Source: an uncultured Mucilaginibacter sp. | GTDB taxonomy: Bacteria > Bacteroidota > Bacteroidia > Sphingobacteriales > Sphingobacteriaceae | Direction: 5' to 3' | Length of the DNA: 64,000 bases | Assembly: GCA_913775265.1 (NCBI GenBank) | Contig: CAJYJH010000094.1 | Location: forward strand, 20,243 to 84,242 | Shown here: one piece after another, positions 1-64,000 of the stretch | Layout: each line of letters starts with the position of its first letter | Position numbering within the stretch: the first letter of the stretch is position 1 | Notes under the pieces: generated by a model | Told to the model about the DNA's origin: nothing | Database searches by the model: none | What the model saw: only the letters and a program-made list of their open reading frames with translations | Translations under genes and position numbers: made by a program

Positions 1-475
1 GTTGGCAAAATGCCTCGGTACGTAAGTCGCCTGGAATGGCTACTGCTTTACGCCCCGCTGCTTTAATCAAAGCTACCACTTCTTTAGCGTCTGCTTCTTC
101 GGCAGGCAAATAATTAATGGCCACATCAGCCCCCTCACGGGCATAGGCAATAGCCGCTGCACGACCCATGCCTGAATCGCCACCGGTTATTAAGGCTTTA
201 CGCCCGGCCAAACGACCTGATCCTTTATAACTGGTTTCGCCATGATCGGGTTTCGGATCCATTTGTCCGGCCAAGCCCGGCCATGGTTGTGATTGGCCTT
301 TAAATGGTGGTTTGGGGTATTTGCTGGTAGGGTCTTGCAGAGCTGCACTTGCGGCACCTGCCACAGCACCTTCACTACTTTCGGCTGCAAAAACAGGGGC
401 AATGGCGGTAGCGGCTAAGCCAGCTCCCAGTCCGCCAATCAGTATGCGCCTGTTTTGTTTATCTTTTTCGTTCAT
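1..475 (-). CDS. SDR family oxidoreductase (truncated by window start; N-terminal portion only)
   Basis: Absent from the ORF track because no stop lies in the window. Manual reverse-strand translation gives [40 protein letters not shown]...[65 protein letters not shown]; Rossmann [10 protein letters not shown] motif and a Tat/Sec-like N-terminus. Confidence 0.85.
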
Positions 476-599
476 TTTAGTTAAGTTTTTTAATAAGTAT
501 TAAAATAACCGAATGGTTATTAATTGGTTTTTAATGATTTTTACTTTCTACAACTATCCTGTTTGGTAGTCGAAGTCTTTCAAATAAAAAGGTTAAAAT

Positions 600-637
600 A
601 ATAAAAAGGCCGCTCAGGGATGATCCTGAACGGCCTT
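600..637 (-). terminator. Rho-independent terminator of the minus-strand pectate lyase gene
   Basis: On the minus strand AAGGCCGTTCAGG-ATCATC-CCTGAGCGGCCTT followed by TTTATT, immediately downstream of the stop at 661. Confidence 0.8.
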
Positions 638-660
638 GAAAACATCAATGAGTTTAAGCG

Positions 661-2313
661 TTATTTACCAGCAGCCGGTACTACTTTATCCAAGTCGACA
701 ACACTGTTTAAATAAACTTCGATATTAGTATAGCCGTTGCCGTTTTTAGCAAGCTTGCTGGCATCTGCCGCGCTGCGCGGATTAAGACCGTGTTGCGTTT
801 CGTACGCGTCGGGCATACCATCATTGTCGCTGTCTTTGTAAGGTGTACCTTTGTATTCAGGATAGCCACCTACCTGGGCAGGATCAGTAATGATACCTTG
901 TTTATATGAGTCGTCGGGCAAACGGTGCTTAATAAACTCTTTGCCTTTGCTATTAGCTGTGCCTTCTACGTAAACAATCTTGCCGGTTTTAACCACTTTA
1001 ACAATACGGCTGTCTACCGCGTCGCGTTTAGGTAAGGTAGCACCTACATTGTCTAACACATAAGCGTAAGCATCATTAGCTGAAAGCGTTTTCACTTTAG
1101 CCATCGCAAACGGTTTGTCAGATCTGATGCTGTCTGTATATCGCCCGGCATCAGGCATATCGCCAATTTGTATACCGCCGTCCCAGTTATTTTTGGTTAC
1201 CCGTTCGTTGCCTTCCATAATGTTACCGTTGGCATAAACGCGTCCAAACAAAGTCGATTTATCTTTGGCCCGGCCAGACTCCGGTTTTAATATACGGTGA
1301 CCAATCGGTTTATCTAAAGGCGTAATGGGGCCTGGCTTAAAATAGTTGTTGATGAAGTTGAAGAACGAATTGTTATCGCCGCCATCAGCACTACGGTTCC
1401 ACCAGTTAAATACCACGTTGTTAACAAAGCCAAAATCGCCGTACATACCGATGGAAGGGTTGCGGGCAATGTTGTTGGCCCAAAGGTTACGCATAAAGGT
1501 GCTGTTTAAGCCACCAATAGTGCTACCGAAGGCATGATTATAAGTGTCTAAAGCTTCGGAGAAGATGGAATTTTGAATAGTCACATTCACCGTAGGCATC
1601 TTTTCCTGCTTAGCGCCGTTACGGTCGTACACATGCCGGTAGATAGACATGTTTTCATCCAGACCCCAACTGGCAGATACGTGATCAATGATGATATTAC
1701 CCACCGGGTTGCCGCCCAAAGCGTCATCACGACGAGCTACATCAGTTGCGCCTCGTCTGAAGCGTAAGTAACGGATCACTACATCGTGCGTGTTAATCCA
1801 AACCGATTCGCCGGCCACGCAAACCCCATCACCCGGCGCTGTTTGGCCGGCAATGGTGATATAAGGGGCACGGATAATTACCGGACTTTTTAAATGAATG
1901 ATGCCGGCCGCGTTAAACACAATAATACGCGCGCCACCTTGTTCGCAAGCTTCGCGCAAAGTGCCCGGACCGCGGTCAGCCAAACTGGTCACTACAAAAA
2001 CTTTGCCTCCACGGCCGCCTGGTGTAAATGCACCGCCGCCCTCAGCGCCCGGAAATGCCGGGATTTTGGCCTGAGGCAGATCTGAAGGCTTTGCTGCCCA
2101 GGGCACGTATGGTTTGCCCGCCTTTTCATCACGCTGGATTATGGGCAGTGCCTTTTGCCAGGCAGCGTCTGACGAGCGTTGTTCTTGCGCTAACGCCGAG
2201 TCGGCAACGGCCTGTACGGCAGGTGGTATAACAGGGTACTGTGCATGTGCGTATTGATTAGCACACAAGGCAGCAGCTACTACAAAAAAGCCTACTAAAT
2301 TTTTTTTCATCAT
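661..2313 (-). CDS. Secreted pectate lyase, PL1-like, with C-terminal DSDNDGMPD calcium-binding-type motif
   Basis: ORF 661..2394; the more likely start is the MMKKNLVGFFVVAAALCANQYAHA signal peptide at 2313. FPGAEGGGAFTPGGRGGKVFVVTSLADRGPGTLREA and GNIIIDHVSASWGLDENMS are typical of PL1-like pectate lyases. Confidence 0.88.
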   Translation of the reverse strand: MMKKNLVGFFVVAAALCANQYAHAQYPVIPPAVQAVADSALAQEQRSSDAAWQKALPIIQRDEKAGKPYVPWAAKPSDLPQAKIPAFPGAEGGGAFTPGGRGGKVFVVTSLADRGPGTLREACEQGGARIIVFNAAGIIHLKSPVIIRAPYITIAGQTAPGDGVCVAGESVWINTHDVVIRYLRFRRGATDVARRDDALGGNPVGNIIIDHVSASWGLDENMSIYRHVYDRNGAKQEKMPTVNVTIQNSIFSEALDTYNHAFGSTIGGLNSTFMRNLWANNIARNPSIGMYGDFGFVNNVVFNWWNRSADGGDNNSFFNFINNYFKPGPITPLDKPIGHRILKPESGRAKDKSTLFGRVYANGNIMEGNERVTKNNWDGGIQIGDMPDAGRYTDSIRSDKPFAMAKVKTLSANDAYAYVLDNVGATLPKRDAVDSRIVKVVKTGKIVYVEGTANSKGKEFIKHRLPDDSYKQGIITDPAQVGGYPEYKGTPYKDSDNDGMPDAYETQHGLNPRSAADASKLAKNGNGYTNIEVYLNSVVDLDKVVPAAGK

Positions 2314-2952
2314 GAGTTTATTGGAGCATTCAAAATTCAGGTTCTGGAGGTGACGTTGCCCGTTTAAGCGATCCACCACAGGAAATAAAAGCATTGGTTC
2401 TGGTTCAAATATCCATGGCGAATGTAATGTAAGGTTACAGTATATTTTCTATTACTTATATCATATTATCATGCAGTCTTAAAGTTGGTAAAAATGCGGT
2501 GACATTACACGGATGTGAAAAATTATCTCGTTCGTTGTATTATTCCTGAATTTGAATTTTGACGTGTTATCGCTTCAAATGAAGCTGTAACATAGAACAT
2601 GTTAAGTGAGATGCGTTGTTGTCGGAAAAACTGAAGTGGGATAATTTAATATAATATCAAGCTAATAATGTATAGGTTTGTTTACAGCAAAATTTATCTC
2701 TTTGGTTAACCGATTTATAAACATTATATAAGTTTCTAACCCTCGCCGAATATTCAATTGTCAGGCCGAAATTTTAAGCTCAATCGTAAAAACAATGTGT
2801 TTTCAATCGGATGCGTTCTTTATAGTTTTTACGCAGCTAAAGAGAGCTGAATACAATATGACGTGCTTTTTGTCAGGTGCAATCTGCCTGTTGTTGATGC
2901 TATCCATTGATAAATTTTTATGCTAATCAAAATATTTAAGTAACCTATTCCC

Positions 2953-3795
2953 ATGAACAAAAAAATCGACGCACATCAGCATTTCTGGCACTATAATCCG
3001 GTCCGCGACAGCTGGATCACTGAGGATATGCAATCTATCCGGCAAGATTTCCTTCCGGGAGATTTATTACCGTCTTTAGTATATAACGGCATTCATGGTT
3101 GTATTGCTGTACAGGCTGTGCAGGCCGAGGAAGAGAATGATTTTTTGCTGCAATTGGCTGCCGAAAATAATTTCATCAGGGGTATTGTAGGTTGGGTTGA
3201 CTTGCGGGCCGAAAATGTAGAAGACCGGTTGATCCATTACCGTCAGTATAAAAAGATGAAAGGTTTTCGTCATGTTTTACAGGGCGAGCCACAGCGTGAT
3301 CTGATGCTTACTGATGCATTTAAACATGGTATCGGTTTATTGAGCAAGTACAGTTTTACCTACGATATATTAATTTTTCCGGACCAGTTAAAATACGCTG
3401 CGCAGTTGGCTGCCGAATATCCTAACCAGTGTTTTGTGTTAGATCATATTGCCAAGCCGGATATTAAAAAGCAGAAGATGGAAGATTGGGCAACTGACAT
3501 CCAGGCGTTGGCAAAGTTCCAGAATGTAAACTGCAAGGTTTCGGGCATGGTTACCGAGGCCGACTGGCAAGCCTGGCAGGAAGAAGATTTTACACCTTAC
3601 CTGGATGTCGTGTTCGAAGCCTTCGGTCCTAAACGGGTGCTGTTTGGATCTGACTGGCCGGTTTGTATAGTAGCAGGCGGATACAACAAAATGCTGGAGA
3701 TCGTAAAAAATTACGTATCCAAGTATACTACCCAGGAGCAGGCTATGTTTTGGGGCAATAACGCCATCCGCATTTATCAGTTAGACGATAAATAA
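2953..3795 (+). CDS. Amidohydrolase family protein (COG3618; L-fuconolactonase / L-rhamnono-lactonase-like)
   Basis: IDAHQHFWHYNP metal-binding HxH motif, VLDHIAKPDI, and VLFGSDWPVC near the C-terminus. Confidence 0.82.
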   Translation: MNKKIDAHQHFWHYNPVRDSWITEDMQSIRQDFLPGDLLPSLVYNGIHGCIAVQAVQAEEENDFLLQLAAENNFIRGIVGWVDLRAENVEDRLIHYRQYKKMKGFRHVLQGEPQRDLMLTDAFKHGIGLLSKYSFTYDILIFPDQLKYAAQLAAEYPNQCFVLDHIAKPDIKKQKMEDWATDIQALAKFQNVNCKVSGMVTEADWQAWQEEDFTPYLDVVFEAFGPKRVLFGSDWPVCIVAGGYNKMLEIVKNYVSKYTTQEQAMFWGNNAIRIYQLDDK

Positions 3796-3861
3796 ATTAA
3801 TCAGCACAGCCTTTAAACTACCGGTAGCTAAAAAGATCATTAGATAGAACAGAAAGAAATA

Positions 3862-5418
3862 ATGAGGAATTTAAAAAAGTCGGCCTTGCTGGCAGCAGCG
3901 TGTTTAAGCCTGTGTAACGTGAAAGCGCAAAACAAGCAACTGCTGAGTTTTAGTAAATTAGAAAACTACGTCAACGAGTTTAACCGCATCGATACCGAAA
4001 AGGTGGTAAACTATGTACCTAACCAGCAAACGTTCGAATTTTTGTCCAAAAATGTTCCGTTGTTCGAATGTCCTGACCCGGTTATCGAAAAGATGTATTA
4101 TTATCGTTGGTGGACGTTTCGTAAACACTTAAAGCAAACGCCGGACGGCTTCGTATTCACCGAGTTTATTACACAGATGAACCACGGCGGTAAGTATAAC
4201 ACCATCAGCAGTGCATTGGGCCATCATATTTACGAAGGCCGTTGGTTACGTAATCCGGAATATATTGATCAGTACATCAATTTCTGGCTATTTGTAGATC
4301 CTAAAACGCCCAAGCCACATTTACATGCTTTTAGCAGCTGGCTGGATGATGCCGTTTATAATTATTACTTGGTCAACAAAAATAAGGCATCGGTTGAAAA
4401 GTGGTTACCGGCTTTGGATGCCGACTACCGCCTTTGGGAAACTGAAAAACAGTTACCTACCCAGATATTCTGGCAATTTGATGTGCGCGATGCCATGGAA
4501 GAGTCGATCAGCGGATCTCGTAAACTCAAAAACCGTCGCCCAACCATCAACAGTTACATGTATGGCAACGCCAAAGCATTGTCTAATATGGCGGCACTGT
4601 TAGGCAACGATACGCTTAAAAGGTTGTATAGTGCTAAAGCAGTCCAACTGAAAAAAATTGTGCAGGACAGTTTATGGGACGACCAAGCTGCATTTTTTAA
4701 AGTGAAATATCCCGACGGTAAGTTTTGCGATGCCCGGGAGGAGTTGGGCTTCATTCCCTGGTATTTTAACCTGCCCGATGATAAGGCCAAGTATGCCGAA
4801 CAATGGGAGCAGCTAAAAGACGAAAAGGGTTTTAATGCTCCATGGGGAATTACCACGGCTGAGCGGAGGCATCCGTTATTCCGCACGCATGGCAGCGGGC
4901 ATGGCTGTGAATGGGATGGTGCCGTATGGCCGTTTGCCACTTCACAAACGCTTACCGGTTTAGCTAATCTGCTCACCAATTACAAGAATAAGGATGGTAT
5001 GTCGGCTAAAATATTTTACAACGAGCTGCATAAGTACGCCAACTCAATGCAAAAGCGCGGGCAACCTTATTTGGGTGAGTACCAGGATGAGAAAAACGGC
5101 GAATGGCTGAAAGGCGATAACCCACGCAGCAGTTACTATAACCATTCTACGTTTTGCGATTTAGTGATCAGTGATTTAATCGGACTAAAGCCTCGCACTG
5201 ATAACGTGTTGGAGATTTACCCACTAATACCCCAAGGCCAATGGAAATGGTTTTGCCTGAATAATGTGTTATACCACGGACAAAATATTTCTATCTTGTG
5301 GGATACTGATGGCAGCCGCTACGGCAAAGGCAAGGGCCTGCATGTGTATGCTAACGGAAAAGAGATTGCCAAATCTGCAGACTTAAAACATATTAAGGCA
5401 AAGTTAGCTGTGAAGTAG
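3862..5418 (+). CDS. Secreted (alpha/alpha)6 glycosidase, MGH1-like / GH63-like
   Basis: Signal peptide; YYRWWTFRKHL, HGSGHGCEWDGAVWPFATSQTLTGLANLL, NPRSSYYNHSTFCDLVISDLIGLKPR resemble trehalase/MGH1-like hydrolases. Confidence 0.65.
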   Translation: MRNLKKSALLAAACLSLCNVKAQNKQLLSFSKLENYVNEFNRIDTEKVVNYVPNQQTFEFLSKNVPLFECPDPVIEKMYYYRWWTFRKHLKQTPDGFVFTEFITQMNHGGKYNTISSALGHHIYEGRWLRNPEYIDQYINFWLFVDPKTPKPHLHAFSSWLDDAVYNYYLVNKNKASVEKWLPALDADYRLWETEKQLPTQIFWQFDVRDAMEESISGSRKLKNRRPTINSYMYGNAKALSNMAALLGNDTLKRLYSAKAVQLKKIVQDSLWDDQAAFFKVKYPDGKFCDAREELGFIPWYFNLPDDKAKYAEQWEQLKDEKGFNAPWGITTAERRHPLFRTHGSGHGCEWDGAVWPFATSQTLTGLANLLTNYKNKDGMSAKIFYNELHKYANSMQKRGQPYLGEYQDEKNGEWLKGDNPRSSYYNHSTFCDLVISDLIGLKPRTDNVLEIYPLIPQGQWKWFCLNNVLYHGQNISILWDTDGSRYGKGKGLHVYANGKEIAKSADLKHIKAKLAVK

Positions 5419-5616
5419 CTTAAGTGAGGTAATATATTATAACTTTTAGAAAAAATGTTATAGTGTTAATGGGCTTGCTAAAGGTAGTTTTGGCTTTGTA
5501 AAAAACCGGTTAATCATTTTAAACCTCATACCGTATTTGATATTTTGGTGCTGCAAAACGGCTTAGCAAATTTTGCCGTCGGTACGTTTGTTATCAAAAC
5601 GGCTTAACGATAAAGT

Positions 5617-8382
5617 ATGCCAAAGCAAAAATTGGGTCGGCTAATGGTGGGCCTTTTAGTTCTGTGTTTGCCCGTAACGGTGAATGCAAAAAATACTCCT
5701 CCGACTAAAAGTGTAAGTGTAGTAGTCGCTGCTAATAGCCACAGCCGCGTTAAATATGGCGCAGCTAAGTTGGTGGAATCACTCAAAGCTCATGGTTATA
5801 CGGCATCGGTAATTAACAAATGGCCGGCCGCAACAAAGGGTGCGGTTATTGCTGTTGGTAACGTAAATGATGCTGTTGTTAAATCCGGCTTTCAAAAAAT
5901 AAAATACGCAAGCTCAAAGCTACTCGGCAAAGAAGGTTTCACTATACAATCCTTAAAAAACACTATTGTTATCGGCGGTGCAGATAATTCGGGTGCACTA
6001 TATGGTTGCCTGGAGCTAAGTGATATCATCAATCAAAAAAATACTTTACCTGCAGATATTCATCAAGCCGATAAACCCGAAATGGTGATGCGCGGGGCTT
6101 GTGTTGGTGTGCAGAAGCCGGAACTACTGCCGGGCCGCGGCACTTACGAATATCCTTACACGCCGGAGAACTTCCCGTGGTTTTACGATAAAGCCTTATG
6201 GTTGAGATATCTAGACTCGCTGGCATCTAATCGCATGAACTCTCTGTACTTATGGAACGGTCACCCATTCTCCTCATTAGTTAAAGTAAAAGAGTATCCA
6301 TATGCGTTGGAGGTTGATGAGGCTACATTTAAAAAGAACGAGGAAATCTATCGCTTTTTAGCTCAGGAGGCCGACCGTCGAGGTATTTGGCTGGTGCAGG
6401 GTTTTTATAACATCATCATCCCGAAACCATTTGCTGAAAAGCACCACTTAGCCACACAAGACCGTAATCGGCCAATTGTGCCTTTGATTGCCGATTACAC
6501 CCGTAAGTCCATCGCGGCCTTTGTGGAGAAATATCCCAATGTAGGCCTGCTCATCACATTGGGTGAGGCCATGGAAGGTGTAGGTCAGGATGATGTGGAC
6601 TGGTTCACTAAAACAATCATACCGGGCGTGAAAGACGGGCTGAAACAGCTTAACCGCACGGATGAACCGCCAATTGTTTTAAGAGCGCATGATAGTGATG
6701 CGCCGCGCGTAATGAAAGATGCTCAGCCTATCTATCATAACCTGTACACCATGGCTAAATACAATGGCGAGGCATTAACAACCTACGAACCGCATGGGCA
6801 ATGGGCAGATTTGCACCGCACGTTAAGCCGCATTGGTACGGTGCAGATTGAGAACGTACATATTTTAGCAAACCTTGAACCGTTCAGGTATGGTTCGGCA
6901 GACTTTATACAAAAGTGTGTGCTGGCTATGCACGATGTTTACGAGGCTAATGGCTTACATTTATATCCGCAGGCGTCTTATTGGGATTGGCCATACTCGG
7001 CCGATAAAGCCAACCAGCGCCTGTTGCAATTAGACCGCGATTGGATCTGGTACAAAGAGTGGGCACGTTACTCGTGGAATTGCCACCGCGACCGCAAAGA
7101 CGAGATTAATTATTGGGGTAAAGAGTTGGCTGCGCGATACGGCTGTACAGAGCAGCAAGGCAAAGAAATCTTAGAGGCCTATGAGCAGTCGGGCGAAATA
7201 TCACCGCAGATTTTACGCCGCGTGGGCATAACCGACGGTAACCGCCAGACGATGACATTAGGCATGCTGATGAGCCAGTTTGTGAATCCCGAAAAGTTTG
7301 GCTTGTTTAGTTTGCTTTATAACTCGGAAGCACCTGTTGGAGAAATATTGAGTGAGTACACAATTAAAGAATGGAACAAAGAGCCGCATATAGGCGAAAC
7401 ACCCCTTATGGTGGCCGACCGTATTCCGGTATTCGGCAAAAAAGCCGTGGAGGCTATTGATAGAGCTGCGCCGGGCATCAACCGTAACAAAGCAGAGTTC
7501 GACCGATTAAAAAACGACATGTACTGCTATGATGCGATGGCCAACAGCTACTCGGCAAAAATTAGAGCGGCAATACATATTCTACGTTACAAATATTCCA
7601 ACAACGTGGCCGACCTGGAAAAGGCAGTTCCGGATATGGAGCGCAGCTTAACCTATTACAAAAAGTTAGTCGACTTAACTAAAGATACCTACTTATACGC
7701 TAATAGTATGCAAACCCGTCAGCGTAAAATACCGGTTAACGGGCTTAACGGCGCTATGAAAACCTGGGTAGAGCTTTATCCGCTATACCAACAGGAACTG
7801 GCTAATTTTAAAAAGAATATCGACTCACTTAAAGCACCGGCAAATACCGCTAAAAAGGTGGAGAAAAAAACTTTTACTAACGCACAGGTGAACATTATTA
7901 GTGGGGGAGACGGCATGTACACTTTGCAGAGCGGTGCGCAGCCTTTTAACGATACGGCTGCCGTAGTAAAAAGTGTAGCTGCAGAACTGGTAGGTTTAAA
8001 AGGAGTGAAGTTAGCCAAGGCACAACAGATGACCAACGGTACTGCCATTAAGTTTAGCAATGCGCAGCCGGTTAAAGTGCTTGTTGGCTTTTTTAACGAA
8101 AGAACCAAGCGCTATTCGCCCACGCCGCAATTAGAAACAGATGCCAGTGCCAATGATTTTGGCCAGGCCGATGTGAAGATATCAAACGCGGTGTTGATAC
8201 CTGGTATGCCGGCTGTTAACATACATACTTACAGCTTTAAACCGGGTACCAATACACTAAACTTGAGCAAAGGGGCCGGATTGATTTTAGGTTTTGTTGC
8301 CGATAATCAGCAAATACCGGTTTACGATGCCGGGCTATTGGCTGACGGAAACATTAAAGATTTACGCTGGCTGTTTAATTAA
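5617..8382 (+). CDS. Secreted TIM-barrel glycoside hydrolase with GH20/GH67-type N-terminal alpha/beta domain (uronidase-like; GH138 possible but unproven)
   Basis: Signal peptide; AVGNVNDAVV...LGKEGFTIQSLKNTIVIGGADNSGALYGCLELSDII matches the N-terminal domain style of GH20/GH67/GH84/GH115, followed by a barrel region (MRGACVGVQ..., DKALWLRYLDSLASNRMNSLYLW). Confidence 0.6.
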   Translation: MPKQKLGRLMVGLLVLCLPVTVNAKNTPPTKSVSVVVAANSHSRVKYGAAKLVESLKAHGYTASVINKWPAATKGAVIAVGNVNDAVVKSGFQKIKYASSKLLGKEGFTIQSLKNTIVIGGADNSGALYGCLELSDIINQKNTLPADIHQADKPEMVMRGACVGVQKPELLPGRGTYEYPYTPENFPWFYDKALWLRYLDSLASNRMNSLYLWNGHPFSSLVKVKEYPYALEVDEATFKKNEEIYRFLAQEADRRGIWLVQGFYNIIIPKPFAEKHHLATQDRNRPIVPLIADYTRKSIAAFVEKYPNVGLLITLGEAMEGVGQDDVDWFTKTIIPGVKDGLKQLNRTDEPPIVLRAHDSDAPRVMKDAQPIYHNLYTMAKYNGEALTTYEPHGQWADLHRTLSRIGTVQIENVHILANLEPFRYGSADFIQKCVLAMHDVYEANGLHLYPQASYWDWPYSADKANQRLLQLDRDWIWYKEWARYSWNCHRDRKDEINYWGKELAARYGCTEQQGKEILEAYEQSGEISPQILRRVGITDGNRQTMTLGMLMSQFVNPEKFGLFSLLYNSEAPVGEILSEYTIKEWNKEPHIGETPLMVADRIPVFGKKAVEAIDRAAPGINRNKAEFDRLKNDMYCYDAMANSYSAKIRAAIHILRYKYSNNVADLEKAVPDMERSLTYYKKLVDLTKDTYLYANSMQTRQRKIPVNGLNGAMKTWVELYPLYQQELANFKKNIDSLKAPANTAKKVEKKTFTNAQVNIISGGDGMYTLQSGAQPFNDTAAVVKSVAAELVGLKGVKLAKAQQMTNGTAIKFSNAQPVKVLVGFFNERTKRYSPTPQLETDASANDFGQADVKISNAVLIPGMPAVNIHTYSFKPGTNTLNLSKGAGLILGFVADNQQIPVYDAGLLADGNIKDLRWLFN

Positions 8383-8389
8383 CCAAGTG

Positions 8390-11245
8390 ATGCTTCTACA
8401 AAAAAGTTTGTTACTACGCCTTTCAATAAGCAAAGTATTATTTGCCGCTTTGCTGTTTGGTGCGTTAATTAAACCGAATGCGGTAACTGCTCAATCGCCA
8501 GACCTAAAGCTTTGGTACAACCAGCCATCACGTAAGTGGACGGATGCTTTGCCTATCGGAAATGGTCGGCTTGGTGCCATGATTTATGGCGGCATTGATA
8601 CCGAGCGCATACAGTTCAACGAACAGACTTTGTGGACGGGTCGCCCGCGGGCCTACCAGCGCGAAGGGGCGGTGAAGTACCTGCAGCCGATAAGGCAACT
8701 GTTGTTTGAAGGCAAACGTAAAGAAGCCGAAGAATTGGCCGAGGCTCATTTTATGGGCTTAAAAATTAACGAAGACACTTATGAGGCTCAAAAGGAAACC
8801 TGGTTTAAAAAGGTTCGTAGTCAAACGGCTGCCAAAGATGTAGTCTATACTGATAATAACTGGAAAAGCGTTAACCTGCCCACGCAAAAAGGCTGGGAGG
8901 TAGTACCCGGTTTTGAAGGGGTAGATGGGGCGGTTTGGTTACGTACAACGTTTAATGTACCAGCAGATTGGGCAGGTAAAAATCTGGTGTTGAGCCTGGG
9001 CCGCATCCGTGATATGGATTTTACCTACATTAACGGCGAGCAGGTAGGTACAACTACAGGTACGGATTATCGTAAATATACCATCCCGGCTAAGCTGCTT
9101 CATACGGGTGATAACGTTATTGCCATACAAGTCATCAATTACTGGGACAAAGGCGGCCTTACGAGCGAAGGCAAAGAGCTATCGGTATATCCCGAAGGCG
9201 GCACAGCAGAAAGCGGTATTAAATTGGCTAAAAGTTGGAAATACTGGATACAGGATTTCAACCCGCCGGCTTTTCCGCGTTACAATGCCGACTACCAGCC
9301 GTTTGCCGACGTGTTTTTACAATTTGCAAAACAGGGGCCTGTCAGCAATTACAAACGCAACCTCGACATCGCCAATGCTACGGCTCATGTAAGTTACACC
9401 AGTAACGGCGTTAATTTTGTTCGTGAGTATTTTTCGAGCAAGCCCGACCAGGTGATTGCTATACACCTTACGGCAGATAAGCCCGGCCACGTTAGCTTTA
9501 AAGCGGTATTAAGCACGCTGCATAAAAAATATAACATCCGCAAAGTAGACAATCAAACGCTTGCCTTATTGCTGCAAGTAAGCAACGGTGTACTAACCGG
9601 AGTAAGTTACCTCAAAATACAAGCTGCGGGCGGTAAAGTAAATTTAACTACCGATGGTATTTCGGTTACAGGTGCCAATGAGGCCACACTTTATCTGGCC
9701 GCAGCCACAAGTTTTAAAAACTCTCATGATGTTTCTGGTAACCCAGATGCACTTTGCAAAGCGGCTATTCAAAACTTAGGCAAAAAAACTTATAAAGGCA
9801 TCAAGGCGGTACACACAGCTGATTATCAAAAGTTATACAATACATTCTCGGTTAGTTTTGGTGCGGGTAAAAATGCTGAATTGCCCACCGACCAGCGCAT
9901 TCTTAAATTTAATAGTTCGGATGATCCGGGCTTGGTAGCGCTGTTTATGCAGTACGGACGGTACTTATTAATCTCATCGTCAAGACCCGGTACGGGTCCT
10001 GCCAATTTACAAGGTATTTGGAATGATCTGCTTACACCGCCCTGGGGAAGTAAGTTTACAACCAATGTAAACCTGGAGATGAACTACTGGCCATCAGAAG
10101 TGCTAAATCTTTCAGCTTGCACCGAGCCATTATACAACATGATTGATGATTTGGTAAAGAATGGTCAGCTAACCGCTAAAGCACATTACGGCGCGCCGGG
10201 ATGGGTTCTGCATCATAATACGGATTTGTGGCGCGGTACGGCACCAGTTAACGCCTCTAATCATGGCATTTGGGTTACGGGGGCGGCCTGGCTTTGTCAG
10301 CAGTTGTGGGAACATTACGAGTTTTCGCAGGACAAAGCTTTCCTTAAAAATCGTGCTTATCCGGTAATGAAGGGTGCCGCCGAGTTTTTCAACAGTTTTT
10401 TAATCAAAGATCCCAAAACCGGTTACCTGATCAGTACCCCGTCCAATTCGCCAGAGCATGGTGGGTTAGTGGCTGGCCCGACAATGGATCATCAGATCAT
10501 CCGCGAGTTATTTAAAAATTGCATTGCCGCGTCAAAAATATTGGGTGAAGATGCCGCCTTCCGCCAAACACTCGAAACTAAGTTTGCACAGATAGCACCT
10601 AACAGAATCGGTCGTGCGGGGCAACTGCAGGAGTGGATGCAGGATGTAGATGATACTACCGATACTCACCGACACGTATCACACATGTGGGGCGTTTACC
10701 CTGGTACTGATATTACACCCAAAGATGCCGCGCTAATGCAGGCCGCTAAAAAATCGATGTATTACCGTGGCGATGATGGCACAGGTTGGAGCATTGCCTG
10801 GAAAATAAATATTTGGGCGCGTATGCTTGACGGCAACCATGCTTACCTGATGCTTACTAAGTTGCTTTCGCCGGCGGACGCAGTGCCAAACCATGAAAAG
10901 GGCGGCGTATACCATAACCTGTTTGATGCACATCCACCGTTCCAGATTGATGGCAACTTTGGTGGAGCGGCCGGTGTTGCCGAAATGCTGATACAAAGTC
11001 AGGGTAAGGATATCAATTTACTGCCTGCCTTGCCTTCGGCCTTACCCAACGGCGAGGTGAAAGGCATCCGTGCACGTGGTGGTTTTACGCTTAACATTAA
11101 ATGGCAAAACGGGCAATTGCAGCAGGTGGACGTAACTTCAACCGCCGGTGATCAATGTGTTTTAAGATATAAAGATCAGGTGGTGACTATCCCTACGCAA
11201 AAAGGCAAGACTTATCAATTTAACGCTCAACTAAAGCAGTTATAA
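8390..11245 (+). CDS. GH95 family alpha-L-fucosidase/alpha-L-galactosidase-like, with inserted jelly-roll domain
   Basis: DLKLWYNQPSRKWTDALPIGNGRLGAMIYGGIDTERIQFNEQTLWTGRP, NLQGIWNDLLTPPWGSKFTTNVNLEMNYWPSEVLNLS and HRHVSHMWGVYPGTDI are GH95 hallmarks. The ORF opens at 8294, but the signal-peptide Met at 8390 avoids an 89-bp overlap. Confidence 0.88.
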   Translation: MLLQKSLLLRLSISKVLFAALLFGALIKPNAVTAQSPDLKLWYNQPSRKWTDALPIGNGRLGAMIYGGIDTERIQFNEQTLWTGRPRAYQREGAVKYLQPIRQLLFEGKRKEAEELAEAHFMGLKINEDTYEAQKETWFKKVRSQTAAKDVVYTDNNWKSVNLPTQKGWEVVPGFEGVDGAVWLRTTFNVPADWAGKNLVLSLGRIRDMDFTYINGEQVGTTTGTDYRKYTIPAKLLHTGDNVIAIQVINYWDKGGLTSEGKELSVYPEGGTAESGIKLAKSWKYWIQDFNPPAFPRYNADYQPFADVFLQFAKQGPVSNYKRNLDIANATAHVSYTSNGVNFVREYFSSKPDQVIAIHLTADKPGHVSFKAVLSTLHKKYNIRKVDNQTLALLLQVSNGVLTGVSYLKIQAAGGKVNLTTDGISVTGANEATLYLAAATSFKNSHDVSGNPDALCKAAIQNLGKKTYKGIKAVHTADYQKLYNTFSVSFGAGKNAELPTDQRILKFNSSDDPGLVALFMQYGRYLLISSSRPGTGPANLQGIWNDLLTPPWGSKFTTNVNLEMNYWPSEVLNLSACTEPLYNMIDDLVKNGQLTAKAHYGAPGWVLHHNTDLWRGTAPVNASNHGIWVTGAAWLCQQLWEHYEFSQDKAFLKNRAYPVMKGAAEFFNSFLIKDPKTGYLISTPSNSPEHGGLVAGPTMDHQIIRELFKNCIAASKILGEDAAFRQTLETKFAQIAPNRIGRAGQLQEWMQDVDDTTDTHRHVSHMWGVYPGTDITPKDAALMQAAKKSMYYRGDDGTGWSIAWKINIWARMLDGNHAYLMLTKLLSPADAVPNHEKGGVYHNLFDAHPPFQIDGNFGGAAGVAEMLIQSQGKDINLLPALPSALPNGEVKGIRARGGFTLNIKWQNGQLQQVDVTSTAGDQCVLRYKDQVVTIPTQKGKTYQFNAQLKQL

Positions 11246-11254
11246 TTATATCGA

Positions 11255-14200
11255 ATGAACGTTTCTGACCGGCAAAAATCTACTTCAGGCTTTTTTACTT
11301 TCGTTGTGCTGCAAGCAGTGCTTTTGCTGGCCGCTGCTGCTGGCTTTGCACAAGCCCGTCAGGATTTATTATTAAATAATGGCTGGCGTTCCGTAGTACA
11401 CGATCAGTCAAACCAACACAATGGTTTTGAGCAGCCCGGTTACAACGACAAAAGCTGGAAGGCAGTAACTGTTCCGCATAACTGGGATGCTTACGAAGGT
11501 TACCGCCGTTTAAAGCATGGTAACCGTCATGGTTATGCCTGGTACCGCAAAACATTCACGGCAAAGCCATTATCTGTTGGTCAGCGCTATTTTTTATGGT
11601 TTGAAGGGGTAAGTTCCTACGCTACTGTTTGGTTAAACGGGAAAAAAGTTGGCTACCATGCCGGTGGCCGTACATCTTTCACTTTGGATGTGACTGACGC
11701 AATACGTACTAACCAATCAAATATTCTGGCCGTAAGAGCCGATCATCCAGCAAATATTCAGGATTTACCCTGGGTTTGTGGCGGATGTTCGGACGAAGTG
11801 GGCTTTTCGGAAGGATCACAACCCATGGGTATATTCAGGCCGGTGCATTTAATGGCAGTTAACCAGATGCGGGTTGAACCGTTTGGTGTGCATTTGTGGA
11901 ATGATACTACGGTGTCTGAGAAGTCAGCCAACATCAATTTGGAAACCGAAGTGAAAAACTATGGCAAGGCGGCCGGCAGCATCGTTGTCGAAAGTAGATT
12001 GCTGGATGCTCAAGGCAAAACTGTAGCCAGTGCTAAGACAAGTAAGCAACTTGGAGCAACAACAACGGCCACTATACCTCAAAAATTTAGCTTAACCGGT
12101 TTGGTACATTTATGGTCTTTAGAAAATCCATATTTGTACCGCTTACAAACGCGCGTCATACAAAACGGTAAAACAATTGACGAAGTAAGCACACCTTACG
12201 GTATCCGTTGGGTTAAGTGGCCCTTAACTTCAACAAATGGGGACGGCCGGTTTTATCTGAACGGCAAACCGGTATTCATCAATGGCATTGGCGAATATGA
12301 GCATTTGATGGGCCGCAGTCACGCTTTTACAACTCAGGAAATTAAGGCACGGGTGATGCAGGTACGTGCAGCGGGGTTTAATGCTTTCCGGGATGCGCAT
12401 CAGCCTCATAATTTAGAATATCAGGAATACTGGGATAAATTGGGTTTACTTTGGTGGCCTCAGTTTTCTGCTCACATATGGTATAACACACCACAGTTCA
12501 AAGAAAATTATAAAAAACTGATCGTGGACTGGATTAAGGAAAGACGCAATAGCCCATCGGTAACCATGTGGGGATTAGAAAATGAAAGCAAACTGCCAGA
12601 AGACTTTGCCCGTGAGTGTACAGAGTTGATCCGTAAACTTGACCCTACAGCATCCATTCAACGGCTGGTAACTACATGCAATGGCGGTAAAGGCACCGAT
12701 TGGGATGTGCCGCAAAACTGGACAGGTACCTATGGCGGCAACCCATTAACCTATGCCGACGATCTGAAAAAACAAATACTGGTAGGTGAGTATGGTGCCT
12801 GGCGCAGCCTGGAATTGCATACTGAAGGCCCGTTTGTAGCCAACGGTCCTGTAAGCGAAGACCGCATGACGCAACTGATGGAAACCAAAGTGCGTTTGGC
12901 CGAAGCTGCTAAGAATGAAGTAGCCGGGCAGTATCATTGGTTATTGTATTCGCACGAAAATCCAGGCCGTATACAAGGGGGAGAAGGTTACCGTGAATTA
13001 GACCGCGTAGGGCCAATAAATTACAAAGGTCTGTTTACACCTTGGGGGCAACCACTGGATGTGTTTTACATGTTCAGGGCCAATTATGCCGACAAGCATA
13101 AAGAGTCAATGGCTTACATTGTATCGCATACATGGCCCAATCGCTGGTTATCGCCGGGGATAAAGGATAGCATTACGGTATATTCTAATTGCGATGAGGT
13201 TGAGCTGTTTAATGATGTAAAATCAGCATCCTTAGGCCGTAAAAAAAAACAGGGGATAGGCACACATTTTCAGTGGGATAAAGTCAATATAAAGTACAAT
13301 GTGCTGTATGCAGTTGGTTACGTAGATGGTAAAGCTGTGGCACAAGATTATATTGTCTTGAATAATCTGCCTCAAGCACCGAATTACAAACAGTTATACG
13401 CTAATCAGCGCGATTTACTGAAGCCGCTAGCCGGGCAAAAATACTTGTATCGTGTAAATTGCGGCGGACCAGAATACACTGATTTACATGGTAATACATG
13501 GCAGGCCGATGCCCATCAGACCGCAGGTGGTACGTGGGGATCAAAATCGTGGACTGATGATTACAAAGGCATTCCGGCGTTTTTTGCCAGTCAGCAACGC
13601 ACATTTGATGCCATGTGTAACACTGCAGACGGCAAGCTATTTCAAACTTACCGTTATGGAACAGATAAGTTACAGTATAACTTTCCCGTTGCAGATGGTA
13701 CTTATCAAATCGAGCTCTATTTTAACGAACCCTGGTATGGTACCGGCGGTGGCATGGACTGCAATGGCTGGCGGCAGTTTGATGTGGCGGTGAATGGTAA
13801 AACCATGATTTCTAAACTCGACATCTGGAAGGAAGCTGGCTATAATACTGGATTGAAGAAAGTAGTTTCTGCTACGATTAAAGGTGGTAATTTACAAATT
13901 ACCTTCCCCGAAGTTTATTCGGGCCAGGCCATTGTCTCAGCAATCGCTATAAGTACACTAAACAGCAAGGCTACAGCTGCGCCATCATCCACAGGTATTG
14001 TAAAGAATTTGACGGGTAGTCGATCAGTAAAAGCTAAAACCTGGCTGGATATAGGTGATCAGGTTTATATCGACGATAACGAGACTACTTTCAATAAATT
14101 GCCATCCTCATTATACGGGGCAGATTGGATTCAAACGGGAACTGAAGCTAAGAATGAGGGTACCGGGCAGTTCACGATGGCGCAAGACGGCGACCTTTAT

Positions 14201-14809
14201 ATAGCTATGGATATTGCTGCAGCCGAAAGACCGGATTGGCTCAAAGACTTTGAAGTTACCGGCCTCAATTTACAACTGAGCGCACAGGGCGGCCACGATA
14301 TGCCGCTGTACCGCAAACGTTATAAGCAAAATGAAATAGTGTCTTTAAAAGAAAATAAAGGTAGCCTGATGTATCTGGCCATAGTATTGCCTGCCAACAC
14401 GCTCGAACCGGCTACCGATTTAAGGAAGACAGTTACATACAAAGCCGACGATGCTTTAGCACAGGGTAGCGCCAAAACCGACACGCTGAGCGGTCGTAAA
14501 GTGATACGATTCAGCCCGACTAAAGGCACTGCTGTATTCAACATCAATCCGGGTGTGGCGGATTTGTATGCCTTACGCATTAAGTACTATAATTTAACCA
14601 ACCAGACCTTTACGGCAAACATGCAACTTTTGGCCGCTGATGGTACGGTGATGAAAATCGAAGAATTGTCGTTTAAACCCGTACAAAAAGGTAAATCGGG
14701 GACGGCAGCAACCACTACCGGCACCAGTATAAACGCCGGTAACTACCGGGTATTGATTACGGCCCCGGCAGCCGATGGTTTAAGCATAGCCAGTGTTGAA
14801 ATGCAATAA
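11255..14809 (+). CDS. GH2 family glycoside hydrolase with malectin-like domain and additional C-terminal region
   Basis: GH2 sugar-binding domain (VPHNWDAYEGYRRLKHGNRHGYAWYRKTF), MWGLENESKL acid/base region, ILVGEYGAWRS; YLYRVNCGGPEYTDLHGNTWQAD...LYFNEPWYG malectin-like. Confidence 0.85.
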   Translation: MNVSDRQKSTSGFFTFVVLQAVLLLAAAAGFAQARQDLLLNNGWRSVVHDQSNQHNGFEQPGYNDKSWKAVTVPHNWDAYEGYRRLKHGNRHGYAWYRKTFTAKPLSVGQRYFLWFEGVSSYATVWLNGKKVGYHAGGRTSFTLDVTDAIRTNQSNILAVRADHPANIQDLPWVCGGCSDEVGFSEGSQPMGIFRPVHLMAVNQMRVEPFGVHLWNDTTVSEKSANINLETEVKNYGKAAGSIVVESRLLDAQGKTVASAKTSKQLGATTTATIPQKFSLTGLVHLWSLENPYLYRLQTRVIQNGKTIDEVSTPYGIRWVKWPLTSTNGDGRFYLNGKPVFINGIGEYEHLMGRSHAFTTQEIKARVMQVRAAGFNAFRDAHQPHNLEYQEYWDKLGLLWWPQFSAHIWYNTPQFKENYKKLIVDWIKERRNSPSVTMWGLENESKLPEDFARECTELIRKLDPTASIQRLVTTCNGGKGTDWDVPQNWTGTYGGNPLTYADDLKKQILVGEYGAWRSLELHTEGPFVANGPVSEDRMTQLMETKVRLAEAAKNEVAGQYHWLLYSHENPGRIQGGEGYRELDRVGPINYKGLFTPWGQPLDVFYMFRANYADKHKESMAYIVSHTWPNRWLSPGIKDSITVYSNCDEVELFNDVKSASLGRKKKQGIGTHFQWDKVNIKYNVLYAVGYVDGKAVAQDYIVLNNLPQAPNYKQLYANQRDLLKPLAGQKYLYRVNCGGPEYTDLHGNTWQADAHQTAGGTWGSKSWTDDYKGIPAFFASQQRTFDAMCNTADGKLFQTYRYGTDKLQYNFPVADGTYQIELYFNEPWYGTGGGMDCNGWRQFDVAVNGKTMISKLDIWKEAGYNTGLKKVVSATIKGGNLQITFPEVYSGQAIVSAIAISTLNSKATAAPSSTGIVKNLTGSRSVKAKTWLDIGDQVYIDDNETTFNKLPSSLYGADWIQTGTEAKNEGTGQFTMAQDGDLYIAMDIAAAERPDWLKDFEVTGLNLQLSAQGGHDMPLYRKRYKQNEIVSLKENKGSLMYLAIVLPANTLEPATDLRKTVTYKADDALAQGSAKTDTLSGRKVIRFSPTKGTAVFNINPGVADLYALRIKYYNLTNQTFTANMQLLAADGTVMKIEELSFKPVQKGKSGTAATTTGTSINAGNYRVLITAPAADGLSIASVEMQ

Positions 14810-14828
14810 AAAGTCCCACAGTAAACCA

Positions 14829-17573
14829 ATGAAGAAGTTTTACCTATTCTTGATTTTATTACCCTTACACAGCTTAGCACAAAGCTTACAGATAAGTACT
14901 TTAAAGTGTGAGTATAAGGCAAATCCATCAGGAATTGAAAACCCGGCTCCCAAACTGAGTTGGCAGTTGCTGAGCAGCGGGTTTAACATCAGGCAAAAAG
15001 CGTATCGTATACTGGTAACCGATAACCTGGTTGCCTTGCAGAGAAACTTAGGTAATATTTGGGATTCTAAAAAGGTTAATTCTTCGGCATCTATCCAAAT
15101 CCCTTACCAGGGCAAACCACTGCAAAGTGCAAAAACTTATTACTGGAAGGCAATGGTTTGGGACAACCAAAACCATGTAACCAGTTGGAGTAAGCCGCAA
15201 AGCTGGCAAATGGGCTTGCTTAACGCTCAGGACTGGAAAGGCGCTAAGTGGATTGGCTATGAAAAGCTGCCGGACACCTCACGCATTGTACCTTTGTTAC
15301 ATGGGCGCGGACCGAAAAAGCTGGGCACCTTGAATGATGTGTTGCCTTTAATGCGCAAAACCTTCGCTGTAAAAAAGCCGGTCAAAAAGTCGACTTTATA
15401 CATCTGCGGCCTGGGGCATTTTGAACTAAGCGTGAACGGTAAAAAGATCGGCGATCACTTTTTGGATCCGGGATGGACGGCCTACGACAAACAGGCACTG
15501 TATGTACCTTTTGATGTTACCAAAAATATTCAGCAAGGCAAAAATGCTATGGGCGTGATGTTGGGTAATGGTTTCTACTTCATTCCACGCGACAAGCGTT
15601 ATCGCAAACTTACCGGTGCCTACGGTTTCCCTAAAATGATATGCCGGTTGGTAACAGAATATGCCGATGGCTCTGTCGAAAATGTAATAAGCGACGAAAG
15701 CTGGAGAACGTCTCCGTCACCAGTAACTTTTACCAGTATTTACGGCGGCGAAGACTACAACGCCAACCTGGAACAAAAAGGCTGGAATACTATTGCTTTT
15801 AATGATAAATCCTGGAAAAATGTGATGGTGGTAGATGGCTCGCCGGTGCTGAACGCACAACTGGCTGATCCATTAAAGATATTTGACCAGTTTGCACCGC
15901 AAAAAACAACCGACTTAGGAAACAACAAATGGATGTTTGATTTAGGGCAGAATGTTTCAGGCATCCCGCAAATAACTGTAAGGGGAAAAAAAGGCGACAC
16001 AGTAAAAATTACGCCGGCCGAATTGCTTAAAGCCGCCGATGGTTCAGCCAATCAGGGCGGTTCGGGTGGACCTTACTACTGCACTTATATACTCAAAGGT
16101 GATGGTGAAGAAACGTGGCAGCCACGTTTTACTTATTACGGATTCCGTTACTTACAGGTAGAAGGTGCTGCGCCGAAGGGTAAAGATAACCCGCAGCGTT
16201 TGCCCGTACTAATTTCTGTTAAAGGCTTACATACCCGCAACGCCGCTGCTGCAACAGGTAGTTTTTCGTGCTCAAACGATCTATTCAACAAAACTTACAG
16301 TCTAATCGATTGGGCTATTAAAAGTAACATGGCCAGCGTGTTTACCGATTGTCCGCACCGCGAAAAGTTGGGTTGGCTGGAAGAGGCGCATTTGGTGGGT
16401 GGTTCCATGCAATACATTTATGATATTGCTAACCTGAGCCGCAAGTGCATCAATGATATGCAGGTAGCGCAGACCGATGAGGGCCTTATTCCCGAAATTG
16501 CACCTGAGTTTACTAAGTTTGCCGAACCTTTCCGCGATTCGCCTGAGTGGGGCAGCAACGCCATTATTCTGCCTTGGTATCTTTACCAATGGTATGGCGA
16601 CATGCAGGTTTTGGCTGATAATTACACCACGACGCAGCGGTATCTAAAATACCTTGAGGGTAAAGCTGATAAAGGTATCCTGAAACAAGGCTTAGGCGAT
16701 TGGTACGATATTGGGCCTAAGTCGCCGGGACTATCCCAAAACACGCCTCAGGGACTTACTGCGACCGCCATTTATCATTATGATCTGCAAATTGCCGAAA
16801 AAGTGGCGCAGTTGTTAGGCAAGTCTGCCGATGCTGATCGTTACCAAAAATTAGCGGCAGAGGTGAAGCAGGCGTTCAACAAAAGTTTTTTTAATGAGCA
16901 AACTAAACAATACGGAACGGGTAGCCAAACGGCTAATGCCATGGCCATTTACTGTGGTTTGGTAGATTCGAGATACAAAACTGCTGTGGTCGACAATATT
17001 GTACAAGATTTGCGAAGCCGCAACGACAGTTTAACTGCTGGCGATATAGGTTACCGCTATCTGCTGCGCGTGCTGGATGATGAAGGTTGTTCGGACGTGA
17101 TTTATGCCATGAATAATCGTTCGGATGTGCCGGGTTATGGCTACCAGTTGGCCAAAGGTGCCACGGCCCTTACCGAATCGTGGCAGGCCCTGCCTGGGGT
17201 GTCTAACAACCACCTGATGTTAGGGCATTTAATGGAATGGTTTTACAGTGGTTTGGCCGGTATTCGTCAAACGCCAAACAGCGTTGCCTTCCGCAATGTT
17301 GAAATCCGTCCGGAGCCAGTGGGTGATGTAAACCATGCCGAGGCTAAAACACAAACTCCCTACGGTACTGTCAGCAGTAAATGGCTGCGCGATGGTAATA
17401 AGTTTACTTTAGATATTGAAATACCTGTTAATAGCGATGCGGTGGTTTATTTGCCCGTAGGTAAAGCAGCTAAATTAGCCGTTAATGGCAAGGCGGCTTT
17501 GAACACGATGAATGCTAATGGTAAAGTCGTGCTTAAGGTAGGCTCGGGTAAATATCATATCACTGCAAATTAG
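14829..17573 (+). CDS. GH78 alpha-L-rhamnosidase
   Basis: LKCEYKANPSGIENPAPKLSWQL N-terminus, FTDCPHREKLGWLEEAHLVGGSMQYIYD, ATALTESWQALPGVSNNHLMLGHLMEWFYSGLAGI. Internal signal-peptide Met (MKKFYLFLILLPL) at 14829 is favoured over 14793. Confidence 0.92.
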   Translation: MKKFYLFLILLPLHSLAQSLQISTLKCEYKANPSGIENPAPKLSWQLLSSGFNIRQKAYRILVTDNLVALQRNLGNIWDSKKVNSSASIQIPYQGKPLQSAKTYYWKAMVWDNQNHVTSWSKPQSWQMGLLNAQDWKGAKWIGYEKLPDTSRIVPLLHGRGPKKLGTLNDVLPLMRKTFAVKKPVKKSTLYICGLGHFELSVNGKKIGDHFLDPGWTAYDKQALYVPFDVTKNIQQGKNAMGVMLGNGFYFIPRDKRYRKLTGAYGFPKMICRLVTEYADGSVENVISDESWRTSPSPVTFTSIYGGEDYNANLEQKGWNTIAFNDKSWKNVMVVDGSPVLNAQLADPLKIFDQFAPQKTTDLGNNKWMFDLGQNVSGIPQITVRGKKGDTVKITPAELLKAADGSANQGGSGGPYYCTYILKGDGEETWQPRFTYYGFRYLQVEGAAPKGKDNPQRLPVLISVKGLHTRNAAAATGSFSCSNDLFNKTYSLIDWAIKSNMASVFTDCPHREKLGWLEEAHLVGGSMQYIYDIANLSRKCINDMQVAQTDEGLIPEIAPEFTKFAEPFRDSPEWGSNAIILPWYLYQWYGDMQVLADNYTTTQRYLKYLEGKADKGILKQGLGDWYDIGPKSPGLSQNTPQGLTATAIYHYDLQIAEKVAQLLGKSADADRYQKLAAEVKQAFNKSFFNEQTKQYGTGSQTANAMAIYCGLVDSRYKTAVVDNIVQDLRSRNDSLTAGDIGYRYLLRVLDDEGCSDVIYAMNNRSDVPGYGYQLAKGATALTESWQALPGVSNNHLMLGHLMEWFYSGLAGIRQTPNSVAFRNVEIRPEPVGDVNHAEAKTQTPYGTVSSKWLRDGNKFTLDIEIPVNSDAVVYLPVGKAAKLAVNGKAALNTMNANGKVVLKVGSGKYHITAN

Positions 17574-17634
17574 TTTGCCTACTGAACCGATTTAAAAAAC
17601 AACTATAATCAACTATTAATACTTAAACAACACA

Positions 17635-18771
17635 ATGAGATATCTTACAGCCATTAAAAGCCAGATTTTGGCTGCAGCCTTAATAATTACGGTAACGACC
17701 GCATGGGCGCAAACGGCTAAAAAGGAAGTTGCAGACAACGTAATGCAGAAAATTTATGAGGAAGTGAAAACTCCTTTTAAATACGGCATGGTACTTACAC
17801 CTGCAGATAACAGCCAGAAAATGGATTGCCCTACGGTGTTTCGCAAGAACAATCAATGGTACATGACCTACCTGATTTTTAATGGTAGGGGATATGAAAC
17901 GTGGCTGGCCAACAGCAAAGATTTACTGAACTGGAAGCAGTTAGGTAGAATTATGTCATTTAGTGACACCACCGATTGGGACAGCAACCAAAAAGCGGGC
18001 TATCCGGCTTTGCAGGACACCAAATGGGGAGGCAACTATGAGTTGCAAAAATATCAGAATAAATACTGGATGTCGTACTTTGGCGGGCACGACCGTGGGT
18101 ACGAAAAAGGTTTACTTTCCATCAGTGTTGCCTTCACCGAAAAAGATCCTTCCGTTGCTCATGAGTGGCAGCGTTTGGGCAAGCCGGTTTTGATGGCTAC
18201 CGACTCAAACGTGCAATGGTGGGATAATCACACATTGTATAAAGAAACTGTGATTTGGGATAAAACCAATAGCTTGGGCCATCCATTCATCATGTACTAT
18301 AACGCCAATGGCGATAGTGTGAACAAAAAGCGCGGTGCCGAGCGTATCGGCATGGCTTTTTCTGATGATATGGTGACCTGGAAACGCGCAGAAAAAAATC
18401 CTATCCTCAACCATAACATTGGCATCACCGGCGATCCTTACCTGCAAAAGATAGGCGACGTTTGGGTAATGTTTTACTTTGGAGCTTTCTGGAAAGACAA
18501 AGGCGGAGCCTTTAACCGTTTTGCCTGCTCGTATGATCTGACTAACTGGACCGAGTGGAAAGGCGATGACTTGATCCAATCGTCGGAACCTTACGACAAT
18601 ATGTTTGCCCATAAATCATGTGTCATTAAATACGAGGGTGTGGTTTATCATTTTTATTGTGCTGTAAACAAAGCCGACCAGCGTGGTATTGCAGTGGCTA
18701 CCTCTAAAGATATGGGTAAAAGCTTGGTTAGCTTTGTGGCGCCGCCACCATCAAAAGCAAAAAAGAACTAA
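17635..18771 (+). CDS. Secreted five-bladed beta-propeller glycosidase (GH43/GH117/GH137-like superfamily)
   Basis: Signal peptide; MDCPTVFRKNNQWYMTYLIFNGRGYETWLANSKDLLNWKQLG and ITGDPYLQKIGDVWVMFYFGAFW repeats typical of five-bladed propeller enzymes. Confidence 0.65.
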   Translation: MRYLTAIKSQILAAALIITVTTAWAQTAKKEVADNVMQKIYEEVKTPFKYGMVLTPADNSQKMDCPTVFRKNNQWYMTYLIFNGRGYETWLANSKDLLNWKQLGRIMSFSDTTDWDSNQKAGYPALQDTKWGGNYELQKYQNKYWMSYFGGHDRGYEKGLLSISVAFTEKDPSVAHEWQRLGKPVLMATDSNVQWWDNHTLYKETVIWDKTNSLGHPFIMYYNANGDSVNKKRGAERIGMAFSDDMVTWKRAEKNPILNHNIGITGDPYLQKIGDVWVMFYFGAFWKDKGGAFNRFACSYDLTNWTEWKGDDLIQSSEPYDNMFAHKSCVIKYEGVVYHFYCAVNKADQRGIAVATSKDMGKSLVSFVAPPPSKAKKN

Positions 18772-18835
18772 GTTTGCCGGTATTGCAAATGCCGTTTAGT
18801 TTAAACGGCGAGGGTTGGGGATTAAGTAAGTAAAT

Positions 18836-21241
18836 ATGCGATTTAAGGGATACATAATACTCCTTGTTTTTTGTTTATTGGCAGGGGCTGTTCAAGCGCA
18901 AAGCTTGGGCCGTAAAGTTGAAAGCTTTAATAACGGCTGGAAATTTTATTTAGGCGATGAGACTGCTGCTAAAGAGGAAGTTTACAACGATAGCCAGTGG
19001 CGGCAATTAACTTTACCGCACGATTGGAGCATTGAAGGTGCCTTCAGCGAAAAAAATAACACCGGCCAAAATGAAGGCGGCTTGCCTGCCGGTATTGGCT
19101 GGTACCGTAAAACGTTTACCGTGCCGGTATCATCTCAGAGCAAAAATGTTTTTATTGACTTTGACGGTGTGTATTGCAACAGCGAGGTTTGGATTAACGG
19201 CCATTATTTAGGTAAGCGGCCTAACGGCTACATATCTTTTCAATACAACTTAACCCCGTATTTGCACTTCGGCGGCCAAGCCAACACTATCGCAGTCAAA
19301 GTTGATAATTCTGCTCAACCTAATTCGCGCTGGTATACCGGTTCGGGTATTTACCGTAACGTTTGGTTAACTACAACCGGTAAATCTTATATCCCGCAGT
19401 GGGGTACGTTCGTTACTACGCAGGTGAACAACTCCAACGCCATCATCCGTATGCAAACCCAGGTAGCGGTGCATCAGCCTAACCTGCGGCTTAAAGCAAC
19501 CGTTTACGGGCCTAATAAGCAACTTGTCAATTCTTTTTCTACTGCTATTGAAGGTGCTGATACATTGCAAAGCATTGCGCAAAATATAATTGTTGGTCAG
19601 CCAAGGTTGTGGTCTGTCAATCAGCCTAATTTATATAAGGTAGTGTTACAGGTAGTGTCCGGCAAATCAGTGCTCGACAAATATCAAACCTACGTCGGCA
19701 TCCGCAGTTTTAATTTTGATGTCAACAAAGGCTTCTCGCTTAATGGCGAGGCCATGAAGATAAAGGGTGTTTGTATGCACCACGATTTAGGCGCTTTGGG
19801 TGCAGCTGTAAACATGCGGGCCATGGAACGCCAACTGGAAATATTGCGCGACATGGGTTGTAACGCCATCCGTACCTCTCATAACCCGCCTGCACCCGAA
19901 TTCTTGGATTTATGCGACCGCATGGGCTTTTTGGTATTGGACGAAGCGTTTGATATGTGGCGGAAGAAAAAGAATAAGCAGGATTATTACCAGTATTTTC
20001 CGGAATGGCACAAACGCGATTTAGAAGATCAGGTTAAACGCGATCGTAACCACCCTTCAGTCATCATGTGGAGCATCGGTAATGAGATCCGCGAACAGTT
20101 TGACAGCACCGGCATCAGCATTACCCGCGAATTGGTAGACATTGTAAAGAGTCTGGATAAAACCCGCCCGGTTACTTCAGCTTTAAGCGAATCTGATCCT
20201 AAAAAGAATTTTATTTACCAATCGGGTGCGTTGGATTTAGTAGGCCTCAATTATCATCATGAGGTTTACGCCGATTTTCCGAAAAATTATCCTAACCAAA
20301 AGTTTCTAGCCACCGAAACTATGTCGGCTTATGCTACACGCGGATTTTATGATACGCCAACCGATAGCACCCGGCACTGGCCAACCAGTTCTAAAGCCAA
20401 ATTCACCCAGGGCAACAGCGAGTTTGCCATTACTGCTTATGATAACGTAGCTGCCTATTGGGGCTCAACGCATGAGGAAACCTGGAAAATCATCAAAAAA
20501 TACGATTACTTGTCGGGCCTGTTTGTATGGACAGGTTTTGATTATTTGGGTGAGCCGTCACCGTACCCGTGGCCGGCACGCAGTTCATATTTCGGTATCG
20601 TAGATTTGGCGGGGTTCCCCAAGGATGCTTACTACATGTACCAAAGCGAGTGGACGAGCAAGCCGGTACTGCACCTGTTGCCGCACTGGAACTGGCAGCC
20701 CGGCAAAACGGTAGATGTTTGGGCATATTATAATAATGCGGATGAGGTGGAACTATACCTGAATGGTCGCTCGTTAGGAACACAGAAAAAGCAGGTCGAT
20801 GATTTGCATGTGACCTGGAAAGTTCCGTTTGAGGCGGGCACCTTGAAAGCTGTTTCTCGTTTAAACGGAAGAACTGTACTGATTAAAGAAGTGTCAACAG
20901 CATCAGAACCTGACCGTATTGAGTTGATTGCTGATCGTAAGCTTTTAAAGCGGGACGGCTCCGATCTATCGTTTATCACCGTACGCGTTTTGGACAAAAA
21001 TGGCAATGTAGTGCCGAACGCTGATAACCTGATTAAATTCTCCATCAAAGGTAAGGGCTTTTTAGCCGGTGTTGATAATGGTTCGCAAAGCAGCATGGAA
21101 TCCTTTAAAGAGCCGCAACGCAAAGCGTTTCATGGCTTATGCCTGGCTATTGTGCAAGCTGGTAAAACTCCCGGTACAATTACAGTAAATGCCACTGCCG
21201 ACGTACTTAAACCTTCTACAATTATTATCAGGGTTAAATAG
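18836..21241 (+). CDS. GH2 family beta-galactosidase-like with DUF4982-type C-terminal domains
   Basis: FNNGWKFYLGD...LPHDWSIEGAF, NAIRTSHNPPAPEFLDLCDRMGFLVLDEAFD, IMWSIGNEIREQ, KFLATETMSAY; C-terminal Ig-like KPVLHLLPHWNWQPGKTVDVWAYYNNADEVELYLNGRSLG. Confidence 0.92.
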   Translation: MRFKGYIILLVFCLLAGAVQAQSLGRKVESFNNGWKFYLGDETAAKEEVYNDSQWRQLTLPHDWSIEGAFSEKNNTGQNEGGLPAGIGWYRKTFTVPVSSQSKNVFIDFDGVYCNSEVWINGHYLGKRPNGYISFQYNLTPYLHFGGQANTIAVKVDNSAQPNSRWYTGSGIYRNVWLTTTGKSYIPQWGTFVTTQVNNSNAIIRMQTQVAVHQPNLRLKATVYGPNKQLVNSFSTAIEGADTLQSIAQNIIVGQPRLWSVNQPNLYKVVLQVVSGKSVLDKYQTYVGIRSFNFDVNKGFSLNGEAMKIKGVCMHHDLGALGAAVNMRAMERQLEILRDMGCNAIRTSHNPPAPEFLDLCDRMGFLVLDEAFDMWRKKKNKQDYYQYFPEWHKRDLEDQVKRDRNHPSVIMWSIGNEIREQFDSTGISITRELVDIVKSLDKTRPVTSALSESDPKKNFIYQSGALDLVGLNYHHEVYADFPKNYPNQKFLATETMSAYATRGFYDTPTDSTRHWPTSSKAKFTQGNSEFAITAYDNVAAYWGSTHEETWKIIKKYDYLSGLFVWTGFDYLGEPSPYPWPARSSYFGIVDLAGFPKDAYYMYQSEWTSKPVLHLLPHWNWQPGKTVDVWAYYNNADEVELYLNGRSLGTQKKQVDDLHVTWKVPFEAGTLKAVSRLNGRTVLIKEVSTASEPDRIELIADRKLLKRDGSDLSFITVRVLDKNGNVVPNADNLIKFSIKGKGFLAGVDNGSQSSMESFKEPQRKAFHGLCLAIVQAGKTPGTITVNATADVLKPSTIIIRVK

Positions 21242-21385
21242 CAATATTATACTGTTTAGGATAAAATGCTATAAGACAAGGAAAAAATATCATAAAACAA
21301 TTGTTGGTTAAGCTGATAGATTTGTGAAATGCGTTTGGCTTATTAGTCAGGGCTACCAATTATAACTCTTACACAAATCCATTCA

Positions 21386-22957
21386 ATGAGAAGCTTGCCA
21401 ACGCTCGATCTTGCCGTTATTGCTGTGTATTTACTGGCAATGCTGCTGGTTGGTTTCTATTTTTCGCGCCGCAACAAAAACACCGAGCAGTTTACCAAAG
21501 CATCCGGGAGCATACCGGGCTGGGCATTGGGCATTTCTATTTATGCCACTTTTTTAAGCAGCAATACCTTTTTGGGTGTGCCGGGCAAAGCTTTTGGCAC
21601 CAACTGGAATGCTTTTGTATTTAGTATTTCGATGCCATTAGCAGCTTGGGCGGCAGCCAAATACTTCGTTCCCTTTTACCGGCATACGGGTGAGGTATCT
21701 GCTTACACACATTTAGAGCATCGTTTCGGAGCATGGGCACGTACCTATGCGGTAATCTGTTTTTTACTTACGCAATTAGCCCGCATGGGGTCAATTTTTT
21801 TTGGTATAGCACTTAGCTTACAGGCACTTACCGGCTATAGCATGAAGCTTATTATCCTTACCATGGGTATTTGTATCATCATCTATACCGTGTTGGGCGG
21901 CATCGAGGCGGTGATATGGACTGAGGTGGTGCAAGGCATCATCAAAACGTTTGGTGCATTGCTGATTTTATACATCATCATTACCAATATGCCCGGAGGG
22001 GCCAGCAAAGTTATTGATATCGGTCATCATGATAATAAGTTTAGTTTAGGCAGTTATCTGCCCGATTTTAAGCAATCAACTTTTTGGGTCGTGCTGCTCT
22101 ATGGTTTCTTCATCAACCTCAACAATTTTGGTATGGACCAAAATTATGTACAGCGTTACCATACGGCATCATCATCAAAACAAGCCGTTAAATCTATTTG
22201 GCTTTGCGTGGTGTTGTACGTTCCTGTATCCTTGCTGTTTTGTGTTATAGGTTCAAGCCTGTATGCTTATTACCAGGTTCACCCCGAACTTACCGAGGTG
22301 TTGCGTCATCAGGTAGCTGTCGAACGATTGTCGCCGGGGGCATCAGCCGGCGAAATTGCACGGGTAGCGGCGTCGTTAAAACCTGAAGATTACGGTGACA
22401 AGGTGATGCCTAATTTCATGGTTACTAAAATTCCGGCAGGTTTGGTAGGCCTGATCGTATCAGCCATTCTTTCGGCTGCCATGAGTACCATTAGTTCGGG
22501 CATGAATGCTTCTGCAACAGTATTTTCCGAGGATATCTACAAACGATATTTTAAACCTGATATCACCGATAAGCAAACCATGAATTTGCTGCACTTGGCA
22601 ACTATTGTAGCTGGCGTTGCAGGTATCATTGCTGGTATAGCCATGATTGGTGTTAAAAGCGTGCTGGATATCTGGTGGCAGCTTTCGGGTATTTTTGCGG
22701 GCGGTATGCTGGGCTTATTTTTGTTAGGCATCATCAGTAAACAAACCCGTAACCACGAGGCTATCATTGCTATCACCGTTGGAATCTTAGTTATTATCTG
22801 GATGACACTTTCGCCGTTGCTGCCCGAAAACTACGGTTGGATACGCAATACGTTGCATCAAAATATGGTGATTGTTATTGGTACACTTACCATTTTTTTA
22901 ACCGGTATTATCATCACCAGGCTGCGTCAAAAGTCTGCGGCCACTTCAGCAATCTAA
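21386..22957 (+). CDS. Sodium:solute symporter (SSS family)
   Basis: Multi-TM protein; LDLAVIAVYLLAMLLVGFYFSRRNKNTEQF...GWALGISIYATFLSSNTFLGVPGKAF; SAAMSTISSGMNASATVFSEDIYKRYFKP. Confidence 0.92.
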   Translation: MRSLPTLDLAVIAVYLLAMLLVGFYFSRRNKNTEQFTKASGSIPGWALGISIYATFLSSNTFLGVPGKAFGTNWNAFVFSISMPLAAWAAAKYFVPFYRHTGEVSAYTHLEHRFGAWARTYAVICFLLTQLARMGSIFFGIALSLQALTGYSMKLIILTMGICIIIYTVLGGIEAVIWTEVVQGIIKTFGALLILYIIITNMPGGASKVIDIGHHDNKFSLGSYLPDFKQSTFWVVLLYGFFINLNNFGMDQNYVQRYHTASSSKQAVKSIWLCVVLYVPVSLLFCVIGSSLYAYYQVHPELTEVLRHQVAVERLSPGASAGEIARVAASLKPEDYGDKVMPNFMVTKIPAGLVGLIVSAILSAAMSTISSGMNASATVFSEDIYKRYFKPDITDKQTMNLLHLATIVAGVAGIIAGIAMIGVKSVLDIWWQLSGIFAGGMLGLFLLGIISKQTRNHEAIIAITVGILVIIWMTLSPLLPENYGWIRNTLHQNMVIVIGTLTIFLTGIIITRLRQKSAATSAI

Positions 22958-23000
22958 TTAAATAAATTACTATATCATAACTGATCATATTACACCACCC

Positions 23001-23945
23001 ATGAATACTCAGACACGCAACGATAAAAAAGGCTTTATCCCGGTTATGTTAACGCCGTTTAAAGACAACGGCTCCATCGATTTTGATGCATTGACATCGC
23101 TTACAGAGTTTTACCTGCAAGCCGGTGCGGCAGGCTTATTTGCTAATTGTTTGTCGAGCGAAATGTTCGAGCTGACCGAGGCTGAACGCATACAGATTAT
23201 TGAGCATGTGGTAAAAGTGACTAACGGCTTAGTGCCTGTAGTGGCCACCGGTACCTTCGGCGGCGAAATCGCTAACCAGGCGCAGTTTGTTAAGCAGGTA
23301 TACGATTGCGGTGTACAGGCTGTAATAGCCATTACCGGTTTATTGGCAGACAGCTCCGAAAGCGATGCTGTTTTTAACGATCGTGTTTTTGATTTAATCA
23401 ACCAGACGGAGCAAGTACCTTTAGGTTTTTATGAATGTCCGGTTCCTTACAAGCGCGTTTTGTCTGCTGAGCAATTACATCAGTTTGTGGACACCGGTCG
23501 TGTTATTTACCATAAAGACACCTGCCTGGATTTAAATCAGATCAAAGCCAAATTAAAATCTACCGAACGACATACTTTTGGGTTATATGATGCCTACATG
23601 GTTCATGCGGTAGAATCGTTAAAGGCCGGGTCGGCAGGGTTATCATGTATCCAAGGCAATTACTTTCCCGAATTGATCGTTTGGTTGTGTGACAATTATG
23701 ACAACGCGTCGTTAATTGCCGAAGTTAATCAAGTACAACAGTTTTTCATAGACAACATGGATGTTATGCACGATGTATATCCTACTGTTGCTAAGTTCTA
23801 TCTTCAAAAACGAGGACTAAACCTGTCTACGTTTACCCGCCGCGACGTAGGTAATTTTTCGTCTGAAGTGCAAAATAAAGTCGTCGATCTCTATGACAAT
23901 TACACTAACCTTCAGCAACAATTATCCATCGCCAATTTAGTGTAG
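23001..23945 (+). CDS. Dihydrodipicolinate synthase family (DapA/NanA/KDG-aldolase-like class I aldolase)
   Basis: GFIPVMLTPFKDNGSIDFDALTSLTEFYLQAGAAGLF..., GFYECPVPYKR (Tyr motif), VIYHKDTCLDL (Schiff-base Lys). Confidence 0.85.
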   Translation: MNTQTRNDKKGFIPVMLTPFKDNGSIDFDALTSLTEFYLQAGAAGLFANCLSSEMFELTEAERIQIIEHVVKVTNGLVPVVATGTFGGEIANQAQFVKQVYDCGVQAVIAITGLLADSSESDAVFNDRVFDLINQTEQVPLGFYECPVPYKRVLSAEQLHQFVDTGRVIYHKDTCLDLNQIKAKLKSTERHTFGLYDAYMVHAVESLKAGSAGLSCIQGNYFPELIVWLCDNYDNASLIAEVNQVQQFFIDNMDVMHDVYPTVAKFYLQKRGLNLSTFTRRDVGNFSSEVQNKVVDLYDNYTNLQQQLSIANLV

Positions 23946-23960
23946 CCATTGTTTAACAAG

Positions 23961-24005
23961 ATCAGTACAAAGAGTTATTAAAAATTGTTAAAACTTTGTA
24001 CTGAT
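23961..24005 (+). terminator. Perfect 12-bp inverted repeat downstream of aldolase gene, candidate terminator/regulatory hairpin
   Basis: ATCAGTACAAAG (23961-23972) and its exact reverse complement CTTTGTACTGAT (23994-24005), 21-nt spacer, followed by a T-rich stretch. Confidence 0.5.
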
Positions 24006-24418
24006 TTGTCTTATGAATTTTTTATTTTCTTAAGCTTTTCTTTACAAAATTCAGATAAATAATCAAGCACTATATTTCTTACTCATAAAATTTATGCTTT
24101 CTGTAAGGTCATATAGTGTTTTTGTAACACTTAGGATTCAGACAGATGTTTGTGACTATGTAAAGCGACTAAAGGTTCTGATGATAACATTGTACAGTAA
24201 ATTGATAAAAAACTGCAAAAATAATTTATAATCATAATTCATATTTGTGTAGCTAACCAGTTTACCAAGGCAAACCCAACATTATTAAGTTACCATTTTA
24301 GTTGTTCGTCAGATACTTATCGTTTAAATTTTGTTTCTGCGCGTAATTGAATCTAATTTGGGTCTAATTCTATCCGGTCTGTTTTAAGTGACTGTTGCTG
24401 CACATCACTTAATTTACT

Positions 24419-26038
24419 ATGTCAGAAACAGACTTCAGCAAACAAGTATTATTAGTTGCCAGCGGCGATTTAAGATTGTCAGCTAATCAGAATTGCTGGG
24501 CAGCGCAGCAGGCCATGGAAGAGCAGTTAACTGCTGCCTTGGCTAAACAAGGTTGGACCGTTAAACGCGCTCATCCGTACGATGAAGCTAAGCAGCACGG
24601 TTTTATCGATTCTCAAAAAATGGGGATCGAAGTATTCCGCAACATCAATCCCGATCAGCCTATTATCGTTGCCGAAAGCGTTTGGCAATATACCCACCAC
24701 GTTTTGGCCGGTTTAACAACTCATAAAGGCCCCATTTTAACTGTTGCCAATTGGAGCGGTACCTGGCCGGGTTTGGTAGGTATGTTAAACTTAAACGGCT
24801 CACTAACCAAAGCTGGTGTTAAATACAGCACTTTGTGGAGCGAAAACTTCACCGATGAGTTTTTCACGCAAAAATTGCAGGAATGGTTGCAAAACGGTTC
24901 GGTAAGCCACGATCAATCGCATGTGCAAAGTTTTGAGCATGTGAGCCTGCCATCTGATGACGAAACCTTAGGTCGTGAGTTTGGCCGAAAGCTGAAAAAT
25001 AATAAAGCCATTATGGGCGTGTTTGACGAGGGATGTATGGGTATGTTTAATGCCATTATTCCTGACGATTTATTGCACGCTACCGGAATATTTAAGGAGA
25101 GGTTAAGCCAATCGTCTCTATATGCAGCTATGCAATTAGTAACCGATGATGAAGCACGTAAAGTGTTAGACTGGTTGCTACAAAAAGGTATGAAGTTTGA
25201 CTGGGGCAGCCAACCCGAAACCGAACTAACTAAAGCACAGACACTGGAGCAATGCAAGATGTACATTGCTGCAACCCGTATTGCCGATGAGTTTGGTTGC
25301 GATACTATTGGTATTCAATACCAGCAGGGACTAAAAGACTTAACCCCGGCCAGCGATCTGGTTGAAGGTTTATTAAATAATCAAGACAGGCCACCAGTTT
25401 ATGCCACCAATGGCAAAGAACTTTATGCAGGTGATGCATTACCGCATTTTAACGAAGTAGATGAGTGTGCCGGTATTGATGCTCTGGTAACATACCATTT
25501 ATGGAAACAGTTAGGTATGCCTGGCGAAACTACTTTGCACGATATACGTTGGGGTGAGCATTTTGAGGGTAACGGTATTAACGATTTTGTTTGGGTATTC
25601 CTGATTTCGGGTGCTGCACCACCGGCTCACTTTATTGGTGGTTACGAAGGCGCATCGAGTGAACGCCAGCCCGCTATGTATTTCCGTTTGGGTGGTGGTA
25701 GCTTAAAGGGTATCAGTAAGCCTGGCCATATGGTGTGGAGCCGTGTGTATGTGATGAACAACGAACTGCATTGCGACTTGGGAGTAGGAGAGTCGGTGTT
25801 GTTGCCTGAAGAAGAAACACAGCGCCGTTGGAATTTAACTACGTCGCAGTGGCCCATCATGAACGCTACATTGAAAGGTGTGTCTCAAAATCAGATGATG
25901 GGCCGTCATCAAGCTAATCACATCCAGGTAGTATACGCTACAAGCGAAGAAATGGCTCACAAAGCCTGTCGTGTTAAAGCTGCTGCCTTGCAAGAACTTG
26001 GCCTGAAAGTACGTTTCTGCGGCGATGTCAAATTTTAG
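24419..26038 (+). CDS. L-fucose isomerase / L-arabinose isomerase-fold family protein
   Basis: LVASGDLRLSANQNCWAAQQAMEEQL, PIIVAESVWQYTHHVLAGLTTHKGPILTVANWSGTWPGLVGMLNLNGSL, C-terminal FIGGYEGASSERQPAMYFRLGGGSLKG. Confidence 0.8.
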   Translation: MSETDFSKQVLLVASGDLRLSANQNCWAAQQAMEEQLTAALAKQGWTVKRAHPYDEAKQHGFIDSQKMGIEVFRNINPDQPIIVAESVWQYTHHVLAGLTTHKGPILTVANWSGTWPGLVGMLNLNGSLTKAGVKYSTLWSENFTDEFFTQKLQEWLQNGSVSHDQSHVQSFEHVSLPSDDETLGREFGRKLKNNKAIMGVFDEGCMGMFNAIIPDDLLHATGIFKERLSQSSLYAAMQLVTDDEARKVLDWLLQKGMKFDWGSQPETELTKAQTLEQCKMYIAATRIADEFGCDTIGIQYQQGLKDLTPASDLVEGLLNNQDRPPVYATNGKELYAGDALPHFNEVDECAGIDALVTYHLWKQLGMPGETTLHDIRWGEHFEGNGINDFVWVFLISGAAPPAHFIGGYEGASSERQPAMYFRLGGGSLKGISKPGHMVWSRVYVMNNELHCDLGVGESVLLPEEETQRRWNLTTSQWPIMNATLKGVSQNQMMGRHQANHIQVVYATSEEMAHKACRVKAAALQELGLKVRFCGDVKF

Positions 26039-26063
26039 TATTCAACCCTTTTAAATATAATAA

Positions 26064-26756
26064 GTGATGAAAAGATTAGTGTATTGCCTGTTTGCAGCTT
26101 TGCTGGTCCAATCCGCATCTGCCTGGGCGCAAGACAATGCTTCAGCGGTAGAAAAGGAAATGGCTTACCGCAAAACGGTACATGCCCGTGCAGCCAAAAT
26201 TGTAAAAGGGCTTAATTTGTTAGACTCAACACAGGCAAATAAGGTGACCGACGTAGTAGCTAAACAGTACCAGGACTTAAACGACATCTACGTACTGCGC
26301 GACAACAAGAAAACGGTAATAAAAAGTGAAGCCGATGCCGACAAAGAAGCGATTAATGTTAAACTAAAAGCAGTTGAAGAAGAGACAACTGCTAAAGTAG
26401 ATAAACTACACCCGCAATATTTAAAAAAGCTTGCAAAAGCTGGCCTGTCTCCGGCTCAGATTGATCAGGTAAAAGACGGCATGACTTACAATGTGCTTAA
26501 CGTTACCTACACCGCTTACCAGGCCATGTTACCCAACTTAACCGACGCGCAAAAAACACAAATTTTAGCTTGGTTAACCGAAGCTCGCGAAAAATCTATG
26601 GATGCCGAATCATCTGAGAAAAAGCATGCATGGTTTGGCAAATACAAAGGCCGTATCAATAACTATCTATCAAAGGCCGGCATCGACATGAAAAAAGAAG
26701 AAGCTGCCTGGATGGCCCGCATCAAAGACGAGAAAAACGGCAAACAACAAAATTAA
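26064..26756 (+). CDS. Secreted DUF3826-like protein (copy 1)
   Basis: Signal peptide; helical sequence YRKTVHARAAKIVKGLNLLDSTQANKVTDVVAKQYQDLNDIY...YQAMLPNLTDAQKTQILAWLTEAREKSMDA. Shares its pattern with the ORF at 48499. Confidence 0.75.
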   Translation: MMKRLVYCLFAALLVQSASAWAQDNASAVEKEMAYRKTVHARAAKIVKGLNLLDSTQANKVTDVVAKQYQDLNDIYVLRDNKKTVIKSEADADKEAINVKLKAVEEETTAKVDKLHPQYLKKLAKAGLSPAQIDQVKDGMTYNVLNVTYTAYQAMLPNLTDAQKTQILAWLTEAREKSMDAESSEKKHAWFGKYKGRINNYLSKAGIDMKKEEAAWMARIKDEKNGKQQN

Positions 26757-26763
26757 AAATACC

Positions 26764-26794
26764 AAGGCCGTATTTAAATACTACAGGCCTTTTA
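26764..26794 (+). terminator. Rho-independent terminator-like hairpin between DUF3826 copy 1 and susC
   Basis: AAGGCC-gtatttaaatactaca-GGCCTTTT just after the stop at 26756. Confidence 0.6.
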
Positions 26795-26896
26795 ATAAAC
26801 ATTCATTTAAAGATAATACATATGAAATAAAGAATAAACTCCATCCAATTAAAAGAAGAAGCTCTCATCCAATTATTGAACAACACAAACTAAACA

Positions 26897-29800
26897 ATGA
26901 AGAAAATTTTACTGAGTTTTTTGTTGCTCGTTTTAACCGGTGCTGTGTTTGCACAAACGCGAACCATAACCGGTGTTATAATTAGCAATGATACAAATGA
27001 ACCCCTTGTAGGTGTAACCGTTCGGGTTAAAGGCAGCAACACAGCCACGCAAACCGATGTAAATGGTAAATATTCCATAAAGGTAACAAATGCACAAAAC
27101 GTGGTTTTGGGTATTAGTTATGTTGGTTATGCTTATCAGGAGCGCACCCTGCGTGTAGGCGAAAATAACTACGATGCTAAACTGGCGCCATCTAAAGATA
27201 ATAGTCTTGAAGATGTTGTTGTGGTTGGTTACGGTACCCAGCGTAAGGTAACCCTTACCGGTGCGGTTTCGACTGTTGATATTAAGAAGGTCGAAGATGT
27301 ACCGGCACTTAATGCCAGTGCTTTGTTAAGAGGCAGTGCTCCCGGTTTAAGCGTTTCCGGTGGCGTTCAACGTCCGGGGCAACCGGCAACGATTACCATT
27401 CGTAACCCGGTAGCATTCGCCAAAGATGGCGGGCAAGGAACTAATCCTCTTTTTGTAATTGACGACGTGATTCGCTCACAGGCTGATTTTGAGTTGTTAG
27501 ATCCAATCCTGATCGAAAGCGTAAACATTTTAAAGGATGCAGAAGCGGCTATTTACGGCGTTTCTGGTGCGAACGGCGTTGTACTTGTCAGAACGAAGCG
27601 AGGCAAACAAGGTGCACCCCGCGTAAGCTTTAGCAGTTCGCTTGGTGTTTCTAACGCAACCATGCTGCCCAAGATGATGAGCGCACTTCAGTTAGGTAAT
27701 TTTGTCAATGACTATAATCAAGGCAGAGCCGCAATAAGTACTGTGCCTGGCAGCTCGTCTTATCTTGCAGATCCGGCCACTTTTCAACCTAACTACTATA
27801 ACGCAGATGGCTATCTAGTAACGCAAAATCCTATACTCAACAATGGAGTTTACTATGGCAACGGAACTGGTACCACTGCAACCACAAGGTTTGCCGACTG
27901 GTACACGCCGGACGAATTAGATTATTTTGCCAACAATAGCCATAATTATTTAAAAGAGGCCTTCCAGAATGCTAATGTGTGGCGTGAAGCTGTAAATGTT
28001 AGCGGTGGTGCAGATAAGGTGAAGTATTTTGTTGGTGCTGATTATGTAAAACAAGGATCAAACTTTAAAGGCATCAATTCTAACAAATATGGGTTAAGAG
28101 CAAATATTGATGTTACACCTGTAAAAGGTTTAACAATTTCGGCTTCTTTAAGTACCGATGTTGGCTACTCAAGAAGTTACTTTTACAAATTGCGTAGCAC
28201 ATCCGAAAGTTTAGATAACGACGTTGCCACTTTACAAAACGTTCAGCCTTGGCAAGAATATTTTATTAACGGCAATCCGGTGATATTAGGTGCTTCTGCA
28301 AGCGGAGGTATTGATAATATCAATTATTTTCAGGTACGTGACTCTAATAACTTTACAGAAAGTAAAAATTATGTTACTAACATGCTCGGAAGGATCACCT
28401 ACGAAATACCTGGTATCAAGGGACTAACTGCTACGGCAACGTTAAACAAAAATTTAAATAACACTTTAGGTAAGCAATTCGGTACTACTTTCAATTATTA
28501 TAAATATTCAGGCTTAGGTGCAAACAAACATATTCCAGGTGGATCATTGGTTAGTATCAATCCAATTTCAAACGGAGATAGAATACGTCTGAATCCGGTG
28601 TTTGCAGATAATTACCAATTAGATGCCGGTTTAAATTACAACCACACTTTTGGCAAACATAGCGTTACAGCCTTACTGCTTTACGAACAAAGAGAATCTA
28701 ATTCTGAAGGTGTAGCGGGCATGGTAGAAGGCGTAATAGCTGGCGCATTGCCTTATCAAACATTTGCCACCGGCACTCAAACTTCGACTCAGGCAAGCCA
28801 AATTAGCCAGTTTGGTTTTCAATCGTTTATATCTCGTTTAAACTATTCATATGCTGACAAATATTTAGTACAGTTAGTTTACAGAGCTGATGGCAGTTCA
28901 AGATTTGCGCCGGGCAACAACTGGGGCGGCTTTCCGGCAGCATCTTTAGGCTGGATAGTGTCTCAGGAGTCATTTTTCAAAGACAACGTAAAATGGATGG
29001 ATTATCTTAAATTTCGAGTGTCGGCAGGTTTAGTAGGCACTGATAATACCCGCCCTTATCAATATCAGGCAAGTTACACTACAGGAACGGGCAGTAGTGG
29101 CGGTGCAGTTTTCAACGAGGGCGACAGGGGCTTAGCCATTATTCCAAATTTGGCAATTCCAAACCAATACGTTGTTTGGGATCATGTAACCAAGCTTAAC
29201 TATGGTGTAGATATGCAGTTCTTTAAAAATAGACTTTCTTTTTCTGCCGATTATTTTTGGAGTCATGGCTATGACTTGCTTACAGGCTTATCGTCTTCTG
29301 TACCTGCTACCATCGGCGCAAACGTTCCTACCGAAAACTATAGTAAAGTTAATATGTTCGGGTATGAATTGCAGTTGGGATGGCGCGATAACGTGGGTAA
29401 GTTCACTTACAGCTTTAGTCCGTTTTTTTCATGGAATGATAATAAATATTTAAAATACGACATTTCAACTGCGTTGGTTGGCACTATACAGGACTTAACC
29501 GGTGGATCAAGTGACCGGGGTGTATTGGGTTATAAGTCTTTAGGCATCATCAGAACTCAAGAAGACGCAAATGCAATAATTGCGTCTAGGGCAGCAGCAG
29601 CGGGCGGCGCAGGTAACGTTAAAATATTAGGGCAGCGTATTATGCCGGGCATGATTAATTACGAAGATTTGGACGGCGATGGCGTAATTACCGAAGGCTA
29701 TGGTGATCAAAAATATCTCACTAAAAAATCAAGCAATCATAATAGCTTGGGCCTTAATTTTAGCGTTGGCTATGGTCCGGTAAATTTAAACGTTATCATG

Positions 29801-30214
29801 GGAGCTTCATGGGGAGGCTGGACAACCATTGATGGCAAGAAACCTTTTAACCAATCAAGCAGTGGAGCTTCCATTGCAGACAACAGACCGGTGTACTGGG
29901 CTGACCATTGGACACCAACTAATACCGACGCCAGATTTCCTGCGCCGGGTTATTTGGCAACATACGATGTATCGAGTGATTTTTGGTTAGTACGAGCTAC
30001 GTCTTTGAACGTTTCAAATGCAACACTCAATTTCAGCATTCCAACCAATTGGTCTAAAAAAGCTGGTTTTAATACCGCAAGAGTTTTTGTAACTGCGACC
30101 AATCCGGTTCAGTTTATTAATCCATTCCCTAACGGATATCGCGATTTGCAAACAGGCCTGTACACTTATCCGGCTTTAAGAACAGTTTCATTGGGTTTAA
30201 ACGTAGGGTTTTAA
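26897..30214 (+). CDS. SusC/RagA-family TonB-linked outer membrane protein
   Basis: Signal peptide, carboxypeptidase-like domain (ITGVIISNDTNEPLVGVTVRVKGSNTATQTDVNGKYSI), VVVGYGTQRKVTLTGAVSTVD, plug motif ILKDAEAAIYGVSGANGVVLVRTKRG, C-terminal SLGLNVGF. Confidence 0.97.
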   Translation: MKKILLSFLLLVLTGAVFAQTRTITGVIISNDTNEPLVGVTVRVKGSNTATQTDVNGKYSIKVTNAQNVVLGISYVGYAYQERTLRVGENNYDAKLAPSKDNSLEDVVVVGYGTQRKVTLTGAVSTVDIKKVEDVPALNASALLRGSAPGLSVSGGVQRPGQPATITIRNPVAFAKDGGQGTNPLFVIDDVIRSQADFELLDPILIESVNILKDAEAAIYGVSGANGVVLVRTKRGKQGAPRVSFSSSLGVSNATMLPKMMSALQLGNFVNDYNQGRAAISTVPGSSSYLADPATFQPNYYNADGYLVTQNPILNNGVYYGNGTGTTATTRFADWYTPDELDYFANNSHNYLKEAFQNANVWREAVNVSGGADKVKYFVGADYVKQGSNFKGINSNKYGLRANIDVTPVKGLTISASLSTDVGYSRSYFYKLRSTSESLDNDVATLQNVQPWQEYFINGNPVILGASASGGIDNINYFQVRDSNNFTESKNYVTNMLGRITYEIPGIKGLTATATLNKNLNNTLGKQFGTTFNYYKYSGLGANKHIPGGSLVSINPISNGDRIRLNPVFADNYQLDAGLNYNHTFGKHSVTALLLYEQRESNSEGVAGMVEGVIAGALPYQTFATGTQTSTQASQISQFGFQSFISRLNYSYADKYLVQLVYRADGSSRFAPGNNWGGFPAASLGWIVSQESFFKDNVKWMDYLKFRVSAGLVGTDNTRPYQYQASYTTGTGSSGGAVFNEGDRGLAIIPNLAIPNQYVVWDHVTKLNYGVDMQFFKNRLSFSADYFWSHGYDLLTGLSSSVPATIGANVPTENYSKVNMFGYELQLGWRDNVGKFTYSFSPFFSWNDNKYLKYDISTALVGTIQDLTGGSSDRGVLGYKSLGIIRTQEDANAIIASRAAAAGGAGNVKILGQRIMPGMINYEDLDGDGVITEGYGDQKYLTKKSSNHNSLGLNFSVGYGPVNLNVIMGASWGGWTTIDGKKPFNQSSSGASIADNRPVYWADHWTPTNTDARFPAPGYLATYDVSSDFWLVRATSLNVSNATLNFSIPTNWSKKAGFNTARVFVTATNPVQFINPFPNGYRDLQTGLYTYPALRTVSLGLNVGF

Positions 30215-30223
30215 TTTAAAGTC

Positions 30224-32053
30224 ATGAGAAAATTACACATCAATATATTTATGTTTTGTGCAAGCGTACTTGCATTAAGCAGCTGTAAAAAAACTTTGGA
30301 AAAGCAGGACTTAGGTAACTTTCTTGCTAATCAGGTTTATAATGATTCTACTACCACAAAATTAAGTGTAGATTACTTATACACTCAAAATCAACCCGGA
30401 TGGTTTGGCAATTCGGGTGGAGCAGTAAGCGGAACTGTAAACACTTTGACAGAAGAGCAGTATAGTGATAATGCTTTTACTAGGGGGACGTTGACTATCT
30501 TGTCAGTAGGTGATATCGGTACATCGAACGCCGCGTCAAATAACTATGGAAAGATTAGAACTATAAATATGTTCATTCGTGATGTAAACGCTGGTACCTT
30601 GCCGTTGGCAGTGAAGCGCCGGTTTACAGCACAAGCATATTTTTGGCGTGCTTATCGTTATTTTGAATTGGCAAAGGTTTATGGTGGCGTTCCTTTAATT
30701 ACTACTCCGTTGGATGCTGTGGGCGACGATGCCAAACAGGCGGCGTTGATACCGAGAAGCAATGCAGCGGCAACCTTTGCTTTAATCAAGAGCGATTTGG
30801 ATTCGTGTGTTAAATATCTTCCTGGTAAATGGCCTAATGCCAGCGACTATGGCCGAATTACATCAGGAGCCGCAGCTGCCTTTTTAGGTAGGGTATTAGT
30901 TACCTATGCTAGCCCGTTATTCAATCCTAACAGTGACCAAACACGCTGGCAAGCTGCATACGATGCAAACATTAACGCGGTTAATATTTTAAAGGCAAAC
31001 AGCTTTGGATTGTATTCAAAATTTGATTACACGATGTGGTCACTAGAGCGTAACAGTGAGCAGGTATTAGTTACACAATATAATACCGCTACTGCTGATA
31101 ATACGCGCAATCCAAACACTTATACCAATAATACACTTCCCAGAGCTGTTAGCTCAGCTGGAAGTGGATCAAATCAGCCTACATGGGACCTAGCCAGAGC
31201 CTTCCCCATGAAAGATGGTAAAGATACATTAACATCGAAGTATACTTACTCTGCTCAAACTTTTTACAAAAATCGCGATCCGCGTTTTGATCAGACCATT
31301 GCATACAATGGTGCTTTATATCCTGTACCTGGAAATTCAAGTTATCGTGCCTGGACTTATTTTTATGCAAACAATTCAAAAGCACCTACTCAATTAACAT
31401 CTACAGAGACGGTAGCCGCCAGTGCAACCGGCTTGTATTTACGTAAGGCAATTGATCCGACTATTGCCACCTCGAGTTTGCAATTTGCCGGAACTGACTG
31501 GATAGAAATCAGATATGCTGAAGTACTTTTAAACCTTGCTGAATCTGCGGCCGAATTAAATCGCCTGGGCACTGGTAACGAAGCTTATACTGGTATCATC
31601 GACATTCGCAAGCGTGCAGGTATTGAAGCGGGGAACGATGGCTTATACGGTTTAACGGCAGGAATGACTAAGCAGCAAATGATTGATGCGATAATGAAAG
31701 AAAGGAAAATTGAGTTTGCTTTTGAAGGTAAACGTTTCTGGGACTTACAAAGACGGCGTTTAATTACCAGTGTGCTTAATGGTAAAAGAAGAATGGGCGT
31801 AGTGGTTGTTTTAAATAACAACGGATCTTTTACAGATTATATAGCCGGCACTAGAGATGCGTCTGCAAATACCTCCCTGGATAATTTATATGCTACGAGT
31901 TTTAAAGTTACTACTAAGTTTTTAGACAACTCTGCGATATCATATCAGCCTGAGGCAACCTACTTTTTTGGTATTCCTACCGGAGCATTAACTAATAATG
32001 CCAATCTCCAACAAACTGTTGGTTGGGGTGGTAATTTTGATCCGCTGCAATAA
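30224..32053 (+). CDS. SusD/RagB-family outer membrane lipoprotein
   Basis: Lipobox LALSSC; AYFWRAYRYFELAKVYGGVPLITTPLD; MIDAIMKERKIEFAFEGKRFWDLQRRR. Confidence 0.96.
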   Translation: MRKLHINIFMFCASVLALSSCKKTLEKQDLGNFLANQVYNDSTTTKLSVDYLYTQNQPGWFGNSGGAVSGTVNTLTEEQYSDNAFTRGTLTILSVGDIGTSNAASNNYGKIRTINMFIRDVNAGTLPLAVKRRFTAQAYFWRAYRYFELAKVYGGVPLITTPLDAVGDDAKQAALIPRSNAAATFALIKSDLDSCVKYLPGKWPNASDYGRITSGAAAAFLGRVLVTYASPLFNPNSDQTRWQAAYDANINAVNILKANSFGLYSKFDYTMWSLERNSEQVLVTQYNTATADNTRNPNTYTNNTLPRAVSSAGSGSNQPTWDLARAFPMKDGKDTLTSKYTYSAQTFYKNRDPRFDQTIAYNGALYPVPGNSSYRAWTYFYANNSKAPTQLTSTETVAASATGLYLRKAIDPTIATSSLQFAGTDWIEIRYAEVLLNLAESAAELNRLGTGNEAYTGIIDIRKRAGIEAGNDGLYGLTAGMTKQQMIDAIMKERKIEFAFEGKRFWDLQRRRLITSVLNGKRRMGVVVVLNNNGSFTDYIAGTRDASANTSLDNLYATSFKVTTKFLDNSAISYQPEATYFFGIPTGALTNNANLQQTVGWGGNFDPLQ

Positions 32054-32103
32054 TGCTGTTTCACAATATCCTTTAGTTTACATTGTTTAGTTAATTAGTT
32101 TGT

Positions 32104-32136
32104 AGGCTGTTTTACGAAAGTAAAGCAGCCTTTTTT
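32104..32136 (+). terminator. Strong Rho-independent terminator after susD
   Basis: AGGCTGTTTTAC-GAAA-GTAAAGCAGCCT-TTTTT: 12-bp stem with one G.U wobble, GNRA-type tetraloop and U-tract. Confidence 0.88.
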
Positions 32137-32426
32137 ATTAAAATTTGATTAGATAATTAAGTATTTCCCGGCCATTACAGGTGTGAGTGTAACAACTTCG
32201 CTATATACTATCTTATATAGCTTATAGCAAGTCTAATGACAATATTTTACATCACTAAGTTAAGATTGTACAATATTTTTGCGGTAACCCGTTGCATATT
32301 TGAATTAGAGAATCAAGGCAAACCTAACAATTCTGATTTTTCTGTAAGCCGTTTAAGGATCAACATAGTGTTGTGAACCGGTTGCGGTGTATACTACGGA
32401 ACTAACTGTATTGAGTTCAAACAATT

Positions 32427-34091
32427 ATGAAGAAGAATAAACTTTTTTTGCTTTTGCTATGCTCCGCCACCATGGCGGCTAAGTCAGCTTGGGCACAGTA
32501 TCCACAAATTCCGTCCGACATTAAGGCACAAAGTGAAGCCATGATGAAAGAGGCCGAGCGCCGGTCTGATTCAGCGTGGAAAGTAGCTTACACCGCAGTT
32601 GATTACGACATGCGTCATGGTAAGCCATACATTCCATGGGCTTCGCGCCCTACCGATTTGCCACAGTCGGACATGCTTGCCTTTCCGGGTGCTGAGGGTG
32701 GCGGTGCGCATTCGTTTGGCGGTCGCGGCGGCAAAGTTTATGTAGTAACCAGTTTGGCCGATAGTGGTCCGGGTACGTTGCGCTGGGCTTGTGAGCAGGG
32801 TGGTGCACGCATCATCGTTTTCAACGTATCAGGCATCATCCGTATCAAAACACCATTAATTATTAGGGCCCCTTATATTACTATCGAAGGTCAGTCTGCT
32901 CCAGGCAGTGGCGTTTGTGTAGCTGGCGAGTCAGTTTGGATCAATACGCACGATGTGGTAGTACGCTACATGCGTTTCCGCCGCGGCGAAACCAACGTAG
33001 GCCGTCGTGATGACTCATTGGGTGGAAACCCGGTAGGTAACATCATCATCGATCATTGCTCAACCAGTTGGGGATTAGATGAAAACATGTCAATCTACCG
33101 CCACATGTTTGATCCTGGCGATGGTAGCAAAGACGAAAAGAAAGGTACCGTTAACGTTACGATTTCTAACTGTATCTACTCAGAATCATTAGATACCTGG
33201 AACCATGCATTTGGCAGCACCACCGGCGGCGAAAACTGTATGCTGGTACGCAACCTTTGGGCAGATAATACCGGTCGTAATCCTTCCATCGGTTGGAACG
33301 GCATCTACAACTTTGTAAATAACGTTGTATTTAACTGGGTACACCGCTCTATGGACGGTGGCGATTATACTGCTAAGTTTAATATCATCAATAACTATTT
33401 CCAACCGGGACCTGCTACACCTAAAAATGAGGCAGTAGGTCACCGTATATTGAAACCTGAAACAGGACGCAGCAAGCTGAAAGAGCGCGTATTCGGTATG
33501 GCCTATGTGAATGGCAACATCATGGAAGGCTATCCTAAGGTAACTGCCGATAATTGGGCTGGTGGGGTACAGGTAGAAGGTCCGGGTGGTAAAGAAATGG
33601 AAGATGCCGGTCAGTATAAAGATTATATGAAGTGGAATAAACCATTCCCAATGCCGGCGGTAAAAATTATGCCTGCGCAAACAGCGCGTCAGTTTGTGTT
33701 AACTAACGTAGGCGCAACGCTTCCGGTCCGTGATGAGGTTGACACACGCATCGTTAAACAAGTGGCAACTGGTAAAATTGACTACAAACAAGGTGTAAAG
33801 GTACCTGAAAAGCAATTTGAGCATCGCCGTTTACCGTTGGATTCCTACAAAATCGGCATCATTACCGACATCAGCCAGGTAGGTGGATATCCTGACTATA
33901 AAGGTACCCCTTACAAAGACAGCGATAACGATGGCTTGCCTGATGCCTGGGAAACTGCGCACGGTTTGAATCCTAAAGACGCTTCCGACTCAGCCAAAAT
34001 GGCTAAAAACGGTGGCGGTTATAGCAACATCGAAGTTTACTTAAACTCATTAGCAGCAAAAGGCGAAAAAAGCATTACTGCAGCGAAATAA
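32427..34091 (+). CDS. Secreted pectate lyase, PL1-like (paralogue of 661..2313)
   Basis: FPGAEGGGAHSFGGRGGKVYVVTSLADSGPGTLRWACEQGGARIIVFNVSG; GNIIIDHCSTSWGLDENMSIYRHMFD; C-terminal DSDNDGLPDAWETAHGLNP. Confidence 0.9.
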   Translation: MKKNKLFLLLLCSATMAAKSAWAQYPQIPSDIKAQSEAMMKEAERRSDSAWKVAYTAVDYDMRHGKPYIPWASRPTDLPQSDMLAFPGAEGGGAHSFGGRGGKVYVVTSLADSGPGTLRWACEQGGARIIVFNVSGIIRIKTPLIIRAPYITIEGQSAPGSGVCVAGESVWINTHDVVVRYMRFRRGETNVGRRDDSLGGNPVGNIIIDHCSTSWGLDENMSIYRHMFDPGDGSKDEKKGTVNVTISNCIYSESLDTWNHAFGSTTGGENCMLVRNLWADNTGRNPSIGWNGIYNFVNNVVFNWVHRSMDGGDYTAKFNIINNYFQPGPATPKNEAVGHRILKPETGRSKLKERVFGMAYVNGNIMEGYPKVTADNWAGGVQVEGPGGKEMEDAGQYKDYMKWNKPFPMPAVKIMPAQTARQFVLTNVGATLPVRDEVDTRIVKQVATGKIDYKQGVKVPEKQFEHRRLPLDSYKIGIITDISQVGGYPDYKGTPYKDSDNDGLPDAWETAHGLNPKDASDSAKMAKNGGGYSNIEVYLNSLAAKGEKSITAAK

Positions 34092-34096
34092 AATCC

Positions 34097-37000
34097 ATGT
34101 CAGGCAAGTACAGACATACCGTAAGATTTTTGGTTGGTTGCATGTTAGGGTGCATGATACATGCGCCCGCATGGAGCCAAAACAAGCCTAAAGAAGCTAA
34201 ACCTCAGCCACCAGTTGCCGCCGATAAAAGCGGCAAACTGGTTTATAGCGTTGATGCCAAAGGCGACCGCATACCCGATTATTCGTACTGCGGATACAAA
34301 GCATCCGAGCAGCCTATTCCTTTGGTGCCCGTTAAAGTAACTGTGCCGGTTAGATCTGGCGATGCAACTTTACGCATTCAGGCGGCTTTAGACTATGTTT
34401 CGAAGTTGCCCTTAGACAAGAATGGCTTCCGGGGTGCTGTTCTGCTTAACAAGGGAACTTATCAGGTAGATGGGGCTTTGCATATCAAAGCCTCGGGCGT
34501 AGTGCTAAGAGGTAGCGGTATGGGTACCGATGGTACTGTGCTTTTAGGCGCAGGTACAGATCGCGAAACACTGATTCGTATTTTTGGTCAGGACGACAGG
34601 CAGATGGCTGATGCCGTAAAGATTAATGACGCTTACGTGCCTGTAAATGCCATGTCTTTTCATGTTGCAGGTGGCAGATTCAAAGTTGGCGACAATGTGC
34701 AGATCCGCCGGCCAAGCACCAAAGAGTGGATCAAGTTTTTAAAGACGGATCACTTTGGTGGTGGTATCACTACCTTAGGTTGGAAAGCCGGAGAACGCGA
34801 TATAATTTGGGATAGAAAAATTACTGCCATATCTGGTAACACGGTGACTATTGATGCGCCTATTACTACAGCATTAGACACTGCATTTGGCGGTGGATTG
34901 ATTAGTTCATACACCTGGACAGGTCGCATCGAAAATATAGGTATCGAAAATCTACGTTTATCATCTGCCTTTAACAGCGCAAACCCTAAAGATGAGGCTC
35001 ATCGCTGGATGGCTATCACTTTAGAGGACGTGCGCGATGCCTGGGTGAGGCAGGTTACCTTTGAGCATTTCGCGGGCTCGGCTGTTTTTGTGACCGAGAC
35101 GAGCAACCGTGTTACGGTGCAGGATTGCAAATCTTTAGCGCCGGTTTCCGAAATCGGTGGTTACCGTCGTAATACATTTTTAACTATGGGAGGCCAAACG
35201 CTATTTCAGCGTTTGTATGCCGAACGTGGCTACCATGATTTTGCCGTTGGCTATTGTGCACCCGGGCCCAATGCCTTTGTCCAGTGCCAGAACTGGCAGT
35301 CGTACAGCTTCAGTGGTCCGATTGACAGTTGGGCTTCGGGCGTGCTGTATGATGTGATGAATATTGACGGACAAGCGTTAAGTTTCATGAACCGCGGACA
35401 AGACGGACAAGGTGCTGGTTGGAACACAGCGAATAGCTTGTTTTGGAACTGTAGCGCGGCCCGCGTAGATTGCTACCAGCCACCCGGTGCTCAAAACTGG
35501 GCATTTGGTACTTGGGCACAATTTGCAGGCGATGGTTATTGGGCCGAATCAAACAACACCATCAGCCCGCGTAGTTTCTATTATGCCCAACTAAAAGACC
35601 GTTTAGGGCGCGATGTTGATGCACAGGCCGATATCTTAAAAGTTGAAACCGAGGCATCAAGCAGCCCAAGTGTGAAAGTGGCGACAGAACTGACCGCCAA
35701 TTCGGTTAATCCGGCTGTTACTATAAACGACTGGATCAGCCAGGTTCCGCAACGCAATCCGATTGCTGTAAGTACAAACGGAGCAAAAACTATTGATCAG
35801 ATTGGTTACAAGCAACCACTGGCACCAGCGATGGCGGGTGCAATGAAAGTACAGAATGGATGGTTGATTAGAGGTAATGCCGTATTGAGTGGCATGCGCC
35901 AGGATTCTCCGTGGTGGAATGGCTCAGTAGACCCGGTGTATCTGAAAAAGACAGCTAAACCTGCCGTTACCCGTTGGGTGCCTGGCCGTACAGGTACAGG
36001 TCTTACTGATGATTTAAACGACGTCATCAACTGGATGCAAAAAGACCACATTGTTGGTTTTGAGCAAAATTATGCTTTGTGGTATGAGCGCCGCCGCGAC
36101 GACCACGAACGTATCCGCCGTATGGATGGCGACGTTTGGGCTCCATTTTATGAATTGCCTTTTGCCCGCAGCGGACAGGATGTGGCCTGGGATGGTTTAA
36201 GCAGGTACGATTTAACTACATACAATACTTGGTATTGGCATCGCCTGAAACAATTTGCCGATTTGGCCGACCAAAAAGGTCTGGTACTGATTAATCAGAA
36301 TTATTTCCAACATAACATTATTGAAGCAGGCGCTCACTATGCTGATTTTCCTTGGCGTCCGGTAAACAATATTAACAACACCGGCTTCCCTGAACCGGTA
36401 CCTTTTGCGGGCGACAAACGGGTATTCATGTCGGAGCAGTTTTACGATGTAAACCATCCGGTACGCCGCAAATTGCATCAGGCTTTCATACGTCAAAATC
36501 TCGATAATTTTGCTGATAACAACAGTGTCATACAATTTATCGGAGCCGAATTTACCGGCCCGCTGCACTTTGTACAGTTTTGGGTAGAAACCATACAGCA
36601 GTGGGAAAAAGAGAAAGGTAAAAAGGAGCTTATCGGCTTAAGTACTACAAAAGACGTTCAGGACGCTATCCTGGCTGATCCGGCACGTGCAGCAGCTATT
36701 GATGTGATCGACATCCGCTACTGGCACTACCAGGCCGACGGCAAAGCCTACGCTCCGCAAGGCGGACTCAACTTGGCACCTCGCCAGCATGCACGTTTGC
36801 TAAAGCCAAAAGCTACCTCGTTTGAGCAGGTTTATCGTGCCGTGCATGAGTACCGCCAGAAATATCCCGAAAAGGCTGTTATCTACTCTGGAGATAATTT
36901 CGACAAGTTTGGTTGGGCGGCATTTATGGCCGGCGGTTCATTACCTAATCTTCCGGCAGGTGTAAGCAGCCAATTGTTGGCAGATGCTTCTTCTATGAAA

Positions 37001-37252
37001 GCAATCGAATTTAGCGGTACACCGAAAGATGAGTGGGCAATGGGTGATGCAGGGAAGGGATACGTTGTGTATAGTGAAAGCGGTAAGGTGTCTGCACTTG
37101 ATGTTCCGGCCAACACTAATTATCAATTAACCTGGATCGATCCTAAAACAGGTAACACATTGTCTGGTGTAAAAAAAATAAAGGGTAACCAGATCAGTAA
37201 TTTACAAAGCCCTGCCAATGGAGCAGTGGTGCTTTGGTTAAAACGTATCTAA
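34097..37252 (+). CDS. Large secreted protein: beta-helix (pectate-lyase-like) N-terminal half plus TIM-barrel-like and C-terminal beta-sandwich (DUF6298-like)
   Basis: N-half LRIQAALDYVSKLPLDKNGFRGAVLLNKGTYQVDGALHIKASGVVLRGSG; C-half QNYALWYERRRDDHERIRRMDGDVWAPFYELPFARS..., terminal YQLTWIDPKTGNTLSGVKKI. Confidence 0.7.
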   Translation: MSGKYRHTVRFLVGCMLGCMIHAPAWSQNKPKEAKPQPPVAADKSGKLVYSVDAKGDRIPDYSYCGYKASEQPIPLVPVKVTVPVRSGDATLRIQAALDYVSKLPLDKNGFRGAVLLNKGTYQVDGALHIKASGVVLRGSGMGTDGTVLLGAGTDRETLIRIFGQDDRQMADAVKINDAYVPVNAMSFHVAGGRFKVGDNVQIRRPSTKEWIKFLKTDHFGGGITTLGWKAGERDIIWDRKITAISGNTVTIDAPITTALDTAFGGGLISSYTWTGRIENIGIENLRLSSAFNSANPKDEAHRWMAITLEDVRDAWVRQVTFEHFAGSAVFVTETSNRVTVQDCKSLAPVSEIGGYRRNTFLTMGGQTLFQRLYAERGYHDFAVGYCAPGPNAFVQCQNWQSYSFSGPIDSWASGVLYDVMNIDGQALSFMNRGQDGQGAGWNTANSLFWNCSAARVDCYQPPGAQNWAFGTWAQFAGDGYWAESNNTISPRSFYYAQLKDRLGRDVDAQADILKVETEASSSPSVKVATELTANSVNPAVTINDWISQVPQRNPIAVSTNGAKTIDQIGYKQPLAPAMAGAMKVQNGWLIRGNAVLSGMRQDSPWWNGSVDPVYLKKTAKPAVTRWVPGRTGTGLTDDLNDVINWMQKDHIVGFEQNYALWYERRRDDHERIRRMDGDVWAPFYELPFARSGQDVAWDGLSRYDLTTYNTWYWHRLKQFADLADQKGLVLINQNYFQHNIIEAGAHYADFPWRPVNNINNTGFPEPVPFAGDKRVFMSEQFYDVNHPVRRKLHQAFIRQNLDNFADNNSVIQFIGAEFTGPLHFVQFWVETIQQWEKEKGKKELIGLSTTKDVQDAILADPARAAAIDVIDIRYWHYQADGKAYAPQGGLNLAPRQHARLLKPKATSFEQVYRAVHEYRQKYPEKAVIYSGDNFDKFGWAAFMAGGSLPNLPAGVSSQLLADASSMKAIEFSGTPKDEWAMGDAGKGYVVYSESGKVSALDVPANTNYQLTWIDPKTGNTLSGVKKIKGNQISNLQSPANGAVVLWLKRI

Positions 37253-37258
37253 GTTTTT

Positions 37259-38659
37259 ATGACGACAAAGAAAATCATCGGGATAGTATTGCTGGCAATC
37301 ATTGGTTTTGGCTTCGTGAAACCGGAACCTGCAGCTTTACCCGAAATTAAAGTGTCGCCCAACAAGCGGTATTTTACGGTAAACAATAACCAACCATTTT
37401 TTTGGTTGGGCGATACCGGTTGGTTGCTGTTTTCTAAACTGAAACGCGACGAAGCGGAAAAATACTTGGAGACCCGCCGTCAGCAAGGATTTAATGTAAT
37501 ACAGGTGATGGTGATTCATGACATCAAAGAAGTAAACGCTTATGGCGATTCGGCTTTGGTATCCAGCAACCTTGCTAAACCCAAAGTAACCACCGGCAAC
37601 AATCCGGAAAATGCTGCGGAATACGATTATTGGGATCATATTGACTGGATAGCAGATCGCGCTGCTGCAAAAGGCATTTATATGGCTTTAGTTCCGGTTT
37701 GGGGTTCGGTGGTAAAAGCGAAAGCAAGCCACATCAATGCCGAAAATGCCAAGGTGTATGCCAACTTTTTAGCCGAGCGTTATAAAAACAGGAGTAACAT
37801 TATTTGGATGAACGGTGGCGATATTTCGGGAAGCGAGTGCACAGACGTTTGGAACGCTATCGGCGCAACGCTACGTCAACAAAACCCGGAAAAACTCATC
37901 ACTTATCATCCCCGCGGCCGCACACAGTCATCTACATGGTTCCATAACGAAAACTGGTTAGATTTTAATTGTTTCCAGTCAGGTCACCGCACATACGCAC
38001 AGGATACTTCTAAAAAGGACTTAAAATACGGCGAGGATAACTGGAAATATGTGAATGTTGATTATAATAAAACACCAGTTAAACCAACTCTGGATGCTGA
38101 GCCATCTTACGAAAAAATACCTTACGGCTTACATGATGTGACGCTTCCGCGCTGGAAGGCTGCTGACGTTAGACGCTATGGTTACTGGTCGGTATTTGCA
38201 GGTGCTTGCGGTTATACTTATGGTAACAATGATGTAATGCAAATGCATAAGCCAAGTGATAAGATGAGCGCTTACGGCTCTAAGGAATATTGGTACCAGT
38301 CTATTAATGATCCGGGAGCCAAACAAATGGTGTATTTAAAGCAATTGATGCTTTCGCGCCCGTACTTTGAACGCGTACCCGACCAGTCTTTAGTAGCTGG
38401 CAAACAAGGTACCCGTTACAATTACTTACTGGCCACCCGCGGCGATAAGTACGCCTTTATTTACACTTACACCGGTAAAAACTTTGCGGTTAACACGGCC
38501 AAATTATCTGGCAGCAAGGTCAAAGCGTCGTGGTTCAACCCGCGTAACGGGCAGATTACAGGCGGCACGATAATGGCCAAATCCAAAACATTAAACTTTA
38601 ATCCACCAGGCAACCCGGCTAACGGTAATGATTGGGTGTTGATACTGGACTCGATATAG
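37259..38659 (+). CDS. GH140-like apiosidase (DUF4038 family with C-terminal collagen-binding-like domain)
   Basis: SPNKRYFTVNNNQPFFWLGDTGWLLFSKLKRDEAEKYLETRRQQGFNVIQVM; WLDFNCFQSGHR; AEPSYEKIPYGLHD; GACGYTYGNNDVMQM; C-terminal KASWFNPRNGQITGG. Confidence 0.87.
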   Translation: MTTKKIIGIVLLAIIGFGFVKPEPAALPEIKVSPNKRYFTVNNNQPFFWLGDTGWLLFSKLKRDEAEKYLETRRQQGFNVIQVMVIHDIKEVNAYGDSALVSSNLAKPKVTTGNNPENAAEYDYWDHIDWIADRAAAKGIYMALVPVWGSVVKAKASHINAENAKVYANFLAERYKNRSNIIWMNGGDISGSECTDVWNAIGATLRQQNPEKLITYHPRGRTQSSTWFHNENWLDFNCFQSGHRTYAQDTSKKDLKYGEDNWKYVNVDYNKTPVKPTLDAEPSYEKIPYGLHDVTLPRWKAADVRRYGYWSVFAGACGYTYGNNDVMQMHKPSDKMSAYGSKEYWYQSINDPGAKQMVYLKQLMLSRPYFERVPDQSLVAGKQGTRYNYLLATRGDKYAFIYTYTGKNFAVNTAKLSGSKVKASWFNPRNGQITGGTIMAKSKTLNFNPPGNPANGNDWVLILDSI

Positions 38660-38661
38660 TG

Positions 38662-39600
38662 ATGATGAAACAAAGGAGAGTCATATTAAGTGGTTTGCTC
38701 GGACTGGCGATGTTCATTACGTCATGTGCCTCCCGTAAAAGCATCTACATGTTTACATCGTTCAACGAACCGGCATCAGCAGGTCTGCGCCTGTTGTATA
38801 GTAAAGATGCGTACCATTGGACCGATTTGAACCACGTGTTTTTAAAACCCGAAGCCGGTACCGCTAACATTATGCGCGATCCATCATTGGTGCAAGGTCC
38901 GGATGGCACTTATCATTTGGTTTGGACCACAGGTTGGAAAGGCGACCAGGGATTTGGTTACGCCAGCTCTAAAGATTTGGTGCATTGGTCGGCACAGCAG
39001 CACATTAATATTATGGCCGGCGAGCCAACTACCGTTAATGTGTGGGCTCCTGAGCTGTTTTATGATGATGAGGCTAAACAATTTATCATTGTTTGGGCAT
39101 CAACTATTCCATACCGTTTCCCGAAGGGACAGGAGGATGAAGATAACAATCATCGTTTGTATTACACCACCACCACAGATTTTAAAACATTCAGCCCGGC
39201 CAAGTTATTTCTCGATCCGCAGTTTAGTGTGATTGATGCGCAGATTTTGAAAAGAGGACACCAGGATTACGTGCTGGTGATGAAGGATAATACCCGGCCT
39301 AACCGTAATATTTTAGTCGCGTTTGCCATTAGTCCGTTAGGTCCTTACAAAGACTACAGCAAGCGTTTTACCGAAATGTATTCAGAAGGACCTAACGCAA
39401 CCAAAGCTGGCAACGACTGGCTCATTTATTACGATTCGTACCGCTTAAAGCGTTACGGCGCCATGCGCACCACCGACTTTAAGACGTTCGCCGATGTATC
39501 AAACCAGGTAAGTGTGCCTGAGGGTCATAAACACGGAACTATATTTAAAGTAACGCCCAAAGCGTTAAAATATATCCAAAAAGAAATAGGGCAACAATAA
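38662..39600 (+). CDS. GH43-like glycoside hydrolase (lipoprotein)
   Basis: Lipobox-like FITSC; MRDPSLVQGPDGTYHLVWTTGWKGDQGFGYASSKDLVHWS; VWAPELFYDDEAKQFIIVWAS. Start MMKQRR at 38662 favoured over 38632. Confidence 0.82.
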   Translation: MMKQRRVILSGLLGLAMFITSCASRKSIYMFTSFNEPASAGLRLLYSKDAYHWTDLNHVFLKPEAGTANIMRDPSLVQGPDGTYHLVWTTGWKGDQGFGYASSKDLVHWSAQQHINIMAGEPTTVNVWAPELFYDDEAKQFIIVWASTIPYRFPKGQEDEDNNHRLYYTTTTDFKTFSPAKLFLDPQFSVIDAQILKRGHQDYVLVMKDNTRPNRNILVAFAISPLGPYKDYSKRFTEMYSEGPNATKAGNDWLIYYDSYRLKRYGAMRTTDFKTFADVSNQVSVPEGHKHGTIFKVTPKALKYIQKEIGQQ

Positions 39601-39620
39601 GCTTGCCTGCACTGCTATCT

Positions 39621-41474
39621 ATGAAGCTAACTGATAAAAAACATATTTTACCTTTTGTTGCTGCGCTGGCCTTATCGGCTTCTGTCTGGGCTCAGGATAC
39701 CGTGCGTTACACCGGTAACACCGTGTCTAATGTCGACTATCACCACGGGCAGCTAAGTTCTGTAGTTGGTGTACACAGCAAACAAATATTCCGCGCAAAC
39801 CGCGAGCACCCTGAGCAGGCCGAAGGTTTTGGTTTTACCTACAACCATGCGCCTATGCTGGCTTACTGGAACAATACTTTTTATGTAGAGTACTTGAGCG
39901 ACAAAGTAGGCGAGAGTATACCTCCGGGCCAAACGCTGGTCATTACCTCTAAAGATAATGGAAACACCTGGTCTAAGCCAACGGTGGTTTTCCCGCAGTA
40001 CAAAATTCCTGATGGCACTACTAAGCCGGGTCATGAAGGTGCGGCCAAGGACTTATATTCAGTAATGCATCAGCGTATGGGCTTCTATACGTCTAAATCT
40101 AAACGTTTATTTGTATTAGGTTTTTACGGTATTTGTTTAGATGAGCATGATGACCCAAATGATGGTTTGGGCATAGGCCGTGTCATCAGAGAGGTGCTGC
40201 CTAATGGTAAATACGGCCCTATCTACTTTATTCATTACAATCCTAAGTGGAACGAAAGCAATACATCTTATCCGTTTTATAAAAAGAGTAAAGACAAAGG
40301 CTTTGTGCAGGCTTGCGACGAGCTGATGGCTAACCCACTAATGATGATGCAGTGGGTGGAAGAAACAGATCGCAAAGACCCGTTAATCCCGCTGCATAAA
40401 GATTACAAGGCATTTAATTACTACCATCTGCCTGATGGTCGCGTGGTGGGTTTATGGAAAAATGCCTTAACGTCTATCAGCACCGATAACGGAAAAACCT
40501 GGCCCGCGAATGCCTCGCGTGCTCCTCGCGTGGTAAACAGCAACGCCAAAATATGGGGACAACGTACCTCTGATGGTAAGTATGCATTGGTATATAATCC
40601 TTCTGAGTTCCGTTGGCCGTTGGCTATTTCGGTTAGTGATAACGGTTTAGATTATAAAAACTTATTGTTGGTTAATGGCGAAATATCTACCATGCGTTAC
40701 GGCGGTAATTATAAATCGTACGGTCCGCAGTATGTGCGTGGCATCATCGAGGGCAACGGTACGCCGCCGGATGGCAAGCTATGGGTGACTTATAGCATGA
40801 ACAAAGAAGATATTTGGGTGTCATCTATTCCGGTGCCGGTTGCTGCCAAAGTTAAAGATCAGGCTAACGAAAACTTTGGTCAACTGCCTGAAGGTCATGA
40901 ACTGGATAAATGGAATATCTATAGTCCGCAATGGGCGCCTGTAAGTATTGACAAAGCACCCGACGGTACAAAAGCACTGACATTGAAAGACTGGGACCAG
41001 TTTGATTATGCGAAGGCCGAAAGGGTTGTTCCGGTATCTAAAAAATTAGCTGCGGAGTTTACCGTTGTTCCTGCTCAAAATAACACAGGCTTATTAAGTA
41101 TCGAGTTCCAGGATGAGAAAGGCCAGGCTGCCATCCGTCTTAATTTTGATTCGACCGGTACGTTTACTGCAAAGGCAGGCTACCGTTACAAAGGTTTCAT
41201 GAAATATGAGCCTAATAAGGCTTACGATATTAAACTGAAATTTAATGTAGATACCCGCTTTTATTACCTGAATGTAAACGGAAAAGATTTGTCGCCGTCG
41301 TTGTTTTTTCAACCGGTAAACAGTATCAGCAGGGTAGTGTTCCGCACCGGTGATGTACGTCGTTTCCCGGATGCCGATTCGCCAACCGATCAAAAATACG
41401 ATTTACCTAAAGCAGGCGAACCGGTTAAACAGGCCGCATTTTATATCAAGTCATTTACTACCAAACCATACTAA
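39621..41474 (+). CDS. Sialidase-like beta-propeller protein with C-terminal lectin-like (laminin-G-type) domain
   Basis: Asp-box-type SKDNGNTWSKP and STDNGKTWPAN; C-terminal beta-rich EFTVVPAQNNTGLLSIEFQDEKGQAAIRLNFDSTGTF. The second in-frame Met (39621) fits the signal peptide better. Confidence 0.7.
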   Translation: MKLTDKKHILPFVAALALSASVWAQDTVRYTGNTVSNVDYHHGQLSSVVGVHSKQIFRANREHPEQAEGFGFTYNHAPMLAYWNNTFYVEYLSDKVGESIPPGQTLVITSKDNGNTWSKPTVVFPQYKIPDGTTKPGHEGAAKDLYSVMHQRMGFYTSKSKRLFVLGFYGICLDEHDDPNDGLGIGRVIREVLPNGKYGPIYFIHYNPKWNESNTSYPFYKKSKDKGFVQACDELMANPLMMMQWVEETDRKDPLIPLHKDYKAFNYYHLPDGRVVGLWKNALTSISTDNGKTWPANASRAPRVVNSNAKIWGQRTSDGKYALVYNPSEFRWPLAISVSDNGLDYKNLLLVNGEISTMRYGGNYKSYGPQYVRGIIEGNGTPPDGKLWVTYSMNKEDIWVSSIPVPVAAKVKDQANENFGQLPEGHELDKWNIYSPQWAPVSIDKAPDGTKALTLKDWDQFDYAKAERVVPVSKKLAAEFTVVPAQNNTGLLSIEFQDEKGQAAIRLNFDSTGTFTAKAGYRYKGFMKYEPNKAYDIKLKFNVDTRFYYLNVNGKDLSPSLFFQPVNSISRVVFRTGDVRRFPDADSPTDQKYDLPKAGEPVKQAAFYIKSFTTKPY

Positions 41475-42913
41475 TGTTTAACTGCCGGATACCTCATTTA
41501 CTGATTGCTGCTGCGGTTAGCTTAAGCTTATCCGCTAAAAGTGATGCTGCTATTGTTCTGCCTAAAATATTGGGCAACGGCATGGTTTTACAGCGCAATC
41601 AGCCGGTTTCGGTTTGGGGCACGGCCAGTGTTGGCGAAAAGGTGACCGTTAAATTCGGCAAGCAAACAAAAACTACGGTTGCTGATACAGGCGGTAAATG
41701 GAAAGTATTTCTCAACCCGATGCCGGCTTCTGCAAAAGGTGAAAACCTGACCATTAGCGGGACTAATAAAATTGTGCTGAGCGATGTATTAGTGGGAGAG
41801 GTGTGGTTATGTTCTGGCCAGAGTAATATGCAGTACGAGATGCGCAAAAACAGCAAGGTAGCGCGTCCGGACACCAGCACGACCAATTCACCTATTGACG
41901 AATTGGACAGAGCCCACAATCCTAACATCCGCATATTTTTGGTAGACCGTAAAAGGCAAGTTAAACCGGACTCGACACATAGTGGCTGGAGCATTGCGCA
42001 GGATTCTGCTTTGCGTGCTTTCTCGGCCGCAGGCTACTTCTTTGCAAAAAAAATTCAGGCCGAATTAAAAGTACCAGTAGGTATCATCTCGTCTGCCGTA
42101 AGCGGTAGCCGTATTAAGCCCTGGATAGATGAAGCGGCATTTCAGCGCGAGCCTTACTTTAAAAATGTGAAGGTAGATGGCGACCCGGGTAAGTTTTATC
42201 ATCCCATGATTGAAACCGTGGCCCCTTATGCCCTTAAAGGTTTTTTATGGTATCAAGGCGAAAGTAATGTAGGCGAAACTACCAGCTACATCTATAAAAT
42301 GAAAGTGCTTATGGATAGCTGGAGAAAGGCTTGGGGTAATAAAAACCTGCCTTTTTACTACGTACAGCTGGCACCTTACCTCAACTCGCAGGATAAAAAG
42401 TTTACCAACGAAACCCTACCTGAGTTTAGGGAAGCACAAGAGCAATTATTAAAAATGCCGTACACCGGCATGATTGTAACTACCGACCTGAACGACAACG
42501 TAAAAAATATCCATCCTCCTTTTAAATGGGAGATCGGCCGCCGCCTGGCGCTCGTCGCTTTAGCTAAAACCTATGGGATGAAAGTTGAATATTCCGGCCC
42601 GTCATTTAAAGAGATGAAAGTAGAGCGCGATCAGGCTGTAATATCTTTCAATCATACCGGTGGCGGTTTGGTAAGCCATGATGGTAAACCATTAAACTAT
42701 TTTACCATTGCCGGGTCGGATAAAAAGTTTGTGCCCGCTAACGTGATGATCAAAGATAACCAACTGGTGCTGTCGGCACCATCGGTGCAAAAGCCGGTCG
42801 CTGTTCGCTTTGCATGGGACGAAGCCGCTCAACCTAATTTTTATAACGAAGCCGGTTTACCTGCGGTACCGTTCCGTACAGATAACCCTTTAAAATTCAA
42901 TCCGGTTAATTAA
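41474..42913 (+). CDS. Sialate O-acetylesterase-like (SASA/SGNH, CE20-like) esterase
   Basis: LPKILGNGMVLQRNQPVSVWGTASVGEKVTVKFGKQ; LVGEVWLCSGQSNMQYEM (SGNH block GQSNM); FLWYQGESNVG; overlaps the upstream stop (TAATG). Confidence 0.92.
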   Translation: MFNCRIPHLLIAAAVSLSLSAKSDAAIVLPKILGNGMVLQRNQPVSVWGTASVGEKVTVKFGKQTKTTVADTGGKWKVFLNPMPASAKGENLTISGTNKIVLSDVLVGEVWLCSGQSNMQYEMRKNSKVARPDTSTTNSPIDELDRAHNPNIRIFLVDRKRQVKPDSTHSGWSIAQDSALRAFSAAGYFFAKKIQAELKVPVGIISSAVSGSRIKPWIDEAAFQREPYFKNVKVDGDPGKFYHPMIETVAPYALKGFLWYQGESNVGETTSYIYKMKVLMDSWRKAWGNKNLPFYYVQLAPYLNSQDKKFTNETLPEFREAQEQLLKMPYTGMIVTTDLNDNVKNIHPPFKWEIGRRLALVALAKTYGMKVEYSGPSFKEMKVERDQAVISFNHTGGGLVSHDGKPLNYFTIAGSDKKFVPANVMIKDNQLVLSAPSVQKPVAVRFAWDEAAQPNFYNEAGLPAVPFRTDNPLKFNPVN

Positions 42914-42917
42914 AAGT

Positions 42918-45713
42918 ATGGGTGTAATTAAAATTACCGGCTTAAAATTACTGACATGGTGCTTGTTGTTAGCAGCGTGCTTAAATAGCTATGCGCAGCA
43001 AACCCAAAAGTTATATTTATCAGGTACTGGTAGCGACCACACCGTTAACTGGCAGTTTTACTGCTCTGCCGGCCGCAATTCCGGTAAATGGACAACCATC
43101 CCTGTACCTTCCAATTGGGAACTGCAGGGTTTTGGCAAATACAATTATGGTTGGGCTAAAGATACCGCCCGAGGTAAAGAAGTAGGGCAATACAAATATA
43201 AATTTAAAGTACCGGCATCATTTAAAGGCAAAACGGTAAAGATCGTGTTTGAAGGCGCCATGACGGACACCGAAGTTAAAATCAACGGTAAACCTGCAGG
43301 AGCTGTACATCAGGGTTCCTACTATGCCTTTAGCTATGACATTACGCCGCTACTTAAGTTTGACGGTACAAATTTACTTGAAGCTACGGTAGCTAAGCAT
43401 TCAGCTAATCAGTCAGTTAATGAAGCGGAGCGCAAAGGTGACTTCTGGATATTTGGCGGTATTTTTCGTCCCGTGTATCTTGAGGCGATGCCTGTTCAAA
43501 ATATTAGCCGGGTAACATTAAATGCCCAGTCCAGCGGCTCATTTAAGGCAAATGTTTGTTTGAAAAACGCGCCTGCTAACAGCAACGTTACTGTACAACT
43601 TTACAATGCTGCAGGGCAGACCGTTAATACGTCAGCAACTGCGTCGGTGACCGATACCATTGCACTGCTGCAAACGAAGGTCACGGCTCCAAAGGTATGG
43701 TCGCCCGAGGAACCGAATTTGTACAAAGCTGTTTTTAACCTCGTTAGCAATGGCAAGGTCATACATACTGTTACCAAGCGTTTTGGCTTTCGCACTATCG
43801 AGGTTAAACAACGTGATGGCGTGTATGTTAACGGCGTTAAAATAAAGTTTAAGGGCATCAACCGCCACTCATTTTGGCCTACTACCGGCCGCGCATTAAG
43901 TAAAACGCGCAGCATTGAGGATGTTAATCTCATAAAAGATTTAAACATGAATGCCGTGCGCATGTCGCACTATCCGCCGGATGACCACTTTTTAGATGCT
44001 TGCGATTCACTGGGGCTGTTCGTATTGGATGAGCTGGCCGGCTGGCATGGCCACTACGACACACCTACCGGCACCAAATTACTGAAAGCTATGATGGAAC
44101 ACGATGAAAATCATCCGTCGGTTGTGTTTTGGGTAAATGGTAACGAAGGCGGTCACAATTACGAGCTGGATCCGCTGTTTCGTAAGTGGGATGTGCAGCA
44201 ACGCCCGGTGATACATGCATGGGAAGATTTTGGAGGTTTTGATACCCAACATTACCGCGATTTTAATTATGGCATAGGCAATTATGACAATGGCCACAGC
44301 ATTGTGATGCCTACCGAATTTTTACACGGCATGTACGATGGCGGACACGGTGCTGGTTTACAGGATTATTGGGAAGCCATGTGGAACAATCCATTATCGG
44401 CAGGCGGTTTTTTATGGGACTTTGCTGATCAGGGCGTAGTGCGTACCGACAAAAACGGATTTATAGATACCGACAAAGATCATGGTCCCGATGGCATTGT
44501 TGGTCCGTTCCACGAAAAGGAAGGCAGCTTTTTTACGGTTAAAGAAATCTGGTCGCCCGTACGTTTCGAACGCCGGGAAATAGCCTCAGGCTTCGACGGT
44601 ATTTTTCATCTCGAAAATCGTTATACCTTTACCAACATTAACCAGTGCGCTTTCAGTGGTAAACTGGTTCGCGTGGCAGATACTTATGGCAAGGCTAAGG
44701 AGGCGGAAGTTAAGTTTGACATTGCATCACCCAACATCAGACCGTTTGAGAAAGGCGATTTAAAAGTAAATCTGCCATCCGATTATAAAAGCTACGACTT
44801 TCTATACATCACAGTAACCGACCGTTACAAAAGAGAATTGTTTACCTGGAGCTGGCCGATTACCAAGCCGGAACGCACAGCCCGCAAATTGGTGGTTAAA
44901 GACGCTAAGAACGAAGTGAAGCTTACCGAAGCCGACTCCTCGTATCAGGTAGCCGTTAATGGCATTAAAGTTTTGTTCAACAAGTCGACCGGTATATTAA
45001 GCCGTGTTGAGAATGCTAAGGGTGTTATCCCGTTTAATAACGGCCCGATTTTGCAGGAGGGAGTGACGAATTTTAAAGGTTTTAGTCGGAAGATGGACGG
45101 CAAAAACCTGGTGATCGAATCAACCTACGACAGGAAGAATAGCTTTAATACCTTACAATGGACCATATACCCGTCGGGTTGGATCAAAATGAAGGTGCGC
45201 TATTTTCCAGGCGACTACTTCACGAATTTTGTAGGTGTTAATTTTTCATTCCCCGAAAAGCAGATCAAATCTGTGGAATATATGGGCAGCGGTCCGTACC
45301 GGGTCTGGAAAAACCGCATGAAGGGAACCCGTTTAGGCGTTTGGAAAAAAGATTACAATAACACCGAAACGGGCGAAAGCTGGGTATACCCCGAGTTTAA
45401 AGGTTATCACAGCAACTTGTACTGGTGTAAATTTTATACCACCGGCCAGCCCTTCACCGTAGTGGCCGAAGATGAAGATACCTTTTTACGCTTGTTCTCT
45501 CCGGCTCCGCATGACGACCAATGGCATAACTACGTGATCAAGTTTCCATCCGGTGATATTTCGTTTATGCAGGGCATCAGCGCTATCGGCAACAAAACTT
45601 TGGGTGCTGAAGATACCGGGCCAATGGGTATGAAAAACATCTATTACGATTACGAGAAAGAGCCCATGCGTGCCAAAGAACTGAATTTATACTTTGATTT
45701 TTCGGGAAGATAA
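42918..45713 (+). CDS. GH2 family beta-galactosidase-like (LacZ-type)
   Basis: IPVPSNWELQGFGKYNYGW; NAVRMSHYPPDDHFLDACDSLGLFVLDELAGW; WVNGNEGGHNYE; PTEFLHGMYDGGHGAGLQDYWEAM. Confidence 0.9.
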   Translation: MGVIKITGLKLLTWCLLLAACLNSYAQQTQKLYLSGTGSDHTVNWQFYCSAGRNSGKWTTIPVPSNWELQGFGKYNYGWAKDTARGKEVGQYKYKFKVPASFKGKTVKIVFEGAMTDTEVKINGKPAGAVHQGSYYAFSYDITPLLKFDGTNLLEATVAKHSANQSVNEAERKGDFWIFGGIFRPVYLEAMPVQNISRVTLNAQSSGSFKANVCLKNAPANSNVTVQLYNAAGQTVNTSATASVTDTIALLQTKVTAPKVWSPEEPNLYKAVFNLVSNGKVIHTVTKRFGFRTIEVKQRDGVYVNGVKIKFKGINRHSFWPTTGRALSKTRSIEDVNLIKDLNMNAVRMSHYPPDDHFLDACDSLGLFVLDELAGWHGHYDTPTGTKLLKAMMEHDENHPSVVFWVNGNEGGHNYELDPLFRKWDVQQRPVIHAWEDFGGFDTQHYRDFNYGIGNYDNGHSIVMPTEFLHGMYDGGHGAGLQDYWEAMWNNPLSAGGFLWDFADQGVVRTDKNGFIDTDKDHGPDGIVGPFHEKEGSFFTVKEIWSPVRFERREIASGFDGIFHLENRYTFTNINQCAFSGKLVRVADTYGKAKEAEVKFDIASPNIRPFEKGDLKVNLPSDYKSYDFLYITVTDRYKRELFTWSWPITKPERTARKLVVKDAKNEVKLTEADSSYQVAVNGIKVLFNKSTGILSRVENAKGVIPFNNGPILQEGVTNFKGFSRKMDGKNLVIESTYDRKNSFNTLQWTIYPSGWIKMKVRYFPGDYFTNFVGVNFSFPEKQIKSVEYMGSGPYRVWKNRMKGTRLGVWKKDYNNTETGESWVYPEFKGYHSNLYWCKFYTTGQPFTVVAEDEDTFLRLFSPAPHDDQWHNYVIKFPSGDISFMQGISAIGNKTLGAEDTGPMGMKNIYYDYEKEPMRAKELNLYFDFSGR

Positions 45714-48469
45714 TGAGGCAAGAGATTAAACGGTTTTTAGTGTTCATGGCAGCGTTGATGCTTTGCGGGCAAACCTTTGCCGCAGACATTACGCTGCAAA
45801 AGCTGCGTTGCGAAATGCTGATAAACCCGCAGGGTATTGATGTAACGCAACCACGCCTGAGCTGGCAGTTAAACAGCAGCGGCCGTAACATAAAGCAAAC
45901 CGCTTATGAAGTGCTGGTCGCGTCATCAGCAGCTAAACTCGCCGCTAACCAAGGCGACTTATGGACATCGGGCAAAGTCAATTCCGGCGAATCGATCATG
46001 ATTCCATACCAAGGGAAAGCCCTGAAAAGCGGTACTGCCTGTTTTTGGAAAGTGAAGGTTTACACTAACAATGGGGATAGTAACTGGAGCCAGCCTGCCC
46101 GCTGGAGCATGGGTTTGCTGCTACCAGGCGATTGGAAAGCTAAGTGGATTGGATGGGAAAAAGGCTTTGCGTGGGATAGTGTTTCTAAATTTTCAAGATT
46201 ATCTGCAAGATATTATCGTAAAGAGTTTGCGGCTGCAAACCAAATTAAACGTGCAGTGGCGTACATTTCGGGTTTGGGCCATTACGAGCTTTATGTAAAT
46301 GGTGCGCATATTGGCGATCAGGTTTTAGCCGAAATGCCGACCGATTATAATAAGTCGGTTCAATACAGCACTTACGATGTTACCGCTAACGTAAAGGCAG
46401 GTAAAAATGCCATCGCTGCTGTGTTGGGCAACGGTCGTTACTTCACCATGCGGCCTAAGTATAAACCAAAAAAGGTAAAAGAGTTCGGTTTTCCGAAAAT
46501 GCTGCTGCAGTTGGATATTGAGTACCAGGATGGTCATCATCAAATTGTAGTAAGTGACCAAACCTGGCGCATGACGGCTGATGGCCCCATCCGCAGTAAC
46601 AATGAATACGATGGCGAAGAATATGACGCCCGCAAAGAATTAACCGGTTGGAATAAGGTAGGTTATCAGGACACTAAATGGTTTAAACCGGAGCTGACGC
46701 CTGCACCCACAAGCACATTAGTGGCGCAAATGAGTGAGCCCATTAAGGTAATGCAAACGCTTAAGCCTAAAAAAATAAATGAACTTAAACCCGGCACCTG
46801 GATTATGGACATGGGGCAGAACATGACCGGCTGGATCAAGTTTAAAGTAAAAGGCAAACGCGGCGACAAGGTAACTTTGCGCTTTGCCGAAACACTGCAA
46901 AAAGACGGTAGCTTGTATGTGGCTAACTTAAGAGATGCGAAGGTAACTGACATTTACACGTTGAAAGGCGGTGCTGAAGAAACGTGGCACCCGATATTCG
47001 TTTTCCACGGCTTCAGGTATGTAGAAGTAACTGGTTATCCGGGCAAACCTACTGAAAGCAACTTTACCGGAGAGGTAATGTACGATGCGTTGGCTACCAC
47101 CGGTAGTTTCGAAACATCCAACGATGTAATAAACCAGGTTTACCAAAACACATGGTGGGGTGTAGCCGGCAACTATAAAGGGATGCCTATAGACTGCCCA
47201 CAGCGTAACGAGCGTATGCCATGGTTAGGCGACCGTGCCACGGGTTCGTTAGGGGAAAGTTTCATTTTTGATAATGAAAAGCTGTACGCCAAATGGCTGA
47301 ATGACATTGAGGAATCACAAACAGCAGAGGGCGCTATACCCGACGTGGCACCGGCCTACTGGAACTATTACAGTGATAACATGACCTGGCCGGGCACCTA
47401 CATCCTGATTGCTGACATGTTATACAAGCAATACGGCGACCTGCGTCCTGTTGAGTTGCACTACGCTTCCATGAAAAAGTGGCTTACCTACATGCGCACC
47501 AAGTACATGAAGGACTACATTGTAACCAAAGATAAATATGGCGATTGGTGTGTACCGCCCGAATCATTGGAACTCATTCACGCTAAAGACAGTAGCCGGA
47601 CAACCGACGGGCAATTAATTGCGACAGCCTACTACCATCGCATGCTGTTTTTGATGAAACGTTTTGCCAAGCTTTTGAATAAAGAAGAGGATGCGAAAGA
47701 ATTTTCGGCACTGTCAATTAAAATTGCTGATGCGTTTAATGCCAAGTTTTATAACGCACAAACACAGCAATATGATAACGGTACGGTGACTGCCAATCTG
47801 TTGCCTTTGTATTTTGATATTACTCCGGTAGCTAATCGCAAACCAGTATTTAACAATATTGTACAACGAGTACTTACCACCGATAAAGGTCATATTGGTA
47901 CGGGTGTTATCGGCACCCAATGGCTCATGCGCTGCTTAACAGAATATGGCCGTCCTGATTTGTCTTATCGCTTAGCTACCAATAAAGATTACCCAAGCTG
48001 GGGCTACATGGCTGAGCGCGGCGCTACCACCATTTGGGAACTTTGGAACGGCGATACTGCCAACCCAAGCATGAACTCAGGCAACCACGTGATGCTCTTA
48101 GGAGATTTGATTGTTTGGTATTACCAAAATCTGGCAGCTATCAAAGCCGGTATTAATCAACCCGGATTTAAGCAGATCATCATGAAGCCAACTATGGTTG
48201 ACGGATTGAAATATGTCACAGCATCTTACCAAACCCCTTATGGTCTGGTAAAAAGCGCTTGGAAAAAAGGAAGCAACTTTACTTGGGATATCAGCATTCC
48301 GGCAAATTCTACAGCGTTGATTTCCATCCCTGCAAAGTCGGCAGATGATGTGACTGAGAGCGGCAAAAAGGCCACAATAGCCGAAGGTTTAAAGTTTGTA
48401 AAAATGGATGGCGGTATGGCCGTTTTTGAAGCCGGTTCGGGCAGTTACAACTTCAAATCTGATTTATAA
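45713..48469 (+). CDS. GH78 alpha-L-rhamnosidase
   Basis: LRCEMLINPQGIDVTQPRLSWQL; MPIDCPQRNERMPWLGDRATGSLGESFIFD; ERGATTIWELWNGDTANPSMNSGNHVMLLGDLIVWYYQNLAAI. Confidence 0.93.
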   Translation: MRQEIKRFLVFMAALMLCGQTFAADITLQKLRCEMLINPQGIDVTQPRLSWQLNSSGRNIKQTAYEVLVASSAAKLAANQGDLWTSGKVNSGESIMIPYQGKALKSGTACFWKVKVYTNNGDSNWSQPARWSMGLLLPGDWKAKWIGWEKGFAWDSVSKFSRLSARYYRKEFAAANQIKRAVAYISGLGHYELYVNGAHIGDQVLAEMPTDYNKSVQYSTYDVTANVKAGKNAIAAVLGNGRYFTMRPKYKPKKVKEFGFPKMLLQLDIEYQDGHHQIVVSDQTWRMTADGPIRSNNEYDGEEYDARKELTGWNKVGYQDTKWFKPELTPAPTSTLVAQMSEPIKVMQTLKPKKINELKPGTWIMDMGQNMTGWIKFKVKGKRGDKVTLRFAETLQKDGSLYVANLRDAKVTDIYTLKGGAEETWHPIFVFHGFRYVEVTGYPGKPTESNFTGEVMYDALATTGSFETSNDVINQVYQNTWWGVAGNYKGMPIDCPQRNERMPWLGDRATGSLGESFIFDNEKLYAKWLNDIEESQTAEGAIPDVAPAYWNYYSDNMTWPGTYILIADMLYKQYGDLRPVELHYASMKKWLTYMRTKYMKDYIVTKDKYGDWCVPPESLELIHAKDSSRTTDGQLIATAYYHRMLFLMKRFAKLLNKEEDAKEFSALSIKIADAFNAKFYNAQTQQYDNGTVTANLLPLYFDITPVANRKPVFNNIVQRVLTTDKGHIGTGVIGTQWLMRCLTEYGRPDLSYRLATNKDYPSWGYMAERGATTIWELWNGDTANPSMNSGNHVMLLGDLIVWYYQNLAAIKAGINQPGFKQIIMKPTMVDGLKYVTASYQTPYGLVKSAWKKGSNFTWDISIPANSTALISIPAKSADDVTESGKKATIAEGLKFVKMDGGMAVFEAGSGSYNFKSDL

Positions 48470-48498
48470 CCTAACGACAGACCAATAGAAAACCAAAT

Positions 48499-49230
48499 AT
48501 GAGAAAGTCTTTCAAGCCATTGTTCACCTGTGTTGCCGCAACGCTTTTGCTGGCTGGTGCAACGCGCGCGCAAACGGCAGTGCCTGCTGATGCTAAAACA
48601 ACGATGAGTCCTGAAGCCCGAGCCAAATCGGATCAGGAAACGGATAAGAAAGCTGGGGAGTGGGTGACATCATTAGCGCTTAATGATGCAAAGAAGGAAG
48701 CTGCGGTGAAGGATTTAATTGCTACGCATCTTAAAACCATTCGCGACTGGAACAACGATCATCCATACACCACTGTACCGGCGGGTATCAACCCAGCTAC
48801 CGGCAATCCGTTAACTACACTGGATAGGCAAGTAATTGCTATTTCGGCTATGCCTAAATCAATACATGAAAATTTGATGACCGGCCTTCGCCAAAATTTA
48901 AATGAACAACAGGTAGAAGCGATTTTAGACAAATATACCATCGGCAAAGTAGCGTTTACGCTAAACGGTTACAAAGCTATTGTTCCTAACTTAACTGAGC
49001 CGGAAGAGAAAGTATTAGTTGACAATCTAAAGAAAGCCCGTGAGCAGGCTATCGACTATAAAAATATGACGCAGATCTCAGCTATTTTCGAGATCTATAA
49101 AACTAAAAACGAGCAGTATTTAAACACGCACGGCCGTAACTGGCACGATATGTTTAAAGCTTACACCGATGCCGTAAAAGCAAAAAAAGCTGCTGCTAAA
49201 GCAGCCGAGGCACAAAAAACGGCACAATAA
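48499..49230 (+). CDS. Secreted DUF3826-like protein (copy 2)
   Basis: Signal peptide; KAGEWVTSLALNDAKKEAAVKDLIATHLKTIRDWNNDH...YKAIVPNLTEPEEKVLVDNLKKAREQAIDY; motif shared with 26064..26756. Confidence 0.75.
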   Translation: MRKSFKPLFTCVAATLLLAGATRAQTAVPADAKTTMSPEARAKSDQETDKKAGEWVTSLALNDAKKEAAVKDLIATHLKTIRDWNNDHPYTTVPAGINPATGNPLTTLDRQVIAISAMPKSIHENLMTGLRQNLNEQQVEAILDKYTIGKVAFTLNGYKAIVPNLTEPEEKVLVDNLKKAREQAIDYKNMTQISAIFEIYKTKNEQYLNTHGRNWHDMFKAYTDAVKAKKAAAKAAEAQKTAQ

Positions 49231-49239
49231 AACTACCTG

Positions 49240-50385
49240 TTGAGTATGAGTTTGAAGAGATATTTATCTGTACTATTATTGTCGGTTTTGATGACTGCCG
49301 GGATGGCGCAAACACAAACTAACCCCTGGCGAACCGGCATCGTTACCGATGAGTTTATATACGAGAAAGCACCTTACAAAGAATGCCATGCCGCTACCAT
49401 CGCCCAAACGCCAAAAGGGTTGGTTGCTGCATGGTTTGGCGGAACCAAAGAGCGTAACCCGGATGTGTGTATCTGGGTAAGCCGCCGGGTAAATGGCAAG
49501 TGGACCGAAGGGCAGAACGTAGCCAACGGCATCCAAAATGATACCTTGCGTTACCCAACCTGGAACCCGGTTTTGTACCAGATTCCTAATGGGAACTTGA
49601 TGCTGTTTTACAAGATTGGCCCAAGCCCGTCTACCTGGAAAGGCTATTTGAAAACATCAAAGGATGGTGGCATCACCTGGTCGGAACAAAAAGCTTTGCC
49701 CGAAGGTTACTTAGGTCCCATCAAAAACAAGCCCGAACTGATTGGTAAAAATCTGTTTTGCCCAACCAGTACCGAAGGGAAAGGCGGTTGGAATATTCAT
49801 TTTGAAGTAACGCCCGACTTTGGCAAAACCTGGAAAAAGATAAGTGTTGCTAACGGCCCTGACACACTGGAAGGGATACAGCCAAGCATTCTGAAATATA
49901 AAGACGGCCGCCTGCAACTTTTAGCACGCAGCCGTAACCGAGCTATTCTGGAGTCATGGTCGAGCGATAAGGGGATGACGTGGACACCATTGGCTAAGAC
50001 ATCTTTACCCAACAATAACTCAGGTACTGATGCCGTAACGCTGAAAGATGGTCGCCAGCTACTGGTTTATAACCACGTATTGCCGCCCGGTAAATTAGCC
50101 AAAGGTGCACGTACCCCATTAAATGTAGCTGTTTCGAAAGATGGGAAGACCTGGTATGCGGCGCTGATTTTAGAAGATTCGCCCATCAGTCAGTATTCTT
50201 ATCCGTCGGTGATACAAAGCAGTGATGGCATGGTGCATTTTGTTTATACCTGGCGTCGTGAGCGCATTAAGCATGTAGCGGCCGATCCGAGTAAGTTTAA
50301 ACTGGTAGAGATTAAAAACGGTGAGTGGCCTAAGGTAGCAGGTTACACCCTGCCCGAAACTAAAGGCGACGCAAAAGATTTATAA
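49240..50385 (+). CDS. Sialidase-like (BNR/Asp-box) secreted beta-propeller
   Basis: CHAATIAQTPKGLVAAWFGGTKERNPDVCIWVSRRVNGKWTEG; SKDGGITWSEQ, SSDKGMTWTPL, SKDGKTWYAALILEDSP Asp boxes. Confidence 0.82.
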   Translation: MSMSLKRYLSVLLLSVLMTAGMAQTQTNPWRTGIVTDEFIYEKAPYKECHAATIAQTPKGLVAAWFGGTKERNPDVCIWVSRRVNGKWTEGQNVANGIQNDTLRYPTWNPVLYQIPNGNLMLFYKIGPSPSTWKGYLKTSKDGGITWSEQKALPEGYLGPIKNKPELIGKNLFCPTSTEGKGGWNIHFEVTPDFGKTWKKISVANGPDTLEGIQPSILKYKDGRLQLLARSRNRAILESWSSDKGMTWTPLAKTSLPNNNSGTDAVTLKDGRQLLVYNHVLPPGKLAKGARTPLNVAVSKDGKTWYAALILEDSPISQYSYPSVIQSSDGMVHFVYTWRRERIKHVAADPSKFKLVEIKNGEWPKVAGYTLPETKGDAKDL

Positions 50386-50386
50386 G

Positions 50387-51817
50387 ATGAAGTTAACAGC
50401 AGGCAAATCTTTGGGTGCTAAATTATTGGTGGGATGGACTGTAATAGCTTGTTGGCTATTAAGTGCCCTGGCTGTTCATGCCCAAACCAATAATTCTGAC
50501 TTTGAGTATAAAAAGCCGCTTAAACAAGTGCTTGCCGAAGTGCAGGATCGTTTCCATGTAAAGATCAAGTACTCGGAGGATATGGTAAAAGACCAGTGGG
50601 TACCTTATGCCGACTGGCGCTATAAAACCACGGCAGCCAAAACACTGGCTGCGGTGCTGGCTCCGCTGGATATGAAAGTGAACGAGGAAAGCCCGAATAC
50701 CTTCAAACTTAAATATTTTGAATATTCGCGCATTACACCCGAAGAGGGGCGCGAAAAGCTGGCTTATCTTTCTTCACTTTACCATGATAAGGCAAGCTGG
50801 GAAAACCGCAAGGCCGATCTGAAACCCTGTATGTTGCAGGCCTTGCAATTATCGCCAATGCCTACCAAACCCAAATCAAAACCTATTATCACCAAAAAGC
50901 GGGTGATGGATGGTTACACGGTTGAAAACATTGCTATCGAAACACTACCTGGCGTATATGTGTGCGGATCTTTATATAAGCCGCTTAAGCATAATGGAAA
51001 AATTCCGGTAGTGCTTTGTCCGGACGGGCACTTTGGCGATGGCCGTTACCGTGCCGATGGGCAGTATCGTTACGCTATGCTGGCACGTATGGGTGCCATG
51101 GCCATCAGCTATGATTTGTTTGCCTGGGGCGAGTCGCTGCTGCAATTTGATGGCAAAGACCATCGCCGCAGCCTGGCCATGACCATACAGGCTTTAAACA
51201 GCTTCCGCATCTTAGATTATTTATTGTCGTTGAAAGATGCTGACCCAACGCGGGTAGCGATCACCGGAGCATCGGGCGGTGGCAGCCAAACTATGCTGGT
51301 AACGGCATTGGATGATCGTATTAAAGTTAGTGTGCCCGTAGTGATGCTGTCAAGCTACTTTTCGGGTGGCTGCCCTTGCGAGAGTGGCTTGCCGGTACAT
51401 TTATGCGGCGGTGGTACAAACAATGATGAGGTGGCTGCTATGGCTGCACCACGGCCGCAACTGGTTATCTCAGACGGTGGCGACTGGTCGGCCAATGTAC
51501 CTGATACTGACCTCCCTTATCTGCAAAAGATTTATGGCTACTATGGCAAACCTGAGCTGGTGCAAAATGCCCACTTCTCGAAAGAAGGCCACGATTACGG
51601 CAAATCAAAACGCCTGGCTATGTACGATTTTGTGGCTAAGCAATTCCACCTGAATATCAACGCCGTTAAAGGTGCTGATGGTAAGGTAGACGAGTCGAAA
51701 GTGACTATCGAAAAATATCCGGCCATGTACGTATTCGGTCCCAAAGGCGAAAACCTGCCGGCAAATGCCATTCATGGTTTCGACCAGTTGGAAAAAGTTT
51801 TTGCGGCGGCTAAGTAA
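50387..51817 (+). CDS. Secreted alpha/beta hydrolase esterase (acetylxylan-esterase-like; CE19-type possible) with N-terminal STN-like domain
   Basis: KKPLKQVLAEVQDRFHVKIKYSEDMVKDQWVPYADWRYKTTAAKTLAAVLAPLDMKV resembles STN; ITGASGGGSQTMLVTALDDRIKVSVPVVMLSSYFSGGCPCE with nucleophile GASGGG; HDYGKSKR. Confidence 0.7.
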   Translation: MKLTAGKSLGAKLLVGWTVIACWLLSALAVHAQTNNSDFEYKKPLKQVLAEVQDRFHVKIKYSEDMVKDQWVPYADWRYKTTAAKTLAAVLAPLDMKVNEESPNTFKLKYFEYSRITPEEGREKLAYLSSLYHDKASWENRKADLKPCMLQALQLSPMPTKPKSKPIITKKRVMDGYTVENIAIETLPGVYVCGSLYKPLKHNGKIPVVLCPDGHFGDGRYRADGQYRYAMLARMGAMAISYDLFAWGESLLQFDGKDHRRSLAMTIQALNSFRILDYLLSLKDADPTRVAITGASGGGSQTMLVTALDDRIKVSVPVVMLSSYFSGGCPCESGLPVHLCGGGTNNDEVAAMAAPRPQLVISDGGDWSANVPDTDLPYLQKIYGYYGKPELVQNAHFSKEGHDYGKSKRLAMYDFVAKQFHLNINAVKGADGKVDESKVTIEKYPAMYVFGPKGENLPANAIHGFDQLEKVFAAAK

Positions 51818-51863
51818 ATAACGATCATTTTAAAAGAACAACCACTTATAAAACCAACGAGAT

Positions 51864-52778
51864 ATGAATAACAGTCAGTCATCCCGACGTAGGTTTCTCG
51901 CTCAAACCGCTATTGCAACCACAGGTGTGGCGCTGTCGCAGAACAGTTGGGCGGCTTTTTTTGCCAGTGCTGCAAAATCTCAGCGTTATAAAGTAGCGGT
52001 GGTTGATTTAATGATATTAAAACGGCAGAAGCTGGGTGCATTTCAGTTAAGCAAAGAAGTCGGGGCTGACGGTGTTGAGGTTGATATGGGTGGTTTGGGT
52101 AACCGCGAAACATTTGACAGTCAGTTAGCCAATCCCGAAATAAGAAAACAGTTTTTAGATAAAGCGAAAGAGTTCAATTTAGACATATGCTCCTTGGGCA
52201 TGACCGGCTTCTTCGCGCAATCATTCGCTAAACGCGATGGGGTAGATCGCATGGTGCAAGATTGTATTGATACCATGAAAGCCATGAACGTTAAAGTGGC
52301 GTTTTTGCCATTAGGCGTTAATAGCGATTTGTCTAAAAATCCGGAACTGCGACCTGTGGTGATTGAACGGCTAAAGATGATTGCGCCGAAAGCCGAGCAG
52401 GCCGGTGTAGTAATTGGTATCGAAACCTCGTTAAGTGCTACCGACGAAGCCAAACTGCTCGACGAGGTGGGCTCAAAGGCTATTAAAAGCTATTTCAATT
52501 TTGCTAACGCATTAGATAATGGTCGTGATGTAAGTGAAGAGTTGAAGATTTTAGGTAAAAAGCGTATATGCCAGATCCATTGCAGCAACACCGATGGCGT
52601 TTGGCTACAGAATGATCCGGAAATCGATCTGAAAAAAGTTAAAAAGACATTAGATAAAATGAAGTGGGAGGGCTGGCTGGTCATCGAGCGTTCCCGCGAT
52701 GTAAAAGATCCGCGCAACGTGAAGTGGAATTTTAGTGCTAATACCGCCTATGTCAAGTCGGTGTTCCAAAACGACTAA
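51864..52778 (+). CDS. Sugar phosphate isomerase/epimerase family (xylose-isomerase-like TIM barrel), Tat-type signal
   Basis: SSRRRFLAQTAIATTGVALS twin-arginine motif; GADGVEVDMGGLGNRETFD, VIGIETSLSATDEAKLLDEVGSKAIKSYFNFANAL. Confidence 0.85.
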   Translation: MNNSQSSRRRFLAQTAIATTGVALSQNSWAAFFASAAKSQRYKVAVVDLMILKRQKLGAFQLSKEVGADGVEVDMGGLGNRETFDSQLANPEIRKQFLDKAKEFNLDICSLGMTGFFAQSFAKRDGVDRMVQDCIDTMKAMNVKVAFLPLGVNSDLSKNPELRPVVIERLKMIAPKAEQAGVVIGIETSLSATDEAKLLDEVGSKAIKSYFNFANALDNGRDVSEELKILGKKRICQIHCSNTDGVWLQNDPEIDLKKVKKTLDKMKWEGWLVIERSRDVKDPRNVKWNFSANTAYVKSVFQND

Positions 52779-52837
52779 AGCTCGGGGATGCTACTTTGAA
52801 AATATTAATCGCTCAATAGAATTTATAACAAACGCAC

Positions 52838-55399
52838 ATGAAATCCGCTTTTAAATATATACTCTTTGCATTATGGATGACTACTGTATCCGTAAATGTT
52901 AAAGCAGCGGATATCTACGTTTCAACATCTGGCAGCGATAGTAATCTCGGCACACAGCAACAGCCCAAAGCTACACTAAACGCTGCGTTGCGCCAGGCGC
53001 GTGAATTGCGCAGGCTTAATGACGCAAGTATAAAAGAAGGGATACACATCATTGTCTCGGGCGGTAACTATCAACTGAACGAACCCGTATTTATCCGTCC
53101 GGAAGATTCTGGAACGGCACAATCGCCAACCTGGATACAAGCGGCGGCCAATCAAACTCCTGTTTTAAGCGGTGGTATAAATGTGACCGGGTGGAAAAAA
53201 TTAAGTACACACCTTGCAGGCTTACCGGCTAACGCTAAAGGCAAAGTTTGGGTAGCTAACCTGCCTTATTATCAGGGCTCCAGACTTCAGTTCAGGCAAT
53301 TGTGGGTAAATGGTCGAAAGGCTGTTCGTGCCCGTGAGAGTGATAACAATGATCAAATGAGCCGAATTGTGTCGGTTGATAAAGCCAAGCAGGAAATGTG
53401 GATTCCAACCCCATCGGTAAAGCTGCCAGCAAAAGCAGGGCAGATGGAGTTGGTGATTCACCAAATGTGGGCTATTGCCAATCTGAGGGTTAAAAGTATC
53501 GCTACCGAGGGTAACAAAACCAAACTGACATTTCAGCAGCCAGAAAGCCGCATCCAGTTCGAGCATCCCTGGCCCGAAGCCGTGATTGATAAAAACAATC
53601 AGAAAAACGGAAACTCCGCCTTTTACCTGAACAACGCGATTGAATTTTTAAATCAACCGGGCGAGTGGTTTGCCGATCAGGAAGCCGGAAAACTCTATTA
53701 TTGGCCGCGCGCCAGTGAAAATATGGTGCAAGCGCAGGTTACAGTACCGGCTTTGCAAACACTGTTACACATTACCGGCACGGCCGACAGGCAGGTAAGT
53801 TATGTATATTTGAAGGGCATTAATTTTGAGTATGCCACCTGGTTGCGCCCATCTCAGCAAGGGCATGTACCGCATCAGGCAGGTATGTACATGGTGGATG
53901 CTTACAAGCTGAAAGTTGCAGGTACGCCCGAAAAAGCCGGTCTGGAAAACCAGGCATGGGTAGGCCGCCCCAATGCAGCGGTCGAAGTTGCCTACGCACA
54001 TCACACAGGTTTTGGACAATGCCGTTTTGAGCACATGGCCTCAACCGGCTTAGATTATCAGCGCGGTACACATGATGATGCCATAAAAGGCAACATTTTT
54101 AAAGATATTGGCGGAACGGCTATTCAGGTAGGTACTTACTCGGATGAAGCGATAGAGGCCCATTTACCTTACAACCCTTCTGATCCTCGCGAGGTTTGCA
54201 CTAACGAGTTGGTTAGCAACAACCTGATTACGGACGTAACCAATGAAGATTGGGGCTGCGTTGGTATTGGCGCCGGGTATGTCAAAAATATCAACATTGA
54301 ACATAACGATATAAGCGAAGTGTCTTACTCCGGCATTAGCATGGGCTGGGGTTGGACCAAGCTCAAAAATGCCATGAGCAACAATCGCATCTATGGCAAT
54401 AAAATTCATCGTTATGGCAAGCATCTCTATGACGTGTCGGGTATCTATACGCTGTCTGCTCAGCCCGGCTCGGTCATCGAAAACAACTGCATAGATAGCG
54501 TATACAAAGTTCCTTACGCGCACGATATGCATCATTGGTTTTATCTGTATTGTGATGAAGGCTCGTCAGGCTTTACGGTACGTAACAACTGGTGCCCGGC
54601 AGATAAATTTTTGCAGAACGCCAATGGTCCCGACAATCATTGGACTAATAACGGACCACAGGTCAGCCAGGAAGTAAAGCAAAACGCGGGTTTACAAAAA
54701 GAATATTTAACGTCTTTGAAGTATATCGCTCCGGCAGATAAGCGCGAAGCCATCAATTACGTAGGCTATGACATTAAAGCCGATAAGCCGCAGGTAATTG
54801 AGGTAATTGCAGAGCAGGGACAGACGCCGGATGTAGCCAAAGTGAAAGACTTATGCATGCGCAACGGCATTCCGGTTTCGGCAATTTACCAGTGGCAAAA
54901 CAGATTGACCATATTCGGCAACATTCCAAATGCCGAGCGCATTGCGCAACAGCTTAAAAGTATGTTTAGCAGCGCTGAGGTAAAAAGTTACACTACACCT
55001 TTTTATACTTTTAATGCTCAACAGCACTGCGGTGCTGGGACAACCGTAGCTAGAGAATGGGATAATATTGTGTTGACAGCCAATTTGGTAAGTGACGTTA
55101 AAAAGCAACAGGAATATCTCGATTACCACGCTACCCAGTTTCAAAAATGGCCGGAAGTAGCAAAAGGATTTTGCAACGCCAGTTTTCAGCAACTGTTAGT
55201 TTACAAAAACGGCAGGCAATTAATGCTCATCATCAGTATAACCAAAGGCGAAAGCCTGGATAATCTCAATCCCAAAACCTCAGAAAACAACCCGCGGGTA
55301 GACGACTGGAACACCATCATGAAGCAATACCAGGAAGGCGTAAGCGGTACTAAACCGGGCGAGGTTTGGGTGTTTATGCAACCGGTAAAACAATCTTAA
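52838..55399 (+). CDS. Right-handed beta-helix protein (GH141-like) with C-terminal L-rhamnose-mutarotase-like domain
   Basis: ADIYVSTSGSDSNLGTQQQPKATLNAALRQARE...; IFKDIGGTAIQVGTYSDE; C-terminal KKQQEYLDYHATQFQKWPEVAKGFCNASFQQLLVYKNGRQLMLIISI...NPRVDDWNTIMKQYQEGVSGTKPGEVWVFMQPV. Confidence 0.78.
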   Translation: MKSAFKYILFALWMTTVSVNVKAADIYVSTSGSDSNLGTQQQPKATLNAALRQARELRRLNDASIKEGIHIIVSGGNYQLNEPVFIRPEDSGTAQSPTWIQAAANQTPVLSGGINVTGWKKLSTHLAGLPANAKGKVWVANLPYYQGSRLQFRQLWVNGRKAVRARESDNNDQMSRIVSVDKAKQEMWIPTPSVKLPAKAGQMELVIHQMWAIANLRVKSIATEGNKTKLTFQQPESRIQFEHPWPEAVIDKNNQKNGNSAFYLNNAIEFLNQPGEWFADQEAGKLYYWPRASENMVQAQVTVPALQTLLHITGTADRQVSYVYLKGINFEYATWLRPSQQGHVPHQAGMYMVDAYKLKVAGTPEKAGLENQAWVGRPNAAVEVAYAHHTGFGQCRFEHMASTGLDYQRGTHDDAIKGNIFKDIGGTAIQVGTYSDEAIEAHLPYNPSDPREVCTNELVSNNLITDVTNEDWGCVGIGAGYVKNINIEHNDISEVSYSGISMGWGWTKLKNAMSNNRIYGNKIHRYGKHLYDVSGIYTLSAQPGSVIENNCIDSVYKVPYAHDMHHWFYLYCDEGSSGFTVRNNWCPADKFLQNANGPDNHWTNNGPQVSQEVKQNAGLQKEYLTSLKYIAPADKREAINYVGYDIKADKPQVIEVIAEQGQTPDVAKVKDLCMRNGIPVSAIYQWQNRLTIFGNIPNAERIAQQLKSMFSSAEVKSYTTPFYTFNAQQHCGAGTTVAREWDNIVLTANLVSDVKKQQEYLDYHATQFQKWPEVAKGFCNASFQQLLVYKNGRQLMLIISITKGESLDNLNPKTSENNPRVDDWNTIMKQYQEGVSGTKPGEVWVFMQPVKQS

Positions 55400-55435
55400 A
55401 CATTATACAAACTAACACCACCTATCATACAACCC

Positions 55436-56539
55436 ATGTTAAAATTAGGCATCTTAGGATTAGGCGAAGGCCGCAGCACCATGTCGGCAGCGCTGCAAAG
55501 CACCAAAATAGAACTGGCCGTGGTATGCGATCGCAACCTGGACATGTGTAAGCGCCGCGCCAAGGAGTTTGGCTTCGATAATTATACTACCGACTATCAG
55601 GATATGCTTAACAATCCTGAGATAGATATTATAGCCATCTACACGCCCGACCATCTGCACGCCGATCACATCAAACAGGCACTGTTAGCCGGTAAACATG
55701 TGGTTTGTACTAAGCCGTTGATCGACGACCTGAGTCAGGCTAACGAGCTGATAAAAATTTCGGCCCAAACCGGTAAAAAGGTGTTTGTAGGTCAAAGCTC
55801 ACGCTTTTTTGAACCGGCCAAACGTCAGCAAAAAGATTTTAAGGAAGGTTTGATAGGAGAACTGATCACCATTGAATCGCATTACCATGCTGATCATCGC
55901 TGGTTTTTGGAAAAAACCTGGGCTTTAGAGGATGCCTTTAAATGGTTATACGGCGGCTTAAGTCACCCGGTAGATTTTATCCGTTGGTACTTGCCCAACA
56001 TTGAAGAAGTAATGGGTTATGGCATGATTAGCAGCAACGGTAAAACTGCCGGACTGAAGAATCATGATACCATGCACTTTATATTTAAAGCTACTGATGG
56101 TCGCATAGCCCGGGTAAGCGGAGCCTACACCGGACCCACACAGCCCACCAAACGCGACAGCGGTATGACGGTTATTTTGCGCGGTACTGAAGGTGCATCG
56201 CAAGCTGATTACCATGAATTACGTTACTCGGTAACCGACAACACCGGCGAAGAAAGGATTGTACATTGGGGCGACAGCACCATCAAATATTATTTCCGGT
56301 TTGAAGGCCAAAGCCACCACGCCGGTGAGTATCAAAATTACTTAGAGTATTTTGCTGATTGCCTCGAAAGCGGCGAAACTGCCTACCCGGACTTAAAAGA
56401 AGGCATCGGCACTATTGCCTTATTACAAGCTATGGACCGTTCGCTGCAAACCGGCATGCCTGTAAAGATTGCAGACATCTTAGCTGAGTTTGATATCAAT
56501 GCCGATGCTTTAAATACCGACACCAATACCCATGGGTAA
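55436..56539 (+). CDS. Gfo/Idh/MocA-family oxidoreductase
   Basis: KLGILGLGEGRSTMSAALQ Rossmann motif; NNPEIDIIAIYTPDHLHADHIKQALLAGKHVVCTKPL. Confidence 0.93.
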   Translation: MLKLGILGLGEGRSTMSAALQSTKIELAVVCDRNLDMCKRRAKEFGFDNYTTDYQDMLNNPEIDIIAIYTPDHLHADHIKQALLAGKHVVCTKPLIDDLSQANELIKISAQTGKKVFVGQSSRFFEPAKRQQKDFKEGLIGELITIESHYHADHRWFLEKTWALEDAFKWLYGGLSHPVDFIRWYLPNIEEVMGYGMISSNGKTAGLKNHDTMHFIFKATDGRIARVSGAYTGPTQPTKRDSGMTVILRGTEGASQADYHELRYSVTDNTGEERIVHWGDSTIKYYFRFEGQSHHAGEYQNYLEYFADCLESGETAYPDLKEGIGTIALLQAMDRSLQTGMPVKIADILAEFDINADALNTDTNTHG

Positions 56540-58124
56540 TATTTTACAACATTTAACCACTTTAGATTATGCTATTGTAGTCGCCTACGTAGCTATTCTT
56601 CTTTTTTTAGGAATCCAGGCTTCGTTAAAGAATCGCAAACGCGGCGATGAAGAGACCCTGTTTCTTGGCGACCGATCGCTTAAATGGCCAAGCATTGGCT
56701 TTAACATGTGGGGCACCAACGTAGGGCCTTCTATGTTAGTGGCGTTTGCCGGGGTAGGCTTTAGCACAGGTATTGTAGCGGTCAATTTCGACTGGTATGC
56801 ATTTCTATTTTTGATGTTGCTGGCATTGGTTTTTGCACCGCGTTACCTGGCAGCTAAAGTGAATACCATGCCCGAGTTTATGGGCCAGCGTTACGGCGAA
56901 TCTACCCGTACTATCTTAGCCTGGTATGCTTTAATTAAAATACAAATCTCTTGGCTGTCGTTAGGCTTATACGCCGGCGGTACGTTGGTTAGGCAAATAT
57001 TGGGCATCCCGATGTGGGAATCGGTCATCGTACTGGTAGCGTTTGCGGGTTTATTTACCTACATGGGTGGGTTAACGGCCATTGCTAAAGTAAACGTATT
57101 TCAAATGCTTTTGCTCATCGGCGTTTCCATCATGCTTACCGTGCTCGGCGTTAAACGTGCAGGCGGGTTGTCATATGTTTACAATCATGTACCAAGCCAT
57201 TTCTGGAATTTGTTTCACCCGGCTTCCGATCCTAACTACCCATGGTATGCTATTATGCTGGGATATCCCGTGGCAGCCGTAGCTTTCTTTTGTACCGATC
57301 AGTCAATGGTGCAGTCGGTGTTGGGTGCCAAGAACCTGGAGCAGGGGCAGTTGGGCGTTAACTTTATTGGCTGGCTTAAAATATTGTCCTTACCGCTGTT
57401 CATCTTCACCGGTATTTTGTGCCATATCATTTTTCCCGATTTAAAGGACGAAAACCTGGCGTACATGACGATGGTGACTAACCTGTTTCCTGCCGGTTTA
57501 AATGGGTTGGTTATTGTAGTATTGATTGCCGTTTTGGTAGGTACTATTGGTTCGTCGCTTAACTCTTTGAGTACTGTGTTTACGATGGATATCTATGCGG
57601 AGCGGATCAATAAGCAAGCTACTAACAAACAGCTAATCAGCGTAGGCCGATTGTCGATCATCGTTGGCTGTATTTTATCGGTAGGTGTGGCTATCGCCCT
57701 TGATAGCATTAAGGGACTTAAGTTTTTTGATGTTTTTCAGTCGATATTAGGTTTTATTGCACCGCCTTTGTCGGTGGTGTTTTTGCTGACCGTGTTCTGG
57801 AAACGTACCACGCGCTCGGCCGTAAACACTATTCTGTCGGCTGGTTCAGCTTTTAGTCTTTTGGTAGGCATTCTTTATTTGTGGGTTTTCCCTAAAGATG
57901 TATACCATTTCTGGCCGCATTACTTGATGCTGTCTTTCTACGTATTCGCGTTCCTGCTTATCATTGGTTTACTGGTTTCACTGCTCGACCGTAACCCTCA
58001 GGTTTACATTGCCAGTTTGCAAGAGGAAAGAGATATGCCAAAAACATCATCCAAGGTTAAAATTGCCTGGGTGTTATTAACTTTAGTGATGATTGGCCTT
58101 TACATCATTTTTAACGGACATTAA
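56532..58124 (+). CDS. Sodium:solute symporter (SSS family), second copy
   Basis: LDYAIVVAYVAILLFLGIQASLKNRKRGDEETLFLGDRSLKWPSIGFNMWGTNVGPSMLVAFAG; LVGTIGSSLNSLSTVFTMDIYAERI; overlaps the upstream gene by 8 bp. Confidence 0.93.
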   Translation: MGNILQHLTTLDYAIVVAYVAILLFLGIQASLKNRKRGDEETLFLGDRSLKWPSIGFNMWGTNVGPSMLVAFAGVGFSTGIVAVNFDWYAFLFLMLLALVFAPRYLAAKVNTMPEFMGQRYGESTRTILAWYALIKIQISWLSLGLYAGGTLVRQILGIPMWESVIVLVAFAGLFTYMGGLTAIAKVNVFQMLLLIGVSIMLTVLGVKRAGGLSYVYNHVPSHFWNLFHPASDPNYPWYAIMLGYPVAAVAFFCTDQSMVQSVLGAKNLEQGQLGVNFIGWLKILSLPLFIFTGILCHIIFPDLKDENLAYMTMVTNLFPAGLNGLVIVVLIAVLVGTIGSSLNSLSTVFTMDIYAERINKQATNKQLISVGRLSIIVGCILSVGVAIALDSIKGLKFFDVFQSILGFIAPPLSVVFLLTVFWKRTTRSAVNTILSAGSAFSLLVGILYLWVFPKDVYHFWPHYLMLSFYVFAFLLIIGLLVSLLDRNPQVYIASLQEERDMPKTSSKVKIAWVLLTLVMIGLYIIFNGH

Positions 58125-58128
58125 CCTG

Positions 58129-60336
58129 ATGAAGAAACTGATACCTCAATTTTTATATTCCTCAAAAGCAGCACAAAAATTCGCATTGTGCTTTGCCATG
58201 ATTATAGGCGGGGCTGCCGAAATTAAAGCCCAAACCAAAGCTACCTGGATATGGTATCCCGGCGATTACGAAATTTGGCTGAGCAACAAAATGCAAAACC
58301 GTCGTACCGAACGTGGTTCCTTTTTTCCGCCGTTTTGGAAGCTGGATAGCCATTATGTGCTGATTGATTTTCATAAAGACTATAACCTGAGTTCGGCCGA
58401 AGAGGCGGAGATTGCCGTTGAAGGACAGTATAACCTTAAGATAGATGGCAAAGCTGCTACCGGCTATCCTAAAACTATTACGCTACCTGCAGGTAAGCAC
58501 CGCATCAGCCTCAAAGTATATAACCAGGGCAGTGTACCGGCTGTGTTTGTAAAAAGTCCGCATGTGGTATCAGATACCTCTTGGCTGGTAACTTTTGAAG
58601 ATAAAGAGTGGATTGATGCTTCGGGTAAAACCTCGGATGTATCTGCTACCCAATATGTACCCGCCGGTGCCTGGAATTTCAATGCGGCAACATCAACGCC
58701 ATCACAATTCCGCTTACCAACAGTGCCGCAAAAAGCCGTAAGTCAGGATAAAAAAACCAAGTCGATTCTGGTTGATTTTGGTAAGGAAACCTTTGGTTAT
58801 GTAAAACTGCACGGTGTTAAAGGTAAGGGGAAAGTAACCTTATACTATGGCGAATCGAAAGAAGAGGCTTTAGATACCAAAGGCGGCGAATTGCTGGATA
58901 TTGTAGATGCAGATCAGCAGCACTCCGGTGATATTACTTTAGACGGTTCCCGCGCGTTCAGGTACGTTAACGTGCAGTATGACGGCGATGTGAGTGTCAA
59001 CGATGTGTCGATGCTGTACGAATACTCGCCGGTGGAGCAGCGCGGTAGTTTCCGTTGTTCTGATGAGCAGATTAATAAAATATGGGATGTTGCTGCTTAT
59101 ACCATGCAGCTAAATACCCGCGAGTTTTTTATTGACGGTATTAAGCGCGACCGCTGGGTGTGGTCTGGAGATGCGGCACAAAGTTACCTGATGAACTACT
59201 ATCTGTATTTTGATTCGCCTACTGTAAAACGCACTATCAGTGCCCTGCGTGGTAAAGATCCGGTAACCAGCCATATCAATACCATTATGGATTATACGTT
59301 TTACTGGTTTATCAGCATTTACGATTACTACCAGCATAGCGGCGATAAGGCTTTCATCAAGCAATCATATCCTGGTATGCAAAGCATGATGAACTATTGC
59401 TTATCGCGCCGTAACACCGACGGATTAATGCAAGGGCTTTCGGGCGACTGGGTGTTTATTGATTGGGCCGATGGCCTGAGTAAACAAGGCGAGGTAAGTT
59501 TTGAACAGATGCTGCTTTGCCGCAGCCTGGAAAGCATGGCCTTGTGCGCCAATATTATGAATGATACTAAAGGTGCCGAAAAATACAGTGCCTTAGCTAA
59601 AGACTTAAAGGCTAAACTATTTAATTACTATTGGAATGCGCAGAAGCATGCCTTGGTACATAGCTGCGTTGATGGTAAGCCTACAGACAACGTAACCCGA
59701 TACGCTAACATGTTTGGTATCTTCTTCAACTATTTTACCGAAGCACAAAAGCAGGACGTCAAGAAATACGTGTTGATGAATGATCAGGTTCAAAAAATCA
59801 CCACACCTTACATGCGTTTTTACGAGCTGGAAGCGTTGTGCGCTATGGGCGAGCAATATTATGTGTTGAAGCAGATGAAAGATTATTGGGGAGGCATGCT
59901 TAACCTGGGCGCTACATCTTTTTGGGAAGAGTACAACCCCGACAAGAAGGGGGCAGAGCATTATGCTATGTACGGTCGTCCGTTTGGTAAAAGCTTATGT
60001 CATGCCTGGGGTGCCAGTCCAATTTACTTATTAGGAAAATATTATTTAGGCGTAAAACCTACTGCACCTGGTTACCAAACCTACGTCATCGAGCCTCAAT
60101 TAGGCGGACTAAAATGGATGGAAGGTGCTATACCAACACCTAAGGGCGATATTAAAGTGCATTGTACCACCAACAAAATTAATTTAAGCAGTGCTACAGG
60201 TACTGGGGTACTCCGCATTAAGAGCAAAAGCAAACCTGTTTGCAAAGGCGAAACGCTGAAATCATTGGGGAACAATACTTACGAACTATCAATACAAAAA
60301 GATAAAGCTTACGCAGTACAATACACTGCTATATAA
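58129..60336 (+). CDS. GH78-like alpha-L-rhamnosidase (shorter subtype)
   Basis: Signal peptide; FRYVNVQYDGDVSVNDVSMLYEYSPVEQRGSFRCSDEQINKIWDVAAYTMQLNTREFFIDGIKRDRWVWSGDAAQ; SLCHAWGASPIYLLGKYYLGVKP. Internal start at 58129 favoured over 58093. Confidence 0.82.
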   Translation: MKKLIPQFLYSSKAAQKFALCFAMIIGGAAEIKAQTKATWIWYPGDYEIWLSNKMQNRRTERGSFFPPFWKLDSHYVLIDFHKDYNLSSAEEAEIAVEGQYNLKIDGKAATGYPKTITLPAGKHRISLKVYNQGSVPAVFVKSPHVVSDTSWLVTFEDKEWIDASGKTSDVSATQYVPAGAWNFNAATSTPSQFRLPTVPQKAVSQDKKTKSILVDFGKETFGYVKLHGVKGKGKVTLYYGESKEEALDTKGGELLDIVDADQQHSGDITLDGSRAFRYVNVQYDGDVSVNDVSMLYEYSPVEQRGSFRCSDEQINKIWDVAAYTMQLNTREFFIDGIKRDRWVWSGDAAQSYLMNYYLYFDSPTVKRTISALRGKDPVTSHINTIMDYTFYWFISIYDYYQHSGDKAFIKQSYPGMQSMMNYCLSRRNTDGLMQGLSGDWVFIDWADGLSKQGEVSFEQMLLCRSLESMALCANIMNDTKGAEKYSALAKDLKAKLFNYYWNAQKHALVHSCVDGKPTDNVTRYANMFGIFFNYFTEAQKQDVKKYVLMNDQVQKITTPYMRFYELEALCAMGEQYYVLKQMKDYWGGMLNLGATSFWEEYNPDKKGAEHYAMYGRPFGKSLCHAWGASPIYLLGKYYLGVKPTAPGYQTYVIEPQLGGLKWMEGAIPTPKGDIKVHCTTNKINLSSATGTGVLRIKSKSKPVCKGETLKSLGNNTYELSIQKDKAYAVQYTAI

Positions 60337-63970
<3,634 letters not shown>

Positions 63971-64000
63971 AGATCGGAAGAGCGTCGTGTAGGGAAAGAG
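63971..64000 (+). other. Illumina TruSeq adapter contamination
   Basis: agatcggaagagcgtcgtgtagggaaagag is identical to the first 30 nt of the TruSeq adapter AGATCGGAAGAGCGTCGTGTAGGGAAAGAGTGT... Confidence 0.97.

Follow-up and report, generated by a model that had tools for sequence, protein, structure and literature searches.

The window, as we call the whole 64,000-nucleotide stretch of Mucilaginibacter DNA that was analysed, is judged from its gene content to be a utilisation locus of the rhamnogalacturonan-II (RG-II) pectin type. Besides the genes listed in Table 1, it carries GH95, several GH78 and GH2 genes, the start of a GH106 gene, and esterases. An open reading frame occupying exactly positions 52838-55399 of the plus strand, with an ATG start and a single stop, encodes an 853-residue protein in which a GH141 domain is joined to a two-lobed mutarotase-like module. 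Genes for an oxidoreductase and a symporter follow.

Several other products of the window are of note. PDB entry 4dlf, which the amidohydrolase resembles, is one that we take to belong to the L-fucono-1,5-lactonase group; an L-fuconolactonase study is cited as reference 13 in PMC11199699. A 539-residue protein encoded at 24419-26038 has only sub-threshold similarity to L-fucose isomerase domains and might represent a divergent isomerase acting on one of the RG-II sugars. The BT_1020-like beta-propeller with a sialidase-like CBM at 39603-41474 has 623 residues, and this length together with its Pfam content suggests a single propeller enzyme; BT_1020 itself presumably has a second catalytic domain. 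Two DUF3826 proteins, encoded at 26064-26756 and 48499-49230, have strong Pfam scores. In many loci, as in the window, a TIM-barrel protein with a Tat-like leader is encoded just upstream of the fusion.

Table 1. Positions of the fusion protein, its parts and neighbouring features in the window.
Feature	Residues	Position (strand)	Evidence or remarks
Amidohydrolase like PDB 4dlf, context for L-fucose use		2953..3795 (+)	4dlf E 1.2e-55
RG-II-type genes		26897..42913 (+)	SusC/SusD pair, pectate-lyase-like, apiosidase, BT_1020-like propeller, SASA esterase (Pfam scan)
Xylose-isomerase-like TIM-barrel protein, putatively exported		51864..52778 (+)	PF01261 (AP_endonuc_2) E 7.8e-25; Tat-like leader SRRRFLAQTA
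Signal peptide MKSAFKYILFALWMTTVSVNVKA	1-23	52838..52906 (+)	Basic N-terminus, hydrophobic core, AxA-like end (sequence)
GH141 beta-helix domain	24-624	52907..54709 (+)	5mqp match; insertion domain at 135-291
Linker	625-647	54710..54778 (+)	Poorly conserved: 30-83% identity; pLDDT <50 at 642-649
N-terminal lobe of module	648-735	54779..55042 (+)	beta-alpha-beta-beta-alpha-beta in model; invariant Glu655, Trp686, Cys731
Mutarotase domain	740-853	55055..55396 (+)	PF05336; Tyr760, His764, Trp771, Pro772, Trp824, Glu842-x-Trp844 conserved; Cys779 invariant
Gfo/Idh/MocA oxidoreductase		55436..56539 (+)	PF01408 E 6.9e-23; no signal peptide
Sodium:solute (SSF) symporter, candidate importer of released sugar		56532..58124 (+)	PF00474 E 1.1e-48
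GH78-like protein		58093..60336 (+)	PF21209/PF17389

The GH141 half and its linker

A first-pass annotation of this DNA read the first ~600 residues as a GH141-like beta-helix and the protein as secreted, and both readings hold. Over residues 22-624 the protein matches BT_1002, an RG-II enzyme of solved structure (PDB 5mqp), with an E value of 2.2e-212, the full-length model superposes on 5mqp with a TM score of 0.91 (Foldseek), and the insertion domain is PF21231 (E 1.6e-67, Pfam scan). Moreover, Asp532 and Asp573 align with the catalytic Asp pair of BT1002 and are invariant in 27 fusion proteins. The critical residues of that enzyme are D523 and D564 (PMC10154630); they were mapped on the assumption, deduced from the alignment, that the numbering of the paper and that of the chain differ by 5. 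The first 624 residues are thus a GH141 enzyme of the BT_1002 type, predicted from the signal peptide to be exported, and this half would free a fucose-ended product from RG-II. Over this length it shares its sequence, fold, Asp pair and RG-II setting with BT_1002, the founding GH141 member from Bacteroides thetaiotaomicron. However, BT_1002 ends at about residue 620 and has no mutarotase module, and Bacteroidaceae-like loci are without the linked oxidoreductase and symporter.

The full-length AlphaFold model (pLDDT 80.9, pTM 0.72) is weak in the linker at residues 642-649 and contains no defined docking of the GH141 half and the module. Rigid docking of the two enzyme halves is therefore unsupported, and co-location is a safer reading than direct channelling.

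The two-lobed module and its relatives

The remainder of the protein is a module of ~205 residues that forms two tandem ferredoxin-like halves in the AlphaFold model. When residues 648-853 were modelled by AlphaFold2 with 20 homologues, two consecutive beta-alpha-beta-beta-alpha-beta lobes were obtained with a mean pLDDT of 91.2 and a pTM of 0.87. The first-pass annotation had assigned the tail to the L-rhamnose mutarotase family and the preceding segment to a second, degenerate ferredoxin-like half. Its family assignment stands for the second lobe, where residues 755-850 match Pfam rhaM (PF05336) with 38.8 bits against a curated cut-off of 23.4. This family is matched by all 51 representative modules, and the match is confined to the last ~115 residues of the protein. 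In structure, the second lobe resembles the Acidovorax L-fucose mutarotase 7byu (Foldseek TM 0.78 on the target, 18% identity), so that the ferredoxin-like fold anticipated from the sequence was recovered both in the prediction and in the structural search.

For the first lobe the proposal is borne out in fold but not in sequence. No recurring Pfam family was found in it among the 51 representative modules, and when it was compared with 40 canonical mutarotases by hhalign the score of 14.4 fell inside the range of column-shuffled controls (top 19.8). A degenerate mutarotase copy is consequently not demonstrable at the sequence level, and the motif GI....IY...NRL is no more than suggestive of mutarotase kinship. 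In Foldseek the module aligns over its whole length with further two-lobe proteins; among them are HmoB and LmHde, which we take to be single-chain versions of a two-subunit barrel. The confident two-lobed model and these matches are compatible with an intramolecular pseudo-dimer, as had been proposed, but the whole-length TM scores are moderate, at about 0.3-0.55 overall and 0.4-0.55 for the pseudo-dimeric barrels, and the sequence kinship of the first lobe to mutarotases is not significant.

The two lobes differ in how strongly they are constrained. Among fused Mucilaginibacter proteins, identity is 54-84% in the first lobe and 75-96% in the second. Likewise, in a close genome pair dN/dS is ~0.08 for the first lobe versus ~0.015 for the mutarotase lobe, values that are rough because dS is high; dN in the mutarotase half is 0.018, indicating strong purifying selection. 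Neither Cys731 nor Cys779 varies in the module, yet both are unconserved in canonical relatives, and a disulfide is therefore predicted in the exported protein.

Residues equivalent to Tyr760, His764, Trp771, Pro772 and Trp824 are near-universal among the module, FucM-like Bacteroidota proteins, FucM (7byu), RhaM (1x8d), 2qlx and 6hhn. All four mutarotase positions Tyr760, His764, Trp771 and Trp824 are kept, an outcome that favours the earlier assignment. Tyr760 and His764 correspond to Tyr18 and His22 of E. coli RhaM, presumably its active-site pair. In contrast, Glu842-x-Trp844 is common to the module, FucM (7byu) and the FucM-like group and is absent from rhamnose mutarotases. Profile comparison by hhalign gave a probability of 99.4% (E 9e-22) for the module versus the FucM-like group, and 3.5%, with no significant match, versus a RhaM profile built from only four sequences. 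RhaM (1x8d), RhaU (2qlx) and 6hhn hence share PF05336 and the core residues with the module but neither a significant profile match nor the Glu-x-Trp motif, and the motif and the FucM-like profile speak against a rhamnose-type mutarotase.

The genome from which the window derives also carries a canonical FucM-like gene adjoining fucP, which encodes an L-fucose symporter (TIGR00885, 384 bits). This gene, the FucM-like profile match and the Glu-x-Trp motif together favour a fucose-type substrate. The tail is thus nearer the L-fucose type than the L-rhamnose type named in the first-pass annotation, which suits the fucosidase half. By these comparisons the module is closest to the L-fucose (FucM) type, and we infer both mutarotase activity and fucose specificity, although a larger fucose-ended product may be preferred. 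FucM itself is short, has a single domain and belongs to an intracellular pathway. It shares with the last 115 residues of the fusion its fold (7byu and 7byw; TM 0.78) and the Tyr, His, Trp and Glu-x-Trp residues, and the L-fucose pathway that contains it is described in PMC11199699. The module differs from FucM in its predicted export, its extra N-terminal lobe, a short insert at Gln767-Phe768 and the two invariant cysteines. It also forms a fully supported clade of its own, with its own invariant residues.

Distribution of the fusion and its linked genes

A contig scan of genomes yielded 278 relatives of the module, the best 80 of which were kept for locus counts. Among these 80 loci, 51 have the module fused to GH141, 23 have an unfused module gene close to GH141, and 6 are without GH141 in the fetched stretch, although in 5 of these 6 a strong GH141 is found elsewhere in the genome. 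The sources of the modules in these 80 loci include Mucilaginibacter, Pedobacter, Hymenobacter, Spirosoma, Flavobacterium and several Chitinophagaceae. Recurrence of the same fusion in 51 of the 80 public loci, across many genera, excludes an assembly or frameshift artefact. One contig labelled Williamsia (Actinomycetota; locus L135) carries a Bacteroidota-type fusion with the same neighbours and is probably mislabelled or a mixed metagenome bin. A signal-like or lipoprotein N-terminus is present in all 43 stand-alone module reading frames examined, a set that includes some duplicates from genomes fetched twice.

An even draw of 396 Bacteroidota genomes contains BT_1002-type GH141 in 18, and in 15 of these it is fused to the module. 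Such a fusion had been expected to be unusual, an expectation that neither this fraction nor that among the best 80 of 278 loci supports. The other three GH141 genomes, which have no module elsewhere in the genome either, comprise two of one Bacteroidaceae-like family, so labelled from a BT_1002-like locus, and one labelled Hymenobacter-like from its place in the tree. Outside the Bacteroidaceae, BT_1002-type GH141 is commonly found in the fused form, and the gut-type (Bacteroidaceae-like) GH141 is without the module. Among the papers searched, none reports a GH141-mutarotase fusion, and the arrangement is a real, conserved and apparently undescribed combination of two known families.

The history of the fusion reads differently in its two parts. 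In the module tree, a branch with support 95 sets the fused proteins apart, and no more than three state changes are required. In the GH141 tree, rooted on the Bacteroidaceae-like family without the module, separate genes are basal, four state changes must be assumed, and the fused clade of the window sits among separate Mucilaginibacter genes. Because the trees conflict, single or repeated fusion, splitting and tail exchange stay alternatives.

Two neighbours that the first-pass annotation had overlooked accompany the module closely. Among the best 80 of 278 loci, the oxidoreductase gene lies at most three genes after the module in 71, and both it and the symporter gene do so in 69. An oxidoreductase ortholog, defined by at least 70% identity, is present in exactly the 15 module genomes and in no other of the 396; it is absent from all three GH141 genomes without the module. 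Co-occurrence of module and oxidoreductase gives Fisher p values, uncorrected for kinship, of 2e-27 overall and 0.0012 within GH141 genomes. In loci L224 to L226, which have no module-oxidoreductase-symporter block, a GH78-like gene directly follows GH141. One of these, the Hymenobacter-like L226 (genome G261), has GH141 without module, oxidoreductase or symporter and represents a second co-absence besides the Bacteroidaceae-like genomes. Where Hymenobacter has the module, the gene order is GH141, GH78-like, module, oxidoreductase, symporter, so that it is the last two genes, not GH141, that the module accompanies.

A deletion in genome G052 (L055:9539-10140) delineates the same block. There the module is broken off after FEKWP and is followed by the last symporter codons (ending LYIIFNGH, stop); GH141 is intact, and one deletion accounts for the loss of the oxidoreductase, of almost the whole symporter and of the greater part of the mutarotase lobe. 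In the same locus, the upstream GH78 gene is split into two open reading frames, 657-2591 and 2585-3409. In-frame TGA codons noticed in the oxidoreductase genes of one genus proved to be ordinary terminal stops. Co-inheritance, co-absence and the G052 deletion suggest a common target for module, importer and oxidoreductase, and nothing else hints at function as strongly. Similarity of the oxidoreductase to DgpA and to BT_2158/BT_2159-type glycoside and disaccharide 3-dehydrogenases is weak and sub-threshold; it would fit oxidative attack on a glycoside and proves nothing.

Possible roles of the module

We slightly favour the view that the protein is an exported bifunctional RG-II enzyme, a fucosidase with a single-chain L-fucose-type mutarotase that exchanges anomers for the symporter and oxidoreductase. 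In side chain A of RG-II, the GH141 half would cut the alpha-L-fucose linkage and free fucose or, as for BT1002, the disaccharide 2-O-methyl-xylosyl-fucose. In the tail, the C-terminal lobe would hold the active site and the N-terminal lobe would replace the second subunit. Outside the cytoplasm, the tail would speed the exchange of ring forms in the fucose that is freed with its reducing end. The SSF symporter would receive the form it needs, on which the cytosolic MocA oxidoreductase would eventually act. Packing as a pseudo-dimer and transfer of the sugar to the importer are both inferred, and co-inheritance with the importer and oxidoreductase points to a previously undescribed uptake step.

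Precedents exist for single parts of this scheme. NanM, a periplasmic N-acetylneuraminate mutarotase, aids use of this sugar once it is freed, the importer accepting one anomer (PMC8141875). As proposed for the module, it acts outside the cytoplasm, but it belongs to an unrelated family, serves a different sugar and is not fused to a glycosidase. Mutarotases are also encoded with, or fused to, an enzyme of the same sugar pathway, as with HsSQM, a sulfoquinovose mutarotase encoded with its glycosidase, and yeast Gal10 (PMC5902678). These two differ from the module in being of the aldose-1-epimerase family; HsSQM is a separate protein whose proposed target is the intracellular pool, and in Gal10 the mutarotase domain is fused to an epimerase.

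Some observations weigh against the proposed mechanism. Hymenobacter has another gene between GH141 and the module, Bacteroidaceae-like GH141 loci do without the module, and the two enzymes are not docked in any defined way in the full-length model. Spontaneous mutarotation also occurs, so that a benefit outside the cell is not self-evident. A more specific version, to which we give a fairly low probability, is that module, oxidoreductase and symporter form a three-part route for GH141-freed 2-O-methyl-xylosyl-fucose, in which the exported mutarotase would present the right anomer, the symporter would import the disaccharide and the oxidoreductase would begin its oxidative cleavage. According to 2017 work on B. 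thetaiotaomicron, this disaccharide reportedly holds the one RG-II linkage that the bacterium leaves uncut. If true, the three-part route would explain why all three genes are jointly present or absent while GH141 remains.

It is rather unlikely that the module is instead a catalytically active mutarotase whose substrate is a different RG-II sugar (L-rhamnose, L-galactose or 2-O-methyl-fucose, for example), with shared regulation as its only link to GH141. Such a role would suit the several rhamnosidase-like genes of the locus, the ring configuration that L-galactose shares with L-fucose, and the separate clade of the module; however, the module is repeatedly fused to, or directly beside, a fucosidase family, and for rhamnose the profile and Glu-x-Trp comparisons argue otherwise. 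Another explanation sees the module as a sugar-binding domain for the substrate or product of GH141 that has ceased to be an enzyme, which is harder to reconcile with retention of every residue common to characterised mutarotases. Attachment by a flexible linker, as in a carbohydrate-binding module, would agree with this explanation, and strict conservation could stem from binding. Yet a stand-alone exported form exists, the Hymenobacter module lies with oxidoreductase and symporter and not with GH141, and presence of the module follows the oxidoreductase rather than GH141, all of which make a purely binding role quite improbable.

We consider it very unlikely that the module opens the sugar ring for a dehydrogenase or isomerase rather than balancing anomers. 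YhcH, which provides open Neu5Ac to its aldolase, is a precedent (PMC8141875), and co-inheritance with a MocA oxidoreductase would be in keeping with such a role. The module is exported, however, whereas a signal peptide is missing from the oxidoreductase; an opened sugar would thus need to persist through import.

Anomer exchange by an exported fucose-type mutarotase thus remains our preferred reading. To our knowledge, the mutarotases of the PF05336 family all serve intracellular sugar pathways, and the interest of the arrangement lies in an exported fucose-type subfamily strictly co-inherited with an importer and an oxidoreductase, more than in the fusion itself. The proposal makes testable the fate of the fucose-ended product in free-living species; gut-type Bacteroidaceae loci seem to be without these genes. 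If the activity is confirmed, extracytoplasmic anomer exchange would be a selected step in glycan uptake, and functions would be given to two orphan genes in the RG-II loci of many soil and water Bacteroidota.
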